A DNA stretch of 53,958 nt from an uncultured archaeon. Its GTDB lineage: Archaea > Nanobdellota > Nanobdellia > Woesearchaeales > CAIVOO01. The notes under the pieces were generated by a model. It saw only the letters and a list, made by a program, of their open reading frames with translations, searched no databases and was not told the origin of the DNA. The position numbers and the translations under genes are program-made. Below are positions 1 through 53,958 of the stretch, in pieces. The stretch covers positions 1 through 53,958 of the forward strand of contig CAIVED010000014.1 in assembly GCA_903904885.1 (NCBI GenBank), in the 5' to 3' direction. Each line of letters begins with the position of its first letter. Positions within the stretch are counted from its first letter, which is position 1.

Positions 1-454
1 CCTGGTTGTACCGCAGGACAATGGCATCCTTAAGCCCGTCCTTGTCAACGTCAACCCACTCAATCTTCTGGCTGTAGCCTGTTCCGAACTGAACCGCCTG
101 CTCCAGGCTTCCGTTGCTGTTTATGTAAAGGTAATTCTGCCGGTTGTAATTTGCAACCGCAAGGTCTGGATATCCGTCATTGTTGAAGTCTGCCCAGGAC
201 AGGGAATAAACATGGCCCTCTGTTAGGGGCTCGCTTTTTGCAAATGAAAGGGTTTCTGGTTTTGCTGCGGCTATTGGAGTGGATGTGGTATTCTGGACAG
301 AGGGATTTGCCGGTGTCTGGGCTGGATTTGGCCCGCCAATCTGTTCAATAATCTGGCCTGGCCACACGTATAAGATTGCGGCAACCAGTATTGCAACTGC
401 GATGATTACAAGGAGAATCACCCTCATCATAGCCCTTTTTTTCACTTTTGCCAC
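1..454 (-). CDS. Membrane-anchored FG-GAP/VCBS repeat surface protein, C-terminal part beyond the left edge
   Basis: Translating the minus strand from 454 gives an uninterrupted frame that runs off the left edge. It has a short basic N-terminus, one hydrophobic helix (about residues 9-30), a Pro/Thr/Asn-rich linker, then FG-GAP/VCBS-type calcium-binding units such as WADFNNDGYPDLAV and VDVDKDGLKDAIV. The family forms extracellular beta-propeller blades, so this is probably a cell-surface protein anchored by its N-terminus. I chose GTG at 454 because the TATA box at 476-485 lies about 30 nt upstream, the same spacing as other genes here. GTG at 445 or ATG at 430 are alternatives. The anchor and the following 'IGGP' resemble the protein at 16646-17083. 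Its partner or ligand is unknown. Confidence 0.8.
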   Translation of the reverse strand, partial: MAKVKKRAMMRVILLVIIAVAILVAAILYVWPGQIIEQIGGPNPAQTPANPSVQNTTSTPIAAAKPETLSFAKSEPLTEGHVYSLSWADFNNDGYPDLAVANYNRQNYLYINSNGSLEQAVQFGTGYSQKIEWVDVDKDGLKDAIVLRYNQ

Positions 455-475
455 AGTCCCAGAGGGGCTTAAGTT

Positions 476-485
476 ATATTTAAAG
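476..485 (-). promoter_or_regulatory. TATA box for the left-edge surface protein
   Basis: On the minus strand this reads TTTAAATATA, about 30 nt before the GTG at 454. It fits an archaeal TATA box driving a leaderless mRNA and is divergent from the promoter at 511-519. Confidence 0.6.
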
Positions 486-510
486 GTTTTTAATGCCATT
501 AACAGAAACT

Positions 511-519
511 TATTTAAAT
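511..519 (+). promoter_or_regulatory. TATA box for the 106-aa Cys protein
   Basis: TATTTAAAT begins 31 nt before the ATG at 542, so transcription should start at or next to the start codon. Confidence 0.65.
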
Positions 520-541
520 TATAACTATTGTTTCGTAGTTA

Positions 542-862
542 ATGAACGATGAAATAAGATTTAAATTGAGAACTCTTGACTTACAGCCAGGACAATTAGT
601 ATATGAGCCAAAGAGCATTCAGGAGTATTGGGCTTGCAGAAGCTGCGGAGAGAGGATTAGTCATAGTTCAGGTTCAGAAGGGACCAGGTTACTAAGCATA
701 AGCACTTCCCATAAAGAATCATGCCCCATAGAAGACAAATATGATATTAGAAATTATGCATTTCACATAACGCCACGAGATGTCCAAAACGCTAAAGAGA
801 ATGTTCATTATAGAACGATTGACCTGGCAGTCATACAAAAGCTTCTTCCCGAGCTTCTATAA
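542..862 (+). CDS. Small Cys/His protein, possible zinc-binding, unknown function
   Basis: A 106-aa soluble protein with its own promoter 31 nt upstream and no Shine-Dalgarno, so probably leaderless. Residues about 32-35 form a C-x2-C pair (WACRSCGERISH), with a His soon after and a further His and Cys near residues 57-61 (SHKESCP). This could make a single zinc site. The rest is polar with no membrane segment. I do not recognise the family. It lies between divergent surface-protein and polB promoters and stops about 30 nt before the polB start, so its end overlaps the polB TATA box region. A small zinc-ribbon-like regulatory or adaptor protein is possible but unproven. Confidence 0.75.
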   Translation: MNDEIRFKLRTLDLQPGQLVYEPKSIQEYWACRSCGERISHSSGSEGTRLLSISTSHKESCPIEDKYDIRNYAFHITPRDVQNAKENVHYRTIDLAVIQKLLPELL

Positions 863-864
863 AT

Positions 865-873
865 CTTTATAAA
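865..873 (+). promoter_or_regulatory. TATA box for polB
   Basis: CTTTATAAA begins 30 nt before the polB ATG at 895, immediately after the stop of the upstream gene. No ribosome binding site is present, which implies leaderless translation. Confidence 0.7.
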
Positions 874-894
874 CCCGGCTGAAATTGTTATCCC

Positions 895-3357
895 ATGGTA
901 GCTATAGAGTTTTATCCGACTGAAATAAACTACAGAATCATAGGGCGCAAGGCGGTTATTCATATCTATGGGAGAACTGCCAACAATGAGCGGGTTTGCG
1001 TTATTGATGAGAATTTCCAGCCCTATTTCTATGCTGAGCTGAAGGCAGATGCTGATGCCGAGACGGCTGTCAGGAAAATATCAGGGTTTGAGATTGAAAC
1101 AAGAACCGGTGAAAAGGCATTTGTTGCAGGAACAGAGTTTGTTGACAGGAAAATCACGGGAAAACCGGTTTCACTGCTGAAGGTTTTCGCAAATCTCCCG
1201 AATCTTGTGCCTGCATTAAGGGAGGCTGTCAAGGAAATACGGGAGGTTCAAAATGTCTATGAAGCAGACATCCCTTTTGTAAGGCGATACCTGATTGACA
1301 AAGGCGTTTTCCCTATGACAAGGACAAGCTGCGAGGGAGAGTTTGCCGCTTCACACCTTAAAGTTCCTGTTTTCAAGGCAGAGAGCATAAAGCAGGTTTC
1401 AGAGGAAAGCCTGGCTAACCCGAAAATCCTTGCAATTGACATTGAAACCTACAACCCTACGTTGAAAATTGATATGGAAAAAAATCCCATATTGATGATC
1501 TCATTTTACAGCAGAGGATTCAAAAGGGTGCTGACATGGAAACGATTTGAAAATCCTGAGGATTACATTGAATTCTTTGACAATGAATCGGAGATTCTTG
1601 AGAGGGCATTCAAAATAATTGATGAAACCCAACCGGACATAATAACCGGATATTTCTCAGACTCATTCGACTGGCCCTACATAAGGACAAGGGCTGAAAT
1701 GCACAAGATTAAGATGGATGTGGGCCTTGACCACAGCGCCCTAAAGACAAGCCTGAAGACAGAGGAAACAGAGATTGCCGGGATTTCAAACCTGGACATA
1801 TACAAATTCGTAAAGCGGGTTGTCAGCAGGAAGCTGAAAACCGAATCAAACAAGCTGAATGACGTGGCAAGGGAAATTCTCGGCGAGGGAAAATCAGAGG
1901 GAGTTGATGTTGCAAACCTTGCCTCTGACTGGGACAGAAACAGGAATCTGAACAGCTACTGCGTCTACAATCTTCAGGATGCAAAAATAACATATGAGCT
2001 TGCAGAAACCCTTCTTCCAAACATCATAGAGCTGGTAAAAACCATCGGGCTTCCTGTAAGCGACATAATAAGCATGGGCTTCAGCCAGCTTGTTGAATGG
2101 TATCTCATGAGAAAAGCGCCTGAATTTGAGGAGATTGCGCCGAACAAGCCCGGCCACGGCGAAATGAGAACGCGGCTTTCGCAGACCTACGAAGGAGCAT
2201 TTGTCTACGAGCCGACTCCGGGGCTTTACAAGGACATAGCTGTCTTTGACTTCCGTAGCCTTTACCCTTCAATTATTGCCTCTCACAATATTTCCCCGAT
2301 GACTTTCAAATGCGAATGCTGCGAGGATAACATTGCGCCGGTTGAAAAGGCAAAGTACTGGTTCTGCAAAAAAAAGAAGGGCTTTATCCCGAAAATAATT
2401 GAGGATTTGATAAAGCGAAGGATGCGCGTAAAGGAAATAATGAAGGGCGCAAAGGATGAAAAAACAAGAAAGCTTCTCGACGCAAGGCAGGAAAGCCTGA
2501 AGGTTATGTCAAACTCATTCTACGGCTACCTGGGATTTTCAGCGGCAAGGTGGTATTCCATAGAAAGCGCGCTATCAATTACCGCCTATGCAAGGCATTA
2601 CATAAAAGATGTCATTGAAAAGGCTGAAAAACAGGGCTTTAAGGTAATTTACTCTGACACTGATTCTGTTTTCCTTACTCTCGACAGCAGGACAGAAAAG
2701 GATGCGCTGAAATTCAGGGATGCGATTAACATGGAACTGCCTGAGCTTATGGAGCTGGATTATGAGGGAATGTACCCTGCGGGATTGTTTGTTGCTGCAA
2801 AGGCAAAGGAATACGGTGCAAAGAAAAAATACGCATTGCTCACCCCCCAGGGCTTCATAAAAATAAAGGGATTTGAGGCAGTAAGAAGGAACTGGAGCAT
2901 CATTGCAAAGGAAACCCAGAAAAATGTCCTCAAGATAATCCTTGAAAAGGGCGATGCCAAAAAGGCAGTTGCCTATGTGAAAAAAATAATAGCAGAGCTT
3001 AAAAACGGGGAAATACCCCTGGAAAAAGCAATAATCAAAACTCAGCTGCAGAAGGCAGTGGATGATTATGCAAACATCGGCCCGCATGTTGCAGTTGCCA
3101 AAAGGATGATTGAAAGCGGAATGGATGTTTCCGCAGGAACCATGATAAGATGGATTGTTGTATCCGGCACAGGCAAGATAAGGGACAGGTCAAAGCACCT
3201 TGAAGCGCTCAGGCCGAATGAAAGCTACGATGCAGCATATTACATTGAAAACCAGGTTGTCCCCGCTGTTGAAAGCATACTCAGCGTTTTCGGCTACTCT
3301 GCCGATGACCTGGTTTCAGACAGGAAGCAGTCAAACCTTGGGGGGTTCATGAAATGA
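895..3357 (+). CDS. polB: Family B DNA polymerase with 3'-5' exonuclease
   Basis: An 820-aa replicative DNA polymerase. The order is as expected for the family: N-terminal domain, exonuclease, then palm/fingers/thumb. Exo I is DIETYNPT with Asp182 and Glu184; Exo II is YFSDSFDWPYI with Asp259; Exo III is the YNLQDA segment. Polymerase motif A is DFRSLYPSIIASHN with Asp452, motif B is KVMSNSFYGYLGF, and motif C is YSDTDSV with Asp588 and Asp590. A KKKY element follows at about residue 643. All exonuclease and polymerase acidic residues are present, so it should be active in both synthesis and proofreading. The length is near the 770-900 aa usual for archaeal PolB, with no intein. The start is set by the TATA box at 865. 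The downstream transglutaminase-like gene has its own signals. Confidence 0.97.
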   Translation: MVAIEFYPTEINYRIIGRKAVIHIYGRTANNERVCVIDENFQPYFYAELKADADAETAVRKISGFEIETRTGEKAFVAGTEFVDRKITGKPVSLLKVFANLPNLVPALREAVKEIREVQNVYEADIPFVRRYLIDKGVFPMTRTSCEGEFAASHLKVPVFKAESIKQVSEESLANPKILAIDIETYNPTLKIDMEKNPILMISFYSRGFKRVLTWKRFENPEDYIEFFDNESEILERAFKIIDETQPDIITGYFSDSFDWPYIRTRAEMHKIKMDVGLDHSALKTSLKTEETEIAGISNLDIYKFVKRVVSRKLKTESNKLNDVAREILGEGKSEGVDVANLASDWDRNRNLNSYCVYNLQDAKITYELAETLLPNIIELVKTIGLPVSDIISMGFSQLVEWYLMRKAPEFEEIAPNKPGHGEMRTRLSQTYEGAFVYEPTPGLYKDIAVFDFRSLYPSIIASHNISPMTFKCECCEDNIAPVEKAKYWFCKKKKGFIPKIIEDLIKRRMRVKEIMKGAKDEKTRKLLDARQESLKVMSNSFYGYLGFSAARWYSIESALSITAYARHYIKDVIEKAEKQGFKVIYSDTDSVFLTLDSRTEKDALKFRDAINMELPELMELDYEGMYPAGLFVAAKAKEYGAKKKYALLTPQGFIKIKGFEAVRRNWSIIAKETQKNVLKIILEKGDAKKAVAYVKKIIAELKNGEIPLEKAIIKTQLQKAVDDYANIGPHVAVAKRMIESGMDVSAGTMIRWIVVSGTGKIRDRSKHLEALRPNESYDAAYYIENQVVPAVESILSVFGYSADDLVSDRKQSNLGGFMK

Positions 3358-3394
3358 AAAACTATGCCATAAATAGGCGGGGTATTTTTGGAGG

Positions 3395-3481
3395 ATGAAA
3401 ATGAATAACGCGGGGTTTTTCAGCAGAAAAGGATTGAGCAAATTTAACAGTCCCATAAATAAAGGAGGTATCCTTTTCTAG
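3395..3481 (+). CDS. Possible 28-aa leader peptide
   Basis: A short frame begins with ATG AAA ATG directly after GGAGG and ends in TAG one base before the ATG of the next gene. It encodes a basic peptide starting MKMNNAGFFSRKG. The Shine-Dalgarno-like GGAGGT of the next gene lies within its last codons, so translating ribosomes would pass over that site. A TATA-like ATAAATA lies about 26 nt upstream of its ATG. It may be a coupling leader or a chance frame; nothing else supports expression. Confidence 0.3.
   Translation: MKMNNAGFFSRKGLSKFNSPINKGGILF
3455..3469 (+). promoter_or_regulatory. Overlapping TATA-like box and Shine-Dalgarno for the transglutaminase-like gene
   Basis: ATAAATAAAGGAGGT carries both a TATA-like stretch starting 28 nt before the ATG at 3483 and a full Shine-Dalgarno GGAGGT about 14 nt before it. 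A leaderless transcript would lack the Shine-Dalgarno, so the two signals imply different transcripts. Confidence 0.45.
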
Positions 3482-3482
3482 A

Positions 3483-3992
3483 ATGAAAAAAACAGAATAC
3501 TTCAGGTTCGTAAGGGACATACCGTACAGGATAGCCATCAGCCCAAAAGAAGCTGACTATTGCTGCGGCGGGAAGAACAAAATCCTGCACCAGCTTCTTG
3601 AGGAGCTCGGGATGAGAGTGCGCTTCCGTGAGTGCACATTCCTATGGTCCGAGCTGGGACTGCCAAAAAAGATTCTTGCCATCCCCCACAAGGATAAAAA
3701 CTCGCACATCTATCTGGAGGTTTACATCCCCAAAAAAAAGAAATGGGTTGCAATTGACACCACCTGGGACAGCGGGCTTTCAAAAGTGTTTAAGGTAAAT
3801 GAATGGGACGGGGAAAGCAGGACCCCAATTGCTGTGAAGCCTATAACAACCTACCCCCCGAAAAAAAGCGCAATGGATGAAAAGAAAGACGAGAAAGACA
3901 TTAAGGGAACTGTCAAAGACCTGAAACGCAACAGGAAATTCTACATTGCGCTCAACAGGTGGATGGAAGGCGTTAGAAAAGGGAAAAATTAG
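3483..3992 (+). CDS. Transglutaminase-like (papain-fold) protein
   Basis: A 169-aa soluble protein with the order of a transglutaminase-like core. There is a Cys pair at residues 27-28 before a helix (DYCCGGKNKILHQLLEELG), a His near residue 75 in SHIYLEVYIP, and an Asp in the VAIDTTWD segment about 15 residues later, giving a plausible Cys-His-Asp triad. The family includes proteases, peptide N-glycanase relatives and non-catalytic binders; the substrate cannot be told here. There is no signal peptide, and a Lys/Glu-rich C-terminal tail follows. It converges on the beta-helix gene with only 3 nt between the stops. Fold assignment is by motif only. Confidence 0.6.
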   Translation: MKKTEYFRFVRDIPYRIAISPKEADYCCGGKNKILHQLLEELGMRVRFRECTFLWSELGLPKKILAIPHKDKNSHIYLEVYIPKKKKWVAIDTTWDSGLSKVFKVNEWDGESRTPIAVKPITTYPPKKSAMDEKKDEKDIKGTVKDLKRNRKFYIALNRWMEGVRKGKN

Positions 3993-3995
3993 TGT

Positions 3996-6900
3996 TCATT
4001 CTGAAGTCGCCATCTCGACAATATTCTTCGCCCAGCCCGCATTCTCAAGAATCTCCCTTACCTCACTCACAGACTTCCCCCTTGAGAACTGCTTTTTTGA
4101 GAAAGAAACAAGCTCATCTATTTTGTTGTTCTTTGTTTTAATCTCAAAAACTATTGATTTGATTATGTTCTCCTCAAGTTCAAGGCCCTCAAGATATTTC
4201 TGGACATCAAGCTCGGTCTTGTTGTCTTTAAGCATCCCATAAACAGTGCCCATCATTGTTTCAAGGCGGCTTGTTTTTGGGACGGCAAGAATTTCCATTT
4301 TCTTTTCCTGTATCTCAACAACAATGGGCCGTCTTCTTTGAACCAGCAATAGGCCGCCGCCTGCAATTACAGCAACAACTACAATGAGGGATATCAGCAT
4401 GTAAATTCCGTATTTCTCCAGGAATGTTTTTCCCGCTGGCTTTGCAGCAGAAGCATTCTGCGCAGGAAGAGGAGCCACAAATCCTGGGCTCTCCTGGGCG
4501 GGAGTGGCAGGAACCTCTTCTTTTTGCGGTACGGAGATTCGCTTCAGGTCAAATGTGACCTTGGTCATTGTTATATCGTTAACAGTTACTGAGAGGTCAT
4601 TTACGCTGTCCCCGTTCAAATCAACCTCTGCTGTCCCTCCTTTTTTAACCTCCACATCTATCGGGTCTGATGCAAACTCAAACACCGCACGGTCATCTGT
4701 GTAAACTGTTTTCAGCTTCACGCTGTGCCTTTCATCATCAAGAGTAAATATGTACCTTGAACCGGGGGTCAGGACTGCCCTCTGGGGCGTGGCGGTCAGC
4801 TCAGAGGCGACAAGCTCCTGAACAATTATTTCCGCCTCAGGGATGTGAAGATTCTGAGGAGTGAAATTACCCCTGCCAGAGTCGAATGAACCAGAGCGTA
4901 TTACGCAATTTTGCGCCATGTCGCAGAAAGTTAAATTGACTGAATAACTGCTGTGCTGCGAAAGCCCGGATATGAGCTGCGACCCTGCGGTGTTGAATGT
5001 TGAATTATACACGGACCCGGTGGAAAGCGCGGCAGTTGTTCCGTATCTCAGCGACATGTTTGTCAGCTCTGAAGTTGTCCAGTTCACATAAACAGAAACA
5101 TTTGTCTGCAGGGATATGTTGAAGTAGGTTATATTGGGCAGTACTGTGTCAACTGTGAAAAATATTTTTGAAAAAGTTACATTGCCTCCGGTGTCGTTTG
5201 CAAATACAGTTATGTTATTCACCCCCTCCAGCGCGTTGAATGTGGTGTTTGCGCAGTTGGAAATATTTCTCCGGTTTCCGGTTGAGTTGAAGAACCAGCA
5301 GGAGTCTCTGCTGCTGAACAGGACAGAATAGTTAAGGGCTATTGTCCTGCTGTTATAGAAGCTCCCATTTAATGGGGAATAGACAACCAATGACCCGTTG
5401 CCAAGCAGAATCACCTCAAGCATCTTGCTCTCGTTTATCTGGGGGTCAACGGTTTTTTGCACATAGTTTTCAGAGGAAACAGTTAAATTGTAGCTCTGGT
5501 ATGTTTTGCCTGAAGAATCCTCAACGTACTCGGAGACATTTTCCCACAGGATGTTGCCCGATGAATTTGTAAGCTCAGAGAAAATAGAGGAGCCATTCCT
5601 CAGGGTTACATTGGCATTTGCTATAATGCTGGACAGGGCGTCCCTTACCAGAACATTGAACAGCCACCTGACATTCAGCAGGGAAGAATCCGCGATTGAA
5701 TTTGCCGCGGACTCGTTGAAAGATATATTTGTAAATATTATTTCAGAGCCGCCTTGGATGTTGGCAGGCAAATCGACGTTTAAAATGGAATCTGCTATGC
5801 CCGCAGAACTGCTTTCCGAATAAACCCCTGTTGAGGAATTCTGCACCAGAAGATTTTTTATTATGCTTCCGATATTTGAATTTTTCAGGTAAACTGCCGT
5901 GCCGGAATTATAAATTGCTATGTTCCTTAAAAAAGAAAAGGAGCCCGCAGTTATGTTTTCAATGTAAATTGTGTTGTTTGAGCTGTAGATTGAAGAGTTC
6001 TCAAAGGTTAGGTTTTGCACTGATATGCCCCCTGTTCCCAGAATTCCCATGCTGATGTTGGAGCATCCTGAAAGATTAAGGTTTCTGTACGCCGAATTGC
6101 TGGAAACTGCATCTGCGATGCATATTGGTGAATTCTTCACAACAGTGTTGTTTGCAAAAAAATTGGTTTGGTTTACTGCTGCAAAGCCCACGAGTGATAA
6201 ATTTTCAAAATAGGAGTTGACTATGGAGTTGTTAGTTCCTGAACCTGCCAGCCCAAGCAAGACTCCTGCCAGGGAGTTATAGGCTGACAAATTTGAAATC
6301 CGTGTAAAATTTGAATCAGTTACAGAAACCGAAACCCTGTTTTTGCTGAACTCGTCAATAATGACATCGCTTATGTTAATGTTGCTGCCGGATAAAATCT
6401 GAATACTTTCTGATGAGGAATTAATAATGTAGCCGAGGGTTATTGAAGAATAGCTGCTATTGGCAAAATAAACATCGGCATAGTTAGTATCGAAAAAGGC
6501 ATAGGTTATGTTAATGCCCTTGGAATCTGAAATTTCAATTGCGCGGTTGTTGTGCTGGAACAATGAAGTAAAGATGGATATGTTCTGCCCGGTTCCTGAA
6601 ATAACCGGCGCATTAAAGTCCCTGTAAAGGCAATTGTGGATTGAAATGTTTGCTGAGTGGTTTAAGACCACCGCCCCAGAGGATGGTGAATTGCTAGTCA
6701 ATGTACTGTTTCCGCATTCAAGGTCAATTGATGAAACATTTTCAAAAACAATGGAAAAACTCGCAAGGGCGTCTGGGCAAATAAGCCTGCTTGTTTTTAT
6801 GTAATATATACTTCCAAAATTGGAAATGTTAAGGCAGGAATTGTTTATTGAAGCATTGTCAGTTGCGGTCAGGTTTTCAGCCACCGATGTGGCATTCACC

Positions 6901-7340
6901 GACCAGTTGACTGCCCCGAAGTAAAAGGGCGTGGTGTTAAACTGCCAGAGCTTGGATGTTGAATTGTAGGACATGTTGCCGCAAACCGGCTGTGTGAAGT
7001 TTATGCAGATGGAAACATTTGCAAGCGAATCGGTTAGAACATTTGTGCTGTTTGTGAAATTTGCATAAAAAAAGATTTGCTCGTCTATGTATCTTGCCTG
7101 GCCGGCAAAAAGAAATCCTGCGTCAGTTTCATCCCAGATGGTTAGGTTTGCGTTTGAAGTTCCTGAATAGCCCGCCAGCCCCGTAATGCCGCTCCTGAAA
7201 AAGTTAAGAATATCGGCAAATATCTGGCTGAAGCTTATTTCGCTGAGATGAAAATTGCCTGTAATATCGTTGCTGCCCATGGCAAAAACTACGCCGGAAA
7301 GCATTATAGCAACAACTATCAAAAGCAGTAGTTTTCTCAT
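3996..7340 (-). CDS. Large cell-surface beta-helix (NosD/pectate-lyase-like) protein with C-terminal anchor and cytoplasmic tail
   Basis: A 1114-aa type I-like surface protein. Residues 1-21 form a signal sequence. The region from about 170 to 540 has irregular Asn/Ser/Ile-rich right-handed beta-helix rungs (NISIHNC, NITYAFF, NSYFENLS), rich in N-x-S/T sequons. Ig/FN3-like strands follow at about 640-820, including YSVNLTFCDMAQNC. A membrane helix lies near 975-998, followed by RRR and a roughly 110-residue helical, charged cytoplasmic tail. The beta-helix family binds or processes carbohydrate, but I see no catalytic signature. The TATA box at 7371-7379 puts the start about 10 nt before ATG. 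It resembles the gene at 22486-25989 in architecture but not in its tail. Confidence 0.85.
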   Translation of the reverse strand: MRKLLLLIVVAIMLSGVVFAMGSNDITGNFHLSEISFSQIFADILNFFRSGITGLAGYSGTSNANLTIWDETDAGFLFAGQARYIDEQIFFYANFTNSTNVLTDSLANVSICINFTQPVCGNMSYNSTSKLWQFNTTPFYFGAVNWSVNATSVAENLTATDNASINNSCLNISNFGSIYYIKTSRLICPDALASFSIVFENVSSIDLECGNSTLTSNSPSSGAVVLNHSANISIHNCLYRDFNAPVISGTGQNISIFTSLFQHNNRAIEISDSKGINITYAFFDTNYADVYFANSSYSSITLGYIINSSSESIQILSGSNINISDVIIDEFSKNRVSVSVTDSNFTRISNLSAYNSLAGVLLGLAGSGTNNSIVNSYFENLSLVGFAAVNQTNFFANNTVVKNSPICIADAVSSNSAYRNLNLSGCSNISMGILGTGGISVQNLTFENSSIYSSNNTIYIENITAGSFSFLRNIAIYNSGTAVYLKNSNIGSIIKNLLVQNSSTGVYSESSSAGIADSILNVDLPANIQGGSEIIFTNISFNESAANSIADSSLLNVRWLFNVLVRDALSSIIANANVTLRNGSSIFSELTNSSGNILWENVSEYVEDSSGKTYQSYNLTVSSENYVQKTVDPQINESKMLEVILLGNGSLVVYSPLNGSFYNSRTIALNYSVLFSSRDSCWFFNSTGNRRNISNCANTTFNALEGVNNITVFANDTGGNVTFSKIFFTVDTVLPNITYFNISLQTNVSVYVNWTTSELTNMSLRYGTTAALSTGSVYNSTFNTAGSQLISGLSQHSSYSVNLTFCDMAQNCVIRSGSFDSGRGNFTPQNLHIPEAEIIVQELVASELTATPQRAVLTPGSRYIFTLDDERHSVKLKTVYTDDRAVFEFASDPIDVEVKKGGTAEVDLNGDSVNDLSVTVNDITMTKVTFDLKRISVPQKEEVPATPAQESPGFVAPLPAQNASAAKPAGKTFLEKYGIYMLISLIVVVAVIAGGGLLLVQRRRPIVVEIQEKKMEILAVPKTSRLETMMGTVYGMLKDNKTELDVQKYLEGLELEENIIKSIVFEIKTKNNKIDELVSFSKKQFSRGKSVSEVREILENAGWAKNIVEMATSE

Positions 7341-7370
7341 CTAAATCATTTAAAAACAAAGAGAAATTGC

Positions 7371-7379
7371 TTTATAAAG
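7371..7379 (-). promoter_or_regulatory. TATA box for the 1114-aa beta-helix gene
   Basis: Minus-strand CTTTATAAA lies 31-39 nt before the ATG at 7340, giving a predicted leader of about 10 nt. Confidence 0.6.
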
Positions 7380-7383
7380 GTTT

Positions 7384-7845
7384 CTACAATAAATTTGATT
7401 TGGCAGCGTATTCTCTTGTGCAGTAAAGCACTGCCGGTGCTGTTCTAGGAACATTCTTCCATGCCCAGAACATTTCAGGGATTATCAACCCGGAATTGTA
7501 TGGAACAGCTTCGCAATCTGGCGCAGAGTTGGCGGCAGCTCTTGATTTTACGCAACCATCAACCAGAAGGTATCTTTTCAAGCTTTTCGGGTCTTCGACT
7601 ATGGCAACCGGGCCGGCAATGCTTCCTAATGCCCTGACAATCCCAACTGCAAATTTGTCCTGCTCAAAAAGCCTTGACAAATTTTCAGAAGTGACGCACC
7701 TTCTCAGGATATTATCTGCATCAGTGTGAATGGTTTTTGAAAATCTAACTTCTTCCCCGCCAAGGCCCAATTTTTCTATAATCCTGGGGTTGCCTTGAAA
7801 AAAATGATAGAATATCCAATAATCCCCCCGCGTTTTATTTCCCAT
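7384..7845 (-). CDS. Soluble protein of unknown function
   Basis: A 153-aa protein with no signal peptide or membrane segment. It has four Cys residues spread through its length (near residues 50, 98, 111 and 143) and no recognised motif. Short conserved-looking stretches such as FAVGIVRALGSIAGPVAIVE suggest a compact alpha/beta fold. Its own TATA box lies about 30 nt upstream, and its end lies next to the promoter of the downstream beta-helix gene. It is divergent from ileS. I do not recognise a family and propose no function. Confidence 0.75.
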   Translation of the reverse strand: MGNKTRGDYWIFYHFFQGNPRIIEKLGLGGEEVRFSKTIHTDADNILRRCVTSENLSRLFEQDKFAVGIVRALGSIAGPVAIVEDPKSLKRYLLVDGCVKSRAAANSAPDCEAVPYNSGLIIPEMFWAWKNVPRTAPAVLYCTREYAAKSNLL

Positions 7846-7868
7846 CCTGCCACCAATCTAAAGAGGGG

Positions 7869-7878
7869 ATTTATATCC
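7869..7878 (-). promoter_or_regulatory. TATA box for the 153-aa gene
   Basis: Minus-strand GGATATAAAT ends about 24 nt and begins 33 nt before the ATG at 7845, consistent with a leaderless or nearly leaderless mRNA. Confidence 0.6.
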
Positions 7879-7916
7879 TTTTCCATTTTACAGTAGATAA
7901 AACAATAGTCAGTAAA

Positions 7917-7943
7917 GATAATGCCGACTTCCTCGGCATTATC
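7917..7943. repeat. Perfect 11-bp inverted repeat between divergent promoters
   Basis: GATAATGCCGA and TCGGCATTATC are exact reverse complements separated by CTTCC. The site lies about 40 nt upstream of the TATA box at 7869-7878 and about 50 nt upstream of the ileS TATA box, so neither predicted mRNA includes it. That favours an operator for a dimeric regulator over a terminator. A tiny separate RNA cannot be excluded. Confidence 0.6.
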
Positions 7944-7994
7944 AGACTTGAAATTGCCTTCTATGCATTGTTGCCGGGCAAATTCCAAGTAAAC

Positions 7995-8003
7995 TATTTA
8001 AAT
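7995..8003 (+). promoter_or_regulatory. TATA box for the ileS operon
   Basis: TATTTAAAT begins 31 nt before the ileS ATG at 8026, with no Shine-Dalgarno between. Confidence 0.7.
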
Positions 8004-8025
8004 CCTGAACTTCCTTTAGTTAAGA

Positions 8026-11000
8026 ATGGGTGAAGAATCAAAAATAGGGGGCTATGAGCCCGTTGACAGTGAAAACAGGATTCTTGACTATTGGAAATCC
8101 AAAAAGATTTATGCGCAGGCAAAAAAGAAGGTTGCAAAAGGCAAGATTTTCTATTTCCTTGACGGCCCGCCATACACCAGCGGAAAGGTCCATGTGGGGA
8201 CCGCCTGGAACAAGGCACTAAAAGACATGGTTCTGAGATACAAAAGAATGGCAGGCATGAATGTCTGGGACAGGGCAGGCTATGACATGCACGGCCTTCC
8301 CACAGAGCATGCAACCGAGAAAAAACTCGGCATTCACGGACGGGAGGAGATTGAAAAATTCGGGGTTAACAAGTTCATAGAAGAATGCAGAAAACTCTGC
8401 GTTGAAAACATGAATCTTATGAACCGGGACTTCCAGAGGATGGGGGTTTGGATGGATTTTGACAATGCCTACCAGTCAATAACCCCTGAATTCATAGAAG
8501 GCGAGTGGTGGCTTGTTAAAAAAGCCCATGAAAACGGCAGGCTTTACGAAGGGCTAAGGACAATAACCTGGTGCGCCAATGACGGCACTGCGCTGGCAAA
8601 GCATGAGCTTGAGTATGAAACTGTAAAAGATGAATCAATCTATCTCAAATTCAAAATAGAAGGGACAAAAAATGAATATCTGATAATCTGGACAACAACG
8701 CCCTGGACAATCCCATTCAACCTTGCTGTGATGGTAAATCCGGAAGTGGATTATGTCAAAGCAAAAGTGGACGATGAAATCTGGGTTGTTGCAAAGGCGC
8801 TGACTTCTTTCATACCTGCAACAGCAAACAGGAAATTTGAGATAGTTGAGGAATTCAAAGGGAAAAAATTGGAGGGGATAAAATATCACCATCCATTTGA
8901 ACCTGACATTCAATATTTCAAGGATAATGAGAAGAAAGTCCCGAAGATGCACACGGTTATTTTATCCGAAGAATATGTTGACACGTCTGCAGGCTCCGGC
9001 TTGGTTCACTGCGCCCCTGGCTGCGGCCCGGAAGATTATGAAATCGGCCATAGGAACGGAATTCCGCCGTTCAATGAGCTTGACGAGCACGGCATTTTCA
9101 AGAAATCCATGGGAAAATTTGCAGGCATGCGGGCGAAGGTTGATGATGCAAAATTTGTGGATGCGCTTGAGAAAAACGGGACTCTTATAGCAACATCACC
9201 GATTGAGCATGAATACGCCCACTGCAGCCGATGCCACAATCCTGTTGTTTTCAGGACAACAAAACAGTGGTTCTTCAAGATTGAGGATTTGAAAGAAAAA
9301 ATGCGGGAGTTCAACAGGGCAGTCCTATGGGTTCCTGACTATGCAGGCTCAAGGCAGTTTGATTCCTGGCTCGCAAATCTTAGGGACAACAGCATTTCAC
9401 GGCAGAGATACTGGGGAACGCCCTTGCCAATTTGGAAATGCGGCTGCGGAAACTATGAGGTAATCGGCTCCAGGGAAGAGCTGAAGAAAAAAACAGGGAA
9501 ACTCCCTGAAGACCTTCATCTGCAAAACCTTAATGGGCTGACAATCAAATGCAGCAAGTGCAAAAAAGAAATGCACCGTGTTCCTGATGTTCTTGATGTC
9601 TGGGTTGATGCAGGCTCTGCCAGCTGGAACTGCCTTAACTATCCTCAGGATGACAAGCTGTTCAAGAAGCTTTTCCCGGCAGATTTTATTCTTGAGGGAA
9701 TAGACCAAGTGAGGGGCTGGTTCAACATACTGTGCGTTGCTTCGATGGTTGCTTTCCAAAAACCGTCTTTCAAAGCTGCGTACATGCACGGATTCATAAA
9801 TGATTCTCTCGGGAGAAAGATGTCAAAATCCCTCAAAAATTACATCCTGCCGGAGGAAGTGATTGAAAAATACGGCGCAGACACCATGAGATATTACATG
9901 ATTGGCGCCACAAAGCCTGGGCTGGACATGAGCTATAATTTTGAGGACATGAAACTGAAGTTCAGGAACCTTTCAGTCCTGTGGAATGTCCACAAGTTTT
10001 TGATTGATTATTCAGACACAATTGAAAATGCGGATACAAAAATAGCTGCAAAGAATCTCAGCATCGAAGAGAAATACATTTTGTCAGTTTTGAACAGCAC
10101 AATATTAAAAGTTACTGAGTTGTATGAGAATTACAGGCTGAATGAAGTTCCCGAAGCAATCGAGTTCCTGTTCTTGGAACTGTCAAGAACATACATACAG
10201 ATGATAAGAGAGAAGTCTGTTTCAGGAAGCGAAGAGGAGAAGCAGACTGTTTTCGCTGTGATTTACACTGTGCTATTTGAAACAATCAAGATGCTTTCAA
10301 CAGTTGCGCCGTTTATATCAGAGCAGATTTACCTTAATTTGAAAAACAAATTCGGCCTGAAAACAGCAAGCGTAACTTTGCAGAAATGGCCCTCTGCCGA
10401 GAAAAAATACATTGATGAGGAGCTTGAGAAAAACATGGGCGTGGCAAAGGAGATTTTGCAGGCAATTTATTCCGCAAGGGAAGCGTCCCAGCTGGGCATA
10501 AGATGGCCGGTGAAGGATGTTATTGTTGCAACAAAAGAGGACAATGCCAAAAACGCTGTGAAAAAGCTGGGCGACACAATTAAAACTCTTGCGAATGTAA
10601 AGGAAATCATAATAAAAGAAGATTTGGGTTTGCGGAAAAAAGTAAGGGCAGACTACAAGAAGCTCGGCCCTGTTTTCGGGGAGAAAACTCCCAAGGTAAT
10701 TGCCCAGCTTTCAATAAACTCGCCTGAGACAATCCTTGGGGCGATTGAAAGGGAGGGAAAATTTTCATTTAGAATAGACAATGAAAAGGTTGAGGTGCGG
10801 ACAGAGCATCTCCTTATTGAAAGCGAATTGCCTTCCCATCTTGTGGAAGCAAAATTCCGCGGAGGAAGCATTTATCTTAACAAGGACAGGAACAAGGAGC
10901 TGGATTCTGAAGGATACGCAAGAGAGGTTACCCGAAGGGTTCAGGAATTGAGAAAGAAATCCGGAATGGTCAAGACAGGCAAGATTGAACTTTTTGTAAA

Positions 11001-11157
11001 AACTAAAGTTGACATAAAGCACTGGGCAAAGCAGATAAAAGACAAGGTTGGCGCAGTGAGGATTGACATTGATTCAGACACTTCTGAGAATTACGAGCAT
11101 GAAAGCAAAGAGAAAATCAAGGGAGAGGAGTTCGTCATAATGATGAACAAAGTATGA
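8026..11157 (+). CDS. ileS: Isoleucyl-tRNA synthetase
   Basis: A 1043-aa class Ia synthetase that charges tRNA-Ile with isoleucine. The HIGH-type motif is PPYTSGKVHVGTA with HVGT at residues 56-59. The editing domain (CP1) carries the expected WTTTPWTIPFNLAV block near residue 225. KMSKS is exact at 598-602. Cys pairs (CSRCHNP, CGCGNYE, CSKCKKEM) make zinc-ribbon-like sites in the catalytic insert. The C-terminal anticodon-binding domain is full length and of the archaeal/eukaryal type, as far as the length and sequence show. It is leaderless, and its stop TGA overlaps the ATG of the next gene, so it heads an operon of four. Confidence 0.97.
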   Translation: MGEESKIGGYEPVDSENRILDYWKSKKIYAQAKKKVAKGKIFYFLDGPPYTSGKVHVGTAWNKALKDMVLRYKRMAGMNVWDRAGYDMHGLPTEHATEKKLGIHGREEIEKFGVNKFIEECRKLCVENMNLMNRDFQRMGVWMDFDNAYQSITPEFIEGEWWLVKKAHENGRLYEGLRTITWCANDGTALAKHELEYETVKDESIYLKFKIEGTKNEYLIIWTTTPWTIPFNLAVMVNPEVDYVKAKVDDEIWVVAKALTSFIPATANRKFEIVEEFKGKKLEGIKYHHPFEPDIQYFKDNEKKVPKMHTVILSEEYVDTSAGSGLVHCAPGCGPEDYEIGHRNGIPPFNELDEHGIFKKSMGKFAGMRAKVDDAKFVDALEKNGTLIATSPIEHEYAHCSRCHNPVVFRTTKQWFFKIEDLKEKMREFNRAVLWVPDYAGSRQFDSWLANLRDNSISRQRYWGTPLPIWKCGCGNYEVIGSREELKKKTGKLPEDLHLQNLNGLTIKCSKCKKEMHRVPDVLDVWVDAGSASWNCLNYPQDDKLFKKLFPADFILEGIDQVRGWFNILCVASMVAFQKPSFKAAYMHGFINDSLGRKMSKSLKNYILPEEVIEKYGADTMRYYMIGATKPGLDMSYNFEDMKLKFRNLSVLWNVHKFLIDYSDTIENADTKIAAKNLSIEEKYILSVLNSTILKVTELYENYRLNEVPEAIEFLFLELSRTYIQMIREKSVSGSEEEKQTVFAVIYTVLFETIKMLSTVAPFISEQIYLNLKNKFGLKTASVTLQKWPSAEKKYIDEELEKNMGVAKEILQAIYSAREASQLGIRWPVKDVIVATKEDNAKNAVKKLGDTIKTLANVKEIIIKEDLGLRKKVRADYKKLGPVFGEKTPKVIAQLSINSPETILGAIEREGKFSFRIDNEKVEVRTEHLLIESELPSHLVEAKFRGGSIYLNKDRNKELDSEGYAREVTRRVQELRKKSGMVKTGKIELFVKTKVDIKHWAKQIKDKVGAVRIDIDSDTSENYEHESKEKIKGEEFVIMMNKV

Positions 11158-11390
11158 TGTACGACTCTGTTCAATATACGCCTGGGAAAAACCCGCACAT
11201 ACCGCAGCCATACGCAGAGATAATAGAAGAGGAAATAATAGACCCTCCTAAACCGGTGATAGTTCCTGATGATGATTCTGACTCATTTTCATTCCCGATA
11301 AAAATAAAAAAGAAAGACCCTGCAAATAAAAAAAGGCCCTGGGACAGGCTGCCTGTTCAGCTGGAAGAAACTTTGGAGTTGCTACGCTAA
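11154..11390 (+). CDS. Small Pro/acidic protein coupled to ileS
   Basis: A 78-aa hydrophilic protein whose ATG overlaps the ileS stop (ATGA), so it is translated by coupling. The N-terminal half is Pro- and acid-rich (EIIEEEIIDPPKPVIVPDDD) and the C-terminal half is basic then amphipathic (KIKKKDPANKKRPWDR). It looks largely disordered, with a possible short helix at the end. I do not recognise it. The next ATG begins 2 nt after its stop. Confidence 0.7.
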   Translation: MMYDSVQYTPGKNPHIPQPYAEIIEEEIIDPPKPVIVPDDDSDSFSFPIKIKKKDPANKKRPWDRLPVQLEETLELLR

Positions 11391-11391
11391 A

Positions 11392-11517
11392 ATGCAGCCA
11401 TTATCCTGGTGGACAATCGTACAGCTTGCGATTTTCATAGCTGTCTGGGTCATCATTTTCTGCGTCGGCTACATTCTCATGGTCTGGCTGAAGAAGAGGA
11501 AGATGAAAAGAAAGTGA
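11392..11517 (+). CDS. 41-aa single-pass membrane protein
   Basis: ATG at 11392 opens a 41-codon frame starting MQPLSWWTIVQLAIFIAVW. It contains one long hydrophobic helix (residues about 7-33) and ends in a strongly basic tail (KKRKMKRK). This positive-inside pattern predicts an outside N-terminus and cytoplasmic C-terminus. It starts 2 nt after the previous stop, and its TGA overlaps the GTG start of the next gene as GTGA. That double coupling is the main evidence that it is real. Function unknown; it may assemble with the membrane protein that follows. Confidence 0.7.
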   Translation: MQPLSWWTIVQLAIFIAVWVIIFCVGYILMVWLKKRKMKRK

Positions 11518-12554
11518 AGCACAAAAAAAGACAAACCAACCTTACCATCCTTATAATCTTAGGGATCGTAATGCTGATAGGTGTATTCACATATTTTTAT
11601 ACAACAAGGATTAACAAGTCAGAAAATGAAACCGCAAACCAAACACCGCTGATAAAAAATGAAACATTAATTGTTGAATCAATACCGCTTATAAAAAACC
11701 AAACACAGCTGCTAAAAAACCAAGATGGAACATACAACCTAAGCATAGGGGATATACAAAGAATTAAACTGAAGTACGATTTAAGTGGTTCATTTGGTAA
11801 TTCTGAAAATCTATTTTTAGAAATAGATTATAAAGATGGCCAATATATTACTAAAAAAGGTTCTATTGTGAACAATTCGCTTATAAATAATTTGATGAAA
11901 AGCTTAGCTGGACTACGCTCTTCTGAAGGCATTGAACATTGTTCTGATAAGCCTGAGAACGATCCTCAAGTTTTGATGGAGATTTTGAATAAAGAGGGAA
12001 ATAAACTATTTATTTTTTCCACTCTTCCATGTAACGGATTCTTACCGTGGAGTGTGATAATGTCTAACAAAATTTATTCACAGCATTCTGGTAAAATAAG
12101 CAAAGCTTTATTAGAAATCCTTAATTCTACAGGTAACGTTGACAGTCATATGGAACTTTATTATTTGCTCCAATCTGGAGAGTTATCTATCAATCCTCAG
12201 GTTTCAAAAGTGGAGGATCTTGAACTATCAACTTTTCTCACACATACCGGACTAATAGAATTTCTTGTTTATGATTGGCATTTAGATCTGAATAAGACGA
12301 GTTTTTACACTACTCTGGTCCAGGAGTCTGAGTTCAGTAGTTATGAGTGGGAGAATTTTTCTATTAAAAGCTCTTGGCTCAATGTTAATAACAAGAATTA
12401 TTCTTGCAGCTTCGAAACAAGTGGGCCTAGTACCCACATAAATTGTGATTTGAAAGGACTAAACCCTAATTCAAAATCAATATCAGAAGGCATTTTATAT
12501 GTTACATATGAGCTTGACGGATTTAATTATACAACTGAAGGAGTATTCAAATAG
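11514..12554 (+). CDS. N-terminally anchored extracellular glycoprotein, unknown
   Basis: A 346-aa protein starting at the GTG that overlaps the upstream stop (GTGA). The open frame extends to 11409, but that extension overlaps the 41-aa gene in another frame and is low complexity, so I reject it. Residues 1-7 are basic (KHKKRQ), residues about 9-29 form one membrane helix, and the remaining 310 residues are outside with many N-x-S/T sequons (NETANQT, NLSIGD, NNSLIN). Four Cys occur (two near 120-150, two in NYSCSFE and HINCDL), possibly disulfides. No known domain is recognised. It is the last gene of the ileS operon and is more AT-rich than ileS, which may point to later acquisition. Confidence 0.8.
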   Translation: MKHKKRQTNLTILIILGIVMLIGVFTYFYTTRINKSENETANQTPLIKNETLIVESIPLIKNQTQLLKNQDGTYNLSIGDIQRIKLKYDLSGSFGNSENLFLEIDYKDGQYITKKGSIVNNSLINNLMKSLAGLRSSEGIEHCSDKPENDPQVLMEILNKEGNKLFIFSTLPCNGFLPWSVIMSNKIYSQHSGKISKALLEILNSTGNVDSHMELYYLLQSGELSINPQVSKVEDLELSTFLTHTGLIEFLVYDWHLDLNKTSFYTTLVQESEFSSYEWENFSIKSSWLNVNNKNYSCSFETSGPSTHINCDLKGLNPNSKSISEGILYVTYELDGFNYTTEGVFK

Positions 12555-12577
12555 TTTTATTTTAGAGATTTTATTAC

Positions 12578-13099
12578 CTAAAACTCAATCCCCTTCTTTG
12601 CGAGAATGCGTTTCTGGGCTGGGTGCTTGATTTGTTTTATTTCTGTTGCGAAATCCGCCCTTTCTATGAACTCTTTCGGGGCGTATCTGCCGGTCAGGTA
12701 GATTGTTGTTTTTGGATTTGCCTTGTCCAGGAGTTTCAGAACCTTTTTCTTCGGAACCATTCCGATTGCTGCCGCAAGATTGATTTCATCCAGAATCAGC
12801 AAGTCCGGCTTTTTTGCAAGGATTTTCTCGGCAAATTCAATTCCTTTGTTTGCGATTTTGACATCCTCTTTCGCCGGCTTTTTCAGATTGACAAACTGCT
12901 TCCTGCCGAACTGGTAAATGGAGTAATTCTTTTTCAGCTTTTTTGCAATCCTGTATTCGCCGATGTTTTTCCAGCCCTTCATGAACTGTATGACAACAAC
13001 CTGGTGATTCCAGCCAATAGAACGCAGGGCAACGCCTAAAGCAGATGTTGTTTTTCCTGCGCCCTCGCCAGTCCAGAGATAAACAAGTGACTTTTTCAT
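12578..13099 (-). CDS. btuR: ATP:corrinoid (cob(I)alamin) adenosyltransferase
   Basis: A 173-aa P-loop enzyme of the CobA/CobO/BtuR family, which transfers adenosyl from ATP to Co(I)-corrinoid to make adenosylcobalamin. The P-loop is at residues 11-18 (GEGAGKTT) where the family usually has GNGKGKTT. VVVIQFMKGW and LLILDEINLA are the expected following blocks, and LTGRYAPKEFIERAD matches the C-terminal motif. A Shine-Dalgarno GAGG lies about 10 nt before ATG, and the gene starts 4 nt after a small membrane gene in the nrdJ operon. The context makes sense, since class II ribonucleotide reductase needs adenosylcobalamin. A salvage role is likely, as no corrin synthesis genes are in view. Confidence 0.93.
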   Translation of the reverse strand: MKKSLVYLWTGEGAGKTTSALGVALRSIGWNHQVVVIQFMKGWKNIGEYRIAKKLKKNYSIYQFGRKQFVNLKKPAKEDVKIANKGIEFAEKILAKKPDLLILDEINLAAAIGMVPKKKVLKLLDKANPKTTIYLTGRYAPKEFIERADFATEIKQIKHPAQKRILAKKGIEF

Positions 13100-13103
13100 G
13101 AAA

Positions 13104-13313
13104 TTAATTCCTCTTTTTCGATTTTTTCAATAAAATTATGTTCAAAATCAAGCCAACAACAGCAACCCCCAGTATAATATAGTTATAATTTAAAATATTG
13201 CTTTGAGGTATATTCTTAGTGTTCATAATCAAATTAATCAGACTATAAACTCCTCCTCCTATCCAAAAACCCATTCCAAATTTGCCTGTTGCCCATTTGT
13301 GTATATCTGCCAT
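13104..13313 (-). CDS. Small two-helix membrane protein in the nrdJ-btuR operon
   Basis: A 69-aa protein starting MADIHKWATGKFGMGFWIGG. I set the start at the ATG preceded by GGAGG 9 nt upstream; the open frame runs 10 codons further but without signals. It has two hydrophobic stretches (about 13-30 and 40-61) and a basic tail (KKSKKRN). It starts 26 nt after the previous 41-aa gene stops and ends 4 nt before btuR. The position between a B12-dependent enzyme and the adenosyltransferase suggests a link to corrinoid handling, for example membrane association or uptake. There is no sequence evidence for transport. Confidence 0.7.
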   Translation of the reverse strand: MADIHKWATGKFGMGFWIGGGVYSLINLIMNTKNIPQSNILNYNYIILGVAVVGLILNIILLKKSKKRN

Positions 13314-13339
13314 TTGTATCCTCCAAATTTGCTGTAATC

Positions 13340-13465
13340 TCAAATCAATTGGCTTATTGCGAGCCCTATAACTATTCCTGCCATTAAAGCACAGAACATT
13401 AATATCCGCACTTCTCTTATATGTCTGTATTTAATCAAAGCCCTTATATCAAATATTTTTCTCAT
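13340..13465 (-). CDS. 41-aa single-pass membrane protein in the nrdJ-btuR operon
   Basis: The minus strand has an ATG 15 nt after the nrdJ stop that opens a 41-codon frame starting MRKIFDIRALIKYRHIREV. A basic amphipathic N-terminal half is followed by one hydrophobic helix (residues about 21-41). A purine-rich GGAAGGG sits about 8 nt upstream. Its stop is 26 nt before the next small gene. The tight spacing within the operon and the clear membrane segment support it. Function unknown. Confidence 0.6.
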   Translation of the reverse strand: MRKIFDIRALIKYRHIREVRILMFCALMAGIVIGLAISQLI

Positions 13466-13480
13466 TTTTATCCCTTCCAT

Positions 13481-15553
13481 TCAATAATTGCAAAAATAAC
13501 TCGGGCAGCCGCCTGAAAACTCCGAAGCTGCGGTCACATTCGGCTCTTCATTTATGTCTTTTGTAAGCTCAGCTCCGCTATATAAAACCTGCTCCTTTTT
13601 GGAGCCGTACCTATACACTGTTATTCCCTTGCATCCCAATTTATACGCCAGAAGGTACGCCTTTCTCACATCCTCAATTGTTGCATCATGCGGAAGATTG
13701 ACTGTCTTTGAAACAGCGTTGTCAACATGCTTCTGGAAAACCGCCTGCATTTTCACATGCCATTCCGGAGAAATGTCCAGCGCGGTCTTGAATATTTTTT
13801 TGATATCCTCAGGAACTTCTTTAAGATTCTGGACAGAGCCATTCTTTGTTATTTCGCGGACTAATTCGTCAGAATAAAATCCCCTTTCCCGTGCAGCCTG
13901 CTCAAACTCCTTGCTTATCTCAACCAGTTTTGCGCCCTCAAGAACATTCCTTACAAAAGCCACTGCAAACAGCGGCTCAATCCCGGATGTGCAGTCCGCA
14001 ATTATGCTTATTGTGCCTGTGGGGGCAATTGTTGTTACAGCAACGTTTCTCATGTTCTTGCAATCCTTCGCGAGCCTGCTTTTTTTGAACGATGGAAAGT
14101 TTCCTTTTTCAACAGCCAGTTCTGATGATGCTTTTTTCGCTTCCTTCTCAATAAATGCCATTACCCTGTCGCCAATATTCAGCGCCTCGTCTGAATCGTA
14201 CCGTATTTTCAGTTTGATTAGCATCTCTGCAAATCCCATGACTCCCAGGCCAATCCTCCTGTTCATTTTTGTCATTTGCCTGATTTCGGGGATTACGTAT
14301 TTATTTGCGTCAATAACATTGTCCAGGAATCTCACAGAGAGGCTGACAGTTTTTTTCAGCTTCACCCAGTTAATCTGGCTGCCTGAAACAAAATTCGCAA
14401 GGTTTATGGAGCCGAGATTGCAGGATTCATAGGGCAGCAGCGGCTGCTCGCCGCAGGGGTTTGTGCTCTCTATTTTTCCGAGAAGAGAAGGCTCATGCCT
14501 GTTAATCCGGTCTATGAAAACCATTCCCGGATCTCCGGTTCGCCAGGCATTTGTGGCAATCAGGTCAAACAAGTCCCGCGCCTTTTTTGTTGCCACAGTT
14601 TTTTTTGTTCGCGGGTTTATCAAATCAAAATCAGAGTTAGTTTCAACCGCATGCATGAATTTGTCTGTTGCCGCAACAGAGATGTTGAAATTGCCAAGGA
14701 AATTTTCCTTTTCCTTGCAGGTTATGAATTCTATAATGTCAGGATGGGAAACCTCAAGAATTCCCATGTTGGCTCCGCGCCTCTTGCCTCCCTGCTTGAT
14801 AACCTCTGTTGTTTCGTTAAAAATCCTCATGAAAGATAGAGGGCCGGAAGCAACTCCCTTTGTTGACTGGACAATGTCCCCCTTCGGCCTCAGGTGCGAG
14901 AATGAAAATCCGGTACCGCCGCCAGATTGATGGATCAAAGCCATTGTCTTAACCGCATCAAAAATGCTGACAAGCGAATCATCAATAGGAATGACAAAGC
15001 ATGCAGAAAGCTGGCCCATTCTTGTGCCGGCGTTCATCAATGTCGGCGTATTCGGCATGAAATCCCTTGATGCCATCAAGCGGTAAAATTCCTCCTCATA
15101 TTTCTTGTCCAAATCAACTGCTTTCGCAACCCTCCTAAAAAGCTGGGATGGGGTTTCGATTATTTTTCCTGTCTCATCCTTCAGCAAATATCTTGCCGAG
15201 AGAACTTTCATTGCGTTGACAGAAAGCTTCAGCTCGTCAGACTTCCCGAAAATTGACTTTGCTTTCCGCAGCTCCTCCCTTTTGTGCCTGTAGATTATGA
15301 ACGATTTTGCAACATCCGGAAGATTGTGCTTTATCAGAATGCGCTCGACAATGTCCTGCACTGCCTCCACATTGATTCTGTCTTTCTTTGATTTTTTTAT
15401 CAGCGAAACAACATCATCAGCAAGAATCTTCGCAAGGGATTTGTCATCATTTTTCACAGAAACAAGCGCCTTGTAGATGGCATCCCTTATCTTTGACTGC
15501 TCAAATGTGACAATACTGCTGTCTCTCTTTATGACCCTGATTTCGCCTCCCAT
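13481..15553 (-). CDS. nrdJ: Class II (adenosylcobalamin-dependent) ribonucleotide reductase
   Basis: A 690-aa enzyme that reduces ribonucleotides to deoxyribonucleotides with an adenosylcobalamin-derived thiyl radical. An ATP-cone allosteric domain covers residues about 5-98 (VIKRDSSIVTFEQSKIRDAI). The catalytic barrel follows, with NTPTLMNAG, QLSACFV (first redox Cys), QSGGGTGFSFSHLRP, and the active-site NPCGE near residue 365 followed by CNLGSINLANFV. APTGTIS and GCKGITVYRYGS close the barrel. The C-terminus ends CPSYFCNY, giving the shuttle Cys pair, though as C-x4-C rather than the C-x2-C common in the family. No intein is present. It heads the operon with btuR, which supports class II. 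Confidence 0.95.
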   Translation of the reverse strand: MGGEIRVIKRDSSIVTFEQSKIRDAIYKALVSVKNDDKSLAKILADDVVSLIKKSKKDRINVEAVQDIVERILIKHNLPDVAKSFIIYRHKREELRKAKSIFGKSDELKLSVNAMKVLSARYLLKDETGKIIETPSQLFRRVAKAVDLDKKYEEEFYRLMASRDFMPNTPTLMNAGTRMGQLSACFVIPIDDSLVSIFDAVKTMALIHQSGGGTGFSFSHLRPKGDIVQSTKGVASGPLSFMRIFNETTEVIKQGGKRRGANMGILEVSHPDIIEFITCKEKENFLGNFNISVAATDKFMHAVETNSDFDLINPRTKKTVATKKARDLFDLIATNAWRTGDPGMVFIDRINRHEPSLLGKIESTNPCGEQPLLPYESCNLGSINLANFVSGSQINWVKLKKTVSLSVRFLDNVIDANKYVIPEIRQMTKMNRRIGLGVMGFAEMLIKLKIRYDSDEALNIGDRVMAFIEKEAKKASSELAVEKGNFPSFKKSRLAKDCKNMRNVAVTTIAPTGTISIIADCTSGIEPLFAVAFVRNVLEGAKLVEISKEFEQAARERGFYSDELVREITKNGSVQNLKEVPEDIKKIFKTALDISPEWHVKMQAVFQKHVDNAVSKTVNLPHDATIEDVRKAYLLAYKLGCKGITVYRYGSKKEQVLYSGAELTKDINEEPNVTAASEFSGGCPSYFCNY

Positions 15554-15576
15554 AATTGGGACCTGAAGGGTTTTTG

Positions 15577-15586
15577 GTTTTTAAAG
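15577..15586 (-). promoter_or_regulatory. TATA box for the nrdJ-btuR operon
   Basis: Minus-strand CCTTTAAAAACC covers this span, 24-33 nt before the nrdJ ATG at 15553, the usual position in this window. Confidence 0.6.
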
Positions 15587-15610
15587 GTTGCTGATTATAT
15601 AGCGGTAATT

Positions 15611-16369
15611 TTAAGTGCTTATGCAAGAATAAATGCAATACGGGGTAACGGTAACTGTCCACGGGGAATGGGTCATGGCATATCTATATTCAAATTCTCC
15701 TACAAGTTTAATTTTAGAGTTTGCCGGACAAACTAAATTATAGAAACAACCTCCTCCCGCGTTACAACTCGCTGCCACAAATGTGGCACCCCCCCAAGAA
15801 TCGGTTATTCCCGGTATTCTTGGTGCATAAGTAGCATAGTTCAGACTAAAATCGGTTTCACAGTTTTGTGTAACCCCGTTTTTACCTAAATAACCCCCTG
15901 CAACAATATTGCCTGAAGGCCAGGTGGTCCTTGGAACACCGCCAAGTGTTATGGTTTTAGTGGCAGTTATATTTTCTGAAGTGATGTTGGAATTTGGAAA
16001 AACCACAGACAGATACGATGACCCGGGATAAATTTGCAGACCCGCCCACGCCCCTGAAGGATTGTACGATATGCTTGCCTTAGTTCCCCAGGAAATGCTG
16101 TTCGGCAGAGTCTCAGGCAAAACCAAAGACTTCCCAACATTCAAATTCCCAAGAAAACCAAAAGTATCAGAAGAAGTCCCACCAAAAGTCCCAGGCAATA
16201 CCTTTCCGGCAGAAACATTCATTATCTCATTATCACTATGGCCCATAATCGCAGGGTTGTTATAAGATGACTGATAGGCAGCAACCCCAGCAACAAACAA
16301 AATGCAAACTAGAACAACCAAAAACACCAAATGCCTCTTCTCAAAATTAAATGACAAATTAATCTGCAT
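15611..16369 (-). CDS. Modular surface protein, paralogue E (GGxPRxxWP family)
   Basis: A 252-aa member of a five-copy family here. The N-terminus FEKRHLVFLVVLVCILFV is a signal anchor nearly identical in all copies. It continues with YQSSYNNPAIMGHSDNEIMN, shared almost exactly with the copy at 30038-31213. Next come FGFLGNLNVGKSLVLPE and TITLGGVPRTTWPSG, the family's beta-rich repeat like those of tail-fibre shafts. The last 95 residues form a distinct tip with five Cys (NCETDF, AASCNAGGGCFYNLVC) and two more at the end. It is leaderless from the TATA box at 16391. It is probably displayed outside as an adhesin, by inference. It lies 12 kb from the other four copies. Confidence 0.85.
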   Translation of the reverse strand: MQINLSFNFEKRHLVFLVVLVCILFVAGVAAYQSSYNNPAIMGHSDNEIMNVSAGKVLPGTFGGTSSDTFGFLGNLNVGKSLVLPETLPNSISWGTKASISYNPSGAWAGLQIYPGSSYLSVVFPNSNITSENITATKTITLGGVPRTTWPSGNIVAGGYLGKNGVTQNCETDFSLNYATYAPRIPGITDSWGGATFVAASCNAGGGCFYNLVCPANSKIKLVGEFEYRYAMTHSPWTVTVTPYCIYSCIST

Positions 16370-16390
16370 GACTGACTATTTGATTTTCTG

Positions 16391-16399
16391 TTTTTAAAT
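16391..16399 (-). promoter_or_regulatory. TATA box for paralogue E
   Basis: Minus-strand ATTTAAAAA begins 30 nt before the ATG at 16369. Confidence 0.65.
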
Positions 16400-16400
16400 G

Positions 16401-16645
16401 TTTGCCCCCTAGCTGTTTTTCACATAACACACTTAAACAAAAGCCCGCTTGCTGGTTCTTGCATTAATCTTGCTGTTTGTTCCGCTTCTTCTGCCCGAGT
16501 GCCATGCAAGAATTTCATTATTACCTGCCGAGCGCAGCGAGGCAAGTTAAGCCAGTTCTGGCAATCGAGGCTACAATTTAGATACAGAATTGAATCTAAG
16601 AACTGCCTTGCGAAAAGTTTTTGTTTTTAGTAATTAAAGCGCGGA
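16401..16645. other. Non-coding, highly structured intergenic region
   Basis: No convincing gene in 245 nt. There are several inverted repeats: TTCTTGCAT (16456-16464) with ATGCAAGAA (16504-16512); TGCC/GGCA flanking a GC-rich core (16526-16544); GCAAG (16542-16546) with CTTGC (16607-16611); CAGTTCT (16553-16559) with AGAACTG (16599-16605); and TTAGAT (16578-16583) with ATCTAA (16594-16599). The last three nest into one long arm. It could be a structured RNA, a 3' processing region for the upstream operon, or a palindromic element. Confidence 0.45.
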
Positions 16646-17083
16646 TTAAATCTGCCTGACCTCAAACGCATTCCACTGGCCTGTTGTGTTGATTGCTATT
16701 TTCTCTATGACCGACTGCCTTGGCTGGAAACTGACCAAAATAGTTGCATTTGCAACTGGCTTTTGGGCGTAGTAAAGCACCGCAAACAATTTTGCATCGC
16801 CTGCAAAATTATCAAGGTTTGTCACGTTGACATTTACCTGCGAGAATCCTTTCATCTTGTAGCCTGCCTGCTCTCCTATTTTAAGCCTCACATTATTGGC
16901 AGCTTCTGGACTGACCACAGGCAACGAAGGAACGCTTGCTTCCGGGGCATTAACCTGCTTCTGCGGCCCTCCGACAATCTCGCTTATTTTTTCCGGGATT
17001 AGCAAGTACCATCCGAGACCTATTGAAAGAGCTGCAATCATGAGAACTATTACCAAAACCAAAAGGAATATTACGCGCCTCAT
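16646..17083 (-). CDS. Membrane-anchored extracellular protein coupled to the giant protease
   Basis: A 145-aa protein with an N-terminal membrane helix (residues about 5-29), a Pro/Ser linker, and a beta-sandwich-like outer domain (QVNVNVTNLDNFAGDAKLFA). Its ATG overlaps the stop of the protease gene (ATGA), so the two are translationally coupled and probably act together. The anchor and the IVGGP that follows resemble the left-edge FG-GAP protein's IGGP region, suggesting a common anchor module. No catalytic motif is seen. It could be a chaperone, inhibitor or assembly partner of the protease; that is inference. Confidence 0.8.
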   Translation of the reverse strand: MRRVIFLLVLVIVLMIAALSIGLGWYLLIPEKISEIVGGPQKQVNAPEASVPSLPVVSPEAANNVRLKIGEQAGYKMKGFSQVNVNVTNLDNFAGDAKLFAVLYYAQKPVANATILVSFQPRQSVIEKIAINTTGQWNAFEVRQI

Positions 17084-20000
17084 TGCCGGATTAATTGCTC
17101 CGGTTCTTTTAAATCTTTTGGCATTCCCCCATAAATTACACCCATTTTTGGCTTTTTTCTCACTCTTAATATTATCAGCATAACCGCAACAGCCAAAACC
17201 GCGCAGAATATTATTATTGATGCCGGGCTGGCCCCTTTTTTTGCAGGAGGAGCTACTGCCTTTGGCTGCTCCACAGCCGGCGGCTGCTCTTTGGCAGTTT
17301 CCTGAGGGATTTCCTGCGGCTTTTCTGCTGCAGCAACTGTTTCTTTAGGCGCAGCATTTTCCTCCACTGTCCCGGTTGCAGTTTCCTGCACAGGAGGCAC
17401 CAAAATGCCCCCGCCGGTTGTTGAAGTTCCTGTTCCCCCCCCTCCCCCATGATGGGCAGGAGGCACCTGCGGAGGAGAATACGATTCTATCAATGCGCTG
17501 TGCCTGAATCCTGAGACTGAGAAAGTATTGTTTGCTATGCTGCAAGCATAGCCCCCGCTTGTTCCTGGGCAGTCCAATTCTGTGCAGCCTGAAAGAAGTG
17601 TTGAAAGGGAAACAACATCTCCGTCGATAAAGCACACTTTGCTGCTGGAATTGTCAGACCTTGGCAGATAAAGTGTTTTTGTTCCGGTGATGTTGAGATT
17701 TTTTATGATAATGTAATTATTTGTTCCGTTTATTCCCTTTTCTATTGAAACACTGGCTAAATCAAGGGAATAGTTGCTGAAATTCTCTGTGAAATTCATG
17801 AACAATGAGCCGTTGTCATAAAACTGGATGTTAAGTGTTTCATTAAACTGCAGGCTGAGGTTTGTTGAATTGCCTATGGCTATTGTGAGATTCTCAATTG
17901 TTGTATTCACATGTGTTAGATTGCCCACAATGCTGGAACAGGCATCTCCTGTGCCATCATTGTTAATGTCGCTCTGGTCAGGATTGTATGTGAACGGGCA
18001 GTTGTCATTGAAAAGAACATGGTCAAAGTCAACATCAACATAGGAAAATGTATTGTGCATGTTGCCGCCGAACTGGCTCCATTCAATAAGCGAGTTGTTA
18101 TAGGTCGTGTTTAAATCCCAGACTACAATTCTTCCCCCGCTGTACGGCCCAAGAGGAAGCCTGTCGGTGTAATAGGCAGAACCGACAATAAGCTCAACCT
18201 TGCCGTCATGGTCTATGTCTGCAATTGTAGGCGCGGATTCCTGTGTTCTCTCCCACAGAACATAAGGAGGCCCCACATCTGTTTGCATAGGGAACCCCGG
18301 GGTAATTCCGGGATTGTCGGCATCATAGGAGTACACAGTTCCCCCATCAGCCCAGACACCGGGAGTCAATTCAATAATTCTCTCTGCAGAAACAAGTATT
18401 TCCATTTGAGAATCCCCATCAATGTCCCCCACAGTCGGCCTCATGCTTAAAGTGCCGTCGGGAAGGCCAATCGGAAAACCTGTGAAATTTGTACCATTTG
18501 AATTGAATATGAAAATCTTGCTCTCATTATAGCCTCCATATAAAAACGGGAATGCAATCACCTCAAGATGATTGTCCTTGTTTAAATCAGCAGCTATAAG
18601 GTCCAAAACATAATTGCCTTCTACATTCTGAGGCCATCCGTTAACAGCGGAGCCGTTGTGATGCAACGCCACAATCCCCTTGCCCCTCTGCTCAAAGATT
18701 GCTTCAAGGTCTTTGTCATTGTCAAGGTCTGCCATGACCAGCCCATATACCCCTGAATCCGCAGGGGTCACATTGTAAGGCCATCCGTCCATAACACCGC
18801 CGGTATAATTCAGGAGGTAAATTTTTTTGAATTGGTTGGAATAGGCAAGAATTTCTCCATAGCCATCGTTATTAAAATCCCCGACAGGAGCATAGGCCTC
18901 TTCAAATCCCCAGGTTAGGCTGAGGTCAGTTTTCCATATCAAGCTCCCGTTTGCCCTGTATACATACAAATAAAAAGATGACGCGAAAATAACCTCCAGA
19001 TTTCCGTCATTATCTATGTCATAGAGAGAAGGGCTGGTTGAAATCAGGTCATACCCTCCAAGATATGCCGGCTGTGGCCAGCCCGCCACCATGGAGCCAT
19101 TATAATGCTCAGCTACAATTTGCTGGCCTGAATAGTCCGGGTAGAGTATCTCCAAATCCCCGTCATTGTCAAGGTCTCCCAGGGTGAGTGTTTTTCCCCA
19201 CATCATACTGCCGACAGTGGGCTGGGGCCATCCTTCCATAAGTGTTCCGTTGCTGCGGAAAATATAAACGCTCCTGTTAAAGTCATTGTAATCGCCCCCT
19301 GTCTGGAATATGTAGGGGCTCCTTGTGGAGGCGGCAACTATCTCAAGGTTCCCGTCGTTGTCAACATCAGCAACTTTCTGGCTTGAGAAAACTGTAAAAT
19401 CAAGTTCCTGGGGCCAGCCCTTGTGCAGTTTTTTGTCAACCTTCACGGTGACGTTTCTTTGGGAAGAATAGTTTGAATTGTTTATGTAAGCAGTCAGGCG
19501 TATAATATAAACGCCCTCCGGCAATGATGACGAGTTGAAATAGCCGAGAGTGCCGTTTCCGATGGGGTCCTGGGAGAATTTTAACAGGAGCCAATTGCTT
19601 TCATCAACCATTCTGTAGTCGATGGTGTAATTGGAGAATGTGAAATTGCCATTCGAGTCTATTATTATGTCGGAGCCTTCCCCCACAAGATAGCCGTTCT
19701 CAGGCCTTATCAGGTAAAAATCTTTTATTTTCCTGAAAAGATAGTCCGTGCTTTTTGAGTTTGAACCAACTGCTTCAAGCTTCAAAAGATAGTCCTGCTC
19801 CGGAAGAGTGGTTGTGTCCCAGCTGCACAGCTCGCTGTTGTCTGCCTGGGAGCCGGAAGAGCAGACTGGATGCCAGAAGGTCGCATTTATGCTTTTAATC
19901 CCGGCATAGGACACATTAAGGTTCGAAAGCACTATTGTCCCATTTGTTGAATTGACCACAACGGGAAATGTGCAGTTGCCGTAGAAATCAGGAACGCAGC

Positions 20001-22293
20001 TTTTCAGGAAATCATTTATTTCAGAAGCAAAGGATTTGTTTATTTCCTCACTTCCATTAAAATAGCCAAATTGGTATATTCTGAACAGCAGGTCAGCCTG
20101 GGCAAAGTAACTGGACCTCCAGGTGGCGCCGTTATCAGGAGAAGCCTGCATCTGGCCCTCAGGGTAATAGTCCGCTGTTAAACTACTGTAGGGCAGCATA
20201 TAGGAGCCAAAACCCGGGTTTGCAAGCCTCAGGTAAAACCAGTATTTTCCGGGAGGCAAGTTAACACCGTTAAAATCAAAAGTATTCCAGTCAGAGGATG
20301 TCGAAATCACGCCAAAAGAAACATTAACACTTGCCACAACACCTCCTGTCGGGAGATTGCCGCTGTCATTTCTTATTTCAACAACGATGCCATCCCCGGA
20401 AAGCTGTCTCTGCATAAAAACAGATATTGCAGCTATTTCTCCTCCGGACCAGTTAAAGCTCTGGCCAACAGTGTTATTATCATATACCCCGTAAATATTT
20501 TGGTTCATCAATTCCTGCTGCTCCTGGGAAATGGCTGTGCTGTAGCTTAGCCACTCCACATCACCGTCCCTGCTGAAGTCAATCCTTACCTTGTAAGGAA
20601 TGGTTAGGCCGTTGTCTGAACCGTTTATTTCAAGCGAAGCAGATGTTGCATTTGCGTTTTTTGGAATCGTAAGATAGGCAGTTTTTGCCTCATTGCCGGC
20701 GAATGAGAAATTAACATGGCTGGAAGCCGGAGAAAAAAGAGTTATATTTCCACTTTGGCTTCCCTGCTCTGTTGCGTAAAAAACTGAGTAGTTGATAAAA
20801 TTGGGGCATTTGGCAGTTCCATTTAGTTTTATGGCCCCCGCCCCCTCGTAGTTCATGTTATATGTGTTAAATTCGGCTGTGCAGGGCACATCGGTGAGAT
20901 TCACCGCAGCCAGGGCATTAACCCTCCCCTGCCCCTGGGATTTCAATTCTAGGCCCAGGTCCTGGGCAGTATTCCTTATTGCCATTTTCACATCCAGCGG
21001 TGTCCAGTTTTTGTGCATTTGGAGCATCAATGCAACCACCCCTGCAATGTGGGGAGTTGCCATGCTGGTGCCGGATATTGAAACATGAATGCTGTCATGG
21101 CATTTCCTGTCGCTCCAGGCATCGTCCCATTCTGCAGCGCAAATAAAAACTCCGGGCGCCAGAACATCCGGCTTTAGGGTTCCTATGACCGTGGCTCCCC
21201 TTGAGCTAAATGCGGCAATCTGGTCATTTTTATAGGATGCACCGACGGTTATGGCCTTTCTCGAACTGCCCGGGCTTTCTATGGTGCCATAGCCAGGGCC
21301 GCTATTGCCTGCAGCAATTACCGCAACCACCCCTTCATCGACCGCATTGTCCACGGCTTTTGAAAGAACGTCGTCGGGAGTTCCGCCTCCGCCAAGGCTC
21401 ATGCTTATTATTTTGTAATGGTTTGCTGTCGCATTTTCCAAAGCATCAATTATGTAAACACCCGGGCATGAACCCTGTGATGAGCAGACCTTGTATGAAA
21501 CTATTCTTGCCCCGGGGGCGACGCCCTTCCAGCTGCCGTTGCCTGCGGCAGTTGCAGCAACATGGGTGCCGTGCCCATAGTCATCCATGGGATTATTATC
21601 CCGATTAAAAAAATCATAGCCACCGATTACCTTCGAGCAGGTTCCCGCAAGAAAGCTGTCGTTTGTGCAGCCGCCCAAATCAGGATGGGTATAATCCACT
21701 CCGGTGTCAATAATTGCTATTGTAATGTTTTCCCCGGTTACATTCACTCCGTTCTCATCTGTAAGATTCCAGACATCATCTGCATCTATCAGCGGGATTG
21801 ACTCATTTAAATTTATGTAGTAGGTCTTTGATAGGGATATGGACTTAACATATGGAAGAAGGTGTATGTACCCAATATCATATTCTGATGCGTTTACAGC
21901 CATTCCGTTCAGCACATGGAAATATTCGCCCAGAATAAGGCCATTTTCATCACCTTCAGACTGAAGGCTGTACCCGTCGCCAGCGCCCGAAAGCATCCTG
22001 CTAATGTCACTTTTTGCCTGCTCATGCTGAACCTTCAGCTGATTTTGATAGTCTTCGCTCTGTATATTGTACCCCTCTGCTCCAGGACTGCTGAACTCCA
22101 CAATGTAAACCCTTTTTTCCCAGGGCAGAATAGTAGTCCTTTCTTCAGGGGGATTATTGCTGGAAGAAGGCTCAGTTTCAAACACAGAATTCCCCGTTAT
22201 CTGAGCTGTGCCCTGTTTATTATTCACAAACAGCACAACTGCAACTGCCAAGAAAATAAGAATTAAAAAAAAAGCCAGGTTTTGTTTTCTCAT
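17080..22293 (-). CDS. Giant subtilisin-like (S8) surface protease with FG-GAP propeller and C-terminal anchor
   Basis: A 1737-aa secreted protease. A signal helix (residues about 5-23) and a propeptide-like region precede the S8 domain. Asp is in IAIIDTGVDYTHPDLGG near 195, His in DYGHGTHVAATAAG near 243, the oxyanion Asn in AAGNSGPG near 330, and Ser in SISGTSMATPHIAG near 407, so the triad is complete. Beta-sandwich regions follow. A run of FG-GAP/VCBS units (ADVDNDGNLEIVAAS, GDFNNDGYGEILAYS, ADLNKDNHLEVIAF) covers about 970-1400, then a thrombospondin type 3-like calcium repeat (FNDNCPFTYNPDQSDINNDG). A Gly-rich and Pro/Glu-rich stalk leads to a C-terminal membrane helix (about 1690-1712). 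The start is next to a hairpin that could hide it. Confidence 0.93.
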   Translation of the reverse strand: MRKQNLAFFLILIFLAVAVVLFVNNKQGTAQITGNSVFETEPSSSNNPPEERTTILPWEKRVYIVEFSSPGAEGYNIQSEDYQNQLKVQHEQAKSDISRMLSGAGDGYSLQSEGDENGLILGEYFHVLNGMAVNASEYDIGYIHLLPYVKSISLSKTYYINLNESIPLIDADDVWNLTDENGVNVTGENITIAIIDTGVDYTHPDLGGCTNDSFLAGTCSKVIGGYDFFNRDNNPMDDYGHGTHVAATAAGNGSWKGVAPGARIVSYKVCSSQGSCPGVYIIDALENATANHYKIISMSLGGGGTPDDVLSKAVDNAVDEGVVAVIAAGNSGPGYGTIESPGSSRKAITVGASYKNDQIAAFSSRGATVIGTLKPDVLAPGVFICAAEWDDAWSDRKCHDSIHVSISGTSMATPHIAGVVALMLQMHKNWTPLDVKMAIRNTAQDLGLELKSQGQGRVNALAAVNLTDVPCTAEFNTYNMNYEGAGAIKLNGTAKCPNFINYSVFYATEQGSQSGNITLFSPASSHVNFSFAGNEAKTAYLTIPKNANATSASLEINGSDNGLTIPYKVRIDFSRDGDVEWLSYSTAISQEQQELMNQNIYGVYDNNTVGQSFNWSGGEIAAISVFMQRQLSGDGIVVEIRNDSGNLPTGGVVASVNVSFGVISTSSDWNTFDFNGVNLPPGKYWFYLRLANPGFGSYMLPYSSLTADYYPEGQMQASPDNGATWRSSYFAQADLLFRIYQFGYFNGSEEINKSFASEINDFLKSCVPDFYGNCTFPVVVNSTNGTIVLSNLNVSYAGIKSINATFWHPVCSSGSQADNSELCSWDTTTLPEQDYLLKLEAVGSNSKSTDYLFRKIKDFYLIRPENGYLVGEGSDIIIDSNGNFTFSNYTIDYRMVDESNWLLLKFSQDPIGNGTLGYFNSSSLPEGVYIIRLTAYINNSNYSSQRNVTVKVDKKLHKGWPQELDFTVFSSQKVADVDNDGNLEIVAASTRSPYIFQTGGDYNDFNRSVYIFRSNGTLMEGWPQPTVGSMMWGKTLTLGDLDNDGDLEILYPDYSGQQIVAEHYNGSMVAGWPQPAYLGGYDLISTSPSLYDIDNDGNLEVIFASSFYLYVYRANGSLIWKTDLSLTWGFEEAYAPVGDFNNDGYGEILAYSNQFKKIYLLNYTGGVMDGWPYNVTPADSGVYGLVMADLDNDKDLEAIFEQRGKGIVALHHNGSAVNGWPQNVEGNYVLDLIAADLNKDNHLEVIAFPFLYGGYNESKIFIFNSNGTNFTGFPIGLPDGTLSMRPTVGDIDGDSQMEILVSAERIIELTPGVWADGGTVYSYDADNPGITPGFPMQTDVGPPYVLWERTQESAPTIADIDHDGKVELIVGSAYYTDRLPLGPYSGGRIVVWDLNTTYNNSLIEWSQFGGNMHNTFSYVDVDFDHVLFNDNCPFTYNPDQSDINNDGTGDACSSIVGNLTHVNTTIENLTIAIGNSTNLSLQFNETLNIQFYDNGSLFMNFTENFSNYSLDLASVSIEKGINGTNNYIIIKNLNITGTKTLYLPRSDNSSSKVCFIDGDVVSLSTLLSGCTELDCPGTSGGYACSIANNTFSVSGFRHSALIESYSPPQVPPAHHGGGGGTGTSTTGGGILVPPVQETATGTVEENAAPKETVAAAEKPQEIPQETAKEQPPAVEQPKAVAPPAKKGASPASIIIFCAVLAVAVMLIILRVRKKPKMGVIYGGMPKDLKEPEQLIRQ

Positions 22294-22485
22294 TTGTCAA
22301 GAACCACCCTGATTTAGCAGAGGTCATGTCAAGAAGCCATTTCACAAGTATGTGGTTCTTGAGCATGCAAATTGAGCAAAGCTCAATTGCACACAAAATC
22401 TTCGATTTTGTTGTGCTCAGAAATTGCTTGTCTTATTGCAAGCTAAACAACGCAGTTTGCATTGATAGCAATTTCTGACATATCA
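22294..22485 (-). promoter_or_regulatory. Structured leader of the protease gene with alternative pairings
   Basis: In the 192 nt between two tandem genes, three hairpins stand side by side: 22417-22478 (12-bp outer stem plus 8-bp inner stem), 22390-22415 (8 bp plus 3) and 22366-22391 (8 bp plus 3, loop AAA). On the minus strand TCAAGAACCAC (22362-22352) can pair over 11 bp with GTGGTTCTTGA (22307-22297), ending 3 nt before the ATG and covering the only purine-rich GGGTGG. The same segment can instead pair over 7 bp with TTCTTGA (22334-22328). This looks like a two-state control of translation or of read-through from the upstream gene. No known riboswitch class is recognised. Confidence 0.55.
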
Positions 22486-25400
22486 TCATGGCGAGGGGGG
22501 AATTGGACGGCCCGGGAACATTGGGGGCTTCGCTCTTCTCAGGTAAATCTGATATGCTATTATTGAAAATAAGACAACCCCTACAGCCACCATAACTATC
22601 ACCGCAGGAACCCATGCTGGCACCAAAGGCTTTCTTACAGGCACAGGCGCAGGCTTTTGGACCTGAGGCGTAACTGGTGCCGGTGCTGATGGAACAGGCT
22701 GAGCAGGCACAACTTCTGTTGGTTTTTGCTGCGGCGCTTCTGCAGAAGGCTCTTCTGCTATTGCTGTCTTGCCATAGTAAGGAGGCATGTCAACGCTGTT
22801 GCCTCCTCCAGAAGTTCCTCCTGAGGGGGCTATGCCTCTTTTTGTAACAGGAGCCAGAAGACTTGTTCCGTTAATTCTTGTCCCGCTTACTGTAATCCAT
22901 GGAAGTATCTTGATATTATACAGTCCATTCGTGTTAAGAGGCCATGTGAATGGTGATGCTGTTACCGTGCCGAGAATGCTGAATGCTGCTCCAATGTTGT
23001 AGAACACATCATAGCTTACCGGCTGGATTGGGCTGCTCTGGCTGGTAAATGATAATTCAGTTGTAAATGTGCTTGCCCCCAAAGTAACCTGGCCGCAGTC
23101 ACCTGAAACAGGAGCCAGGCTTTCCTCATAGAAATTGCCATTTCCATTGTAGCAGAAGCTGTTGCCGGTTCCGTTGTTTGTAACGTTTCCTGAGGCAAAA
23201 ACATTCAGATAGATTTTGCTGTTTGAAGGTTCGGAAACGCCTGATACATTGTTTAATAGTATGGGGGACATCCTGTTTCCAGTGAAGACATTGCCTTTTA
23301 TCTTATTGTCATCACTGCTTATGTTAATTGCCCATACTTTCTGCGATTTTGAGCTGTTGTCAAATGAAAGATAGGGCACTTCTGAGAATCTAATGCCATC
23401 TGCCGCAAGAGTGCTGTTCCAGAAGTAATTCTTGCCAGAGCCGTTTGCCAGCACTGCTACTGCTTGAAGTTCATAGTAGCAGTTGCCAGGGTATCCAAGA
23501 CCGTTTATTCCTCCGCAATTAAGACCGCTTGTATAAATGGTTACGTTCTCGCCGCATCCAGCACTGCTAAAATTTCCTGCGCTGTCGTTGTAAAGCGCTA
23601 TGCCAAAATTAACAGAGCCGTCTGCAAGTGCAACCTTCTGCTCTCCTGCTGAAGTGAAGATTGTGCCGGCAAGCCCGTTGGTCCATATTATGCACCCGCT
23701 GAAGTTTGTCCCGTTATATTCTGCATATGCAAAGTCTGAATAGTATCCGGGCGCAATCTTCCCCACATTTATGAAAGTGTTGTTTTCTATTGTTGAATTA
23801 GGGTTTGGATCGGACGTGGCGCTAGTAAGTATAATTGCCGAATAATTCTCTATGTTGGAGAAGGTATTGTTAATCAGCAATGGAGAAGACGAGCCGGTTA
23901 TCAATGACATATGGATTATATGCGAATCATTTGAGAAAACATTATCAGAAAAGTTTGATAACACATTGTGGGAATACAGATATAACGTTGAGTTCCTGTC
24001 AAATATGTTGCCCCGGAATGGCTCGGTTATGTAGGTGGATCCTTGCAGCTTTATATGGCTGCTGTTGAAATAATTGCCATTTAGGATAATATCTGCACTA
24101 GCATCAGCATTTATATCTAATTTAGGGATGCCTATGAAATTATTGGTGAAATTGACAATTGAAGAATACGCCCCTCCCCCAGTCATGTAAACCTGCGAAT
24201 TGGCGTTCCCGATTATGGAAGAATTATAGACCACCAGAGGGCCATTAATGAGGTATACTGCCGTATTTGCGAAAAAAACACTGGTGAAATCGCCTGAGAT
24301 TGAGGAGTTCTTCATGCTAAGCGAAGCATTGGTTAGCCGTATCACCGGAACGCTGAAATTGGAAGTGTGGGCCAAGTCCCGGATAACCATGTTGGAATTT
24401 ATTGCACTGACAAAGGAAACACCGCTGCCCAGGTAGTTTCCTGCGCCCTTCAAAGTTGCATTGGTATCGTTCACCCAGATTGCGCTGTCACTTATGTTAA
24501 GGAAAGTATTGCCGATAAAAGCTGCTGTTGAATTTGCCGCCCATGCTGCATTGGTGCTGTTAGCACATGTGTTGTTTTCAAGAGAAATCCCATTGCTATT
24601 CCGAAGATAGAAGCAGACTGGGAAATTTTCAATATCATTATCCGCTGCTACAGAATTTGAGGTTTCCAGCCAGATTAATCCGTTTCCGTTGTTATTTGAA
24701 ACGGTATTGTTATCGCCAGTTATAAGCATGGCAAAAACACTGTCAATAAATGTGTTGTTGTAAAATATGCTGTTGCTTGAGCTGTATAATGTATTGATAT
24801 TGCCAAGATAGCTAGGAACTGACTGGTTGAAAAAATTGTTGGAAACATTCATGCCTTTTGTACGCCCCAGGCCTACTTCCCCCCAAGTATTTGAATCATT
24901 GAAAAAATTGCTGTTTACAACAGTTATATTCTCACATAAAGAATAATCGCAGCCGCCAATTACCTCCTGGTCGCTGTCATAGACGCTGAGGTTGTCAAAT
25001 GTGACATTGGTGTCTGCAATAATGTTAGTGCGTTTCAGATTGGTATTCCTCACCAGAACGTCCCGGCTATTTTCCAGGTAGAGGTCCATTCCCCCGGAAA
25101 CATTTAAATTATCGAGATTTGCATTATCAATGGCAACACCGGCAGCATTGCTGACATAGATACTTTCACCGCCTGTTGAATTGTATGCAGTTACGTTTAT
25201 TATGGTAATATTGGAGCTGTTCCTGACCTCGATGGCGTTCCTGCCCTGGTTTAAGAAATTGCAGTTCTGGATTGTGATATTAGCATTATTTTTATCTGTC
25301 CAGCCAACAAGAATGCCTGATTTGCTGAAAGCAGGATTAGAATAATTAAAAGTTGAACCATTGCAGTCTAAAATAATATCATTTACCCTGCTGCCTATCA

Positions 25401-25989
25401 CGCCTGTCAGCGGATCTGCGAGTATTTCCATTGTCCTTCCGGAATAATTATCCGTGCAGAGGGTCTCACTCTGTCGAACAGAATAAACTAAGGATGGATT
25501 CGGGATTACTGGATTCTGGGTTAAATTGAGGCAGGAATAGGTTATTGTATAAGTATCATTCACTATGAGATTGGCTCCATAAACAGATGAGTTCGCTGTT
25601 GTAGTGTAAACGAATGTGCCGTCATATAAGGTTGCTGTGGCATTTTCAGCAGTGTATTGCCACTGGCTGTCCCCAGATACATTAAATGTCATGTTATATG
25701 TGTTATATGACGGACCAGTATGATCAAAAAAAGTTATTGTGACACTTCCTTCTGCATCGGTAATCGTCCCCCCCGTAGAATTCGTGAAGTTTGCATTAAA
25801 AGATACGGCATCGAAACGGTAGATAATGCCGCCGTCAGTGTCATCAGAAACATTCAGGAAATTGCTTCCGTCAGTAACCCCCCCGTAGCCGGTTATGCTG
25901 CCCATATTCTTGCCTGAATACAGGTTAAGGAGAAGAAAGGCGAACAGGACTATGATGACAATTAAAGCAACATTCCGAATCTGACCCAT
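22486..25989 (-). CDS. Second large beta-helix (NosD/pectate-lyase-like) surface protein
   Basis: A 1167-aa protein. I start at the ATG at 25989, preceded by GAGGTG 6 nt upstream; a TTG one codon earlier is in frame. Residues about 8-26 are a signal anchor. Most of the length from about 170 to 900 is right-handed beta-helix with rungs such as NITIQNCNFLNQGRN and SNITIINVTAYNS, very rich in N-x-S/T. A Gly/Pro/Ala-rich stalk and a membrane helix (about 1125-1147) follow, with a short basic end. It resembles the 1114-aa gene but lacks its cytoplasmic tail. It is upstream of the protease in the same direction. Carbohydrate binding is plausible; no catalytic residues were identified. Confidence 0.87.
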   Translation of the reverse strand: MGQIRNVALIVIIVLFAFLLLNLYSGKNMGSITGYGGVTDGSNFLNVSDDTDGGIIYRFDAVSFNANFTNSTGGTITDAEGSVTITFFDHTGPSYNTYNMTFNVSGDSQWQYTAENATATLYDGTFVYTTTANSSVYGANLIVNDTYTITYSCLNLTQNPVIPNPSLVYSVRQSETLCTDNYSGRTMEILADPLTGVIGSRVNDIILDCNGSTFNYSNPAFSKSGILVGWTDKNNANITIQNCNFLNQGRNAIEVRNSSNITIINVTAYNSTGGESIYVSNAAGVAIDNANLDNLNVSGGMDLYLENSRDVLVRNTNLKRTNIIADTNVTFDNLSVYDSDQEVIGGCDYSLCENITVVNSNFFNDSNTWGEVGLGRTKGMNVSNNFFNQSVPSYLGNINTLYSSSNSIFYNNTFIDSVFAMLITGDNNTVSNNNGNGLIWLETSNSVAADNDIENFPVCFYLRNSNGISLENNTCANSTNAAWAANSTAAFIGNTFLNISDSAIWVNDTNATLKGAGNYLGSGVSFVSAINSNMVIRDLAHTSNFSVPVIRLTNASLSMKNSSISGDFTSVFFANTAVYLINGPLVVYNSSIIGNANSQVYMTGGGAYSSIVNFTNNFIGIPKLDINADASADIILNGNYFNSSHIKLQGSTYITEPFRGNIFDRNSTLYLYSHNVLSNFSDNVFSNDSHIIHMSLITGSSSPLLINNTFSNIENYSAIILTSATSDPNPNSTIENNTFINVGKIAPGYYSDFAYAEYNGTNFSGCIIWTNGLAGTIFTSAGEQKVALADGSVNFGIALYNDSAGNFSSAGCGENVTIYTSGLNCGGINGLGYPGNCYYELQAVAVLANGSGKNYFWNSTLAADGIRFSEVPYLSFDNSSKSQKVWAINISSDDNKIKGNVFTGNRMSPILLNNVSGVSEPSNSKIYLNVFASGNVTNNGTGNSFCYNGNGNFYEESLAPVSGDCGQVTLGASTFTTELSFTSQSSPIQPVSYDVFYNIGAAFSILGTVTASPFTWPLNTNGLYNIKILPWITVSGTRINGTSLLAPVTKRGIAPSGGTSGGGNSVDMPPYYGKTAIAEEPSAEAPQQKPTEVVPAQPVPSAPAPVTPQVQKPAPVPVRKPLVPAWVPAVIVMVAVGVVLFSIIAYQIYLRRAKPPMFPGRPIPPSP

Positions 25990-26060
25990 CAATACACCTC
26001 GTTTTTTGTATGCCGAAAAGAGACAAGAACTGCCTCTTGAAAGTGAAAATATTTACTGGA

Positions 26061-26070
26061 TTTATAAATA
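26061..26070 (-). promoter_or_regulatory. TATA box for the second beta-helix gene
   Basis: TTTATAAATA on this strand predicts a start of transcription near 26036-26040. This is one of few first-in-operon genes here with a leader (about 47 nt) and a Shine-Dalgarno. Confidence 0.45.
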
Positions 26071-26160
26071 TTTTGTTTTTTTGAGAGTATTTTGATGCTT
26101 TTGCAGCGGCTATTTTAGGTTATTTTTTTGGACTAAAAGCAACAGAAGCCGGCGCTCTGA

Positions 26161-26889
26161 TTACCAGCCAAAATCAGCCATTGGATAGCCGAAGAACCTG
26201 CTGACTGTTCTGACTATTGTTGTCTGGTTATAAACAGGCGTCTGCTTCTCCCTTGTTACATTCCGGTATTTTGTGGCATTCCTGGTCTTTGTAACAACCT
26301 TGTAGAAAGTTTCCGATGGGAAAAAGCACCGCTCTATCGATGGCAGGGAGATTACAGAAATGCCGCACTGGAGCGAACCTGCATTGGGGCCAAAAGAGAA
26401 TGTGAACGTTTCTGTGGAATACGCATCTATGATTTTTTTGTCATACCTGTTGCCGGAAACTCCCTGCAAATATGCCTGGTATTCCCATGTCCCGTCCTTT
26501 GAATCCAGGTTTGTGACATTTAAAGAGCATACAATCGAACTGTTTGGGGCTATTGAAACCCAGGGCCCGGCGGTTGTGAAATTCATCTGGGTGTTTCCGC
26601 ATTTTGGAGGGCCTATCGGCACCGTGGTCTGGTATTCCTCAACTATAGTATAGGGTTCTGAAACAGTGTAATCCTGGGAAACTGAAAAATTCCTGTACTC
26701 AACGGTCTCAATCTTCTTTGCTGAGGTAAGCATGTATGCAAGAACCGCTACCAATAAAACAATGACTATGATTTTAAGCGCCAGATAAGAATGTTTTGGC
26801 TTTTTTCCTGCCTTCCCTTTTTTCTTTATCTCAATTTTGATGCTGCTGTCAGAAACAACAGTCTTGGGTTTTTCCCTGTTTTTTGCCAT
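26161..26889 (-). CDS. Type II membrane protein with extracellular beta domain
   Basis: A 242-aa protein with a Lys-rich cytoplasmic N-terminus of about 37 residues (IKIEIKKKGKAGKKPKH), one membrane helix (about 38-56), and an outer domain of beta type (YRNFSVSQDYTVSEPYTIVE) with four Cys (near 96, 118, 174 and 187) and N-glycosylation sequons. Repeated YRN/KYRNVT and YTV/TVP segments suggest tandem strands. No catalytic motif. It is divergent from the Cys-rich secreted gene at 26990 and leaderless from the TATA box at 26911. Family not recognised. Confidence 0.8.
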   Translation of the reverse strand: MAKNREKPKTVVSDSSIKIEIKKKGKAGKKPKHSYLALKIIVIVLLVAVLAYMLTSAKKIETVEYRNFSVSQDYTVSEPYTIVEEYQTTVPIGPPKCGNTQMNFTTAGPWVSIAPNSSIVCSLNVTNLDSKDGTWEYQAYLQGVSGNRYDKKIIDAYSTETFTFSFGPNAGSLQCGISVISLPSIERCFFPSETFYKVVTKTRNATKYRNVTREKQTPVYNQTTIVRTVSRFFGYPMADFGW

Positions 26890-26910
26890 GCCCCTGTTTA
26901 GTGCTTTTTC

Positions 26911-26920
26911 TATTTATATG
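26911..26920 (-). promoter_or_regulatory. TATA box for the type II membrane protein
   Basis: Minus-strand CATATAAATA starts 31 nt before the ATG at 26889. Confidence 0.65.
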
Positions 26921-26959
26921 CTTTTCTAATTTTTTTTAGTACTGTGAAATAACGAAAAC

Positions 26960-26968
26960 TTTAAAAAG
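26960..26968 (+). promoter_or_regulatory. TATA box for the Cys-rich secreted protein
   Basis: CTTTAAAAA begins 30 nt before the ATG at 26990. Confidence 0.65.
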
Positions 26969-26989
26969 AATAGCCTATTTAAAAGGCCC

Positions 26990-27865
26990 ATGAAATGGGG
27001 AATAGTCGTTTTTCTGGCAGTTCTGCTAGCCATGCCAATGGCATTTGCAGGAGATGTAATATTCACCAACCTTAAGGGAAGCTGCAATTCTGACGGAAGC
27101 GCCCTGGTCTCAATGATACATGACGGAAGCCCTATTAAAGAAAGCGATATTGAGATAACATCAAATTTCACTGAAACCGATGCCATATCAAATGTTGATG
27201 GCCGCTGGCTGACCGGGGGGGAAAACCAAGCATATATTTATTACTCCCCAAGCCAGGTCTTGTTTAATTCGAGCCCGGGCCAGTTCTCCAAAAAAGGGGA
27301 ATATGAGATACATTTTTTATTCTTCCAAAAAAGCCAGGATTACGCAAAAACTGACGTGTCCCTGCGAATAAGCTGCCCCGGAATGCCTTGCAATAACAAT
27401 TATGAATGCGATTTTGATTCTGAATGCTCGGATGGCCTGTGCCAGCCATTAAACTGCAGGAGCAACGAGTTCATAGAATTCCACCAGTGCACTCCCAAAT
27501 GCAATGATTTCAAGCCCTGCACAATTGACAGGTATGAAAGCGGCAGATGCGTTTATTCGAGGAATGATAGCTGCTGCGGCGAGGACAAGGACTGCAGCTC
27601 AGGCAGCGCCTGCATTGTTGACAAATGCGCAAATGGCCAGTGCGTCCACAGCCCTATTGTCTGCGAGTCTGCAAAGGACAGCTGCGTTACTTCAAAATGC
27701 GTTGAAACAAAGGGCTGCATTTACGAAACAGACGAGAGCTGCCTTGCAAACGAGAATGAAAAAAGGGACTATTTAATTGTGATTGGGCAGCCGAAAGTGT
27801 ACACACAGCCGCTTTTGCCGAGAATATTCTCTGCAATTGGGGATTTCTTTAGGAATTTGTTTTAG
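26990..27865 (+). CDS. Secreted Cys-rich protein
   Basis: A 291-aa protein with a classical signal peptide (MKWGIVVFLAVLLAMPMAFA, cleavage probably before Gly21). An N-terminal beta domain of about 110 residues is followed by about 120 residues of dense, regularly spaced Cys (CNNNYECDFDSECSDGLC, CCGEDKDCSSGSACIVDKC), the pattern of small disulfide-knot repeats such as EGF- or disintegrin-like modules. The exact class cannot be fixed by eye. It ends in an amphipathic helix (LPRIFSAIGDFFRNLF) that could attach to membrane. The many disulfides fit export, and a thioredoxin-like domain is encoded in the surface protein at 40006. It is leaderless. Confidence 0.82.
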   Translation: MKWGIVVFLAVLLAMPMAFAGDVIFTNLKGSCNSDGSALVSMIHDGSPIKESDIEITSNFTETDAISNVDGRWLTGGENQAYIYYSPSQVLFNSSPGQFSKKGEYEIHFLFFQKSQDYAKTDVSLRISCPGMPCNNNYECDFDSECSDGLCQPLNCRSNEFIEFHQCTPKCNDFKPCTIDRYESGRCVYSRNDSCCGEDKDCSSGSACIVDKCANGQCVHSPIVCESAKDSCVTSKCVETKGCIYETDESCLANENEKRDYLIVIGQPKVYTQPLLPRIFSAIGDFFRNLF

Positions 27866-27870
27866 CAAAG

Positions 27871-27879
27871 ATTATAAAT
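27871..27879 (+). promoter_or_regulatory. TATA box for the small helical regulator
   Basis: ATTATAAAT begins 30 nt before the ATG at 27901. Confidence 0.65.
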
Positions 27880-27900
27880 TCTGATTAATAATCACTGCAC

Positions 27901-28347
27901 ATGGCACACAGGGAAACACCAATTTCTGAAATTACATTGAGGCGATATGAAAAGCCCTATGCTTCAAACAAGAGGGATTTGCTGAAAAAAGCCTGCCTTT
28001 CCCTCGGGCTTTTGAATCCCGGCGATTCTAGGGATGTGGTTGTTGACATTCTTTACATTCTTCTGGAAGCAAAAAAGGAGCTGAATGCCCTGGAGATTGT
28101 GAAAAATGTGATTCAATTGCGAAAAAACGAGAATCTTGAGAATGCCGGGACAGCACCTTCAAACATCCGAAGGCAAATCAGAAGATTGAGAGCAATATAT
28201 TTGGTTGAAAAAATCAAAAACAGATACCAAATAACCGAAAACATGAAACTGACAGAGATATTCGACGAGAAAATCCAGGGAATTCTGCTGAAAACAATTT
28301 CTTCGAGAGTGAGGGAATATTTAGAAAAGGTTGAGAAGGAGTTTTGA
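27901..28347 (+). CDS. Probable winged-helix regulator
   Basis: A 148-aa basic, all-helical soluble protein. Residues about 25-60 (LLKKACLSLGLLNPGDSRDVVVDILYILLEAK) and 62-115 (ELNALEIVKNV... SNIRRQIRRLRAIYLVEK) read as a winged helix, with SNIRRQIRRLR as candidate recognition helix and YLVEKIKNRYQIT as wing. A helical C-terminal tail could be a dimer interface. It has its own promoter and ends 3 nt before the convergent surface gene. In this position it may regulate the adhesin array, but that rests on proximity only. Confidence 0.6.
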   Translation: MAHRETPISEITLRRYEKPYASNKRDLLKKACLSLGLLNPGDSRDVVVDILYILLEAKKELNALEIVKNVIQLRKNENLENAGTAPSNIRRQIRRLRAIYLVEKIKNRYQITENMKLTEIFDEKIQGILLKTISSRVREYLEKVEKEF

Positions 28348-28349
28348 GC

Positions 28350-29987
28350 CTATTTGTACCAGATTTCCCAATTCCACTGACTGGTAAATGATGACCAGTC
28401 CGCTGTTTCGACTTTTAATGAAGTTAGATCCCCTGTCCAATGAGTGGAAGTTTCATAAATGCAAAATACTGTACCATAAGGTTCCCCGCATTTCCCAGGA
28501 TAACCTGGGTTGGGTGTCAGACCCGTTAGGTCAGGGCATCCTACCATAAGTTTGCCATTTATATACAACTGCGCCCAGTTATGCCCATCCTTTCCTCCTC
28601 CTGGGCTCAAGTCAGCGGATACTTTGTTTAGAGTTCCGCTTGAATAATAAAAATCAGTACATTTTGAACTCTTTGACCCCCCGTTTATCACACTTCTGCC
28701 ATCCCCCCCAACACCGTAAAAATCATTATAATTCTTTACCTTGAATAAAATTTTTTTTGGTTGGTCAGTTGGCCAGTCAAATTTTCCAAAATTCATTCTT
28801 TCAGGGTCTGAATAAGCAGAACTTAAAACATAACTAACCCCTGATGGACCAATAGTAGTTAGACCCTCTTCACTCTCTTCCGAGGCCTCAAGCAATAATT
28901 TCCATCCACTATCCGGCCAGCTGTCTCTTGGCTCGCCTCCGAGGGTTAGATTGCCTGTTACAGTCATGTTAATAACCGTAATGTTTTTAACAGTCAGGAG
29001 GTTAGAAATATTAACATTCCAAGGAAAACTAAAATTCCCTCCACCAACATTCACCCCAAAAGTCCCCGCAGTTATATTCACCGCACTAAGATTGGAAACA
29101 TTGGAAGGCCATTCATCCCGTGGAATTCCGCCAAGAGTCATGTTCCCCTTCACAGTCATGTTAATCACAGTTATATTTTTGGCAAGAAGATAATTAGAAA
29201 CATTAGCATCCGCCACACTAATATTTCTCGCAACAACCCTGTCATCAACAGTCAAATTCCCGGCAGAAAGATTAGCTACGGAAGCATTTGGAACAGTCAA
29301 TCTCGTATCAACTGAAAGATTATCAGGAAAAGTATAATCTCCGTTTCCAAAAGTGCCATTTGTTATGTTGCGTGCAGGCAGCTGGGACACTACCGCTACA
29401 GAAGGCCAACTATCCCTTGGCTTACCCCCAAGAGTTAGGTTGCCCGTTACATTAGTGTTGTTCGCAACCAAATCACCATCAATGTGAACATTTCCTGCAC
29501 CGCCAGAAATCCACAAACCGGTTGTTGAACTATAATCTATATGGGGCTTTAACGGATCCCTGGATGAACTCATCCACCAAATACCATTATTGGGCGCATC
29601 ATTAGGAAAATACAAAATCGAGGGAAAACCAAAATTCCCATCTACAAAATTATCACCAAAAATCCCTGCAGTTATATTTGCAGCACTGAGATTAGAAACA
29701 TTTGGAGGCCATTCATCCCTTGGAACCCCACCAAGAATTATATAACCTGTGGCATTCAGATCTTTTGTTGTTATTTTCTTGCTAACATTCAAATCCCCGC
29801 TAACATTCAAATGCCCAGGAAAACCAAAATTTCCTGCACCGAAAGTCCCAGGCCCGGTCTCATTTGCACCATGACCAACATGAGTTATTGGATTAACATA
29901 GGCAGCAACCCCAGCAACAAACAGCACAGAAACAAATACAACCAAAAACACCAAATGCCTCTTCTCAATGTGAATATGAATGTCCAT
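28350..29987 (-). CDS. Modular surface protein, paralogue D (GGxPRxxWP family), longest copy
   Basis: A 545-aa family member starting at ATG 29987 (MDIHIHIEKRHLVFLVV), which lies 31 nt from the TATA box; the open frame extends 7 codons further. After the anchor and YVNPITHVGHGANETGPGTFG come at least four shaft units: FGFPGHLNVSG, then NLTLGGKPRDSWP, MTLGGIPRDEWP, NLTLGGEPRDSWP and related segments, each separated by NVS/NIT-rich strands. The last 185 residues are a separate tip domain, starting at GWKLLLEASEE, with four Cys (KCTDFYY, GCPDLT, KCGEPYG, VFCIYE). The tip is not recognised. The shaft looks like a trimeric tail-fibre or pilin-like stalk. Confidence 0.85.
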   Translation of the reverse strand: MDIHIHIEKRHLVFLVVFVSVLFVAGVAAYVNPITHVGHGANETGPGTFGAGNFGFPGHLNVSGDLNVSKKITTKDLNATGYIILGGVPRDEWPPNVSNLSAANITAGIFGDNFVDGNFGFPSILYFPNDAPNNGIWWMSSSRDPLKPHIDYSSTTGLWISGGAGNVHIDGDLVANNTNVTGNLTLGGKPRDSWPSVAVVSQLPARNITNGTFGNGDYTFPDNLSVDTRLTVPNASVANLSAGNLTVDDRVVARNISVADANVSNYLLAKNITVINMTVKGNMTLGGIPRDEWPSNVSNLSAVNITAGTFGVNVGGGNFSFPWNVNISNLLTVKNITVINMTVTGNLTLGGEPRDSWPDSGWKLLLEASEESEEGLTTIGPSGVSYVLSSAYSDPERMNFGKFDWPTDQPKKILFKVKNYNDFYGVGGDGRSVINGGSKSSKCTDFYYSSGTLNKVSADLSPGGGKDGHNWAQLYINGKLMVGCPDLTGLTPNPGYPGKCGEPYGTVFCIYETSTHWTGDLTSLKVETADWSSFTSQWNWEIWYK

Positions 29988-30008
29988 ACAGCATATAAAA
30001 TAAGCCAC

Positions 30009-30018
30009 AAATTATAAA
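30009..30018 (-). promoter_or_regulatory. TATA box for paralogue D
   Basis: Minus-strand GTTTATAATT starts 31 nt before the ATG at 29987 and helps choose that start over 30008. Confidence 0.65.
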
Positions 30019-30037
30019 CTTTACTCTCAAAAAAGAA

Positions 30038-31213
30038 TCATTTCTCGCAGACAACGCAGCGGCTGACAACGTTTCTAGCATCATTTTCAGTCGAATATGT
30101 CGCTGCAGCAGCGTATGCATCCTTTGCTACAACCCACCCCGCAAGGTCCACAGGGGATGAATACCAACAGCCGTCATATGTGTTGACATCAACAGCCAAT
30201 CGCGAGCATTCCGTAAACGGCAGCCTTTTAAACTTAGGAAGGCAAGAACCAGGACTGCCTAATCCCTGATCAGCAGTATAAGCTGCTCCCCAATATCCTG
30301 TTGTAAGAGCCAGGCTATAACCATCCCAAAGTTCTTTCCAACCTGCAGGACATGTAGGAGTTGTTGTTGTCTGGCTGTGCTTAACTAAAACTGCTGCCCC
30401 GACTTTTTCACAAACATTGCACTTGCTGATACCATTGGTGTCTTTTGTTATTGAAGGAGGAGGAGGATTATCAACATTAATCAGCCAGTCACTATAGTCT
30501 TGAGGAGATACATAATAACAAGTACCTGACATTTGACATTCCAACAAAAAGCCTGGCCTAAATTCGCTGACGCATGAATCAGAAGTTCCCAAGTCTGCAG
30601 TATAAACTGAGGTAAGTAAAACCGATGCTGACACCAGACTATATCCTGTCCACAAAGAATCCCAGCCAGCAGGACAATCAGGAACAGAACTGGTCTGGCT
30701 GTGCACTGCAATAACAGTTGTGCCAGGCCAACTATCTCTTAGCTCGCCACCAAGAGTTATGTTCCTGGTTACATTAAGGTTTTTAGTAGTTATATTATTC
30801 AAGACATTCAAATTCTGATTAACAGTCACATCGCTCATAAGAAGAATAGGGTAACCATCGCTGCCAGAACTAATCAACAAACCTGAGCCAACAGCATAAA
30901 AAATGAATGGAAATGTAGCTTGCCTTGTTGCGCCCCAGAAGATTCCATTATGCCCTCCATCACCCGGAAAAAATAATGTATTTGTAATATTCAAATTCCC
31001 AGGAAAACCAAAATTCCCCCCGCCAAATGCTGACCCAAAGGTTCCACTCAAAACCTTCGATGCAGAAACATTCATTATCTCATTATCACTATGGCCCATA
31101 ACCGCAGGGGTATAAGAAGACTGATAGGCAGAAACCCCAACAACAAACAGCACAGAAACAAATACAATCAAAAAAACAAAGTGCCTCTTCTCAAAATTCA
31201 AAATTACCTGCAT
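30038..31213 (-). CDS. Modular surface protein, paralogue C, with a tandem collagen IV NC1 (C4) domain
   Basis: A 391-aa protein. Residues 1-40 are the family anchor (MQVILNFEKRHFVFL), then GHSDNEIMNVSASKV, GGGNFGFPGNLNIT and NITLGGELRDSWP. Residues 171-391 are two successive C4 subdomains. Subdomain 1 has HSQTSSVPDCPAGW, LWTGYSL, SDSCVSEFRPGFLLEC, GTCYYVSPQDYSDWL and KCNVCEK. Subdomain 2 from 279 has HSQTTTTPTCPAGW, LWDGYSL, GSPGSCLPKF, PFTEC, GCWYSS and RCVVCEK. Each carries the six Cys of the animal NC1 half-domain, twelve in all, at about the family's 110-residue spacing. In animals NC1 trimerises and crosslinks collagen IV. There are no Gly-X-Y repeats here. The start at 31213 follows the TATA box; an upstream extension is read through from the methyltransferase end. 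Confidence 0.9.
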   Translation of the reverse strand: MQVILNFEKRHFVFLIVFVSVLFVVGVSAYQSSYTPAVMGHSDNEIMNVSASKVLSGTFGSAFGGGNFGFPGNLNITNTLFFPGDGGHNGIFWGATRQATFPFIFYAVGSGLLISSGSDGYPILLMSDVTVNQNLNVLNNITTKNLNVTRNITLGGELRDSWPGTTVIAVHSQTSSVPDCPAGWDSLWTGYSLVSASVLLTSVYTADLGTSDSCVSEFRPGFLLECQMSGTCYYVSPQDYSDWLINVDNPPPPSITKDTNGISKCNVCEKVGAAVLVKHSQTTTTPTCPAGWKELWDGYSLALTTGYWGAAYTADQGLGSPGSCLPKFKRLPFTECSRLAVDVNTYDGCWYSSPVDLAGWVVAKDAYAAAATYSTENDARNVVSRCVVCEK

Positions 31214-31234
31214 GGATGAATATTTTTTTATGAG

Positions 31235-31243
31235 ATTATAAAG
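31235..31243 (-). promoter_or_regulatory. TATA box for paralogue C
   Basis: Minus-strand CTTTATAAT starts 30 nt before the ATG at 31213 and lies only a few nt after the methyltransferase stop. The same stop-to-TATA junction is copied at 32838-32860. Confidence 0.65.
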
Positions 31244-31250
31244 TTTTCCC

Positions 31251-32006
31251 TCACTTCCTCGCCACAACAAGCCAGTCCCAGATTGGCTTTTCGTCGGGGA
31301 AGAATGCATCCGGATTCCCAAATGCGTCCCAGGAATAGTAAAGCTTGCTTATCCTTATTTTTTTGAATCCGGCTTTTCTCAGGCGGTATTCTATTTCAAA
31401 TTCGTAGAAGTGCTTCTGCCTGTTGCCGTCCTCGTTGATGAAGCCCAAAAGGAAATCATAGTCCTTGCTGTCGAGTATAGCCTTGGTTTTTCTGACTGCA
31501 GCCCTCGTTGGGTTTGTCTTGAGCTCCCGCTCGTAGACAAGCATCGCGGCATAGAGCGCATATTCTATTGAGGGCAGAACCCCAACCAAAACTCCCCTTT
31601 CTTTCAGGGCATCATAAATATTCCCTATCACCCGGTTAACCTGCTTCACTGACGGAGAAATTATTGAATTAACCGTAACAATGACATTAAAATGATTTTT
31701 GTAGTTCAGCCTGCGCATGTCCTTTCTCCGGTAGATGACATTCTTGAATTTGGAGTTCATTCTCTTCGCAGTATTGACCATACCTTGAGAATAGTCAGTG
31801 GAGTAAACCCTCTTGAAATTCTCAGAGAGAAACGGCACAAGCAATCCAATTCCGCAGCCGAGCTCAAGCACAGACCTTCTCTTGCTCGCAAACCTCCCTA
31901 TTGCACGCCGTATTATCCTTGCGGCATTGTCGTCAGAAAAAGGGCTCAATACATTCTCGAAATATTTCTTTTTTGTTGAGATCTCGTCCCAGGCCTTGTC
32001 TTTCAT
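31251..32006 (-). CDS. Class I SAM-dependent methyltransferase
   Basis: A 251-aa Rossmann-fold methyltransferase. Motif I is VLELGCGIGLLVPF near residues 41-54, motif II ends in VYSTDYSQGM, and the post-motif regions are NVIYRRKDMRRLNY and NVIVTVNSIISPS. The C-terminal part (FYEFEIEYRLRKAGFKKI) is a typical cap. The substrate is unknown; because it lies inside the adhesin array, a glycan, lipid or protein N-terminus at the surface is possible. Its last 15 codons, starting PDEKPIWDWLV, are copied at 32854-32901. A TATA-like box lies 34 nt upstream. Confidence 0.88.
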   Translation of the reverse strand: MKDKAWDEISTKKKYFENVLSPFSDDNAARIIRRAIGRFASKRRSVLELGCGIGLLVPFLSENFKRVYSTDYSQGMVNTAKRMNSKFKNVIYRRKDMRRLNYKNHFNVIVTVNSIISPSVKQVNRVIGNIYDALKERGVLVGVLPSIEYALYAAMLVYERELKTNPTRAAVRKTKAILDSKDYDFLLGFINEDGNRQKHFYEFEIEYRLRKAGFKKIRISKLYYSWDAFGNPDAFFPDEKPIWDWLVVARK

Positions 32007-32032
32007 TTCTGATATGGGAGAATGCTAAATTG

Positions 32033-32040
32033 TTTTAAAA
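32033..32040 (-). promoter_or_regulatory. TATA-like box for the methyltransferase
   Basis: TTTTAAAA lies 27-34 nt before the ATG at 32006; slightly wider spacing than its neighbours. Confidence 0.45.
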
Positions 32041-32106
32041 TGTTTTGGTTTGGAATGGGAAATGAATGGAAAACTATAACTATTGTTTCAAAAAGAAATA
32101 AGACGC

Positions 32107-32817
32107 TCATTTAAAACAAGCAAAAACACTGCCCCTTAACTTGGTCGCAGCATCACACACAGCTTCTACGCTAAGAGTATTTTGATTGTGTACCTCGCAA
32201 TAACCATCTCCTCCAGCTGAATTTCCTGTCATAATCATGATCATTGCACCTGGGGGGTAGTCGGGGGGCCGACAACTACAAGTTCCACCCACACTACCCC
32301 CAGCTACCTCGCAACTGCCCACATAAAGTGAAGACATAGACGGCCAGCTGGTTCTGCAATCATTGCCAAAGCAAAGATTAGGAGCTGATACGCTCAACTT
32401 AGCAATAGCCTGTCCAATCTGAGTAACCCTGAAAATTTCCTGGGCAAATGCATGATCAACAAGCCTAAAATTTCCATTAATATTCTGCAGGTGTATATTC
32501 TGTGCGGGATTGACACCGTTAAGTCTCAAAACTTCGCCTTCCCCTTCTCGCCACCAAAAAGTTGCAGCACCATTATTCGCATACAAATTGCCAACCGCCC
32601 ACACATTGCCATTCACACCAAAATTGCCATTCACATTCAAATTGCCAGGAAAAACATAATCCCCTGCGCCGAAAGTCCCAGGACCTGTCTCGTTTGCAGG
32701 ATGGCCAACATGAGTCACCGGATTAACATAAGCAGAAACACCGACCACAAAAAGAATGCAAGCAAGAACAACCAAAAACACCAAATGCCTCTTCTCAAAA
32801 TTCAAGACTACCTGCAT
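32107..32817 (-). CDS. Modular surface protein, paralogue B (GGxPRxxWP family)
   Basis: A 236-aa copy. The anchor MQVVLNFEKRHLVFLVV is almost identical in DNA to paralogue C, followed by YVNPVTHVGHPANETGPGTFG, the variant shared with copies A and D, so this gene is a mosaic of the two N-terminal types. A short shaft (NLNVNGNFGVNGNVWAVG) leads to a globular part (WWREGEGEVLRLNGVN) like that in copy A, and a tip of about 75 residues with six Cys (GSCEVAGG, GTCSCRPP, YCEVHN, AVCDAA, FACFK). It is leaderless. Probably surface-exposed, by inference. Confidence 0.84.
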   Translation of the reverse strand: MQVVLNFEKRHLVFLVVLACILFVVGVSAYVNPVTHVGHPANETGPGTFGAGDYVFPGNLNVNGNFGVNGNVWAVGNLYANNGAATFWWREGEGEVLRLNGVNPAQNIHLQNINGNFRLVDHAFAQEIFRVTQIGQAIAKLSVSAPNLCFGNDCRTSWPSMSSLYVGSCEVAGGSVGGTCSCRPPDYPPGAMIMIMTGNSAGGDGYCEVHNQNTLSVEAVCDAATKLRGSVFACFK

Positions 32818-32837
32818 GGATGAATATTTGTTTATTA

Positions 32838-32847
32838 GAATATAAAG
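32838..32847 (-). promoter_or_regulatory. TATA box for paralogue B
   Basis: Minus-strand CTTTATATTC starts 30 nt before the ATG at 32817 and directly follows the methyltransferase remnant. Confidence 0.65.
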
Positions 32848-32853
32848 TTTTCC

Positions 32854-32901
32854 TCATTTTCTCGCAATAACCAGCCAGTCCCAGATTGGCTTTTCGTCCG
32901 G
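32854..32901 (-). pseudogene. 3' remnant of a duplicated methyltransferase gene
   Basis: The last 15 codons plus stop encode PDEKPIWDWLVIARK, against PDEKPIWDWLVVARK at the end of the intact methyltransferase (31251). Homology continues through the stop codon and the AAAACTTTATA promoter of the next paralogue in both places. The rest of the gene is gone; upstream sequence belongs to paralogue A's end. It is a scar of segmental duplication followed by deletion. Confidence 0.8.
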
Positions 32902-32947
32902 TAAATATATTGGAAAAATTCTGCAGCGAGGATTTATTATCTTGCGC

Positions 32948-33793
32948 TCATAGTGTACAACAATACATTTTGTCAACTTCTGGATGATCCTGGTAATCAT
33001 AACGCTGGGTCCATTCCCAAGGTTCTTCATAGTGTATCCCTGCCATAAACTGGCCATTAGGGCATGTCTGATAAAAAGTATTTGGAACAGCGTCTATCCA
33101 TGCACAACTAAACCATCCATTATTAGAAACCTTGAGGTCTCCATCAATTACCGTGCTCCCGCTAACATACAGGTTCCCAGAATTCCTCAGGGCCCCCGTA
33201 ACTACCGTTCCTCCGGCATACTCACCACCAAAATTCAAATAGAGCGTATCTCCTGAATTTTCACTCGCCCCCACCAGCGCCAGGTTTCTGTCATCTCCTT
33301 CTGCAGTTGAAGCGCCTCCTTGAATCCAGACATCATGATACCCATTGTTAATATTCTGGAGTATTGGCCCGCCTACACGTAATGTGCCATCCTGAGCAAA
33401 ACTAAATTCCTTATTCCAGGCATCATTAACAATTCTGAAGTATCCATTAGTATTCAGCAAGTGCACAGCCGGTCCACTGGCACCAGCCAAACTCAGAACT
33501 TCTCCTGAACCATCTATCCAAGAAAAAGTTGCACGACCATTATTCGCATTCAAATTGCCAGTAGCCCACAAATTGCCATTCACGCCCAAATCGCGATTCA
33601 CATACAAATTGCCAGGAAAACCAAAAATATCAGAAGAAGTCCCACCGAAAGTCCCAGGACCTGTCTCGCTTGCAGGATGGCCAACTTTTGTTGTCGGGTT
33701 CACATAAGCAGAAACACCAACCACAAAAAGAACGCAAACAAGGACGACCAAAAACACCAAATTCCTCTTCTCTATATGAATATGGATGTCCAT
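32948..33793 (-). CDS. Modular surface protein, paralogue A (GGxPRxxWP family)
   Basis: A 281-aa copy starting MDIHIHIEKRNLVFLVV, the anchor type of paralogue D, then YVNPTTKVGHPASETGPGTFG and SSDIFGFPGNLYVNRDLGVNG. The middle part (FSWIDGSGEVLSLAGASG, VHLLNTNGYFRIVNDAW) matches copy B. A longer shaft with SGNLYVSGSTVIDGDLKV ends in a tip of about 55 residues with four Cys (WFSCAWID, FYQTCPNGQF, MYCCTL). It lacks the LGGxPRxxWP unit itself. It is leaderless from 33815-33824. It is the upstream end of the array, divergent from the tRNA. Confidence 0.83.
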   Translation of the reverse strand: MDIHIHIEKRNLVFLVVLVCVLFVVGVSAYVNPTTKVGHPASETGPGTFGGTSSDIFGFPGNLYVNRDLGVNGNLWATGNLNANNGRATFSWIDGSGEVLSLAGASGPAVHLLNTNGYFRIVNDAWNKEFSFAQDGTLRVGGPILQNINNGYHDVWIQGGASTAEGDDRNLALVGASENSGDTLYLNFGGEYAGGTVVTGALRNSGNLYVSGSTVIDGDLKVSNNGWFSCAWIDAVPNTFYQTCPNGQFMAGIHYEEPWEWTQRYDYQDHPEVDKMYCCTL

Positions 33794-33814
33794 AAAATAG
33801 ATAAGTTTTTTAAT

Positions 33815-33824
33815 TGGTTATAAA
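33815..33824 (-). promoter_or_regulatory. TATA box for paralogue A, overlapping the tRNA promoter region
   Basis: Minus-strand GTTTATAACC starts 31 nt before the ATG at 33793. It lies 15-24 nt before the divergent tRNA, whose own TATA may be the T/A run at 33805-33813. Confidence 0.6.
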
Positions 33825-33838
33825 CTTTTTCCTTGTAT

Positions 33839-33993
33839 GCGAGGGTGCCGGAGTGGTCAAACGGGATAGAAGACTAAAAGTCTGTCCAAGCTTAGGTTGA
33901 CCATGGCGTAAAGGTGTAATGAGCCCTTTCGGCTGTGATTTTGAGACACCTATTAGCTTAGTGCTTACGCAGGTTCGAATCCTGTCCCTCGCA
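33839..33993 (+). tRNA. Class II tRNA (Leu-type), interrupted by a 66-nt insert
   Basis: The acceptor stem GCGAGGG (33839-33845) pairs fully with CCCTCGC (33986-33992), followed by discriminator A. A73 fits tRNA-Leu and not archaeal tRNA-Ser, which usually has G. The D arm is CCG/CGG with the loop GAGTGGTCAAA carrying GG. The T arm is GCAGG-TTCGAAT-CCTGT. Removing 66 nt bounded by the direct repeat AGCTTAG leaves AAGC-TTAGT-GCTT as a perfect variable arm and an 89-nt tRNA. The anticodon stem ATAGA/TCTGT closes a loop of ten rather than seven bases (AGACTAAAAG), so the anticodon cannot be fixed; UAA is likely. Pseudogene or unusual processing are alternatives. Confidence 0.85.
33896..33961 (+). 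other. 66-nt intervening sequence in the tRNA variable arm
   Basis: The exact ends are ambiguous by up to 7 nt because AGCTTAG occurs at both boundaries (33889-33895 and 33955-33961). The two AGCT copies can pair with each other, each followed by a TAG, which is the geometry of an archaeal bulge-helix-bulge splice site, though the inner intron helix is weak. The insert has its own AGGTGT/ACACCT stem enclosing AGCC-CTTTC-GGCT. The direct repeat also looks like a target-site duplication. Confidence 0.6.
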
Positions 33994-33996
33994 TTC

Positions 33997-34020
33997 ATTT
34001 TTATTTTGCAGATTTTTCTT
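33997..34020 (+). terminator. T-rich terminator after the tRNA
   Basis: Runs of T (TTTTTATTTT and TTTTTCTTT) follow the tRNA end directly, as expected for archaeal intrinsic termination. Confidence 0.45.
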
Positions 34021-34190
34021 TAAACAAAATCCACTTTTTCTGGCGCGGTCCTAATTCACAATTCTTTTATCTAACCTAATGCGCGATTGCCGGAACCGCA
34101 GAAAATAACACAAATCGAACGCACCAAAACCCCCCAGAAGCCCCAAAATGCCAGTTTGAGAGTTTTGTCCTAGTTTAATGACGAAAATAG
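34021..34190. other. Non-coding region with a long imperfect inverted repeat
   Basis: No gene seen. TTTTCT plus GCGGT (34036-34049) can pair with ACCGC plus AGAAAA (34095-34105), an 11-bp arm with a small internal bulge and a roughly 45-nt loop. It may be a small RNA or the remains of one. The rest is C-rich with no frame or promoter recognised. Confidence 0.35.
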
Positions 34191-34194
34191 AAAG

Positions 34195-34204
34195 GTTTAT
34201 AAAG
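34195..34204 (+). promoter_or_regulatory. TATA box for the 1250-aa gene
   Basis: GTTTATAAAG predicts transcription starting near 34225, giving a short leader before GTG 34233 or ATG 34242. Confidence 0.6.
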
Positions 34205-34241
34205 GGGCGATACTCTAAGTAGTCACAAAGCAGTGGTAAAA

Positions 34242-37200
34242 ATGACTGAAAAAGCAGAAGCGCTCCCACAAAACAGAGTAGAGCTAAAAACAGGAACCTA
34301 CGACATCAAAGTAGTCCGAAGGTCACCTGAAGGGCTGATTAAAGAAGACAGCCTGATAAGAATCCCAAACCAGTACGGGAAAGAAATCTCTGTGGCAATC
34401 TCCGGAAACAGGATAAGTATTGCAGACGCAGGAAGCGTAGTTCACTTAAATGAAAGAACGCTTGCTGAAAAAAATTTCAGGTCAATTCTTCTGGGCGAAA
34501 GATTCTCAATTGTTCCCCATAACCCTGAATCAATAACTGAGGTCATAGACCAAACCTTGCAGACAACCGCTGAAATTTCTCCCGGCCTTGAATACAATCC
34601 TACGAGATACCTGCAAAGCGTTCTTGAAGAACTGGACATACTTGAGCATGTTCAGGAGAAAGACCTCAGGGACATCAACAAAATTGCAGCAGCAGCCTTT
34701 CTCATGGACACATTGGGCTATTTCAGGGTTGAGAAGCAAATAGACCCGTTCACTGGAGAAACATTGCCCGATGAAGAAAAAGAAATTTCACGAACACCCG
34801 AAGAACTGCGTGTGATTTCCCAGAAAATAAAGTGCGACTACAAAACAGTCGCAGACACATTCGAACAGATAAAAAAAATAAGGCAAGCCACAAGGCACTC
34901 AAAAGGCAATCCGGAGAGAGTTATTGAGAGCCTTAAAAAACCTGAGAAGGAGAGAACAAACAAGCTGGCAAGATTTGACCTTGCATTTGGCCTTCCGTAC
35001 ATTGCCATCGCATACAATGACCTGTTCGGCAAAAGCGCGGCATTTGAATTCCTGACCTCCTATTTTGGGGAAGACATCAGGAAAGAGTATGAGCTTGAGG
35101 GGAGATTAAAGCAGGCGCTGACCGGCAGCGGCGCAGTATTCAAAACCCCCACCCAGGAGGAAGTTGAAAAAGCAATAGAAATCCATACTAGCTACAACCG
35201 GCTGAAAGAAAAGCTCGGGAAAGAGCTTCCAAAAAGGATAATTGAAGCAAATCTCAACGAGATGGAACTCCTTACAGGGCTGCATTTCTACAGGGATACG
35301 ATAATAATTGACCCCACAGACACTCTCCCTTTAATTTCAGAGTATGAGGTGATTGAAAGAACGCACAAATCTGAAAGCGGGGAAAAAACAAAGACCAGGC
35401 ATTACTTCCTGAAAGGCAAAGAAATTTCGCTTGCAAGGGCTGAGGGGAAAACAAGATATTTCAATTACAAAAAACGGATAAAAGAAGAGGTATCATCCCA
35501 AAAAGAGATAAGTGAAAAACCTGTTCTGCTTGAATTTGAAGAAGAGGTTCGGGGATGCACCAAAAAGACGGTCAGAAAAGACTACCTGGCCATTGCTCCG
35601 GGAGAAGATTCAGTCGAACAGGTAAATGCGGCATTCCAAACAGCAAAAGAAGAATCCGAAAAAGGGAGAAAAATCAAAGTTTACCTTTACGGAGATGAAA
35701 TCGAGGAAACAAAGCAGCTTAGGATTCTTGCAGAACATCCGTCTGCAATTGATGCAGTAGCTGTCCTTAAAAAAAGCGGGGATTTTGGTAAAATAGGGAT
35801 TCTTGATGTTGGTGAAATCGGAAACGGCATTGAAGAGAGAATAAATTTTAATGACATTTTCCTGTTTGCAAAATACGGCATCGCCCCCCGAAGGGAATTT
35901 CAGGCCTCAGAGGCAGGCCTGCTTTCAAAATTGGAAAAGATGGTCAATGAGCAGCACGAATTTGAAATTAAACCGGACAACCAGATAAAGTATCATATAA
36001 GCATAGGGAGCCTCAGGCTCGGAGAGATACTGCTGCCGGAAAATATCACAATTGAAACATTAACCAGGATGAACCTTCTGGAAGCGCTGTCCAAGCAAAA
36101 AACTGAGAAAGAGGATTCTGCAGAAAGATTGAAAGCTGACAAGTTCATAGAACTATATGACCTGATGCCTGAAGAATTCAAAATGCCAAACCAGGACATT
36201 GAGGCAATCCAATACCTAATCGATTTGGAAAGGGAGCACAGCGAGCCAGCAAGCCCAAAGATATCTGCGGGAGAAAACCCGACGCCGATAGAAGAAACAA
36301 AAGTAAGCCCAAAGATATTTGTAGGCGAAGACCTGGCTTTGATAGAAGAAACAAGAAAAAGCCTTGAGGGAAAAGCCCATAAGGCATCGATACGGTTCAT
36401 AGATGCCCAAAGAGAAAACAAAAAAAGGTATATTGTAAAAAGAAAAACTCTTGGCTCAGAAGCGGGGTATGAAGACCTGGGGGTTATCACAACAAACAAT
36501 GACATTTCCAGAATTAACAGGCTTTCGCTTAACCAATACGGGAGCATTTCTGGGGCAGAGAGAGAAGACCTGGTTAGCCTGACCAAGGCAAAATTCACGG
36601 GAATAGAATATTCCCCGGAAAACGGCGGCGTGTGGATTGAAAAAAGGGAAAGGCTTGAACAGGTTGTTGAAAAGTTCTATCAGATAATTGGCAAAACCGC
36701 TGAAGAGATGGGGATAGACCTTACTTTCATAAGGATTACCGACCGGGCGAGAAAAAGATTCCATGACCAGCTGCTTGACAACTACCAGGACAAAATCCTG
36801 GATAAGGATGAAAAAGCCAGTTTGGACAAAGAAATGAAATTGCTCGGGATAAATCCGGACCAGGTAAGAAAAATGTTTTTTCATACAGAATACCTGCTGG
36901 AGAGGGGGCTTATGGAACCAACTCTCAGCCTGCTTGCAGGTTTTGTTGAGGATTCGCACCTGGACCTTATTGAAGGCGCCTTAACCGAATGGTACATCAA
37001 GATGCTTGAAGCAGAAAACATAAACAAAGACCTGCTGGCGTTCATCAATGCAAGGGCAAGAAATTCCGTAGACACAATTGCGCATGCCTCGCCGGAAATT
37101 CAAACCATGCTGAAGTATGTTGAAAACAGCATAATACGGGACAACAGAAGCAAAGAAGACGATAAAAAACTGCTTAAAGCGCTCGCATTGCTTGAGATAC

Positions 37201-37994
37201 CTCCGCACCAGAAAGAAGATGCTTATACCACTATGAGAACGGACTATGAAGCATTTGCAACGGATTTCTCTGCAAGGGTCGTTCATATCCCAAATGCGGG
37301 AGAGAGCGTTCCCCAGGCAAGGTTTTTCAAATTTTATCACACTACAAAGGATGGGATTAAGCAAAGGGCAAACCAGCTGGGGGATGTTGCAAATAAGCTG
37401 GTTCCTATTGAAAAGGTTTTTTACAACAGCATATTTTTCGGGCTGGGAGAGGAGGATATAGCAAAGTATGTCCAGGCAATGGTAGGGTTGGATAAAGATA
37501 CAAGAAAAATGATTGTTTCAAACATGTCAACCTATGCTGACAGCCAGGATTTAATGAAGAGATACAGAGGGAGATTCCTGAGAGAACTAAATGAAAAAAT
37601 CCTTAGCGAGGAAACAATGAAATTTGTAACGCACCACAACGTGATTGGCCATGCTCTTGAATTTATGGACAATGCTATTGACAGCGTAATACCTTCTGAA
37701 GATGGAGAAACCACTCCTAATGGCCCGGCAATTCCTGTAAAAAAATCAAAGGATGCCATAATGCCTGCCATAGTGGAACAGGTTTTTGAGCTGAAAAAAA
37801 GGCTGTTTGATGAATACACCCGTGAAGATGAAGAAGAAAAAAGGACAAACGGAGCAGAAGAAAAAACAGAAAACCCATCGCTGAACATAACTGATGAAGA
37901 TTGGAATAACACGTTCGGAGAAGAAAACGGAGCTGTGGAACCGCAAAAGGAACCTCCAAAAGATGAAACTGATTTCGGCGATTTAAATGATTAA
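34242..37994 (+). CDS. Very large soluble protein of unknown function
   Basis: A 1250-aa protein with no signal peptide, no membrane segment and almost no Cys, so it is cytoplasmic. I start at ATG 34242; GTG 34233 is in frame. A beta-rich N-terminus (residues about 10-75) is followed by long helical regions, a central alpha/beta part near 440-620, two copies of an 18-residue repeat at about 671-706, and a helical second half. The C-terminal 60 residues are acidic and disordered (DEDWNNTFGEENG). I find no P-loop, nuclease or protease motif. It precedes the pilin-signal protein and the 2262-aa protein on the same strand, but with a separate promoter for the pair. Function unknown. Confidence 0.85.
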   Translation: MTEKAEALPQNRVELKTGTYDIKVVRRSPEGLIKEDSLIRIPNQYGKEISVAISGNRISIADAGSVVHLNERTLAEKNFRSILLGERFSIVPHNPESITEVIDQTLQTTAEISPGLEYNPTRYLQSVLEELDILEHVQEKDLRDINKIAAAAFLMDTLGYFRVEKQIDPFTGETLPDEEKEISRTPEELRVISQKIKCDYKTVADTFEQIKKIRQATRHSKGNPERVIESLKKPEKERTNKLARFDLAFGLPYIAIAYNDLFGKSAAFEFLTSYFGEDIRKEYELEGRLKQALTGSGAVFKTPTQEEVEKAIEIHTSYNRLKEKLGKELPKRIIEANLNEMELLTGLHFYRDTIIIDPTDTLPLISEYEVIERTHKSESGEKTKTRHYFLKGKEISLARAEGKTRYFNYKKRIKEEVSSQKEISEKPVLLEFEEEVRGCTKKTVRKDYLAIAPGEDSVEQVNAAFQTAKEESEKGRKIKVYLYGDEIEETKQLRILAEHPSAIDAVAVLKKSGDFGKIGILDVGEIGNGIEERINFNDIFLFAKYGIAPRREFQASEAGLLSKLEKMVNEQHEFEIKPDNQIKYHISIGSLRLGEILLPENITIETLTRMNLLEALSKQKTEKEDSAERLKADKFIELYDLMPEEFKMPNQDIEAIQYLIDLEREHSEPASPKISAGENPTPIEETKVSPKIFVGEDLALIEETRKSLEGKAHKASIRFIDAQRENKKRYIVKRKTLGSEAGYEDLGVITTNNDISRINRLSLNQYGSISGAEREDLVSLTKAKFTGIEYSPENGGVWIEKRERLEQVVEKFYQIIGKTAEEMGIDLTFIRITDRARKRFHDQLLDNYQDKILDKDEKASLDKEMKLLGINPDQVRKMFFHTEYLLERGLMEPTLSLLAGFVEDSHLDLIEGALTEWYIKMLEAENINKDLLAFINARARNSVDTIAHASPEIQTMLKYVENSIIRDNRSKEDDKKLLKALALLEIPPHQKEDAYTTMRTDYEAFATDFSARVVHIPNAGESVPQARFFKFYHTTKDGIKQRANQLGDVANKLVPIEKVFYNSIFFGLGEEDIAKYVQAMVGLDKDTRKMIVSNMSTYADSQDLMKRYRGRFLRELNEKILSEETMKFVTHHNVIGHALEFMDNAIDSVIPSEDGETTPNGPAIPVKKSKDAIMPAIVEQVFELKKRLFDEYTREDEEEKRTNGAEEKTENPSLNITDEDWNNTFGEENGAVEPQKEPPKDETDFGDLND
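36252..36359 (+). repeat. Tandem 54-bp repeat inside the 1250-aa gene
   Basis: Two adjacent 54-bp units encode SPKISAGENPTPIEETKV and SPKIFVGEDLALIEETRK. They are in frame, so the protein gains 18 residues in a linker between its two halves. Confidence 0.75.
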
Positions 37995-38028
37995 GAATAT
38001 TAAAGATATTACTTAATTAGTAGAAATC

Positions 38029-38037
38029 TTTAAAAAC
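38029..38037 (+). promoter_or_regulatory. TATA box for the pilin-signal protein operon
   Basis: CTTTAAAAA lies 27-35 nt before the ATG at 38064. Confidence 0.55.
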
Positions 38038-38063
38038 AAACTCTCCTTTTAAACGCCCCATAC

Positions 38064-40013
38064 ATGAAAAAAAGGGGCCAAATTACAGTTTTCATAGTTA
38101 TAGGCATTATTGTGCTTCTTTTAATTGCGATTGTCTTCTTTTTCAGGGGGGAGCAGGCAGGGCTCCAGCCGAAAAAGCCCATTGAGCAGAAACTCGGGCC
38201 GGTTGAGCAGTACATCCAGTCCTGCGTTGAAAGCATATCAACCGATGCAGTCGAGCAGATGGGCCAAAAGGGGGGATATGTTTACACCCCAACCGAGCTT
38301 GAAAATTATGTAGAGGCTCACATCATTGAGGACCGGCTTGGCCTCCTGAAAGTCCCGATGTGGTACTACAAGGACAAGACCTATATGCCTTCAATTGACG
38401 AAATGCAGTACCAGATTTCCCTTTACCTGAACAATTCAATTAAAAAATGCCTTGCTGATTTTGAGCCCCTGAAAAATGAATACCAAATCAGCGAGACAGG
38501 CAATCCTGTTTTCACGGTAACAATTGCAGACGAGGACGTTGTTATTGAAACCGAATACCCCCTGGATGTTACCCTGAAGGCGAGAAATGAACAATACAAA
38601 GTTAATAAATTCTCAACACTGATCCCCGTGAGGCTGAAGAGAGTGTATTCACTTGCAAAAGCTATTTTTGAAAGTGAAAACAGCAACAACTTCCTTGAGA
38701 ACCTAACACTCCAGCTTATGACCATGAACCCCGCAATACCCTTCACAGGCATGGAATTCAGGTGCGGCAACAGGATATGGAGCGTTATCGGCATAGAAAA
38801 TGAGGTAAAAGAAGAGATTGCCACAAACATCCAGCGAATAAGGTTCAAGAACACAAACTACATCCCATTCCTCGAGCCGGAAAGCGAGTACAAGAAATTC
38901 ATCGGGCTCAAGCTTGACCCGCAGACAGGTGAGATACTGAATCTTCCGAAGAGGGATCCGCCTGTTGACTTGTATGAATATGCGCATTTCTTTTTTGATG
39001 TCACTCCGGATGATTACAAAGACCTCACAGTGGATACCATATTTTACAGGGAATGGCCTCTGGCATTGGCAGCAATCCCAAGCGAAGCGGGCCTGCTCAG
39101 GTCAGAAGAGCTGGGCAACATTGAACTTCTGAAATTCCTGTGCATTGAGATGTGGCATTTTATCTACGACCTTTCATACAATGTTGAATTCGCGGTAAGG
39201 GATGACCAGTCATTCGGCGGCAAGGGATACACTTTCAAGTTCGCAACTCCGGTAATAATAAAGCATGACCGGGCCATGAAGCTTCCATTGTCAGCGAGGG
39301 CGTTCATCAGCCCTGCCATATCATCCGGCATCTGCGCAAATGCAGGCACAGGCCCCATGGAAATAAGGGCCTATGACAAGGTTACAAGGGAGGAACTTTC
39401 GGGCGTTAACATAACATACAAATGCCTGAACCAGGTCTGCAATCTCGGGAAGACAAGGGCAGACTTCGGCGTGAACAGGCTGAGGACATCACTGCCCGCA
39501 GGATGCGGCAACCCCCAGATAATCGCGGAAGCAGACAGCTACATTGCAGGCCAGACCTATGCGCCGCAGACCGGCAAGGTGGAAATCCCGATGGTGCCCC
39601 TCAAGAAATATTCTTTCAATGTCATGAAGATACTGTCCATAAACAAGGAGGAGACAGCCCTGCTTCCGGATGAGGTTGTCCTGATAACCCTCAAAAACAA
39701 GGACTACAATTACGAGGAGAGCATAATGTTCCCGGACATAACGGGAGGCAACCTTTCAGAGCTAAACTTAATATATGACAGCACAACATACCAGATGGAC
39801 ATGTTCATCTCAAAAGGGGACAATTACGTTGGCGGCTGGACAGGCAGCTGGACAGTTTCCGCAAAGGACCTGTTTGACACGGACTTCATAAATTTCAGGG
39901 CCTATGAAAAAATACCATACCCTTCATCGGACGAGGAAATTATAGGGATGCTTACAGAGGTGGGCCAGGAATCCCAAAATTATCCGCCCCAGTTTGGAGT
40001 AAAAAATGAATAA
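38064..40013 (+). CDS. Extracellular protein with a class III (pilin-like) signal
   Basis: A 649-aa protein. MKKRGQITVFIVIGIIVLLL matches the type IV pilin/archaellin signal, where a FlaK/PibD-type peptidase cuts after the basic K/R-G and the hydrophobic stretch stays as the assembly helix. Here the helix spans residues about 7-28. The remaining 620 residues are far longer than a pilin and look mixed alpha/beta, with Cys at about 56 and 133, near FRCGNR, and CIEMWHF; then ICANAGTGP and a beta-sandwich C-terminal third (ISAGVNITYKC-like strands near 440-460). The stop overlaps the next ATG by 8 nt, so it is coupled to the 2262-aa secreted gene. A minor-pilin-like anchor for that protein is an inference. 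Confidence 0.8.
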   Translation: MKKRGQITVFIVIGIIVLLLIAIVFFFRGEQAGLQPKKPIEQKLGPVEQYIQSCVESISTDAVEQMGQKGGYVYTPTELENYVEAHIIEDRLGLLKVPMWYYKDKTYMPSIDEMQYQISLYLNNSIKKCLADFEPLKNEYQISETGNPVFTVTIADEDVVIETEYPLDVTLKARNEQYKVNKFSTLIPVRLKRVYSLAKAIFESENSNNFLENLTLQLMTMNPAIPFTGMEFRCGNRIWSVIGIENEVKEEIATNIQRIRFKNTNYIPFLEPESEYKKFIGLKLDPQTGEILNLPKRDPPVDLYEYAHFFFDVTPDDYKDLTVDTIFYREWPLALAAIPSEAGLLRSEELGNIELLKFLCIEMWHFIYDLSYNVEFAVRDDQSFGGKGYTFKFATPVIIKHDRAMKLPLSARAFISPAISSGICANAGTGPMEIRAYDKVTREELSGVNITYKCLNQVCNLGKTRADFGVNRLRTSLPAGCGNPQIIAEADSYIAGQTYAPQTGKVEIPMVPLKKYSFNVMKILSINKEETALLPDEVVLITLKNKDYNYEESIMFPDITGGNLSELNLIYDSTTYQMDMFISKGDNYVGGWTGSWTVSAKDLFDTDFINFRAYEKIPYPSSDEEIIGMLTEVGQESQNYPPQFGVKNE

Positions 40014-43000
40014 GCCGCTGATTGCATTGTTCATGTCGGCAATCATAATACTGACCACGGTTTACACAGCGCAGGCTCTGCAGATAACCTTCAATCCCTC
40101 GCTGTCAAATGTAACCCACAATTCTGCATTGATAGCCTGGCAGACAGACGCGCCGGCAAATTCAACGCTGGCCTACTGGAACGCAGCAGGCAATGCAACA
40201 AACGAAACAATAACACTTTCAGAAGCAAACCTAACGCTGAATCATTCCTATACTCTTGCGGGGCTTAATGCAACCACGGCCTACAGGTACTGGTTTGCGT
40301 CCTCATCGCTTAATGAAACCGGGGTAATGAACAACTCGAATAATTTTTATGATTTCACAACCCTGAACATAACCCCTGTTGCGCTTTTCATAAACGCAAC
40401 AATACCCCTGAATTACAACAGCCCGAGGCTTACAATTTCAGGGACAACTTCCCCGAATGCGCTTGTCCACGCCTACGCAAACCCTGACCCGTCGAGGGTT
40501 GGCATTTCCTTTTACGACAGGGAGACATTTGCCGACGAAAACGGCAATTTCACTGTCTACGAGCTTCCGCTGGATGCCTCGAGGACCAACAACACAGTTG
40601 TTCTCTGGGCAAGGGACGATAAGGGGAACACAACATCAATTTCAGGACAGGTGCATCTTGACCTTATCCCCGCGAATGTTTCATATTTCATCCCGCCGAC
40701 CACAAGAACCGGCAGCATAAACATCAGCGGAACAACCAACGAGAACATAACTATCGAGATCTACGCCGGCGCCTTTGTCAACGGCACCGCTCCTGTGCTT
40801 AATGAAACAAACCTTGCCCTCAACCAGACAGTCATCCTTGCCAACGGAACAAACACAACACCTTTCCTATTCAATATTGCAATGCCCGGCGACAAAAACC
40901 TTGTCCTGTTCAACGCAAGGGACCTGGGCGGAAATCTGATAACCAGCAACGCTACAGTAATCTCTGACACAATCCCTCCGACATTCGAAGTGCCCACAAG
41001 CCTTGATGCCTACAGCCCGACATATACGCTTGGCGTTGAGATAGAAGGAAAAATTTCAGAGGCAGGGAAAGTCATTGCATTTGTAAACGGCGACCAGCAG
41101 GTCACTGAAAAAACAGATGAAAACGGAAAGTTCAAGATAACAGTAACCCTGCAAAAAGCGGTCATAAACAAGGTCAATGATTCAAAATTCACAGCAGCCT
41201 ACGGCTCGTTCATAAACCAGACTTACATTGACACCTATCCAAATTTTGTCACGCTTATGGCAGTCGACCAGGTCGGCAACACCCAAAACCTTACAGGAAC
41301 GATAACCTACACACCCTGCGGATTTGGCACATGGTGGAGCGTGAATGAGGGAAGAAACCCCCAGGACTATGTCATGCCAACCATGCTTTCGCCCCAGATG
41401 CTTCTTGACGGCAATGCGCAGATTTCATACAGCTACATACTGAAGTGGCAGGGTTTCGGCAATTACACATTTGTTTCCTCAAACGTGAAGCTGGCCCCGC
41501 TTAGCCAGATATACAAGGACAAGTTTGATGCAGACTGGGTTTCCGGGGTTTCAACCACTTCTCCCGACGGAAAAATAGGCTACTCCGTGGTAAAGCTTAT
41601 GGCCCCGGGCTTCAATGAAAACAAGAACCTGACCTACCGGGAAAAATTAAGGAGAATAAGCGAGCATAGGATGACATCCGGGGGCTCTGCAGGAAAAATA
41701 ACCCCTGTGGGCGGCGCAAGCCCGAGCATTCAGTACGAGCCCTCAGGCAACTGCCTGATACCGCACGTAGGATGCGTAAAAGTCCCGCTTATACTTGAGA
41801 TACAGTTTGAATCAGCAGAATTTTCCAATTCCAGCGTCAGGCAGCAGACCCAGAAGGTATGCAATTTTGTTGAGGTCACTGTTGACGGCTCAATGTTTTC
41901 CATGGGAGACATACCGAGCGAATACCTCAAGAGGATGATAGCCTTCATGGAAAACATGATAGCGAACATAGAGCCTGTTGAGAAATTCCTAAAGGACACA
42001 GAAAAGATTATGCTTTACCTCTATGCCGCAGCCATAATTGGCCTCTGGTTTGTGAAATTCGGGGAGATGTTCAAATGCAAATTCTCGAAATACTTCAGCC
42101 AGGGATTCAAGGACGCTGATGCCATGCAGAACTGCTACAGGGAAGACAATACAAAAATTCCGGCATCCTACAGCAGCACCGATACAAAAAAGGAATTCAA
42201 CCAGCTGGCATGCAATTCCTGCGCAGATGCCATAAGCGCAAGAATAACATATTTGAGGTTCATGAATGCCCTCGGAGACCGGCTGTTCATGCCGTCTGTG
42301 CCGACGCTGCAAACATACATCAAGGGCGACTCAAAGAATAAGCTCCCCGGCAACTGGAAAAACAAATACTCCTGGTGCTACGGCGGAGCTGACGCATCCA
42401 ACCCAATTGGCCTGGGTGCGAGCAATTATGTTGAAATGGCCCAGATAGCCAAGCCATACCTGAAGGATACTGCAATCTGCCCTGACCTCCACATAATAAA
42501 CACAGAAGCAGTAAACAGCATATCAAACAAGCAAAGCAGCAAATTCTACAGATGCTGCGCAGCAGAATACTACCGGGAGTGGAGAAGCGGCTGCGCACTG
42601 CTTGACCCTCTTGAAGAGTCAGCCTGCGAAGCAGATGAGGCGCAATATGCAACAACAGGAAAAAAGCTTATACAGCCCGGCGAACTGACTACAAAATTAA
42701 AATGCCATACTGCCTGGAATGCAGTTGCGGGATTCTGCGACCCCCAGAGCGGCTACGTGCCTGCGCTTGTCTCGACAAACTGGATATGGAAAGACACAAC
42801 AGCTACGGGAAAAATCATAGGAAGCATTGCCGACACGAAGAAAGCATTTTTCCTTGTGGCGCCTGATTTGGGCGGCGAGAGCGGGCTGCCAAGCGTGACG
42901 AGGGCAACAGGAATTGGGCCTTCCACCAAGGGGGCCGATACATTGTCAATAGGATACATAGGGGTTGAAGCAAAAGTAGCTTCCATAACTGGAAGCACGC

Positions 43001-46000
43001 CAAGCGCCGACCAAAAGAAAACAACAGATCCCTCTCTCAGCAGCATGACAAAAGACCTTGGGACTAACATGGCTGCCTGGCAGGGTGGAAGCCCCTACCC
43101 AATTCAGTCAGGAACGGTTTACTATCCTTATTATCTAGGGGTAAACAATTGGAACTGGATTGAAGGTAATCTCTTTGACCCTTCGGTTGACTGCAACCAG
43201 TGCCTCAAGAGCGGAATTTCAGCATTGCCAAGCGCTCCTGCCGCGCCAAGCGGTGGCCCATGCGACAAGTTCAATGCATTCAAGGACAAGATAAACAGCC
43301 TAGCAAAAGACGGGATACTAGACTGGTCGCTTATGTACAACTCACAGCCCCTGAAAGACCAAGAAACCTGCAGGGTTTACAATGACATACGCTCAAAGAT
43401 GGGCATAAAAGACAAGGACTACATTATCGACCCTTCACAGCCAAACTTTTTCAGGAGCATACAGTGCATCGCAATCCCTTCAATCATCTCGCACCTTTCA
43501 ATGATGAAGAGAATTTTCACCGCGCTTAAGCAGTGCTTCCAGATAACCCTGACCACGGGGGATTCCAGCCCGACAGTTTGCAGGGATTTGCTGTCACGGC
43601 AGGTCTGCGATTTCGTATTCGAAGCGCTGAAATGCTTCACCAACAAATACAGCCTCGGCTACGGAGGGGGCAGAGAGGGAATTATCGGAAGCATAAGCAG
43701 TGTTTTCGGCGCCATGACAAGCGCAGGGGCAAGTGTTGCAAACAGCCTGCAGTCAAGATACGGCGGGGATAAATTATTCTATTCAATATTCGGGGAAAAC
43801 CGCCTGATTAATGCGATATGCATTTTCGCATTCACAGGTGAATGGATATTTGACCTTAATGCCCTAGTAGACCAGGACTTCCCGATTAACATAAACTCAA
43901 CAGTCCTGATAACCCCCGCTGAAAGGAGATTTGTATCTGCAAATCCGCTAAGCACCCCTTCGGGATTTGCATTTTACAATTACAAAATAGGAGTTGCAAT
44001 GATTGCCGGCTCAGACCTCACCTATGATGTCCAGCTGATATGCTCCAATGACTATTCCTGCTCTCCTGTTAACGGTTATGAGGGGGGAAAATGCGACTGC
44101 GTTGACGCCCATGGCGGTCAGCCGGACGTCAGGCATTTCCCGCTTACAGCATCCCCTTCGCTTTCAGCAGGGGAGGCTCTTGGCGAGGGCGGCAGGGGAA
44201 CTGTGCAGTATACCCAGTTTGAAATGCCGTACAGGTATGACAAGGTAAAAGTCCTATGGAGATGGAAGCCGTCGCCAACCACCGCAGTAAAAGAAGACTC
44301 CATGACCGTCCCGATAAAAGAAGTCGGCGGAACGCCTCCTGCAATCTGCAAATTCAGGGCAGACTTCAAGATGTTCCTGTGCGACCTGGGATTCAGCTCG
44401 GCCTACGTCATATTGCAGAGCGTTATCCCTTCCCAGCCGACATTTTACGTGGGGGACAGGGTGCAGCTGAGGTCAACAATACTGCAGAACATACCAAAGG
44501 AGGCAGAAATAGCGTGCCAGCAGAACCAATGCAATTACACAACATTCCTCCAGGTTAAGTTCACCAGGGCCAGCGACGGGAGATTGATGTGCCAGGAGCC
44601 GCCGTTAAAGGTTCCGCTTTATTCCACAACAACCTTAGGGTTTGAAACAGCCCCATCCCCAATTGATTTCCCGACAAACTGCGTATTGGGCTCAGGCATG
44701 TTTGACACCACTGCAACATCCTGGCAGCCCCATGCAATTTTAGGCTCAATAGACATACAGCCAAACCTAAGGAGCGTAAGCTCCCAGGGAGACTACATGA
44801 TTATTGCGGCAAAAACAGGGAGCAGCATCAATTATCATATCTGCAGGATAACCCCTGAGGAATTCCAGTACAACCGGTTCTCTGTTTCAAGCAACTTTTA
44901 CAATGAAAAAAGCTGCAAGCCGCTTGGCACGGGCCTAACCAGCATCACCGCAGACAACGGAGCCATATTTGACATAAGAACACAGCCCTCCCCATTACCG
45001 GGTTCCTGCAGCATAACCGTAATGCAGGGCAGCGCAATAAGCGGAGCTCCGGGAACAATGAACCTGTGCAACCAGATAGCCGGCACTGAAGGGATTTCAG
45101 CAATAACTGTTGAAGCCAAACAGGAAGGTGCAACAAGCATAAGCGGCGAGAGCATCTGGAACTGGGAGGCAACACTTCTCAAGATTGACCTCACCGCAGA
45201 CCCCAACAGCGGCATGCAGATAGTCGGGGCAGGGGCGTCCTCGCAGATTGTTGTTGCAAACGGAGTGCCCCAGAGAAAAACAGGAACACTTCTTGTGCGA
45301 AATGTTCAAAGCACATCGCCTGAGGCTGTAAAGCCTCCTCAGCCAACAGCAGCAGTTACTCTGCCAGCCACCATAACATCCAATGGAGAGAATTGCGCAG
45401 TTGATACCACTGGGGCAGAAATTAAGGTATCCTGCGGCAGCAATGTTTATTATTTTGGCAAAGCTACAAAAATGCCGTCAGCCTATTCAACAGACAGCGG
45501 CAAAACAAGGCATGAGTTCAATATTGAGCCTGTTGAGGTTTCTGCTGAGGAAAAAGCAGCCATGACAAGAGCATCGCAAATATCCAGCCAGCTCCTGGCG
45601 CAGCCAGCAGCTGCTGGGCCATCGCCGGCAGCAACTCCTCCTGCAGCACCAACTGCACCTGTCGCTGCTGAAATGGCAACAATAGGCACGAGTTCGGATC
45701 TCGATGCAATTAAAACGCAAAATATTCCTACTGTGATTTACGTCTCTGGAACCGACTGCTCGCTATGTACGGAGTTTAGTTCAAAAATCTGGCCAACCCT
45801 GACAAAAGAAACATTCTGCACAAAGGTGAAAATGGCAGAGGTCAAAAAAACAACGAGCGCAGGCAATGCTCTCATGGTGCAATTGCAAGCCGCAGGCATA
45901 AAATTCCAGGGCACCCCAAGCGGTTTCTTATTATATGGCAGCAATACGCCAATAGAAATCAAAAAGCTGTGGGACCAGGGAATCAGCGAAAGCGCAGTTA

Positions 46001-46794
46001 AAAATGAAATAGACAGCATCCTCAAAGACAACTTAAAATTATGCACGGCAGCCGCAAACACTCCCGCAGGAACGCCTGCAGCACCCGCTGCCGGCGAAAA
46101 TCTCGACTGCAGCAACAGCGCAAATGATGGCAAGGGCCCCTGCACAAGGACAGACAACAGCGCCTATTCCTGCAATACAGGCACTGCAGACTACCCAAGC
46201 CTGTGCGTCTGCCATAACAAGGAATGCGTTTCAAAATGCTCCTACTGCTCCAGCGGGGGAAAAGCCTTTGACTGCGACGGAATAAAGTCCGGCTGGCAAT
46301 GCACATTAGAAGACTGCCCTTCAGGAAGCACAAACTGCGCAAGAGGTTTCTGCCCGCAGTCTGACATGTACTGTGGGGTTGCGACCCAATCTCAACAAGC
46401 ACAACCAACAGAAAAAGCCATACAGTCCATTAGCGTCGAGAAAACAGCAAACTTCCTGCTTTTCAAAGTTAAAACAACATCCGATGTTCAAAAAGTTTTT
46501 GAGTATATAAGGCCATGCCAGACAGTCATAGGAGGCACTGGCGGCTCATTGATTGATAAAGTAAGCTCAGGAAACTTTGCATACACATTTAATTGCCAGC
46601 CGGGCAATTGCATTCCAAACGGGCAGGCTTACAGCGGAACTCAAGGTTCATGTAACTACATTTTCTTCTCAGCTAAGCTAGACTCTGTGGCTATTGATCC
46701 CGGGGCCTATGAATACATATGCCGATGCAACACGGCAAATAAATGCAGCCAACCTACAGACTGGACATGCTTTTCTAATGTTGTACAGGGATAA
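40006..46794 (+). CDS. 2262-aa secreted Cys-rich surface protein with FN3-like and thioredoxin-like domains
   Basis: A signal peptide (MNKPLIALFMSAIIILTTVYTAQA) is followed by a fibronectin III-like domain (residues about 27-120, TAYRYWFASSS) and further Ig-like domains to about 470. A hydrophobic helix occurs near 667-685 (IMLYLYAAAIIGLWFVKFG). The middle 1000 residues hold many Cys in pairs such as CNSCADA, CDCVDAH and YRCCAAEYY. An Ala/Pro linker leads to a thioredoxin-like domain at about 1905-2012 with a CSLC active-site pair at Cys1918 and Cys1921, then a Cys-knot-like region (KCSYCSSGGKAFDCDG) and a final beta domain. It overlaps the pilin-signal gene by 8 nt. It probably folds outside with many disulfides and could catalyse their formation. 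No known family for the whole. Confidence 0.87.
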   Translation: MNKPLIALFMSAIIILTTVYTAQALQITFNPSLSNVTHNSALIAWQTDAPANSTLAYWNAAGNATNETITLSEANLTLNHSYTLAGLNATTAYRYWFASSSLNETGVMNNSNNFYDFTTLNITPVALFINATIPLNYNSPRLTISGTTSPNALVHAYANPDPSRVGISFYDRETFADENGNFTVYELPLDASRTNNTVVLWARDDKGNTTSISGQVHLDLIPANVSYFIPPTTRTGSINISGTTNENITIEIYAGAFVNGTAPVLNETNLALNQTVILANGTNTTPFLFNIAMPGDKNLVLFNARDLGGNLITSNATVISDTIPPTFEVPTSLDAYSPTYTLGVEIEGKISEAGKVIAFVNGDQQVTEKTDENGKFKITVTLQKAVINKVNDSKFTAAYGSFINQTYIDTYPNFVTLMAVDQVGNTQNLTGTITYTPCGFGTWWSVNEGRNPQDYVMPTMLSPQMLLDGNAQISYSYILKWQGFGNYTFVSSNVKLAPLSQIYKDKFDADWVSGVSTTSPDGKIGYSVVKLMAPGFNENKNLTYREKLRRISEHRMTSGGSAGKITPVGGASPSIQYEPSGNCLIPHVGCVKVPLILEIQFESAEFSNSSVRQQTQKVCNFVEVTVDGSMFSMGDIPSEYLKRMIAFMENMIANIEPVEKFLKDTEKIMLYLYAAAIIGLWFVKFGEMFKCKFSKYFSQGFKDADAMQNCYREDNTKIPASYSSTDTKKEFNQLACNSCADAISARITYLRFMNALGDRLFMPSVPTLQTYIKGDSKNKLPGNWKNKYSWCYGGADASNPIGLGASNYVEMAQIAKPYLKDTAICPDLHIINTEAVNSISNKQSSKFYRCCAAEYYREWRSGCALLDPLEESACEADEAQYATTGKKLIQPGELTTKLKCHTAWNAVAGFCDPQSGYVPALVSTNWIWKDTTATGKIIGSIADTKKAFFLVAPDLGGESGLPSVTRATGIGPSTKGADTLSIGYIGVEAKVASITGSTPSADQKKTTDPSLSSMTKDLGTNMAAWQGGSPYPIQSGTVYYPYYLGVNNWNWIEGNLFDPSVDCNQCLKSGISALPSAPAAPSGGPCDKFNAFKDKINSLAKDGILDWSLMYNSQPLKDQETCRVYNDIRSKMGIKDKDYIIDPSQPNFFRSIQCIAIPSIISHLSMMKRIFTALKQCFQITLTTGDSSPTVCRDLLSRQVCDFVFEALKCFTNKYSLGYGGGREGIIGSISSVFGAMTSAGASVANSLQSRYGGDKLFYSIFGENRLINAICIFAFTGEWIFDLNALVDQDFPININSTVLITPAERRFVSANPLSTPSGFAFYNYKIGVAMIAGSDLTYDVQLICSNDYSCSPVNGYEGGKCDCVDAHGGQPDVRHFPLTASPSLSAGEALGEGGRGTVQYTQFEMPYRYDKVKVLWRWKPSPTTAVKEDSMTVPIKEVGGTPPAICKFRADFKMFLCDLGFSSAYVILQSVIPSQPTFYVGDRVQLRSTILQNIPKEAEIACQQNQCNYTTFLQVKFTRASDGRLMCQEPPLKVPLYSTTTLGFETAPSPIDFPTNCVLGSGMFDTTATSWQPHAILGSIDIQPNLRSVSSQGDYMIIAAKTGSSINYHICRITPEEFQYNRFSVSSNFYNEKSCKPLGTGLTSITADNGAIFDIRTQPSPLPGSCSITVMQGSAISGAPGTMNLCNQIAGTEGISAITVEAKQEGATSISGESIWNWEATLLKIDLTADPNSGMQIVGAGASSQIVVANGVPQRKTGTLLVRNVQSTSPEAVKPPQPTAAVTLPATITSNGENCAVDTTGAEIKVSCGSNVYYFGKATKMPSAYSTDSGKTRHEFNIEPVEVSAEEKAAMTRASQISSQLLAQPAAAGPSPAATPPAAPTAPVAAEMATIGTSSDLDAIKTQNIPTVIYVSGTDCSLCTEFSSKIWPTLTKETFCTKVKMAEVKKTTSAGNALMVQLQAAGIKFQGTPSGFLLYGSNTPIEIKKLWDQGISESAVKNEIDSILKDNLKLCTAAANTPAGTPAAPAAGENLDCSNSANDGKGPCTRTDNSAYSCNTGTADYPSLCVCHNKECVSKCSYCSSGGKAFDCDGIKSGWQCTLEDCPSGSTNCARGFCPQSDMYCGVATQSQQAQPTEKAIQSISVEKTANFLLFKVKTTSDVQKVFEYIRPCQTVIGGTGGSLIDKVSSGNFAYTFNCQPGNCIPNGQAYSGTQGSCNYIFFSAKLDSVAIDPGAYEYICRCNTANKCSQPTDWTCFSNVVQG

Positions 46795-46833
46795 ATTAAG
46801 TATACCTCAGCTTTCTCAGCAAGCAACTTCAGA

Positions 46834-48480
46834 CTATCTTATCAATCCTTTTCTGTCTATAGAAACATTAACCCAGTCAACAGGTATTGTGTAATTAGAA
46901 TAAACGTCGCTGCCCAGATGCTTGGCATTAAGAATTATGCTTAGTTTGTTGTCTTTTATGTACAAATCCTTTGCATCAAACTCTGCTGTGCCTATGAGCC
47001 AGCCGTTGTCCTCAACAGGAGGAGTGTAATCTGTCAGAATATAGTCCGCATTTGCTTTCACGAAATTAGCATCGTCAATTCCTATTACTCCGTATTCAAA
47101 AGGCTCAAAATATGAATCTCTCGTGAATGAGAAATAATTCACTGAACTGATCATAATGTCATTTTTCGGGGAGTAAATGTAGCTAAATCCATCGCCTGGG
47201 CTGATTGTCAAATTGAATTTAGTTTGAGTTTCATTTAAATTTACAGCTGCCCTGTTAATTGAGATGTTTTGAAAGCCCTGAGAATGATATGTGGAAAGAT
47301 AAACTGTTGATTCCCTTTTGTTCTTGAAATACAGAGTTGAGGGATTTGATGAGGAATTTGAATAAAGCCCATTATCTGCCAGAAATACATTTTTATCTGC
47401 AACAAATTTATTCTGGTTTATTGTTATCTGCTTTATTATCATGTCTCCGTTATTGATTAGCTCTATCCTGTAAACTCCTTCTTCTATGTTCGGGGTGAAA
47501 ATGGTTAGATTCTGTACATTTGCTTGTTTTCTGGAATTATTGGTTATGCCATCATCAGGAATTGTTCCTGTAGCAATTAAGGTATTGTTCAAATCATATA
47601 CGCTTATTGTCAGGTTGTCCTCATTTTCATACCAGTTGATGTCCTGTTTTGAAACAGTCAGTTGTATGTATCCTGAAGCATAGACATAAAATGCGTGGTT
47701 TCCCCTTAATGTTGTGTTTATCGCAAGTTCTCCTGGGCTGTAATTTTCAATTTTAATCGGTTTCTGTTCAAGAACAAGATTTGTAGCAATAACTGAATCT
47801 GCGGGGGGATTGCTGATGAAAGAAGTCAAATTAGTAGGAACTGTGGACTCATTTCTCAGGCAATAAAGCTTTGTTGAGTTCTCTGTCAAACACGGTTCGC
47901 CGAAATCAAATGATAGGAGATATGCCGGCTTCCAAAGATAGTGCCAGTCTTCCTTGTCTTGGGCTCCGATATAAAACCCCGAGCTGTTTTCAGGAAAATT
48001 GTCCTTAAATCTCACTGAAACAGATATTTTCCCTGTATTTGAAGGGACAGTCATGGAAGAATAAACCAGCGGATGCAACAGTTCCCTGTATGAAATACTC
48101 TCATTTAACATCTTGTTCCCAACTCTGCTTGATGGAGAAAGAGGGGCAATCCCTTTTGCCAGCCCTTCTTTGGCAGAGCCCACATCCAAAGAAAAATCCA
48201 TTTTGCTGTCAAACAAAACCGGAGCGAAGTTCATGTAAAGAAGATATAAGATTACAACCACAGGAATTGCGTATATCAAAGTTTTAGATGCGCTTCTTAT
48301 CACCCTTTCCCGCTCTTTTGACTTAAACAGGTATCTTACCAGGTCAGACGAAAGAACAAAGGCCACTGCAAAGCCAAAAATAAGTGCAATAATCGTTATA
48401 ATTGCTGCTTTCCAATTTATTACAGAAAGGAGTAGCAAAAACAAGGCAGACAATACAACCATGATTAGATATTCATTCAT
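46834..48480 (-). CDS. Polytopic membrane protein with large extracellular domain
   Basis: A 548-aa protein starting at ATG 48480 (MNEYLIMVVLSALFLLLL), set by the TATA box 32 nt upstream. Two to three helices are packed in residues about 3-50, a further helix lies at about 82-101, and some 440 extracellular residues follow with many N-x-S/T sites and a single Cys pair (EPCLTENS, LYCLRN). Beta-type segments such as YYSFTRDSYF suggest sandwich domains. No catalytic motif. It ends 30 nt before the GT-C gene would start reading in the same direction, but has its own promoter. Role in glycan transfer or display is possible from context only. Confidence 0.8.
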   Translation of the reverse strand: MNEYLIMVVLSALFLLLLSVINWKAAIITIIALIFGFAVAFVLSSDLVRYLFKSKERERVIRSASKTLIYAIPVVVILYLLYMNFAPVLFDSKMDFSLDVGSAKEGLAKGIAPLSPSSRVGNKMLNESISYRELLHPLVYSSMTVPSNTGKISVSVRFKDNFPENSSGFYIGAQDKEDWHYLWKPAYLLSFDFGEPCLTENSTKLYCLRNESTVPTNLTSFISNPPADSVIATNLVLEQKPIKIENYSPGELAINTTLRGNHAFYVYASGYIQLTVSKQDINWYENEDNLTISVYDLNNTLIATGTIPDDGITNNSRKQANVQNLTIFTPNIEEGVYRIELINNGDMIIKQITINQNKFVADKNVFLADNGLYSNSSSNPSTLYFKNKRESTVYLSTYHSQGFQNISINRAAVNLNETQTKFNLTISPGDGFSYIYSPKNDIMISSVNYFSFTRDSYFEPFEYGVIGIDDANFVKANADYILTDYTPPVEDNGWLIGTAEFDAKDLYIKDNKLSIILNAKHLGSDVYSNYTIPVDWVNVSIDRKGLIR

Positions 48481-48503
48481 AACTACTGGGCAGTAGGGAA
48501 ACA

Positions 48504-48512
48504 CTATTTAAG
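48504..48512 (-). promoter_or_regulatory. TATA box for the 548-aa membrane protein
   Basis: Minus-strand CTTAAATAG starts 32 nt before the ATG at 48480. Confidence 0.6.
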
Positions 48513-48530
48513 CCTTTTGGTTTTAAGAAC

Positions 48531-50060
48531 TTAGCAGAGCCAGTTGTAAACAAATGTGCCATTCTGCTCAATTGTGAGGTTAAAACAGCTATTATTGAAT
48601 ATTTCTTTCTTTATGGGCTGATTTCTGCCAACAAAGACATAAACTGGCTTTTCATACCGGTTCATTAACATACTTACGTTTGTATTGTTCCAGAACAAAT
48701 CCCATTCCTCCCTTGTCCAGTTGTCATAGTCAAACATACCAGGAGCAATTACCCTCCTTTGTGAATATAACAGCCAGGTTGAATAGTAACCATCTGTTGA
48801 CATTATGAAAGCATTTGGCTCTGTGCTGTTAAGCGATTTGATTATGCTAAGCTCTTCATTGTCTACCAAAGGTTTCGAGTTATTAGCCTCCAGGAAAACA
48901 AGGTAGCAGGAAGACGCTATTAAGAGAACAGTTACTATCAGCCCTAACTTTTTATTTTGAAGAAGGAGATATAGTCCATAAGCTGCCATGATAACCATCA
49001 CTATGTCAAGGCTTATGATATACCTTTCAAAGAAGATTATTTTGAAAAGAACTATTATTCCGTTTATTACGAAATAGAAAAACAAGAGATTGAAATTCCT
49101 CTTTTTTGCAAGAAAGAAAATTCCAAACAGTGCAAATGGCAGGTACGCCAGCGAGAGAAGCTGGTATGTTGTAAAGTTAAAGAATGTCCCAGAACCCATG
49201 CTTGCTGTTAAGACTGGGACGATGAAGAAAATTATGGCTTCTTTTATTCTGTCAATGTAAAACAAAAGGGTTGATGCCAGGATTAATATTCCCAAAACAA
49301 TGTTTTCAAAATTAATCCGCTTTTCTTTAAAGGAATCATAAATTGTATATGCCAAAAATGTTAATCCAAAAATCAGGAATGTTGGCCTGTGAACTGCTCC
49401 TAAGAAAGATGCTGATGCTACGATGAGAACATAAATTAACTTTGATGGTTTTTCATCCTTGAGCTTCACCAGATAAAATGAAACCAGCAGGAGAATCATT
49501 CCTACAATCTGCTTGTAATAGTTGTATCCGAATGCCATGAACTGGGTTGCGGAAACAGCATAAAGAATAGTTGCTATGATTCCGACATTCCTGTTAAAGA
49601 ATTTCTTTGCTGTGAAGTAGACTGCTATGCCCAGCAACAGCTCAAAAAATATCAGGCCATAGGTCAGTATTGAATTTGCCGATATCCCAAACAATTTGAT
49701 AAAATCAGTTATCATGAACAAACCCGGCTCAAATCCCTGTATGACCCATTTGTCATTCACGCTTGAGTTTTGCATAATGTAATTATAGATGCCAGGGTCA
49801 TAGCCAAGGGGAATTGAATTATGAATGTAGGGCATTATTCTGAACAAGAAAATCAAAACAAATGCAAGAATCAGCCAGTATTTGCTTATTTTGATGTTCT
49901 TTTCCTTGTCTACGCTTATTACTGCAAGTATTGAGATGATTAGGGCAAATATTTCAAAATGAACCGCAAATTTCTTGAAAATTCCAAAAGAAATCAGGAA
50001 AACAAGAACAGTGTAGATGATTAATAACTGCATGAATGAAGTTTTTATGATTTCTTTCAT
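48531..50060 (-). CDS. GT-C superfamily membrane glycosyltransferase
   Basis: A 509-aa protein with about 11-12 membrane helices over residues 10-400 and a soluble outer C-terminal domain of about 110 residues. The first outer loop has SIPLGYDPGIYNYI, where the Asp is the expected GT-C catalytic/metal residue, as in ArnT/PMT-type enzymes that use polyprenyl-phosphate sugars. The C-terminal domain includes VIAPGMFDYDNWTREEWD and ends with two Cys. It should act on lipid-linked sugars outside the cell, perhaps in surface glycoprotein N- or O-glycosylation. Its ATG overlaps the HEPN stop (ATGA), so it is the last gene of a coupled MNT-HEPN-GT operon. Confidence 0.85.
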   Translation of the reverse strand: MKEIIKTSFMQLLIIYTVLVFLISFGIFKKFAVHFEIFALIISILAVISVDKEKNIKISKYWLILAFVLIFLFRIMPYIHNSIPLGYDPGIYNYIMQNSSVNDKWVIQGFEPGLFMITDFIKLFGISANSILTYGLIFFELLLGIAVYFTAKKFFNRNVGIIATILYAVSATQFMAFGYNYYKQIVGMILLLVSFYLVKLKDEKPSKLIYVLIVASASFLGAVHRPTFLIFGLTFLAYTIYDSFKEKRINFENIVLGILILASTLLFYIDRIKEAIIFFIVPVLTASMGSGTFFNFTTYQLLSLAYLPFALFGIFFLAKKRNFNLLFFYFVINGIIVLFKIIFFERYIISLDIVMVIMAAYGLYLLLQNKKLGLIVTVLLIASSCYLVFLEANNSKPLVDNEELSIIKSLNSTEPNAFIMSTDGYYSTWLLYSQRRVIAPGMFDYDNWTREEWDLFWNNTNVSMLMNRYEKPVYVFVGRNQPIKKEIFNNSCFNLTIEQNGTFVYNWLC

Positions 50061-50506
50061 TTTTTCCCTAAAATCTTTATCAATCTGGGGAAAATACGGT
50101 TAAGATAGTCAAAAACCTTGACCGCATATTCCTTGTCCAGCATTTTCCCGTAATAAGTTATGCCATTTCTGAAATACCTCAGCTCATTCATAAAAGCAAT
50201 CTCATTTTCGGTAAATCCCAGAATTTGCATATACGAGACTTCTGCTTCATGGGCATAGGCACCAGAGGAATTATACCCTTCTATCAGAAGCTTGGCTCTT
50301 AGAAGTTCCATCAGGATATCATAGCAGTCCTTTATCACCGAATTTGAATTTTTTTCATTTATGCCTATCTTTTCAATTATTTCTTTCAATCCCTGCAGCG
50401 AGTTTACAGATTCCTCAATCAGGAAGTTTGCTCTGGACTTATCCGGAAGAACTTTTTTTATTATGCCCTTTTTAATGTATTCTTCAAACTCTTCAGGCAA
50501 TTTCAT
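50057..50506 (-). CDS. HEPN-domain protein of a HEPN-MNT pair
   Basis: A 149-aa all-helical protein. The C-terminal helix carries RYFRNGITYYGK, at the place where HEPN toxins have R-x4-6-H. Here the His position is Tyr, so the RNase site is incomplete. A preceding helix (YDILMELLRAKLLIEGY) is typical. In known pairs the MNT partner adenylylates or binds the HEPN protein. Its ATG overlaps the MNT stop, with GGAGG about 10 nt upstream, and its own stop overlaps the GT-C start. It could be an inactive or specialised HEPN, or a substrate-binding subunit. Confidence 0.82.
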   Translation of the reverse strand: MKLPEEFEEYIKKGIIKKVLPDKSRANFLIEESVNSLQGLKEIIEKIGINEKNSNSVIKDCYDILMELLRAKLLIEGYNSSGAYAHEAEVSYMQILGFTENEIAFMNELRYFRNGITYYGKMLDKEYAVKVFDYLNRIFPRLIKILGKK

Positions 50507-51051
50507 AATTCTATGCCTCCATTGATTAAAATTCCATTGAATAAATTTTCCTTCAAGTGTTTGTGTATTTCCTTGAAATTAGGATAGAATTGAATGATAA
50601 CTTTCTTTTTTAGTATTTTATCAAATTTTTCCAGCTCTAAGTTTTTTCCTTTTGTCCCGATAACTGCTATATCAATATCTGATTCCATTGTATCTTCGCC
50701 CCTTGAATAGGAGCCAAAAAGGATTATTGTGCATCCGGGAAAATTGTCTGACAAATATTCCGGCAAGCAGGATTCATAAAACATCTTCAGATTTTCAGAC
50801 CTTTTCAGCCCGGTTACAAGAGGATTATCCCTATTCAGCTCTATTGACAATCTTTTTGATTCCTTATCCTTTTTTACCCTGATGTAGCTGTTTTGTTCAA
50901 GAAGAGGCAGCGCTTTGGAAATTGCTGGCTGTGAAACCTCCAGCCCGTTTGCAAGCGCCCTTGCATTAAACGCTGTTCCGGCGTTTACAAAGAGAAATCT
51001 CAGTATTTCCTGCTGTAACCCTGTTAACTTAAGTTTATATATGTTAATCAT
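50503..51051 (-). CDS. MNT nucleotidyltransferase fused to a winged-helix DNA-binding domain
   Basis: A 182-aa protein. Residues about 5-70 form a winged helix (LTGLQQEILRFLFVNAGT, then RALANGLEVSQPAISKALP with the recognition helix). Residues about 90-180 are a minimal nucleotidyltransferase with GSYSRGEDTMESDID, the exact GS-x10-DxD motif. MNT proteins of this kind modify or neutralise HEPN toxins. The fused DNA-binding domain suggests self-repression of the operon, and three 20-bp iterons cover its promoter and first codons. It is leaderless. Confidence 0.87.
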   Translation of the reverse strand: MINIYKLKLTGLQQEILRFLFVNAGTAFNARALANGLEVSQPAISKALPLLEQNSYIRVKKDKESKRLSIELNRDNPLVTGLKRSENLKMFYESCLPEYLSDNFPGCTIILFGSYSRGEDTMESDIDIAVIGTKGKNLELEKFDKILKKKVIIQFYPNFKEIHKHLKENLFNGILINGGIEL

Positions 51052-51083
51052 AGTTTATATGTATTAACTTTAGTTTATAAACC
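51024..51083 (-). promoter_or_regulatory. Three tandem 20-bp iterons over the MNT promoter and start
   Basis: On the + strand the units are TTAACTTAAGTTTATATATG (51024-51043), TTAATCATAGTTTATATGTA (51044-51063) and TTAACTTTAGTTTATAAACC (51064-51083), exactly 20 bp apart. The third holds the TATA box (51072-51083) that starts 31 nt before the ATG at 51051; the first lies within codons 3-9. This is the expected arrangement for an autoregulatory operator of the winged-helix domain. Confidence 0.75.
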
Positions 51084-51476
51084 TTTCGCTTTTTTGAACA
51101 ACCCTTTTTTCCAGAGGATTGCAGTTGAAACGAGTATTACTCCCAGTATGATTAGAGATGTATTCAGCAGGTTGATTCTTATTCCAGCAAGATTAAGGTA
51201 GAAAACTGCCAATGGAACAATTGCTATGCTCAGGGCAAAGCTTAATGCGATTCTTTCCAGCCAGTCAATCTCTCCTTTATTTTTATCTTTTGAGTCCAGT
51301 TTTTTGGTTTTAGGGAAAAATATGAAGCTTATGATGAAACCGGGCAGGAAGAGAACATAAACAGAGCCGAAAACAATCCTGAATGATTCAAGAAAGCCGA
51401 TTATGAACCCAAGGATTGCTGAAATTAAAGCCAATGCTCCAACGACAATAAGACCGGTTTTAATCTCCTTTCTCAT
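51075..51476 (-). CDS. DUF1616-like membrane protein
   Basis: A 133-aa protein starting MRKEIKTGLIVVGALAL, preceded by GGAGGAGG about 6 nt upstream; a longer frame begins within the previous gene. It has about four helices, and FGSVYVLFLPGFIISFIFFP plus IDWLERIALSFALSIAIVPL match the start of DUF1616 proteins. Those are usually larger with an outer domain; this is the membrane part only. Such genes are common near surface glycosylation loci in archaea. Its last codons overlap the MNT iterons. Confidence 0.75.
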   Translation of the reverse strand: MRKEIKTGLIVVGALALISAILGFIIGFLESFRIVFGSVYVLFLPGFIISFIFFPKTKKLDSKDKNKGEIDWLERIALSFALSIAIVPLAVFYLNLAGIRINLLNTSLIILGVILVSTAILWKKGLFKKAKGL

Positions 51477-51846
51477 TTTCCTCCTCCTCAAGCACCAGAT
51501 AGCTCAGCAAAAATATCAAAATACCTGCAATTATTGATATTACGTAGCTCAGCCATCCTAATTCCTGTGTTTTTATAAAGATTATTATGAAACCTGCGAT
51601 GCTCAGGATGCTGATGTAGATGTAGTCTTTCTTTGTTATCCGCTCTTTCTTTTGCGGTTTTTGCTTTGTGAACACTGAAAGTATTCCTGCAATTACCACA
51701 AAAATCAGCAAGTAGTTCAGATTCAGATACCATGAAACAGAACTTGGCCATATCTGCTCTGCCAGAAGCAAAACAAGATATAAAACTAGCAAGGACTGGA
51801 ACATCAGGTTAATGATTTCTGCTGCGGTTTTATTTTTTATCTGCAT
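51460..51846 (-). CDS. Four-helix membrane protein, unknown
   Basis: A 128-aa protein with helices at about 11-30, 40-60, 75-92 and 97-117, and a charged tail (EEEENEKGD). An AAGGTG Shine-Dalgarno lies about 8 nt before the ATG. Its start overlaps the UPF0104 gene and its end overlaps the DUF1616 gene. No residues suggest a transporter class. It is probably a subunit or companion in the same membrane glycan pathway, by position only. Confidence 0.75.
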   Translation of the reverse strand: MQIKNKTAAEIINLMFQSLLVLYLVLLLAEQIWPSSVSWYLNLNYLLIFVVIAGILSVFTKQKPQKKERITKKDYIYISILSIAGFIIIFIKTQELGWLSYVISIIAGILIFLLSYLVLEEEENEKGD

Positions 51847-52780
51847 ATTTATGCACCTTGGGTTTGTGTTTTATTAAGATATAGGAAAAAATAGGACCTA
51901 GGGTAAACATTACTAGCATCTGGACTATTCTCCACACTATAGCAACGGTTAATGATTGTGCAGGAGTTATTCCTAGAATTAATGCCGAAAATACAGCTAT
52001 TGCTTCATATACTCCTAAATTTCCAGGAGTTATTGATATAATTATTGACAAAAATCCTATAGACGCCAAAAACAATGATTTAATTAAGTTTATTTCGATG
52101 CCAAAGATATGATAGGATATTACCGTATAAATTGCACTTATTAATAACGAGCCAGTTGTCGTAATTATTGCCATTAGAATCACTTTTTTGTTATTTTTAA
52201 TTAAATTCCAACCATTCATTACTTTTATAATCTTGTTGACTAAATCATATTTTGTTTCTTTGAATTTTGGAGAGAATGTGGTAATGAATAGAGTCGGAAT
52301 GAAGAAAGCCAGAAATATAAAGAAAATTATCCAATTGAACAGACCATAATATATATCAAGTAAAATTAATGAAATTAATCCAAGTAATGAACTAATCAAA
52401 AAGTTTACTACAAGAACGCCTGCAAAGCTTGAAAGAAAATGAATATAAGGAAAACCATATTTTTTCTTTAGGTAAATCGCTCTTACTGCCATTCCCCCAT
52501 AACCGGGAGTTATAATATTATAAAAACCAGTAACAATTGAAATTGCAAATGCCTCAAATTCTTTAAGATGTACTCCCAATGGAATTAACAAATTTTTTGT
52601 TTGCAATCCTATCAGATAATAACTAATTAAAGCCAGGAATATTAAAGGAATAAACCATAAAGGATTAATTAATCTAACATTATTGAAATCAGAAATATGA
52701 TTTTTAATGTAATAAACGAAAAGTGCAACTATCAAAATCAGTATGATTATTGAGCTTGTTTTTTTAATGATGGGTTTCAT
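51830..52780 (-). CDS. UPF0104/LPG-synthase-like membrane protein (flippase-type)
   Basis: A 316-aa protein with about eight helices starting MKPIIKKTSSIIILILIVAL; a TTG eight codons earlier overlaps the previous gene. Family hallmarks are present: FYNIITPGYGGMAVRAIYLKK, and near the end ISITPGNLGVYEAIAVFSAL. The family includes the transmembrane region of lysyl-phosphatidylglycerol synthases and archaeal AglD-linked proteins, and probably moves or presents lipid-linked substrates. It starts 4 nt after the methyltransferase stop, so it is co-translated. Confidence 0.85.
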   Translation of the reverse strand: MKPIIKKTSSIIILILIVALFVYYIKNHISDFNNVRLINPLWFIPLIFLALISYYLIGLQTKNLLIPLGVHLKEFEAFAISIVTGFYNIITPGYGGMAVRAIYLKKKYGFPYIHFLSSFAGVLVVNFLISSLLGLISLILLDIYYGLFNWIIFFIFLAFFIPTLFITTFSPKFKETKYDLVNKIIKVMNGWNLIKNNKKVILMAIITTTGSLLISAIYTVISYHIFGIEINLIKSLFLASIGFLSIIISITPGNLGVYEAIAVFSALILGITPAQSLTVAIVWRIVQMLVMFTLGPIFSYILIKHKPKVHKYADKK

Positions 52781-52784
52781 TTTT

Positions 52785-53537
52785 TCATCTTTGGGATTTT
52801 GCAATAAGTATTATGAAAGGGGAAGTTTGTTTGTTGGGGATTGATATGATAAAATTCACAATTTTAAAACCGCCCCTCAATGTTTTAAAAATCCATTTTT
52901 TTATTTTTGAGGGATTATCAGTTTCATCTATCCAAAAGTCTATAGTTTTATAATAATTTAGATATAAAACATCTAGATGGTATTTTTCGCACAGTAGTTT
53001 AATTATTTTTAAATCCATTATACACGTATTGTGTCTAGCATAGTTTTTATTATCTAATAATTTGTGCATCTTGCCTTGAAGATAATTAAAATTAGGCATT
53101 TCTAATATTAAAGTTCCTCCTTTTTTCATTAAAGCTATGTGTTTTCTAAATATTTTATCATAATCTGAAAAATGTTCTATGAAACCAAAAGAAGAAACAA
53201 CATCGAATTTCTCATTTGGATTAAACTTCAAAAAATCTTTCTGGTATACCTTGTAATCTTTAACTCCATTAGACTCAAATAGTCTTTTCATTCCTCTCAA
53301 ATCTGCAAAATCTATTCCTGATATTTTGTATTTGAAAATTTTATTAAATGTCAATAAAAATCTTCCAGGTACACAGCCTATCTCCACACATGTTTTATTT
53401 TTATCTTCTTTAAGAAATCTTTTGATTACATCAAAAAATAATTCTTTATTTTTTATTTTTGTCTCTTTCCAATTATTATTCCAATAATTTTTATTAGTAA
53501 GATTGTTATTTGATTTTGTAAGCAATATATTTTTCAT
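52785..53537 (-). CDS. Class I SAM-dependent methyltransferase of the surface-glycan cluster
   Basis: A 250-aa enzyme with motif I CVEIGCVPGRFLLTF near residues 50-64, then ISGIDFADL, DVVSSFGFIEHFSDYD and KKGGTLILEMPNF, which are the typical post-I, IV and V regions of sugar- or polyketide-type methyltransferases (UbiE/COQ5-like). The substrate is probably a glycan, from the neighbours. It overlaps the end of the upstream gene by 32 nt. The region is much more AT-rich than the rest of the window, suggesting recent acquisition of the cluster. Confidence 0.87.
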   Translation of the reverse strand: MKNILLTKSNNNLTNKNYWNNNWKETKIKNKELFFDVIKRFLKEDKNKTCVEIGCVPGRFLLTFNKIFKYKISGIDFADLRGMKRLFESNGVKDYKVYQKDFLKFNPNEKFDVVSSFGFIEHFSDYDKIFRKHIALMKKGGTLILEMPNFNYLQGKMHKLLDNKNYARHNTCIMDLKIIKLLCEKYHLDVLYLNYYKTIDFWIDETDNPSKIKKWIFKTLRGGFKIVNFIISIPNKQTSPFIILIAKSQR

Positions 53538-53958
53538 TTTCCCACACCTCCTCTAGTTCATTATTACAATCCAATAATGTGTTCTCATTTATATTATTTA
53601 TATCTTTTAGTTGTTTGTCTATTAAAAATATAGTTTTTCTATTACTGAAATAGTTAATTAAGCTTTCACAACTCATCTCCGAAAACTCTTTTGTTAGGTT
53701 AATTGTTTTTAATAATATGACTGGATTTCCTATATGTCCCTCAGACATTATATAAGTTCTTTTTCCTGTGCTTTGAATAAGATTGGATGTTAGAGGATCA
53801 GAAATAAAAGTATAATTATCAAAAGTTTGATTGGATAAGACATTATACAAAATAAAATCATTATCTCTATTTTCCGTGATATCAAACTGGGGCACAATCA
53901 AAATAAAACTTACAGTGATGAATATAAACAATATAAAAATAATAATTTTTTTATTTAG
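53506..53958 (-). CDS. C-terminal part of a membrane protein, probably a GT-C glycosyltransferase (5' end beyond the right edge)
   Basis: The minus-strand frame stays open to the window end, so the start is outside. The visible 150 residues have one membrane helix (IIIFILFIFITVSFILIVP) followed by an outer domain with ISDPLTSNLIQSTGKRTYIM. The layout, a last helix plus a small outer domain with a Thr/Asn-rich pocket, resembles the C-terminus of GT-C enzymes such as the one at 48531. The identity is tentative. A TTG at 53931 would be an unlikely start. Confidence 0.6.
   Translation of the reverse strand, partial: LNKKIIIFILFIFITVSFILIVPQFDITENRDNDFILYNVLSNQTFDNYTFISDPLTSNLIQSTGKRTYIMSEGHIGNPVILLKTINLTKEFSEMSCESLINYFSNRKTIFLIDKQLKDINNINENTLLDCNNELEEVWENEKYIAYKIK

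Follow-up and report, generated by a model that had tools for sequence, protein, structure and literature searches.

A tandem collagen IV NC1 domain at the tip of a fibre-like protein encoded in a recombined archaeal gene array

A draft genome of an uncultured archaeon of the order Woesearchaeales encodes a protein, the product of gene B, whose tip is almost certainly homologous to the C-terminal NC1 domain of collagen IV, as judged from sequence comparison. The gene belongs to a family in which a common N-terminal anchor is followed by shafts of related types and by mutually unrelated tips, and the NC1 tip is joined in frame to these archaeal modules. The window analysed here is the whole stretch of DNA forming contig C14 (53,958 nt), and coordinates refer to it unless another contig is named. 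The features discussed are as follows.

Gene A, 28350..29987, minus strand: anchor, four LGGxPRxxWP shaft modules and a 186-aa tip (about 28350-28910) without known relative.
Gene B, 30038..31213, minus strand: anchor, shaft and tandem NC1 tip, 391 aa from the ATG at 31213 (open reading frame, anchor profile match and two Pfam C4 matches).
NC1 repeat 1 of gene B, 30404..30715, minus strand: PF01413 positions 2-110, six conserved Cys, E=9.6e-28 (search of one genome), best against animal C-subdomains.
NC1 repeat 2 of gene B, 30041..30391, minus strand: PF01413 positions 2-110, six conserved Cys, E=8.9e-26, best against the N-subdomains of fly alpha1 and human alpha2 and alpha4.
TATA-like box AAAACTTTATAAT, 31214..31250, minus strand: about 30 nt before the ATG of gene B, read from the sequence; putative promoter.
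Class I SAM methyltransferase gene, 31251..32006, minus strand: between genes B and C (Pfam Methyltransf_25, E=9.3e-14).
Gene C, 32107..32817, minus strand: mosaic anchor, short shaft and a 75-aa Cys-rich orphan tip.
Methyltransferase 3' end remnant (PDEKPIWDWLVIARK-like), 32857..32910, minus strand: 18 codons, 78% identical, between genes D and C, upstream of C.
Gene D, 32948..33793, minus strand: anchor, a shaft in common with gene F and a Cys-rich orphan tip of about 58 aa.
Gene E, 15611..16369, minus strand: fifth copy, detached from the others, with a Cys-rich orphan tip of about 100 aa.
Gene F, contig C11 (L035:3462-4322; anchor at C11:12461-12640): further copy elsewhere in the genome.
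Gene G, contigs C19 and C33 (anchor at C19:141-332): further copy, apparently split by contig ends.

The tip of gene B (30041-30718) consists of two tandem copies of PF01413 (Pfam E=1.8e-53) that together score 179.9 bits against a gathering cut-off of 27, with both repeats spanning nearly the full 110 positions of the model, and each repeat alone also matches NC1. A phmmer search of the PDB returned collagen IV NC1 chains only; natural single-chain entries had E values between about 1e-30 and 1e-34, human and fly NC1 lying at about 1e-33. Against a profile built from animal NC1 sequences only, the tip scored 170 bits; the highest score among 4,000 shuffles, in 2,000 of which the cysteines retained their positions, was 13.6 bits. 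This profile had no significant match in any other open reading frame of the window. The gene B protein contains exactly 12 Cys, all of them aligned to conserved columns of the two-subdomain NC1 fold. Like the NC1 of human and Drosophila collagen IV, the tip is a C-terminal C4-C4 tandem at the end of a putative fibre, and it carries the motifs HSQT...CP.GW..LW.GYS and SRC.VC. Identity of its repeats to every animal subdomain compared is 32-43%, and an AlphaFold model from the single sequence had a pLDDT of 30, too low for use. The start of NC1 lies three residues past the shaft motif LGGELRDSWP, in frame with the archaeal anchor, and genes A, E and F switch to their own tips near the same point relative to the shaft motif.

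In other respects gene B departs from collagen IV. Its sequence contains no Gly-X-Y triple-helical domain and no 7S domain, the order of its repeats may be closer to C then N, and its N-terminus is a hydrophobic anchor. The chloride switch of the animal proteins has been defined by residues R76, D/E78 and E175 (PMC6527180); in both repeats of gene B the first of these is P, with equivalents of D78 and E175 present. The sulfilimine residues are M93 and K/Hyl211 (PMC13098435), and the corresponding positions in gene B are a gap or A for M93 and T for K211, in a loop where the alignment is loose. Since the Gly-X-Y helix, R76 and the M93/K211 pair are all missing, we regard gene B as encoding an NC1-domain protein and not a collagen IV; as R/K179 is missing too, neither an animal-type chloride switch nor a sulfilimine bond would be expected. 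Gene B offers a natural NC1 that appears to do without either chemistry.

The anchor profile picks up exactly five genes in the window and two further copies in the genome (F and G). The likely starts of A and B are 29987 and 31213, the listed open reading frames reaching further upstream, and at the N-terminus of the array proteins a short run of charged residues leads into a single hydrophobic helix. The original prediction described four adjacent genes and one at 15611 as adhesins sharing an anchor at the DNA level and LGGxPRxxWP shaft repeats, and ending in unrelated Cys-rich tips. Pairwise comparison bears out the modular plan of constant anchor, repeated shaft and different tips: DNA identity is 75-92% in blocks of the anchor and parts of the shaft, and the tips have no mutual similarity in DNA or protein. 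Of the shaft motif, A has four instances and B, E and F have one each; C has a degenerate form and D none. Cysteine richness applies to the tips of B (12 Cys), C, D and E, but not to that of A, where 4 Cys in 186 aa are not notable, and the NC1 identity of one tip had gone unrecognised. Putative adhesin seems a reasonable label for the array proteins. None of the tips of A, C, D and E has a second copy in the genome, a relative in the 118 genomes of the order searched or a credible match in the PDB; the AlphaFold model of D had a pLDDT of 35, again too low for use.

Genes A, C, D and E are also preceded, about 30 nt upstream of the ATG, by AT-rich boxes similar to that of B, and these TATA-like boxes would suit an arrangement in which each array gene has an archaeal transcript of its own with almost no leader. 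The sequences on C19 and C33 (L036:3-332 and L066:1-504) both end in the same shaft sequence, the C19 copy running off the contig end; together they look like one anchor gene, G, with a GIGTSSPAAKLEV-type shaft resembling a protein of genome G386.

In collagen IV, NC1 trimerises the chains, caps the trimeric shaft and mediates head-to-head contact. We consider it fairly probable that gene B encodes a membrane-anchored, presumably trimeric, tail-fibre-like adhesin with an NC1 head. The array proteins would be exported and each held in the membrane by its single N-terminal hydrophobic helix, a beta-rich shaft resembling those of phage tail fibres and similar fibres would project outward, and each protein would terminate in its own, usually disulfide-rich, head. 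In gene B the NC1 head would nucleate or lock a trimer on a non-collagenous trimeric shaft and, being oxidised and stable, may serve cell-cell or cell-matrix contact with a putative binding partner. Isolated recombinant NC1 of alpha1, alpha3 and alpha5 forms trimers and hexamers without the collagen helix, and these assemblies are dimers of trimers in which the subunits swap strands (PMC6211539). Because NC1 can self-assemble in this way without a collagen helix, trimerisation of the gene B product may be expected; that its shaft is likewise trimeric is suggested by its resemblance to tail fibres, the match to a tail-fibre profile being weak (E=0.0014). Gene B lacks most of the residues that form the hexamer interface in animals (P replaces R76 in both repeats, and M93 is absent), so a hexamer-type assembly may not occur.

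PF01413 exceeds the cut-off in one of the 352 genomes of the order, that of gene B, which is likewise the only one to pass in a search of 371 genomes across the phylum. No NC1 was found in 84,980 species genomes scanned with two pattern sets, which rely on short conserved peptides that divergent members may escape, in viral contigs by two pattern scans insensitive to divergent members, or in phages and plasmids by tblastn. Genome G123 gave a weak PF01413 match that was out of frame and contained stops, and this was set aside as noise; four further weak matches in the order all lie below the cut-off, three of them with an internal stop. The anchor profile matches 27 of 287 genomes of the order, including that of gene B, the other 26 being weak to moderate matches. 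Tail-fibre-like proteins at the G308, G386 and G024 loci have a related anchor (E down to 5.8e-9) and shafts with GIGTTSP or CRTSWP-type motifs, but those inspected at such loci end in shaft-like sequence with no NC1 head. The fibre type is common in the order, and the examined tips are private to the genome of gene B among the genomes searched.

In the literature available, reports of NC1 are so far confined to animals and a single amoeboid relative of theirs, and we found no report in the literature searched that associates it with archaea or DPANN. Type IV collagen has been regarded as an early metazoan innovation (PMC5395295), and its earliest occurrence has been placed in filastereans (PMC5560861). 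The type IV collagen of the filasterean Ministeria vibrans (PMC5560861) resembles the present case in that C4-C4 occurs outside animals, in a unicellular organism without a basement membrane; it has Gly-X-Y repeats and the canonical repeat order, whereas gene B is archaeal and has a non-collagen shaft.

In a maximum-likelihood tree of the archaeal repeats, human alpha1-alpha5 and both fly chains, the archaeal repeats fall outside both the animal N clade (93.4/89) and the C clade (98/98), on branches of 1.1-1.25 substitutions per site. Alternative placements, with the two repeats as sisters, with repeat 1 joining C and repeat 2 joining N, or the reverse, are not rejected (AU 0.2-0.63; 0.24 for the sister relation). 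With most chains repeat 1 scores best against the C-subdomain, and with several chains repeat 2 scores best against the N-subdomain, the tree leaving their order unsettled. Both repeats combine E ahead of the third Cys, as in the C-type, with the full-length loop and D78 of the N-type. This evidence speaks against a donor that was both recent and close to the animals in the tree, and is compatible with an early-holozoan donor as well as with a prokaryotic source.

We tentatively suggest that NC1 may have been acquired by horizontal transfer from a co-habiting holozoan or animal after the N/C duplication, possibly as a mimic of host matrix. Its restriction to a single genome of the order, together with the empty pattern scans of species genomes, fits a sporadic gain, and the other reports of type IV collagen concern animals and Ministeria (PMC5560861). 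Transfer is also favoured by the affinities of repeat 1 to animal C-subdomains and of repeat 2 to the N-subdomains of some chains, the tree placing them likewise. It sits less easily with the long branches of both repeats outside the animal N and C clades, with a repeat order that looks reversed relative to animals, and with the joint presence of N-type and C-type hallmark residues in each repeat.

Some of these same features would suit an unlikely alternative, in which NC1 would be a rare fibre-head domain of older prokaryotic or viral descent that has escaped sampling, and the head of holozoan collagen IV was later derived from it by transfer and duplication. The repeats then lie outside both animal subdomain clades, their union of the E before Cys3 with the full loop and D78 is as a pre-duplication form would have it, and their sister relation is not rejected. 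However, long branches could give the same placement, and no second prokaryotic or viral homologue was found among the genomes, viral contigs, phages and plasmids, the pattern scans being insensitive. That an early holozoan obtained the C4 pair, by which collagen IV networks became possible, from a trimeric surface fibre of a prokaryote, and that collagen IV retained the head capping the trimer but acquired a different shaft, strikes us as rather improbable. The archaeal NC1 is a possible outgroup for the N/C duplication, and its position on a non-collagen shaft makes the order of events testable, whether head before helix or late capture.

Divergence between the array genes is not equal along their length in pairwise DNA comparison; it has a block structure in which the nearest relative varies by block. 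Gene C is 83.7% identical to B from 87 nt upstream to position 90, 82% identical to A over positions 20-185 and 77% identical to D over 22-368; D is 91.5% identical to E over 59 nt adjoining an 80% block, and shares 78% DNA identity with F over 367 nt of shaft. A PHI-like test on codon-aligned anchors gave p=2e-4 (k=5 and 10). The two anchor halves yield trees that reject one another (AU p=0.006 and 1.7e-4). Recombination within the anchors is thus supported statistically, as is the mixing of modules put forward in the original prediction. The two shuffled N-terminal subtypes that it had cited are insufficient alone as proof, three of four possible combinations occurring; the shuffling itself is upheld by these independent tests.

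The methyltransferase remnant between D and C indicates that the duplicated unit included the methyltransferase tail, the promoter region and the anchor. We propose that the array copies would have been born by duplication, with the methyltransferase tail carried along and left as a scar, that the anchors were mixed afterwards by recombination, and that the heads were replaced or diverged beyond recognition. The array is a concrete candidate for how small archaea build adhesive heads and diversify them by recombination.

The shufflon PilV adhesins of conjugative plasmids likewise have a constant N-terminus and varying C-terminal tips. This likeness, together with the supported recombination among copies, could suggest phase-variable or shufflon-like switching of tips inside one population, and the original prediction had looked to rearrangement in subpopulations. 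Such switching is highly improbable here: in contrast to a shufflon or other invertible system, no long inverted repeats flank the tips and no second copy or silent cassette of any searched tip was found, on which grounds the shufflon idea was dropped, and all copies are complete genes, each preceded by a promoter-like box.

An assembly chimera or eukaryotic contamination is scarcely credible, for although the source is a single draft genome (1.31 Mb, 44 contigs, 98.7% complete, reported contamination 2.18%), the fusion is intron-free and lies at a module boundary among archaeal genes on a 54-kb contig, the codon usage of NC1 equals that of the other array genes, the repeats are close to no animal sequence, and the in-frame junction so near the shaft motif, with an anchor that matches its neighbours, makes a chance join to a contaminant unlikely. 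The SSU and LSU rRNA of the genome are archaeal.

GC3 is 0.34-0.38 in all array genes (28350-33793 and 15611-16369) compared with 0.44-0.57 in the neighbouring methyltransferase and housekeeping genes. Many secreted proteins are encoded around a 1737-aa subtilase with FG-GAP repeats (17080-22293) and the adjoining 1168-aa beta-helix protein (22486-25992). A Cys-rich secreted protein without Pfam or NCBIfam match adjoins the array (26990-27865, plus strand). Further along the window, a 2262-aa secreted protein (40006-46794) contains, on our reading of its sequence, a thioredoxin-like CSLC stretch, which could link it to the disulfide chemistry of surface proteins.

Follow-up and report, generated by a model that had tools for sequence, protein, structure and literature searches.

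Gene organization and identity of the domain

The window, a stretch of 53,958 nucleotides from an uncultured archaeon of the Woesearchaeales, encodes on its reverse strand a protein of 391 amino acids together with four paralogues. The ATG at 31213 was chosen as start codon, since the paralogues begin with MQVxxNFEKRH. The features of the locus are:

30038..31213, reverse strand: coding sequence, 391 aa, ATG start; hydrophobic N-terminal segment, beta-repeat shaft, tandem C4 (NC1) C-terminus
30719..31213, reverse strand: hydrophobic helix at residues 9-33, then the shaft up to about residue 165; common to the paralogues
30401..30715, reverse strand: first C4 half-domain, residues 167-271; 6 Cys; PF01413 96.9 bits, E 9.6e-28
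30041..30394, reverse strand: second C4 half-domain, residues 274-391; 6 Cys; PF01413 90.4 bits, E 8.9e-26
15611..16369, reverse strand: paralogue, same anchor and shaft, other C-terminal head
28350..30008, reverse strand: paralogue, several shaft repeats, other C-terminal head; true start probably 29984
32107..32817, reverse strand: paralogue, other short Cys-containing head
32948..33793, reverse strand: paralogue, other head ending CPNGQFMAGI...MYCCTL

The original prediction had placed two C4 half-domains with all twelve cysteines at 30038-30703, that is, residues 171-391 and the stop codon. A Pfam search with PF01413, proposed as its check, gave 180.3 bits (E 1.4e-53) for the whole protein and confirmed the tandem, with a profile boundary at residue 167. 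Each half aligned to positions 2-110 of the profile of about 110 positions and scored far above the cut-off of 27 bits; C4 was the sole Pfam match in the protein. Exactly 12 cysteines are present, all within the NC1 part (180, 214, 226, 232, 265 and 268 in the first half; 288, 324, 336, 349, 386 and 389 in the second) and aligned with those of animal NC1; the disulfides are presumed. The motifs HSQT, PxCPAGW, LWxGYSL, SC, C-Y, DYSxWL (first half) and CxVCE were found. Searches of the PDB with phmmer matched collagen IV NC1 chains only, over residues 167-391 and with E values of about 1e-30 to 1e-34 for single chains; 1li1_A was aligned to residues 168-389 (E 5.8e-33), and human, bovine and fly collagen IV were among the matches at about 1e-33. 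Against human alpha1 NC1 a score of 311 was observed, while 500 shuffles averaged 32.5 and reached at most 57. Profile, PDB and shuffle results together indicate a real match rather than chance; as judged from its sequence, the domain belongs to the C4 family and is a full tandem NC1. Structure prediction, the second proposed check, was less decisive. All 42 Foldseek matches at E <= 0.001 were NC1 chains (best 4e-11), but the AlphaFold model had a mean pLDDT of 39 and the rmsd was about 13; thus the matches reflect the sequence and are no independent proof of the fold. A bacterial relative described below (L020) was modelled at pLDDT 35, and we attribute both low values to alignments that were too shallow.

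No Gly-X-Y run occurs in the 391 amino acids, which agrees with the predicted lack of a triple helix; by its make-up, the protein as a whole is no collagen IV. The ASRND loop of human alpha1, which we take to be the chloride site, reads VSPQD in the archaeal domain; R76 and N77 are replaced, and most chloride-loop residues are missing. The expected absence of methionine from the Met93 region was observed, and no lysine aligned to Lys211. These two residues are the sulfilimine partners, a pair which ctenophores also lack (PMC5395295). Since neither the pair nor the chloride-loop residues are kept, an animal-type hexamer, driven by chloride and locked by sulfilimine, is unlikely.

Anchor, shaft and paralogous genes

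Residues 1-33 comprise a charged beginning and then a hydrophobic helix, FEKRHFVFLIVFVSVLFVVGVSA, of which residues 9-33 reached pLDDT 67-83 within the otherwise poor model. This stretch is conserved across the paralogues so strongly that it exceeds the need of an ordinary cleaved signal; cleavage after VSA is possible. A beta-repeat shaft, NLNVLNNITTKNLNVTRNITLGG, occupies residues ~35-165. The anchor and shaft part is 54% alike to 15917-16354 and similar to the other paralogues. A tail-fibre-like shaft had been proposed as the carrier of NC1; the shaft is present, its resemblance to tail fibres weak (PHROGs, E 0.0012, residues 123-159).

At least seven genes in the genome share this anchor and shaft and differ in their C-terminal heads, one of which is NC1. 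The members in the window, at 28350-33793 and 15611-16369, have near-identical N-termini and shafts with unrelated heads, and their shared anchor and shaft parts appear as DNA repeats, 61-83% alike. A further member lies outside the window on contig C11. Another seems to be split across contig ends, at the end of C19 (L006) and the start of C33 (L012), with the shared sequence TDRRTAWPSGAVTSQLPASNISA; it contains the motif VGIGTSSPAAKLEVSG, often seen in phage tail fibres, and the fragment with this motif gave weak PHROGs matches to tail proteins (E 0.0008-0.004). The paralogue heads that were scanned matched no Pfam family. As read from the sequences, the genes follow a design of fixed shaft and variable head with NC1 as one head, and the set looks like a fast-changing repertoire of adhesins. 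At 32848-33057 lies a methyltransferase remnant, with 57 bases 86% identical to 31245-31301, the 3' end of the methyltransferase gene 31251-32006, and an in-frame end DEKPIWDWLVIARK; it suggests the duplication of a methyltransferase-adhesin unit.

Genomic context

The assembly (G000) comprises 1.31 Mb on 44 contigs, is 98.7% complete and contains a full archaeal 16S rRNA (SSU rRNA, 1363 bits); related genomes are listed with 0.5-2.1 Mb, small sizes that agree with a lineage of the DPANN type. The window encodes a PolB closest to structures of the Pyrococcus/Thermococcus type (E ~1e-165, precisely 1.2e-165, versus 7e-53 for eukaryotic delta), an isoleucyl-tRNA synthetase and a B12-dependent ribonucleotide reductase. 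Polymerase and rRNA bear out the archaeal host that had been assumed. The GC3 of the NC1 segment (0.345) resembles that of its own shaft (0.352) and of the four window paralogues (0.34-0.38), as against mostly 0.43-0.58 in the rest of the contig's genes; by this measure the NC1 DNA groups with its own gene family. Between 47000 and 53900 the GC content falls from ~0.48 to 0.27-0.38. The genes in this region, mannosyltransferase-like, a flippase-like LPG synthase, a methyltransferase and a nucleotidyltransferase, probably make up a glycan or lipid cluster gained by lateral transfer.

Distribution among prokaryotes

C4 above the cut-off was found in no other archaeon among 371 genomes of the phylum, 145 relatives and 353 genomes of the order, which are overlapping samples. 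A degenerate DNA pattern, HSQ..P.C..W.GYS, run over 84,980 prokaryotic species, revealed three true matches, all in metagenome-assembled genomes (MAGs) of Bdellovibrionota; scans with back-translations of the single protein and of the alignment had failed to pick up these bacterial relatives. Another pattern match, L018 in Oceanospirillales, was not NC1. In a profile search, six of the 369 Bdellovibrionota-phylum genomes had tandem C4, and the relatives lie at L017, L019, L020, L027/L040, L028, L041 and L042. Where the N-termini were readable, they were prepilin-type segments, e.g., GFSLVSVMVAAG, GFSLISVIVAMG and GFSLIEMLIGMG. Pfam N_methyl was above the cut-off in one paralogue of the genome G730 and weak in others; L020 combined C4 at E 5.5e-56 with a weak N_methyl match, and minor-pilin models matched the Bdellovibrionota C4 proteins weakly. 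G730 has at least seven C4 prepilin-like genes, clustered at L041 (four) and at L042 (three); the proteins measure ~520-625 aa, and some halves are strongly eroded or expanded. In G395 (L040, 2350-3659) the prepilin gene with tandem C4 breaks into two reading frames right after the first HSQTQS, either by a frameshift or by an assembly error. Weak C4 matches in G123 and G996 contained stops and were below the cut-off. No C4 above the cut-off was detected in 399 sampled Pseudomonadota genomes. The searched phages, plasmids and viral contigs gave no NC1 match above the cut-off, and a viral or plasmid origin of the domain was rejected.

Judging by these matches, NC1 also occurs outside the animals and their near relatives. 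Previous work regarded the domain as having arisen in animals or filozoans and as the recognition module that enabled basement membranes (PMC5395295, PMC5560861). Collagen IV was reported to be absent from the unicellular sister groups, with NC1 as an early metazoan module and stand-alone NC1 genes in ctenophores only (Fidler et al. 2017, PMC5395295); from a tandem C4 in the filasterean Ministeria it was concluded that the tandem predates animals (Grau-Bove et al. 2017, PMC5560861). A partial literature search, without subscription papers and InterPro listings, found no report of prokaryotic NC1, and an earlier notice is possible. The archaeal and bacterial surface proteins with intact tandem NC1 provide outgroups for the domain, whose origin thereby becomes testable.

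Phylogeny and origin

With bacterial NC1 the archaeal domain shares 37-45% identity (best 45%) and with animal NC1 39-41%; between human and fly chains the identity is 47-59%. In a tree of the whole NC1 (12 rows), in which human and fly were the only eukaryotes, four animal sequences stood on one side (98/99) and the archaeal and bacterial sequences on the other; the human alpha and fly sequences were read from PDB alignments, with a few linking residues between the aligned pieces. Lying outside the animal clade and less similar to it than human is to fly, the archaeal NC1 does not derive from the sampled bilaterian diversity. In the tree of half-domains, the animal N halves (95/88) and C halves (100/99) were each compact, and neither archaeal half fell within these clades; a single ancestral N/C split for all halves was not rejected (p-AU 0.2). 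The original prediction had implied an old transfer or a prokaryotic origin of the fold. Prokaryotic relatives do exist and the sampled animals form a clade of their own, but the half-domain trees leave the direction unsettled.

One possible course, in our view a doubtful one, is a transfer from collagen IV of an animal or another holozoan to the archaeon, and separately to Bdellovibrionota. Reports of NC1 beyond prokaryotes concern animals and the filasterean Ministeria, the occurrence of the domain among prokaryotes is very patchy, and a tree joining the archaeal NC1 with the animals was not rejected (p-AU 0.31). The position outside the sampled animal clade (98/99), the identity of 39-41% to animal NC1 compared with 45% to the best bacterial one and 47-59% between human and fly, and the placement of both archaeal halves outside the animal N and C clades argue against it. 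A stem-holozoan donor stays compatible with the trees, as these contain no early-branching eukaryotic sequences. Conversely, we suggest tentatively that NC1 was originally a prokaryotic head of surface filaments such as pilin-like proteins and fibres, acquired from microbes by the filasterean-animal ancestor and fused there to a collagen helix, giving collagen IV. If true, a domain of prokaryotic origin would have led in this way to collagen IV and so to the basement membrane. The prokaryotic proteins suggest a function of NC1 outside a collagen and an earlier use in cell-to-cell attachment.

Proposed function

We propose, with a probability of about 0.6, that the archaeal protein is a surface fibre with NC1 as an exchangeable attachment head. 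The hydrophobic N-terminal segment would direct the protein to the membrane or anchor it there, and the repetitive beta shaft would project outward from the cell surface. At the far end, the complete, presumably disulfide-stabilised tandem C4 would act as the exchangeable head; NC1 in prokaryotes would serve to recognise surfaces, probably those of other microbial cells or their glycans, and may also help to cap or trimerise the shaft in the manner of collagen IV. The adhesive role is argued from position and domain swapping: NC1 is distal, heads are swapped among the siblings, and the domain takes the same end position on the pilin-like proteins of Bdellovibrionota. As at least seven members of the shaft family carry unrelated heads, NC1 was probably inserted by head swapping after lateral acquisition. 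Structural classifications put NC1 with the C-type-lectin-like folds, a group that includes several microbial tip adhesins. Both settings, the archaeal and that of Bdellovibrionota, may involve contact with other cells. The suggested binding of animal matrix is unsupported; nothing ties the organism to animals.

Alternatively, NC1 could be mainly a structural module that trimerises or caps the fibre, as in collagen IV, instead of a ligand-binding head, which we consider unlikely. The shaft has repeats resembling those of tail fibres, which as a rule form trimers, and both C4 halves are kept with all their cysteines. In collagen IV, NC1 does trimerise the chains (PMC5395295). Against such a role, R76 and N77 of the human chloride loop as well as Met93 and Lys211 are not conserved, and the bacterial copies sit on pilin-like proteins. 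Pilin-like proteins normally do not trimerise. Furthermore, the sibling fibres use unrelated heads, and the shaft can thus do without NC1; the domain may trimerise it but need not, and the attachment head remains our preferred reading. An assembly artefact or contamination with animal DNA, conceivable for a draft of 44 contigs with the domain in one archaeal genome only, is most improbable: shaft and NC1 share one uninterrupted frame between archaeal genes, the codon usage of NC1 is that of the sibling genes, the identity to the animal proteins examined is at most ~41%, and relatives occur in independent bacterial MAGs, so that a chimera and the eukaryotic contamination named as a refuting case were rejected.

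Comparison with known NC1 proteins

The archaeal domain resembles the NC1 of collagen IV (1LI1; E ~1e-33) in its two consecutive C4 halves, the 12 cysteines in matching places, the HSQ that opens each half, and the motifs GYS, DYSxWL and CxVCE. It differs in the archaeal host, the beta-repeat shaft in place of a Gly-X-Y helix, the missing Met93/Lys211, SPQD for SRND and an extra loop in the second half. The tandem C4 prepilin-like proteins of Bdellovibrionota likewise end an extracellular filament-type protein with this domain, and B373 (L020) is the best full-length bacterial match, at 41-45% identity; their N-terminus, however, is a prepilin segment and not the archaeal anchor and shaft, and several copies have eroded halves. 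The stand-alone NC1 genes of ctenophores, compared by description, also encode NC1 without a collagenous tail and with signal peptides, but they are eukaryotic and no shaft is described (PMC5395295). Spongin short-chain collagens possess NC1-related domains that share seven cysteines and have no HSQ motifs (PMC5395295), whereas the archaeal NC1 keeps both HSQ motifs and all 12 cysteines.

What the first reader, a model, noticed from the sequence alone, without database searches (positions are those of the whole stretch)
38064..46794. Pilin-signal protein coupled to a 2262-aa secreted protein
A 649-aa protein with a type IV pilin signal overlaps the start of a huge Cys-rich protein with FN3-like, thioredoxin-like and knot-like regions. 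The pair could form a previously undescribed surface apparatus for contact with a host. The upstream 1250-aa soluble gene may be part of it.
Basis: inference. Interest (0 to 1): 0.7.

Follow-up and report, generated by a model that had tools for sequence, protein, structure and literature searches.

The report
Pilin-like anchor with giant secreted partner
Nearly all sampled Woesearchaeota-type archaea carry a pilin-like membrane protein whose gene is followed by the gene of a giant secreted protein, and in some relatives that giant protein carries enzymes that cut bacterial cell walls, so the pair looks like a contact tool for touching or attacking other cells.

Summary
The pair is real and widely conserved. 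P649 (38064-40013) has a textbook class III (prepilin-type) signal. P2262 (40006-46794) overlaps it by 8 bases and has a Sec-type signal, FN3/Ig-like repeats rich in N-glycosylation sequons, and a Cys-rich core. In 35 of 37 unnamed relatives' loci the next gene is a P2262 relative; in 70 of 72 named Woesearchaeota/Nanoarchaeota loci a same-strand gene follows, usually giant. The P649 N-domain occurs in 243 of 279 genomes of the phylum, an A24 prepilin peptidase in 268 of 279. The window's genome has 11 such N-domain genes, 8 with a secreted partner. The upstream 1253-aa gene is not part: it was found in none of 59 relatives. The thioredoxin-like and knot-like stretches are not conserved. New here: partners in the second, divergent group carry murein hydrolases in 9 of 18, and one partner in the window's own genome carries a lytic transglycosylase. 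Best reading: a minor-pilin adaptor plus exchangeable tip protein for cell contact. Filament assembly, interaction and target are inferred. P2262 itself has no detected hydrolase.

The parts
38064..40013 (+). P649: class III-signal (pilin-like) protein, 649 aa
   Evidence: ORF; relatives (58 of 60 genomes with any match); AlphaFold mean pLDDT 89.9
38064..38162 (+). Class III signal MKKRG|QITVF and hydrophobic N-terminal helix (residues 1-33)
   Evidence: Site letters nearly invariant in 67 relatives; helix 4-33 in the model
38175..38867 (+). Conserved N-domain (about residues 38-268), shared with 10 other genes of the same genome
   Evidence: Alignment A4, own-genome search, 243 of 279 genomes
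39342..39602 (+). CnaB/transthyretin-like beta-sandwich (residues 427-513) of the ectodomain
   Evidence: VIA Z 8 to 10 over 75-84 residues against carboxypeptidase regulatory, CnaB and SpaA pilin domains; Foldseek best E 1.8e-5, SpaA
40006..40013 (+). 8-base overlap of the two genes (probable translational coupling)
   Evidence: a 4-base overlap is the commonest spacing in relatives: 15 of 36, 30 of 70
40006..46794 (+). P2262: giant secreted Cys-rich partner, 2262 aa
   Evidence: ORF; 26-member alignment A2
40093..40371 (+). FN3-like domain (residues 30-122)
   Evidence: Profile hits to PDB FN3 domains; Pfam fn3 in 11 of 26 members
40408..41325 (+). Ig-like repeats (residues 135-440), rich in N-glycosylation sequons together with the FN3 part
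   Evidence: Profile hits to Bap and SiiE-type Ig domains; 26 sequons in residues 1-440 against 9.4 in shuffles
43453..44505 (+). Most conserved Cys-rich core (residues 1150-1500), shared with the second group of partners
   Evidence: Invariant Cys 1177, 1192, 1201, 1272, 1363, 1448, 1459; hhalign probability 96.4 to second group; no known fold found
44596..46791 (+). Variable C-terminal part (residues 1531-2262) with the poorly conserved thioredoxin-like and Cys-dense stretches
   Evidence: Occupancy and conservation fall after about residue 1530
34233..37994 (+). Upstream 1253-aa gene: judged NOT part of the module
   Evidence: Match in 1 of 60 genomes, its own; no Pfam match at E<=0.1

Best explanation
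P649 and P2262 form a two-gene module. P649 is exported, cut after Gly by the A24 prepilin peptidase and held in the membrane or in a type IV pilus-like assembly by its N-terminal helix. Its 600-aa ectodomain (N-domain plus CnaB-like stalk) carries the co-translated giant P2262 at the cell surface. P2262 uses its conserved Cys-rich core to dock and stabilise, and exposes glycosylated FN3/Ig repeats and a variable tail. The genome holds several such modules, so the machine probably presents exchangeable tips: adhesive ones such as P2262, and wall-cutting ones with lytic transglycosylase. Shown: gene order, signals, domain content, conservation, presence of peptidase, ATPase and TadC genes, hydrolase domains in other partners. 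Inferred: processing, physical interaction of the two proteins, docking on a filament, contact with another cell.
For: Conserved coupling: next gene is a P2262 relative in 35 of 37 loci and a same-strand gene in 70 of 72 named loci, >=800 aa in 64. Nearly invariant class III site. A24 peptidase in own genome, 57 of 60 relatives, 268 of 279 in the phylum. Secretion ATPase G000:C12:33941 beside two TadC/T2SSF genes C12:31055 and 31796. Modularity: 11 N-domain genes in the genome, 8 followed by a secreted partner. Variable ends and conserved core. Murein hydrolases in 9 of 18 second-group partners and in an own-genome partner (SLT, E 5e-15). The other SLT gene of the genome has a class III-like start and lies in a run of class III-like genes. 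Ectodomain related in fold to pilus-stalk CnaB domains.
Against: No ATPase, TadC or small major pilin gene lies in the window next to the pair. A canonical pilin fold was not shown for P649. P2262 itself and the 22 + 26 first-group partners scanned show no SLT; only one borderline VanY (E 9e-4). Of the 60 best SLT hits in the phylum, 49 are not beside an N-domain gene. A24 does not discriminate: by comparing the lists it occurs in 235 of 243 genomes with the N-domain and 33 of 36 without. Near-universality also fits a housekeeping envelope role. No complex prediction was possible.
Confidence: 0.5

Rival explanations
1. The pair is a constitutive structural part of the cell envelope (S-layer-like coat or surface scaffold): P649 is a membrane anchor and P2262 the outer glycoprotein, with no filament and no special contact role.
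For: Near-universal presence (243 of 279 genomes for the N-domain); strong sequon excess in residues 1-440 (26 against 9.4); Ig-like repeats; one fold match of the P649 beta-sandwich is the S-layer protein SlaB (Z 9.3).
Against: Class III site kept almost letter by letter, although any hydrophobic anchor would do; several paralogous pairs per genome with different partners; murein hydrolases in some partners; only moderate overall conservation (17-38% identity).
Confidence: 0.25
2. A pseudopilus-type secretion or conjugation-like device: P649-type proteins build a short piston that exports P2262-type effectors, which are released rather than displayed.
For: Class III signals, ATPase and TadC in the genome; partners with free-standing enzyme-like domains (SLT, amidase, glucosaminidase, GDSL, metallophosphatase).
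Against: Partners carry their own Sec-type signals and so need no extra exporter in a one-membrane cell; conserved core and coupling fit a bound complex better.
Confidence: 0.15
3. The coupling is operonic convenience only: an archaeal adhesin or envelope maintenance pair without functional contact between the products.
For: No interaction evidence of any kind was obtained; neighbouring genes differ among genomes.
Against: The order is kept in almost every genome while all other neighbours change, with 4-base overlaps the commonest spacing.
Confidence: 0.1

Closest known systems
Archaeal type IV pili and minor pilins (census PMC4858521, passages read)
   Same: Class III signal, A24 peptidase, T2SSE ATPase and TadC in the genome; that census also describes large S-layer-like or adhesin proteins and Cys-rich components beside some archaeal T4P loci.
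   Different: P649 is 649 aa with a bulky ectodomain, no motor genes are beside it, and its regular neighbour is a giant multi-domain protein. 'DPANN', 'Woesearchaeota' and 'Pacearchaeota' do not occur in that paper's main text, 'Nanoarchaeota' once.
Myxococcus Kil (Tad) pilus with interchangeable minor-pilin Tips (PMC12075869, passages read)
   Same: Several paralogous clusters in one genome, each a pilin-like set exposing a variable, disulfide-rich end domain; linked to killing of bacteria.
   Different: Bacterial; the Tip proteins themselves are pilins, whereas here the giant partner has a Sec-type signal. No homology shown.
SPEARE proteins of Nanohaloarchaeota (PMC6642349, passages read)
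   Same: Very long surface proteins of DPANN archaea with adhesion domains, proposed for host contact.
   Different: SPEARE proteins carry protease and restriction-enzyme domains and mostly a C-terminal membrane anchor, and the passages read do not describe a paired class III-signal gene; none of those domains was found in P2262.
Archaeal peptidoglycan hydrolases, including Woesearchaeota (PMC12352652, PMC9723730, passages read)
   Same: Murein-cutting domains in these archaea are already in print. PMC9723730 mentions an analogue of the lytic transglycosylase gene in genome AR20; L115 is AR20 and its SLT lies in a P649-type partner (probably the same gene, not verified).
   Different: The passages read do not link them to a pilin-like gene; 'pilin' has 0 occurrences in PMC12352652 and 'pili' 0 in PMC9723730.

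Membership tests
Type IV pilin / archaeal T4P system | Class III signal [K/R][G/A/S]| followed by a hydrophobic helix | tested here: met
   67 of 67 at -2 and -1, Q at +1 in 66 of 67
Type IV pilin / archaeal T4P system | A24 prepilin peptidase in the genome | tested here: met
   PF06847 absent in own genome
Type IV pilin / archaeal T4P system | Secretion ATPase (PF00437) and TadC (PF00482) | tested here: met
   G000:C12:33941, C12:31055 and 31796; on another contig than the window, and PF00437 also matches other VirB11-type ATPases
Type IV pilin / archaeal T4P system | Pilin fold: long N-terminal helix packed on a beta-sheet head | tested here: inconclusive
   Model has N-terminal helix 4-33 and helix 42-68; matches cover mainly 427-592
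Type IV pilin / archaeal T4P system | Assembly into a filament | not testable with these tools
   -
Interchangeable pilus tips (Kil-like) | Paralogous modules in one genome with variable end domains | tested here: met
   11 N-domain genes, 8 with secreted partners of different content
Interchangeable pilus tips (Kil-like) | Tip subunit itself bears a pilin-type helix | tested here: not met
   P2262-type partners start with Sec-like signals; only the P649 side has the class III signal
Interchangeable pilus tips (Kil-like) | Located at a filament end and needed for contact | not testable with these tools
   -
SPEARE proteins | Serine protease, laminin-G and restriction-enzyme domains | tested here: not met
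   No such Pfam match in P2262 at E<=0.1
Murein hydrolase (for P2262 itself) | Recognisable hydrolase domain | tested here: not met
   present in other partners

The most novel reading that the evidence does not exclude
A phylum-wide contact weapon of the nanoarchaeal (Woesearchaeota/Pacearchaeota-type) lineages: class III-anchored adaptors present exchangeable giant tips, some adhesive (FN3/Ig) and some carrying lytic transglycosylase, amidase or glucosaminidase, so that many of these host-dependent archaea bind and open murein-walled bacteria. The partner genes would then predict, genome by genome, whether the host or prey is a bacterium.
Probability: 0.3. Interest if true: 0.88.

Novelty: new variant of a known kind. 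Interest (0 to 1): 0.72.

Why it matters
How the uncultured Woesearchaeota and Pacearchaeota touch other cells, and which cells, is open. This module is one of their widely shared surface gene pairs, has no Pfam or NCBIfam name for P649, and gives defined targets (P649 cleavage, P649-P2262 binding, antibody or tag imaging). The murein hydrolases in related partners point to bacteria as targets in at least part of the phylum. The papers read report such hydrolases in these archaea; no passage read, and none of the listings, connects them with a pilin-like gene.

Tried and rejected
Upstream 1253-aa gene as a member: rejected. Thioredoxin and knot regions as conserved parts: rejected. Linking all SLT domains of the phylum to the module: rejected as a general rule. 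Of the 60 best SLT hits, 7 are direct partners (one resting on a 17.6-bit match), 4 lie within three genes (one at 17.3 bits) and 49 are neither. Ten of those 60 loci were then printed, picked because their SLT gene or neighbours looked interesting; by eye 8 of 10 (L165, L166, L167, L185, L188, L194, L200, L218) lie in runs of small class III-like genes. A simple automatic count of class III-like starts did not separate SLT loci (132 of 938 genes) from pair loci (174 of 1164), so this second pattern is a lead only. Co-occurrence of A24 with the N-domain was tried as a test and does not discriminate, because both are nearly universal. Fold search of the P2262 core (430-1530): model confidence moderate (mean pLDDT 67.7), no Foldseek match at E<=0.001, best VIA Z 6.8; no conclusion about its fold. 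Pfam and NCBIfam named neither P649 nor P1253. PDB sequence search with the P649 profile: nothing at E<=1; with P2262 residues 1-438 as a single sequence: nothing at E<=0.01, so FN3/Ig rests on the family profile. In sequence clustering polytopic membrane proteins of about 250-310 aa (9 and 7 loci) and the second-pair partner of about 1000-1360 aa (14 loci) recur near the pair in relatives but are not in the window. A complex prediction of the two proteins was not possible with the tools.
Full report
What is there. The window belongs to a 1.31 Mb genome in 44 contigs, 98.7% complete. ORF calls confirm P649 (38064-40013) and P2262 (40006-46794) on the + strand with an 8-base overlap. Pfam and NCBIfam give no accepted family for P649 or the upstream P1253, and only below-cut-off FN3-like matches for P2262.

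Conservation of the pair. P649 finds relatives in 58 of 60 genomes, 11 matches in its own. Around 37 P649-type genes of unnamed relatives, the next gene is on the same strand in 36 and belongs to the P2262 cluster in 35; one contig ends, and in one the downstream gene is a 110-aa fragment at a contig end. In the named collection 72 loci were returned. In 70 the next gene is on the same strand and in 2 the contig ends. 64 of the 70 following genes are >=800 aa, the rest being mostly cut by contig ends, with one split P649 and one split partner. 30 of 70 overlap by exactly 4 bases. These two sets overlap in genomes. 45 of 70 followers are recognised by the P2262 profile. Most of the remainder form a second, divergent group (L115-L144), whose core aligns to the first group by profile comparison (probability 96.4, E 1.4e-9, 230 columns).

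The signal. In 67 full-length P649-type proteins the site reads [K/R][G/A/S]|Q-x-[T/S]-x-[F/Y]: -2 K/R 67, -1 G/A/S 67, +1 Q 66, +3 T/S 64, +5 F/Y 67. Five further candidates were left out before this count because the expression missed their start; three of them visibly carry such a site. A mere membrane anchor would not need this. The A24 peptidase is in the own genome, 57 of 60 relatives and 268 of 279 phylum genomes; the N-domain is in 243 of 279. Because both are nearly universal, their co-occurrence proves nothing: comparing the lists, A24 is present in 235 of 243 genomes with and 33 of 36 without the N-domain. A secretion ATPase and two TadC-type genes lie together on another contig.

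Anatomy. AlphaFold gives P649 a confident model (mean pLDDT 89.9, pTM 0.64, 56 sequences): N-terminal helix 4-33, helix 42-68, then mixed alpha/beta, then beta-sandwiches. Residues 427-513 resemble CnaB/transthyretin-type domains (Z 8-10 over 75-84 residues), including the SpaA shaft pilin. P2262 has FN3- and Ig-like repeats at its N-terminus by family profile, 26 sequons in residues 1-440 against 9.4 expected from shuffles and only 5 in the remaining 1822 residues against 15, a Cys-rich core with invariant cysteines, and a weakly conserved remainder. The core model is of moderate quality and matches nothing convincingly.

Modules and hydrolases. The genome holds 11 genes with the N-domain (leaving out one 16.5-bit match at C14:11535 and counting two rows on C4 as one gene). 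Eight are followed directly by a gene with a secretion-type signal: 2262, 1188, 724, 694, 1204, 655, 695 and 2466 aa. The 694-aa partner has a lytic transglycosylase (SLT) domain, E 5e-15. The only other SLT gene of the genome, on C4, starts with a class III-like segment and sits in a run of small class III-like genes. In the second group 9 of 18 full-length partners carry murein hydrolase domains: SLT in eight and a glucosaminidase-type domain in one, taken to be L139. The two Amidase_3 hits, the NlpC/P60 hit and the phage-lysozyme hit must lie in these same nine, since the other nine show none. Of those other nine, L124 has metallophosphatase, GDSL and a below-cut-off 3D match, and L135 a metallophosphatase. 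The AR20 genome (L115, titled complete genome) makes binning error unlikely for at least that case. First-group partners, the type in the window, show FN3/Ig domains and no SLT in 26 + 22 scanned; one borderline VanY. Against a general rule, 49 of the 60 best SLT hits in the phylum are not beside an N-domain gene.

Interpretation. The best-supported mechanism is a pilin-type adaptor (P649) that presents a giant, partly exchangeable outer protein (P2262) at the surface. What it works like: minor pilins with tip proteins, as in the Myxococcus Kil pilus with interchangeable tips (PMC12075869, passages). Whether it is a member: signal, peptidase and motor genes are met, pilin fold is inconclusive, filament assembly untestable, and the giant partner, unlike a Kil tip, has no pilin helix of its own. 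The function for P2262 itself is most likely adhesive; wall cutting belongs to sister modules. An envelope-scaffold role remains a serious rival.

Literature. Passages were read in PMC4858521, PMC12352652, PMC9723730, PMC12075869, PMC6642349 and PMC9938205. Peptidoglycan hydrolases in Nanoarchaeota and Woesearchaeota are in print; their coupling to a class III-signal gene was not met in those passages nor in the listings. Only open-licence papers are held, so this is not proof of absence.

Noticed in passing
30041-31321 (-): A 427-aa ORF carries two collagen IV NC1 (C4) domains: Pfam E 1.8e-53, and PDB matches to animal collagen IV chains including Drosophila Viking, single-chain E about 1e-33. 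Very unusual on an archaeal contig; gene transfer, convergence or assembly origin not examined.
   Followed up: partly
L227:256-10280 (G000:C4:34255-44279): Run of small class III-like genes ending in a 438-aa protein with an SLT domain and a class III-like start; similar runs by eye in L165, L166, L167, L185, L188, L194, L200, L218. Looks like a pilus-type locus with a murein hydrolase.
   Followed up: partly
L071:6121-11954: Second paralogous pair of the genome (757 aa plus 1188 aa, 4-base overlap); in many relatives such a pair lies just upstream of the P649-P2262 pair (partner cluster in 14 loci).
   Followed up: partly
L155:6543-17161 (G000:C4): A 1037-aa class III-signal protein followed by a 2466-aa secreted protein with carboxypeptidase-regulatory and SpaA-like domains.
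   Followed up: no
11409-12554 (+): 381-aa ORF with a weak (16.5 bits, E 0.0045) match to the class III-signal part of the N-domain profile.
   Followed up: no
about 33840-34000 (+): Sequence that looks by eye like a tRNA-Leu gene, possibly with an intron, upstream of P1253; ARAGORN reported no tRNA in the window.
   Followed up: no
3999-7340 (-) and 22489-25992 (-): Two large ORFs with right-handed beta-helix matches (the first below cut-off), possibly further surface proteins.
   Followed up: no
L124:5461-14145 and L135:4586-12199: Giant partners with a calcineurin-like phosphoesterase after the N-terminal part; L124 also has a GDSL lipase domain.
   Followed up: no
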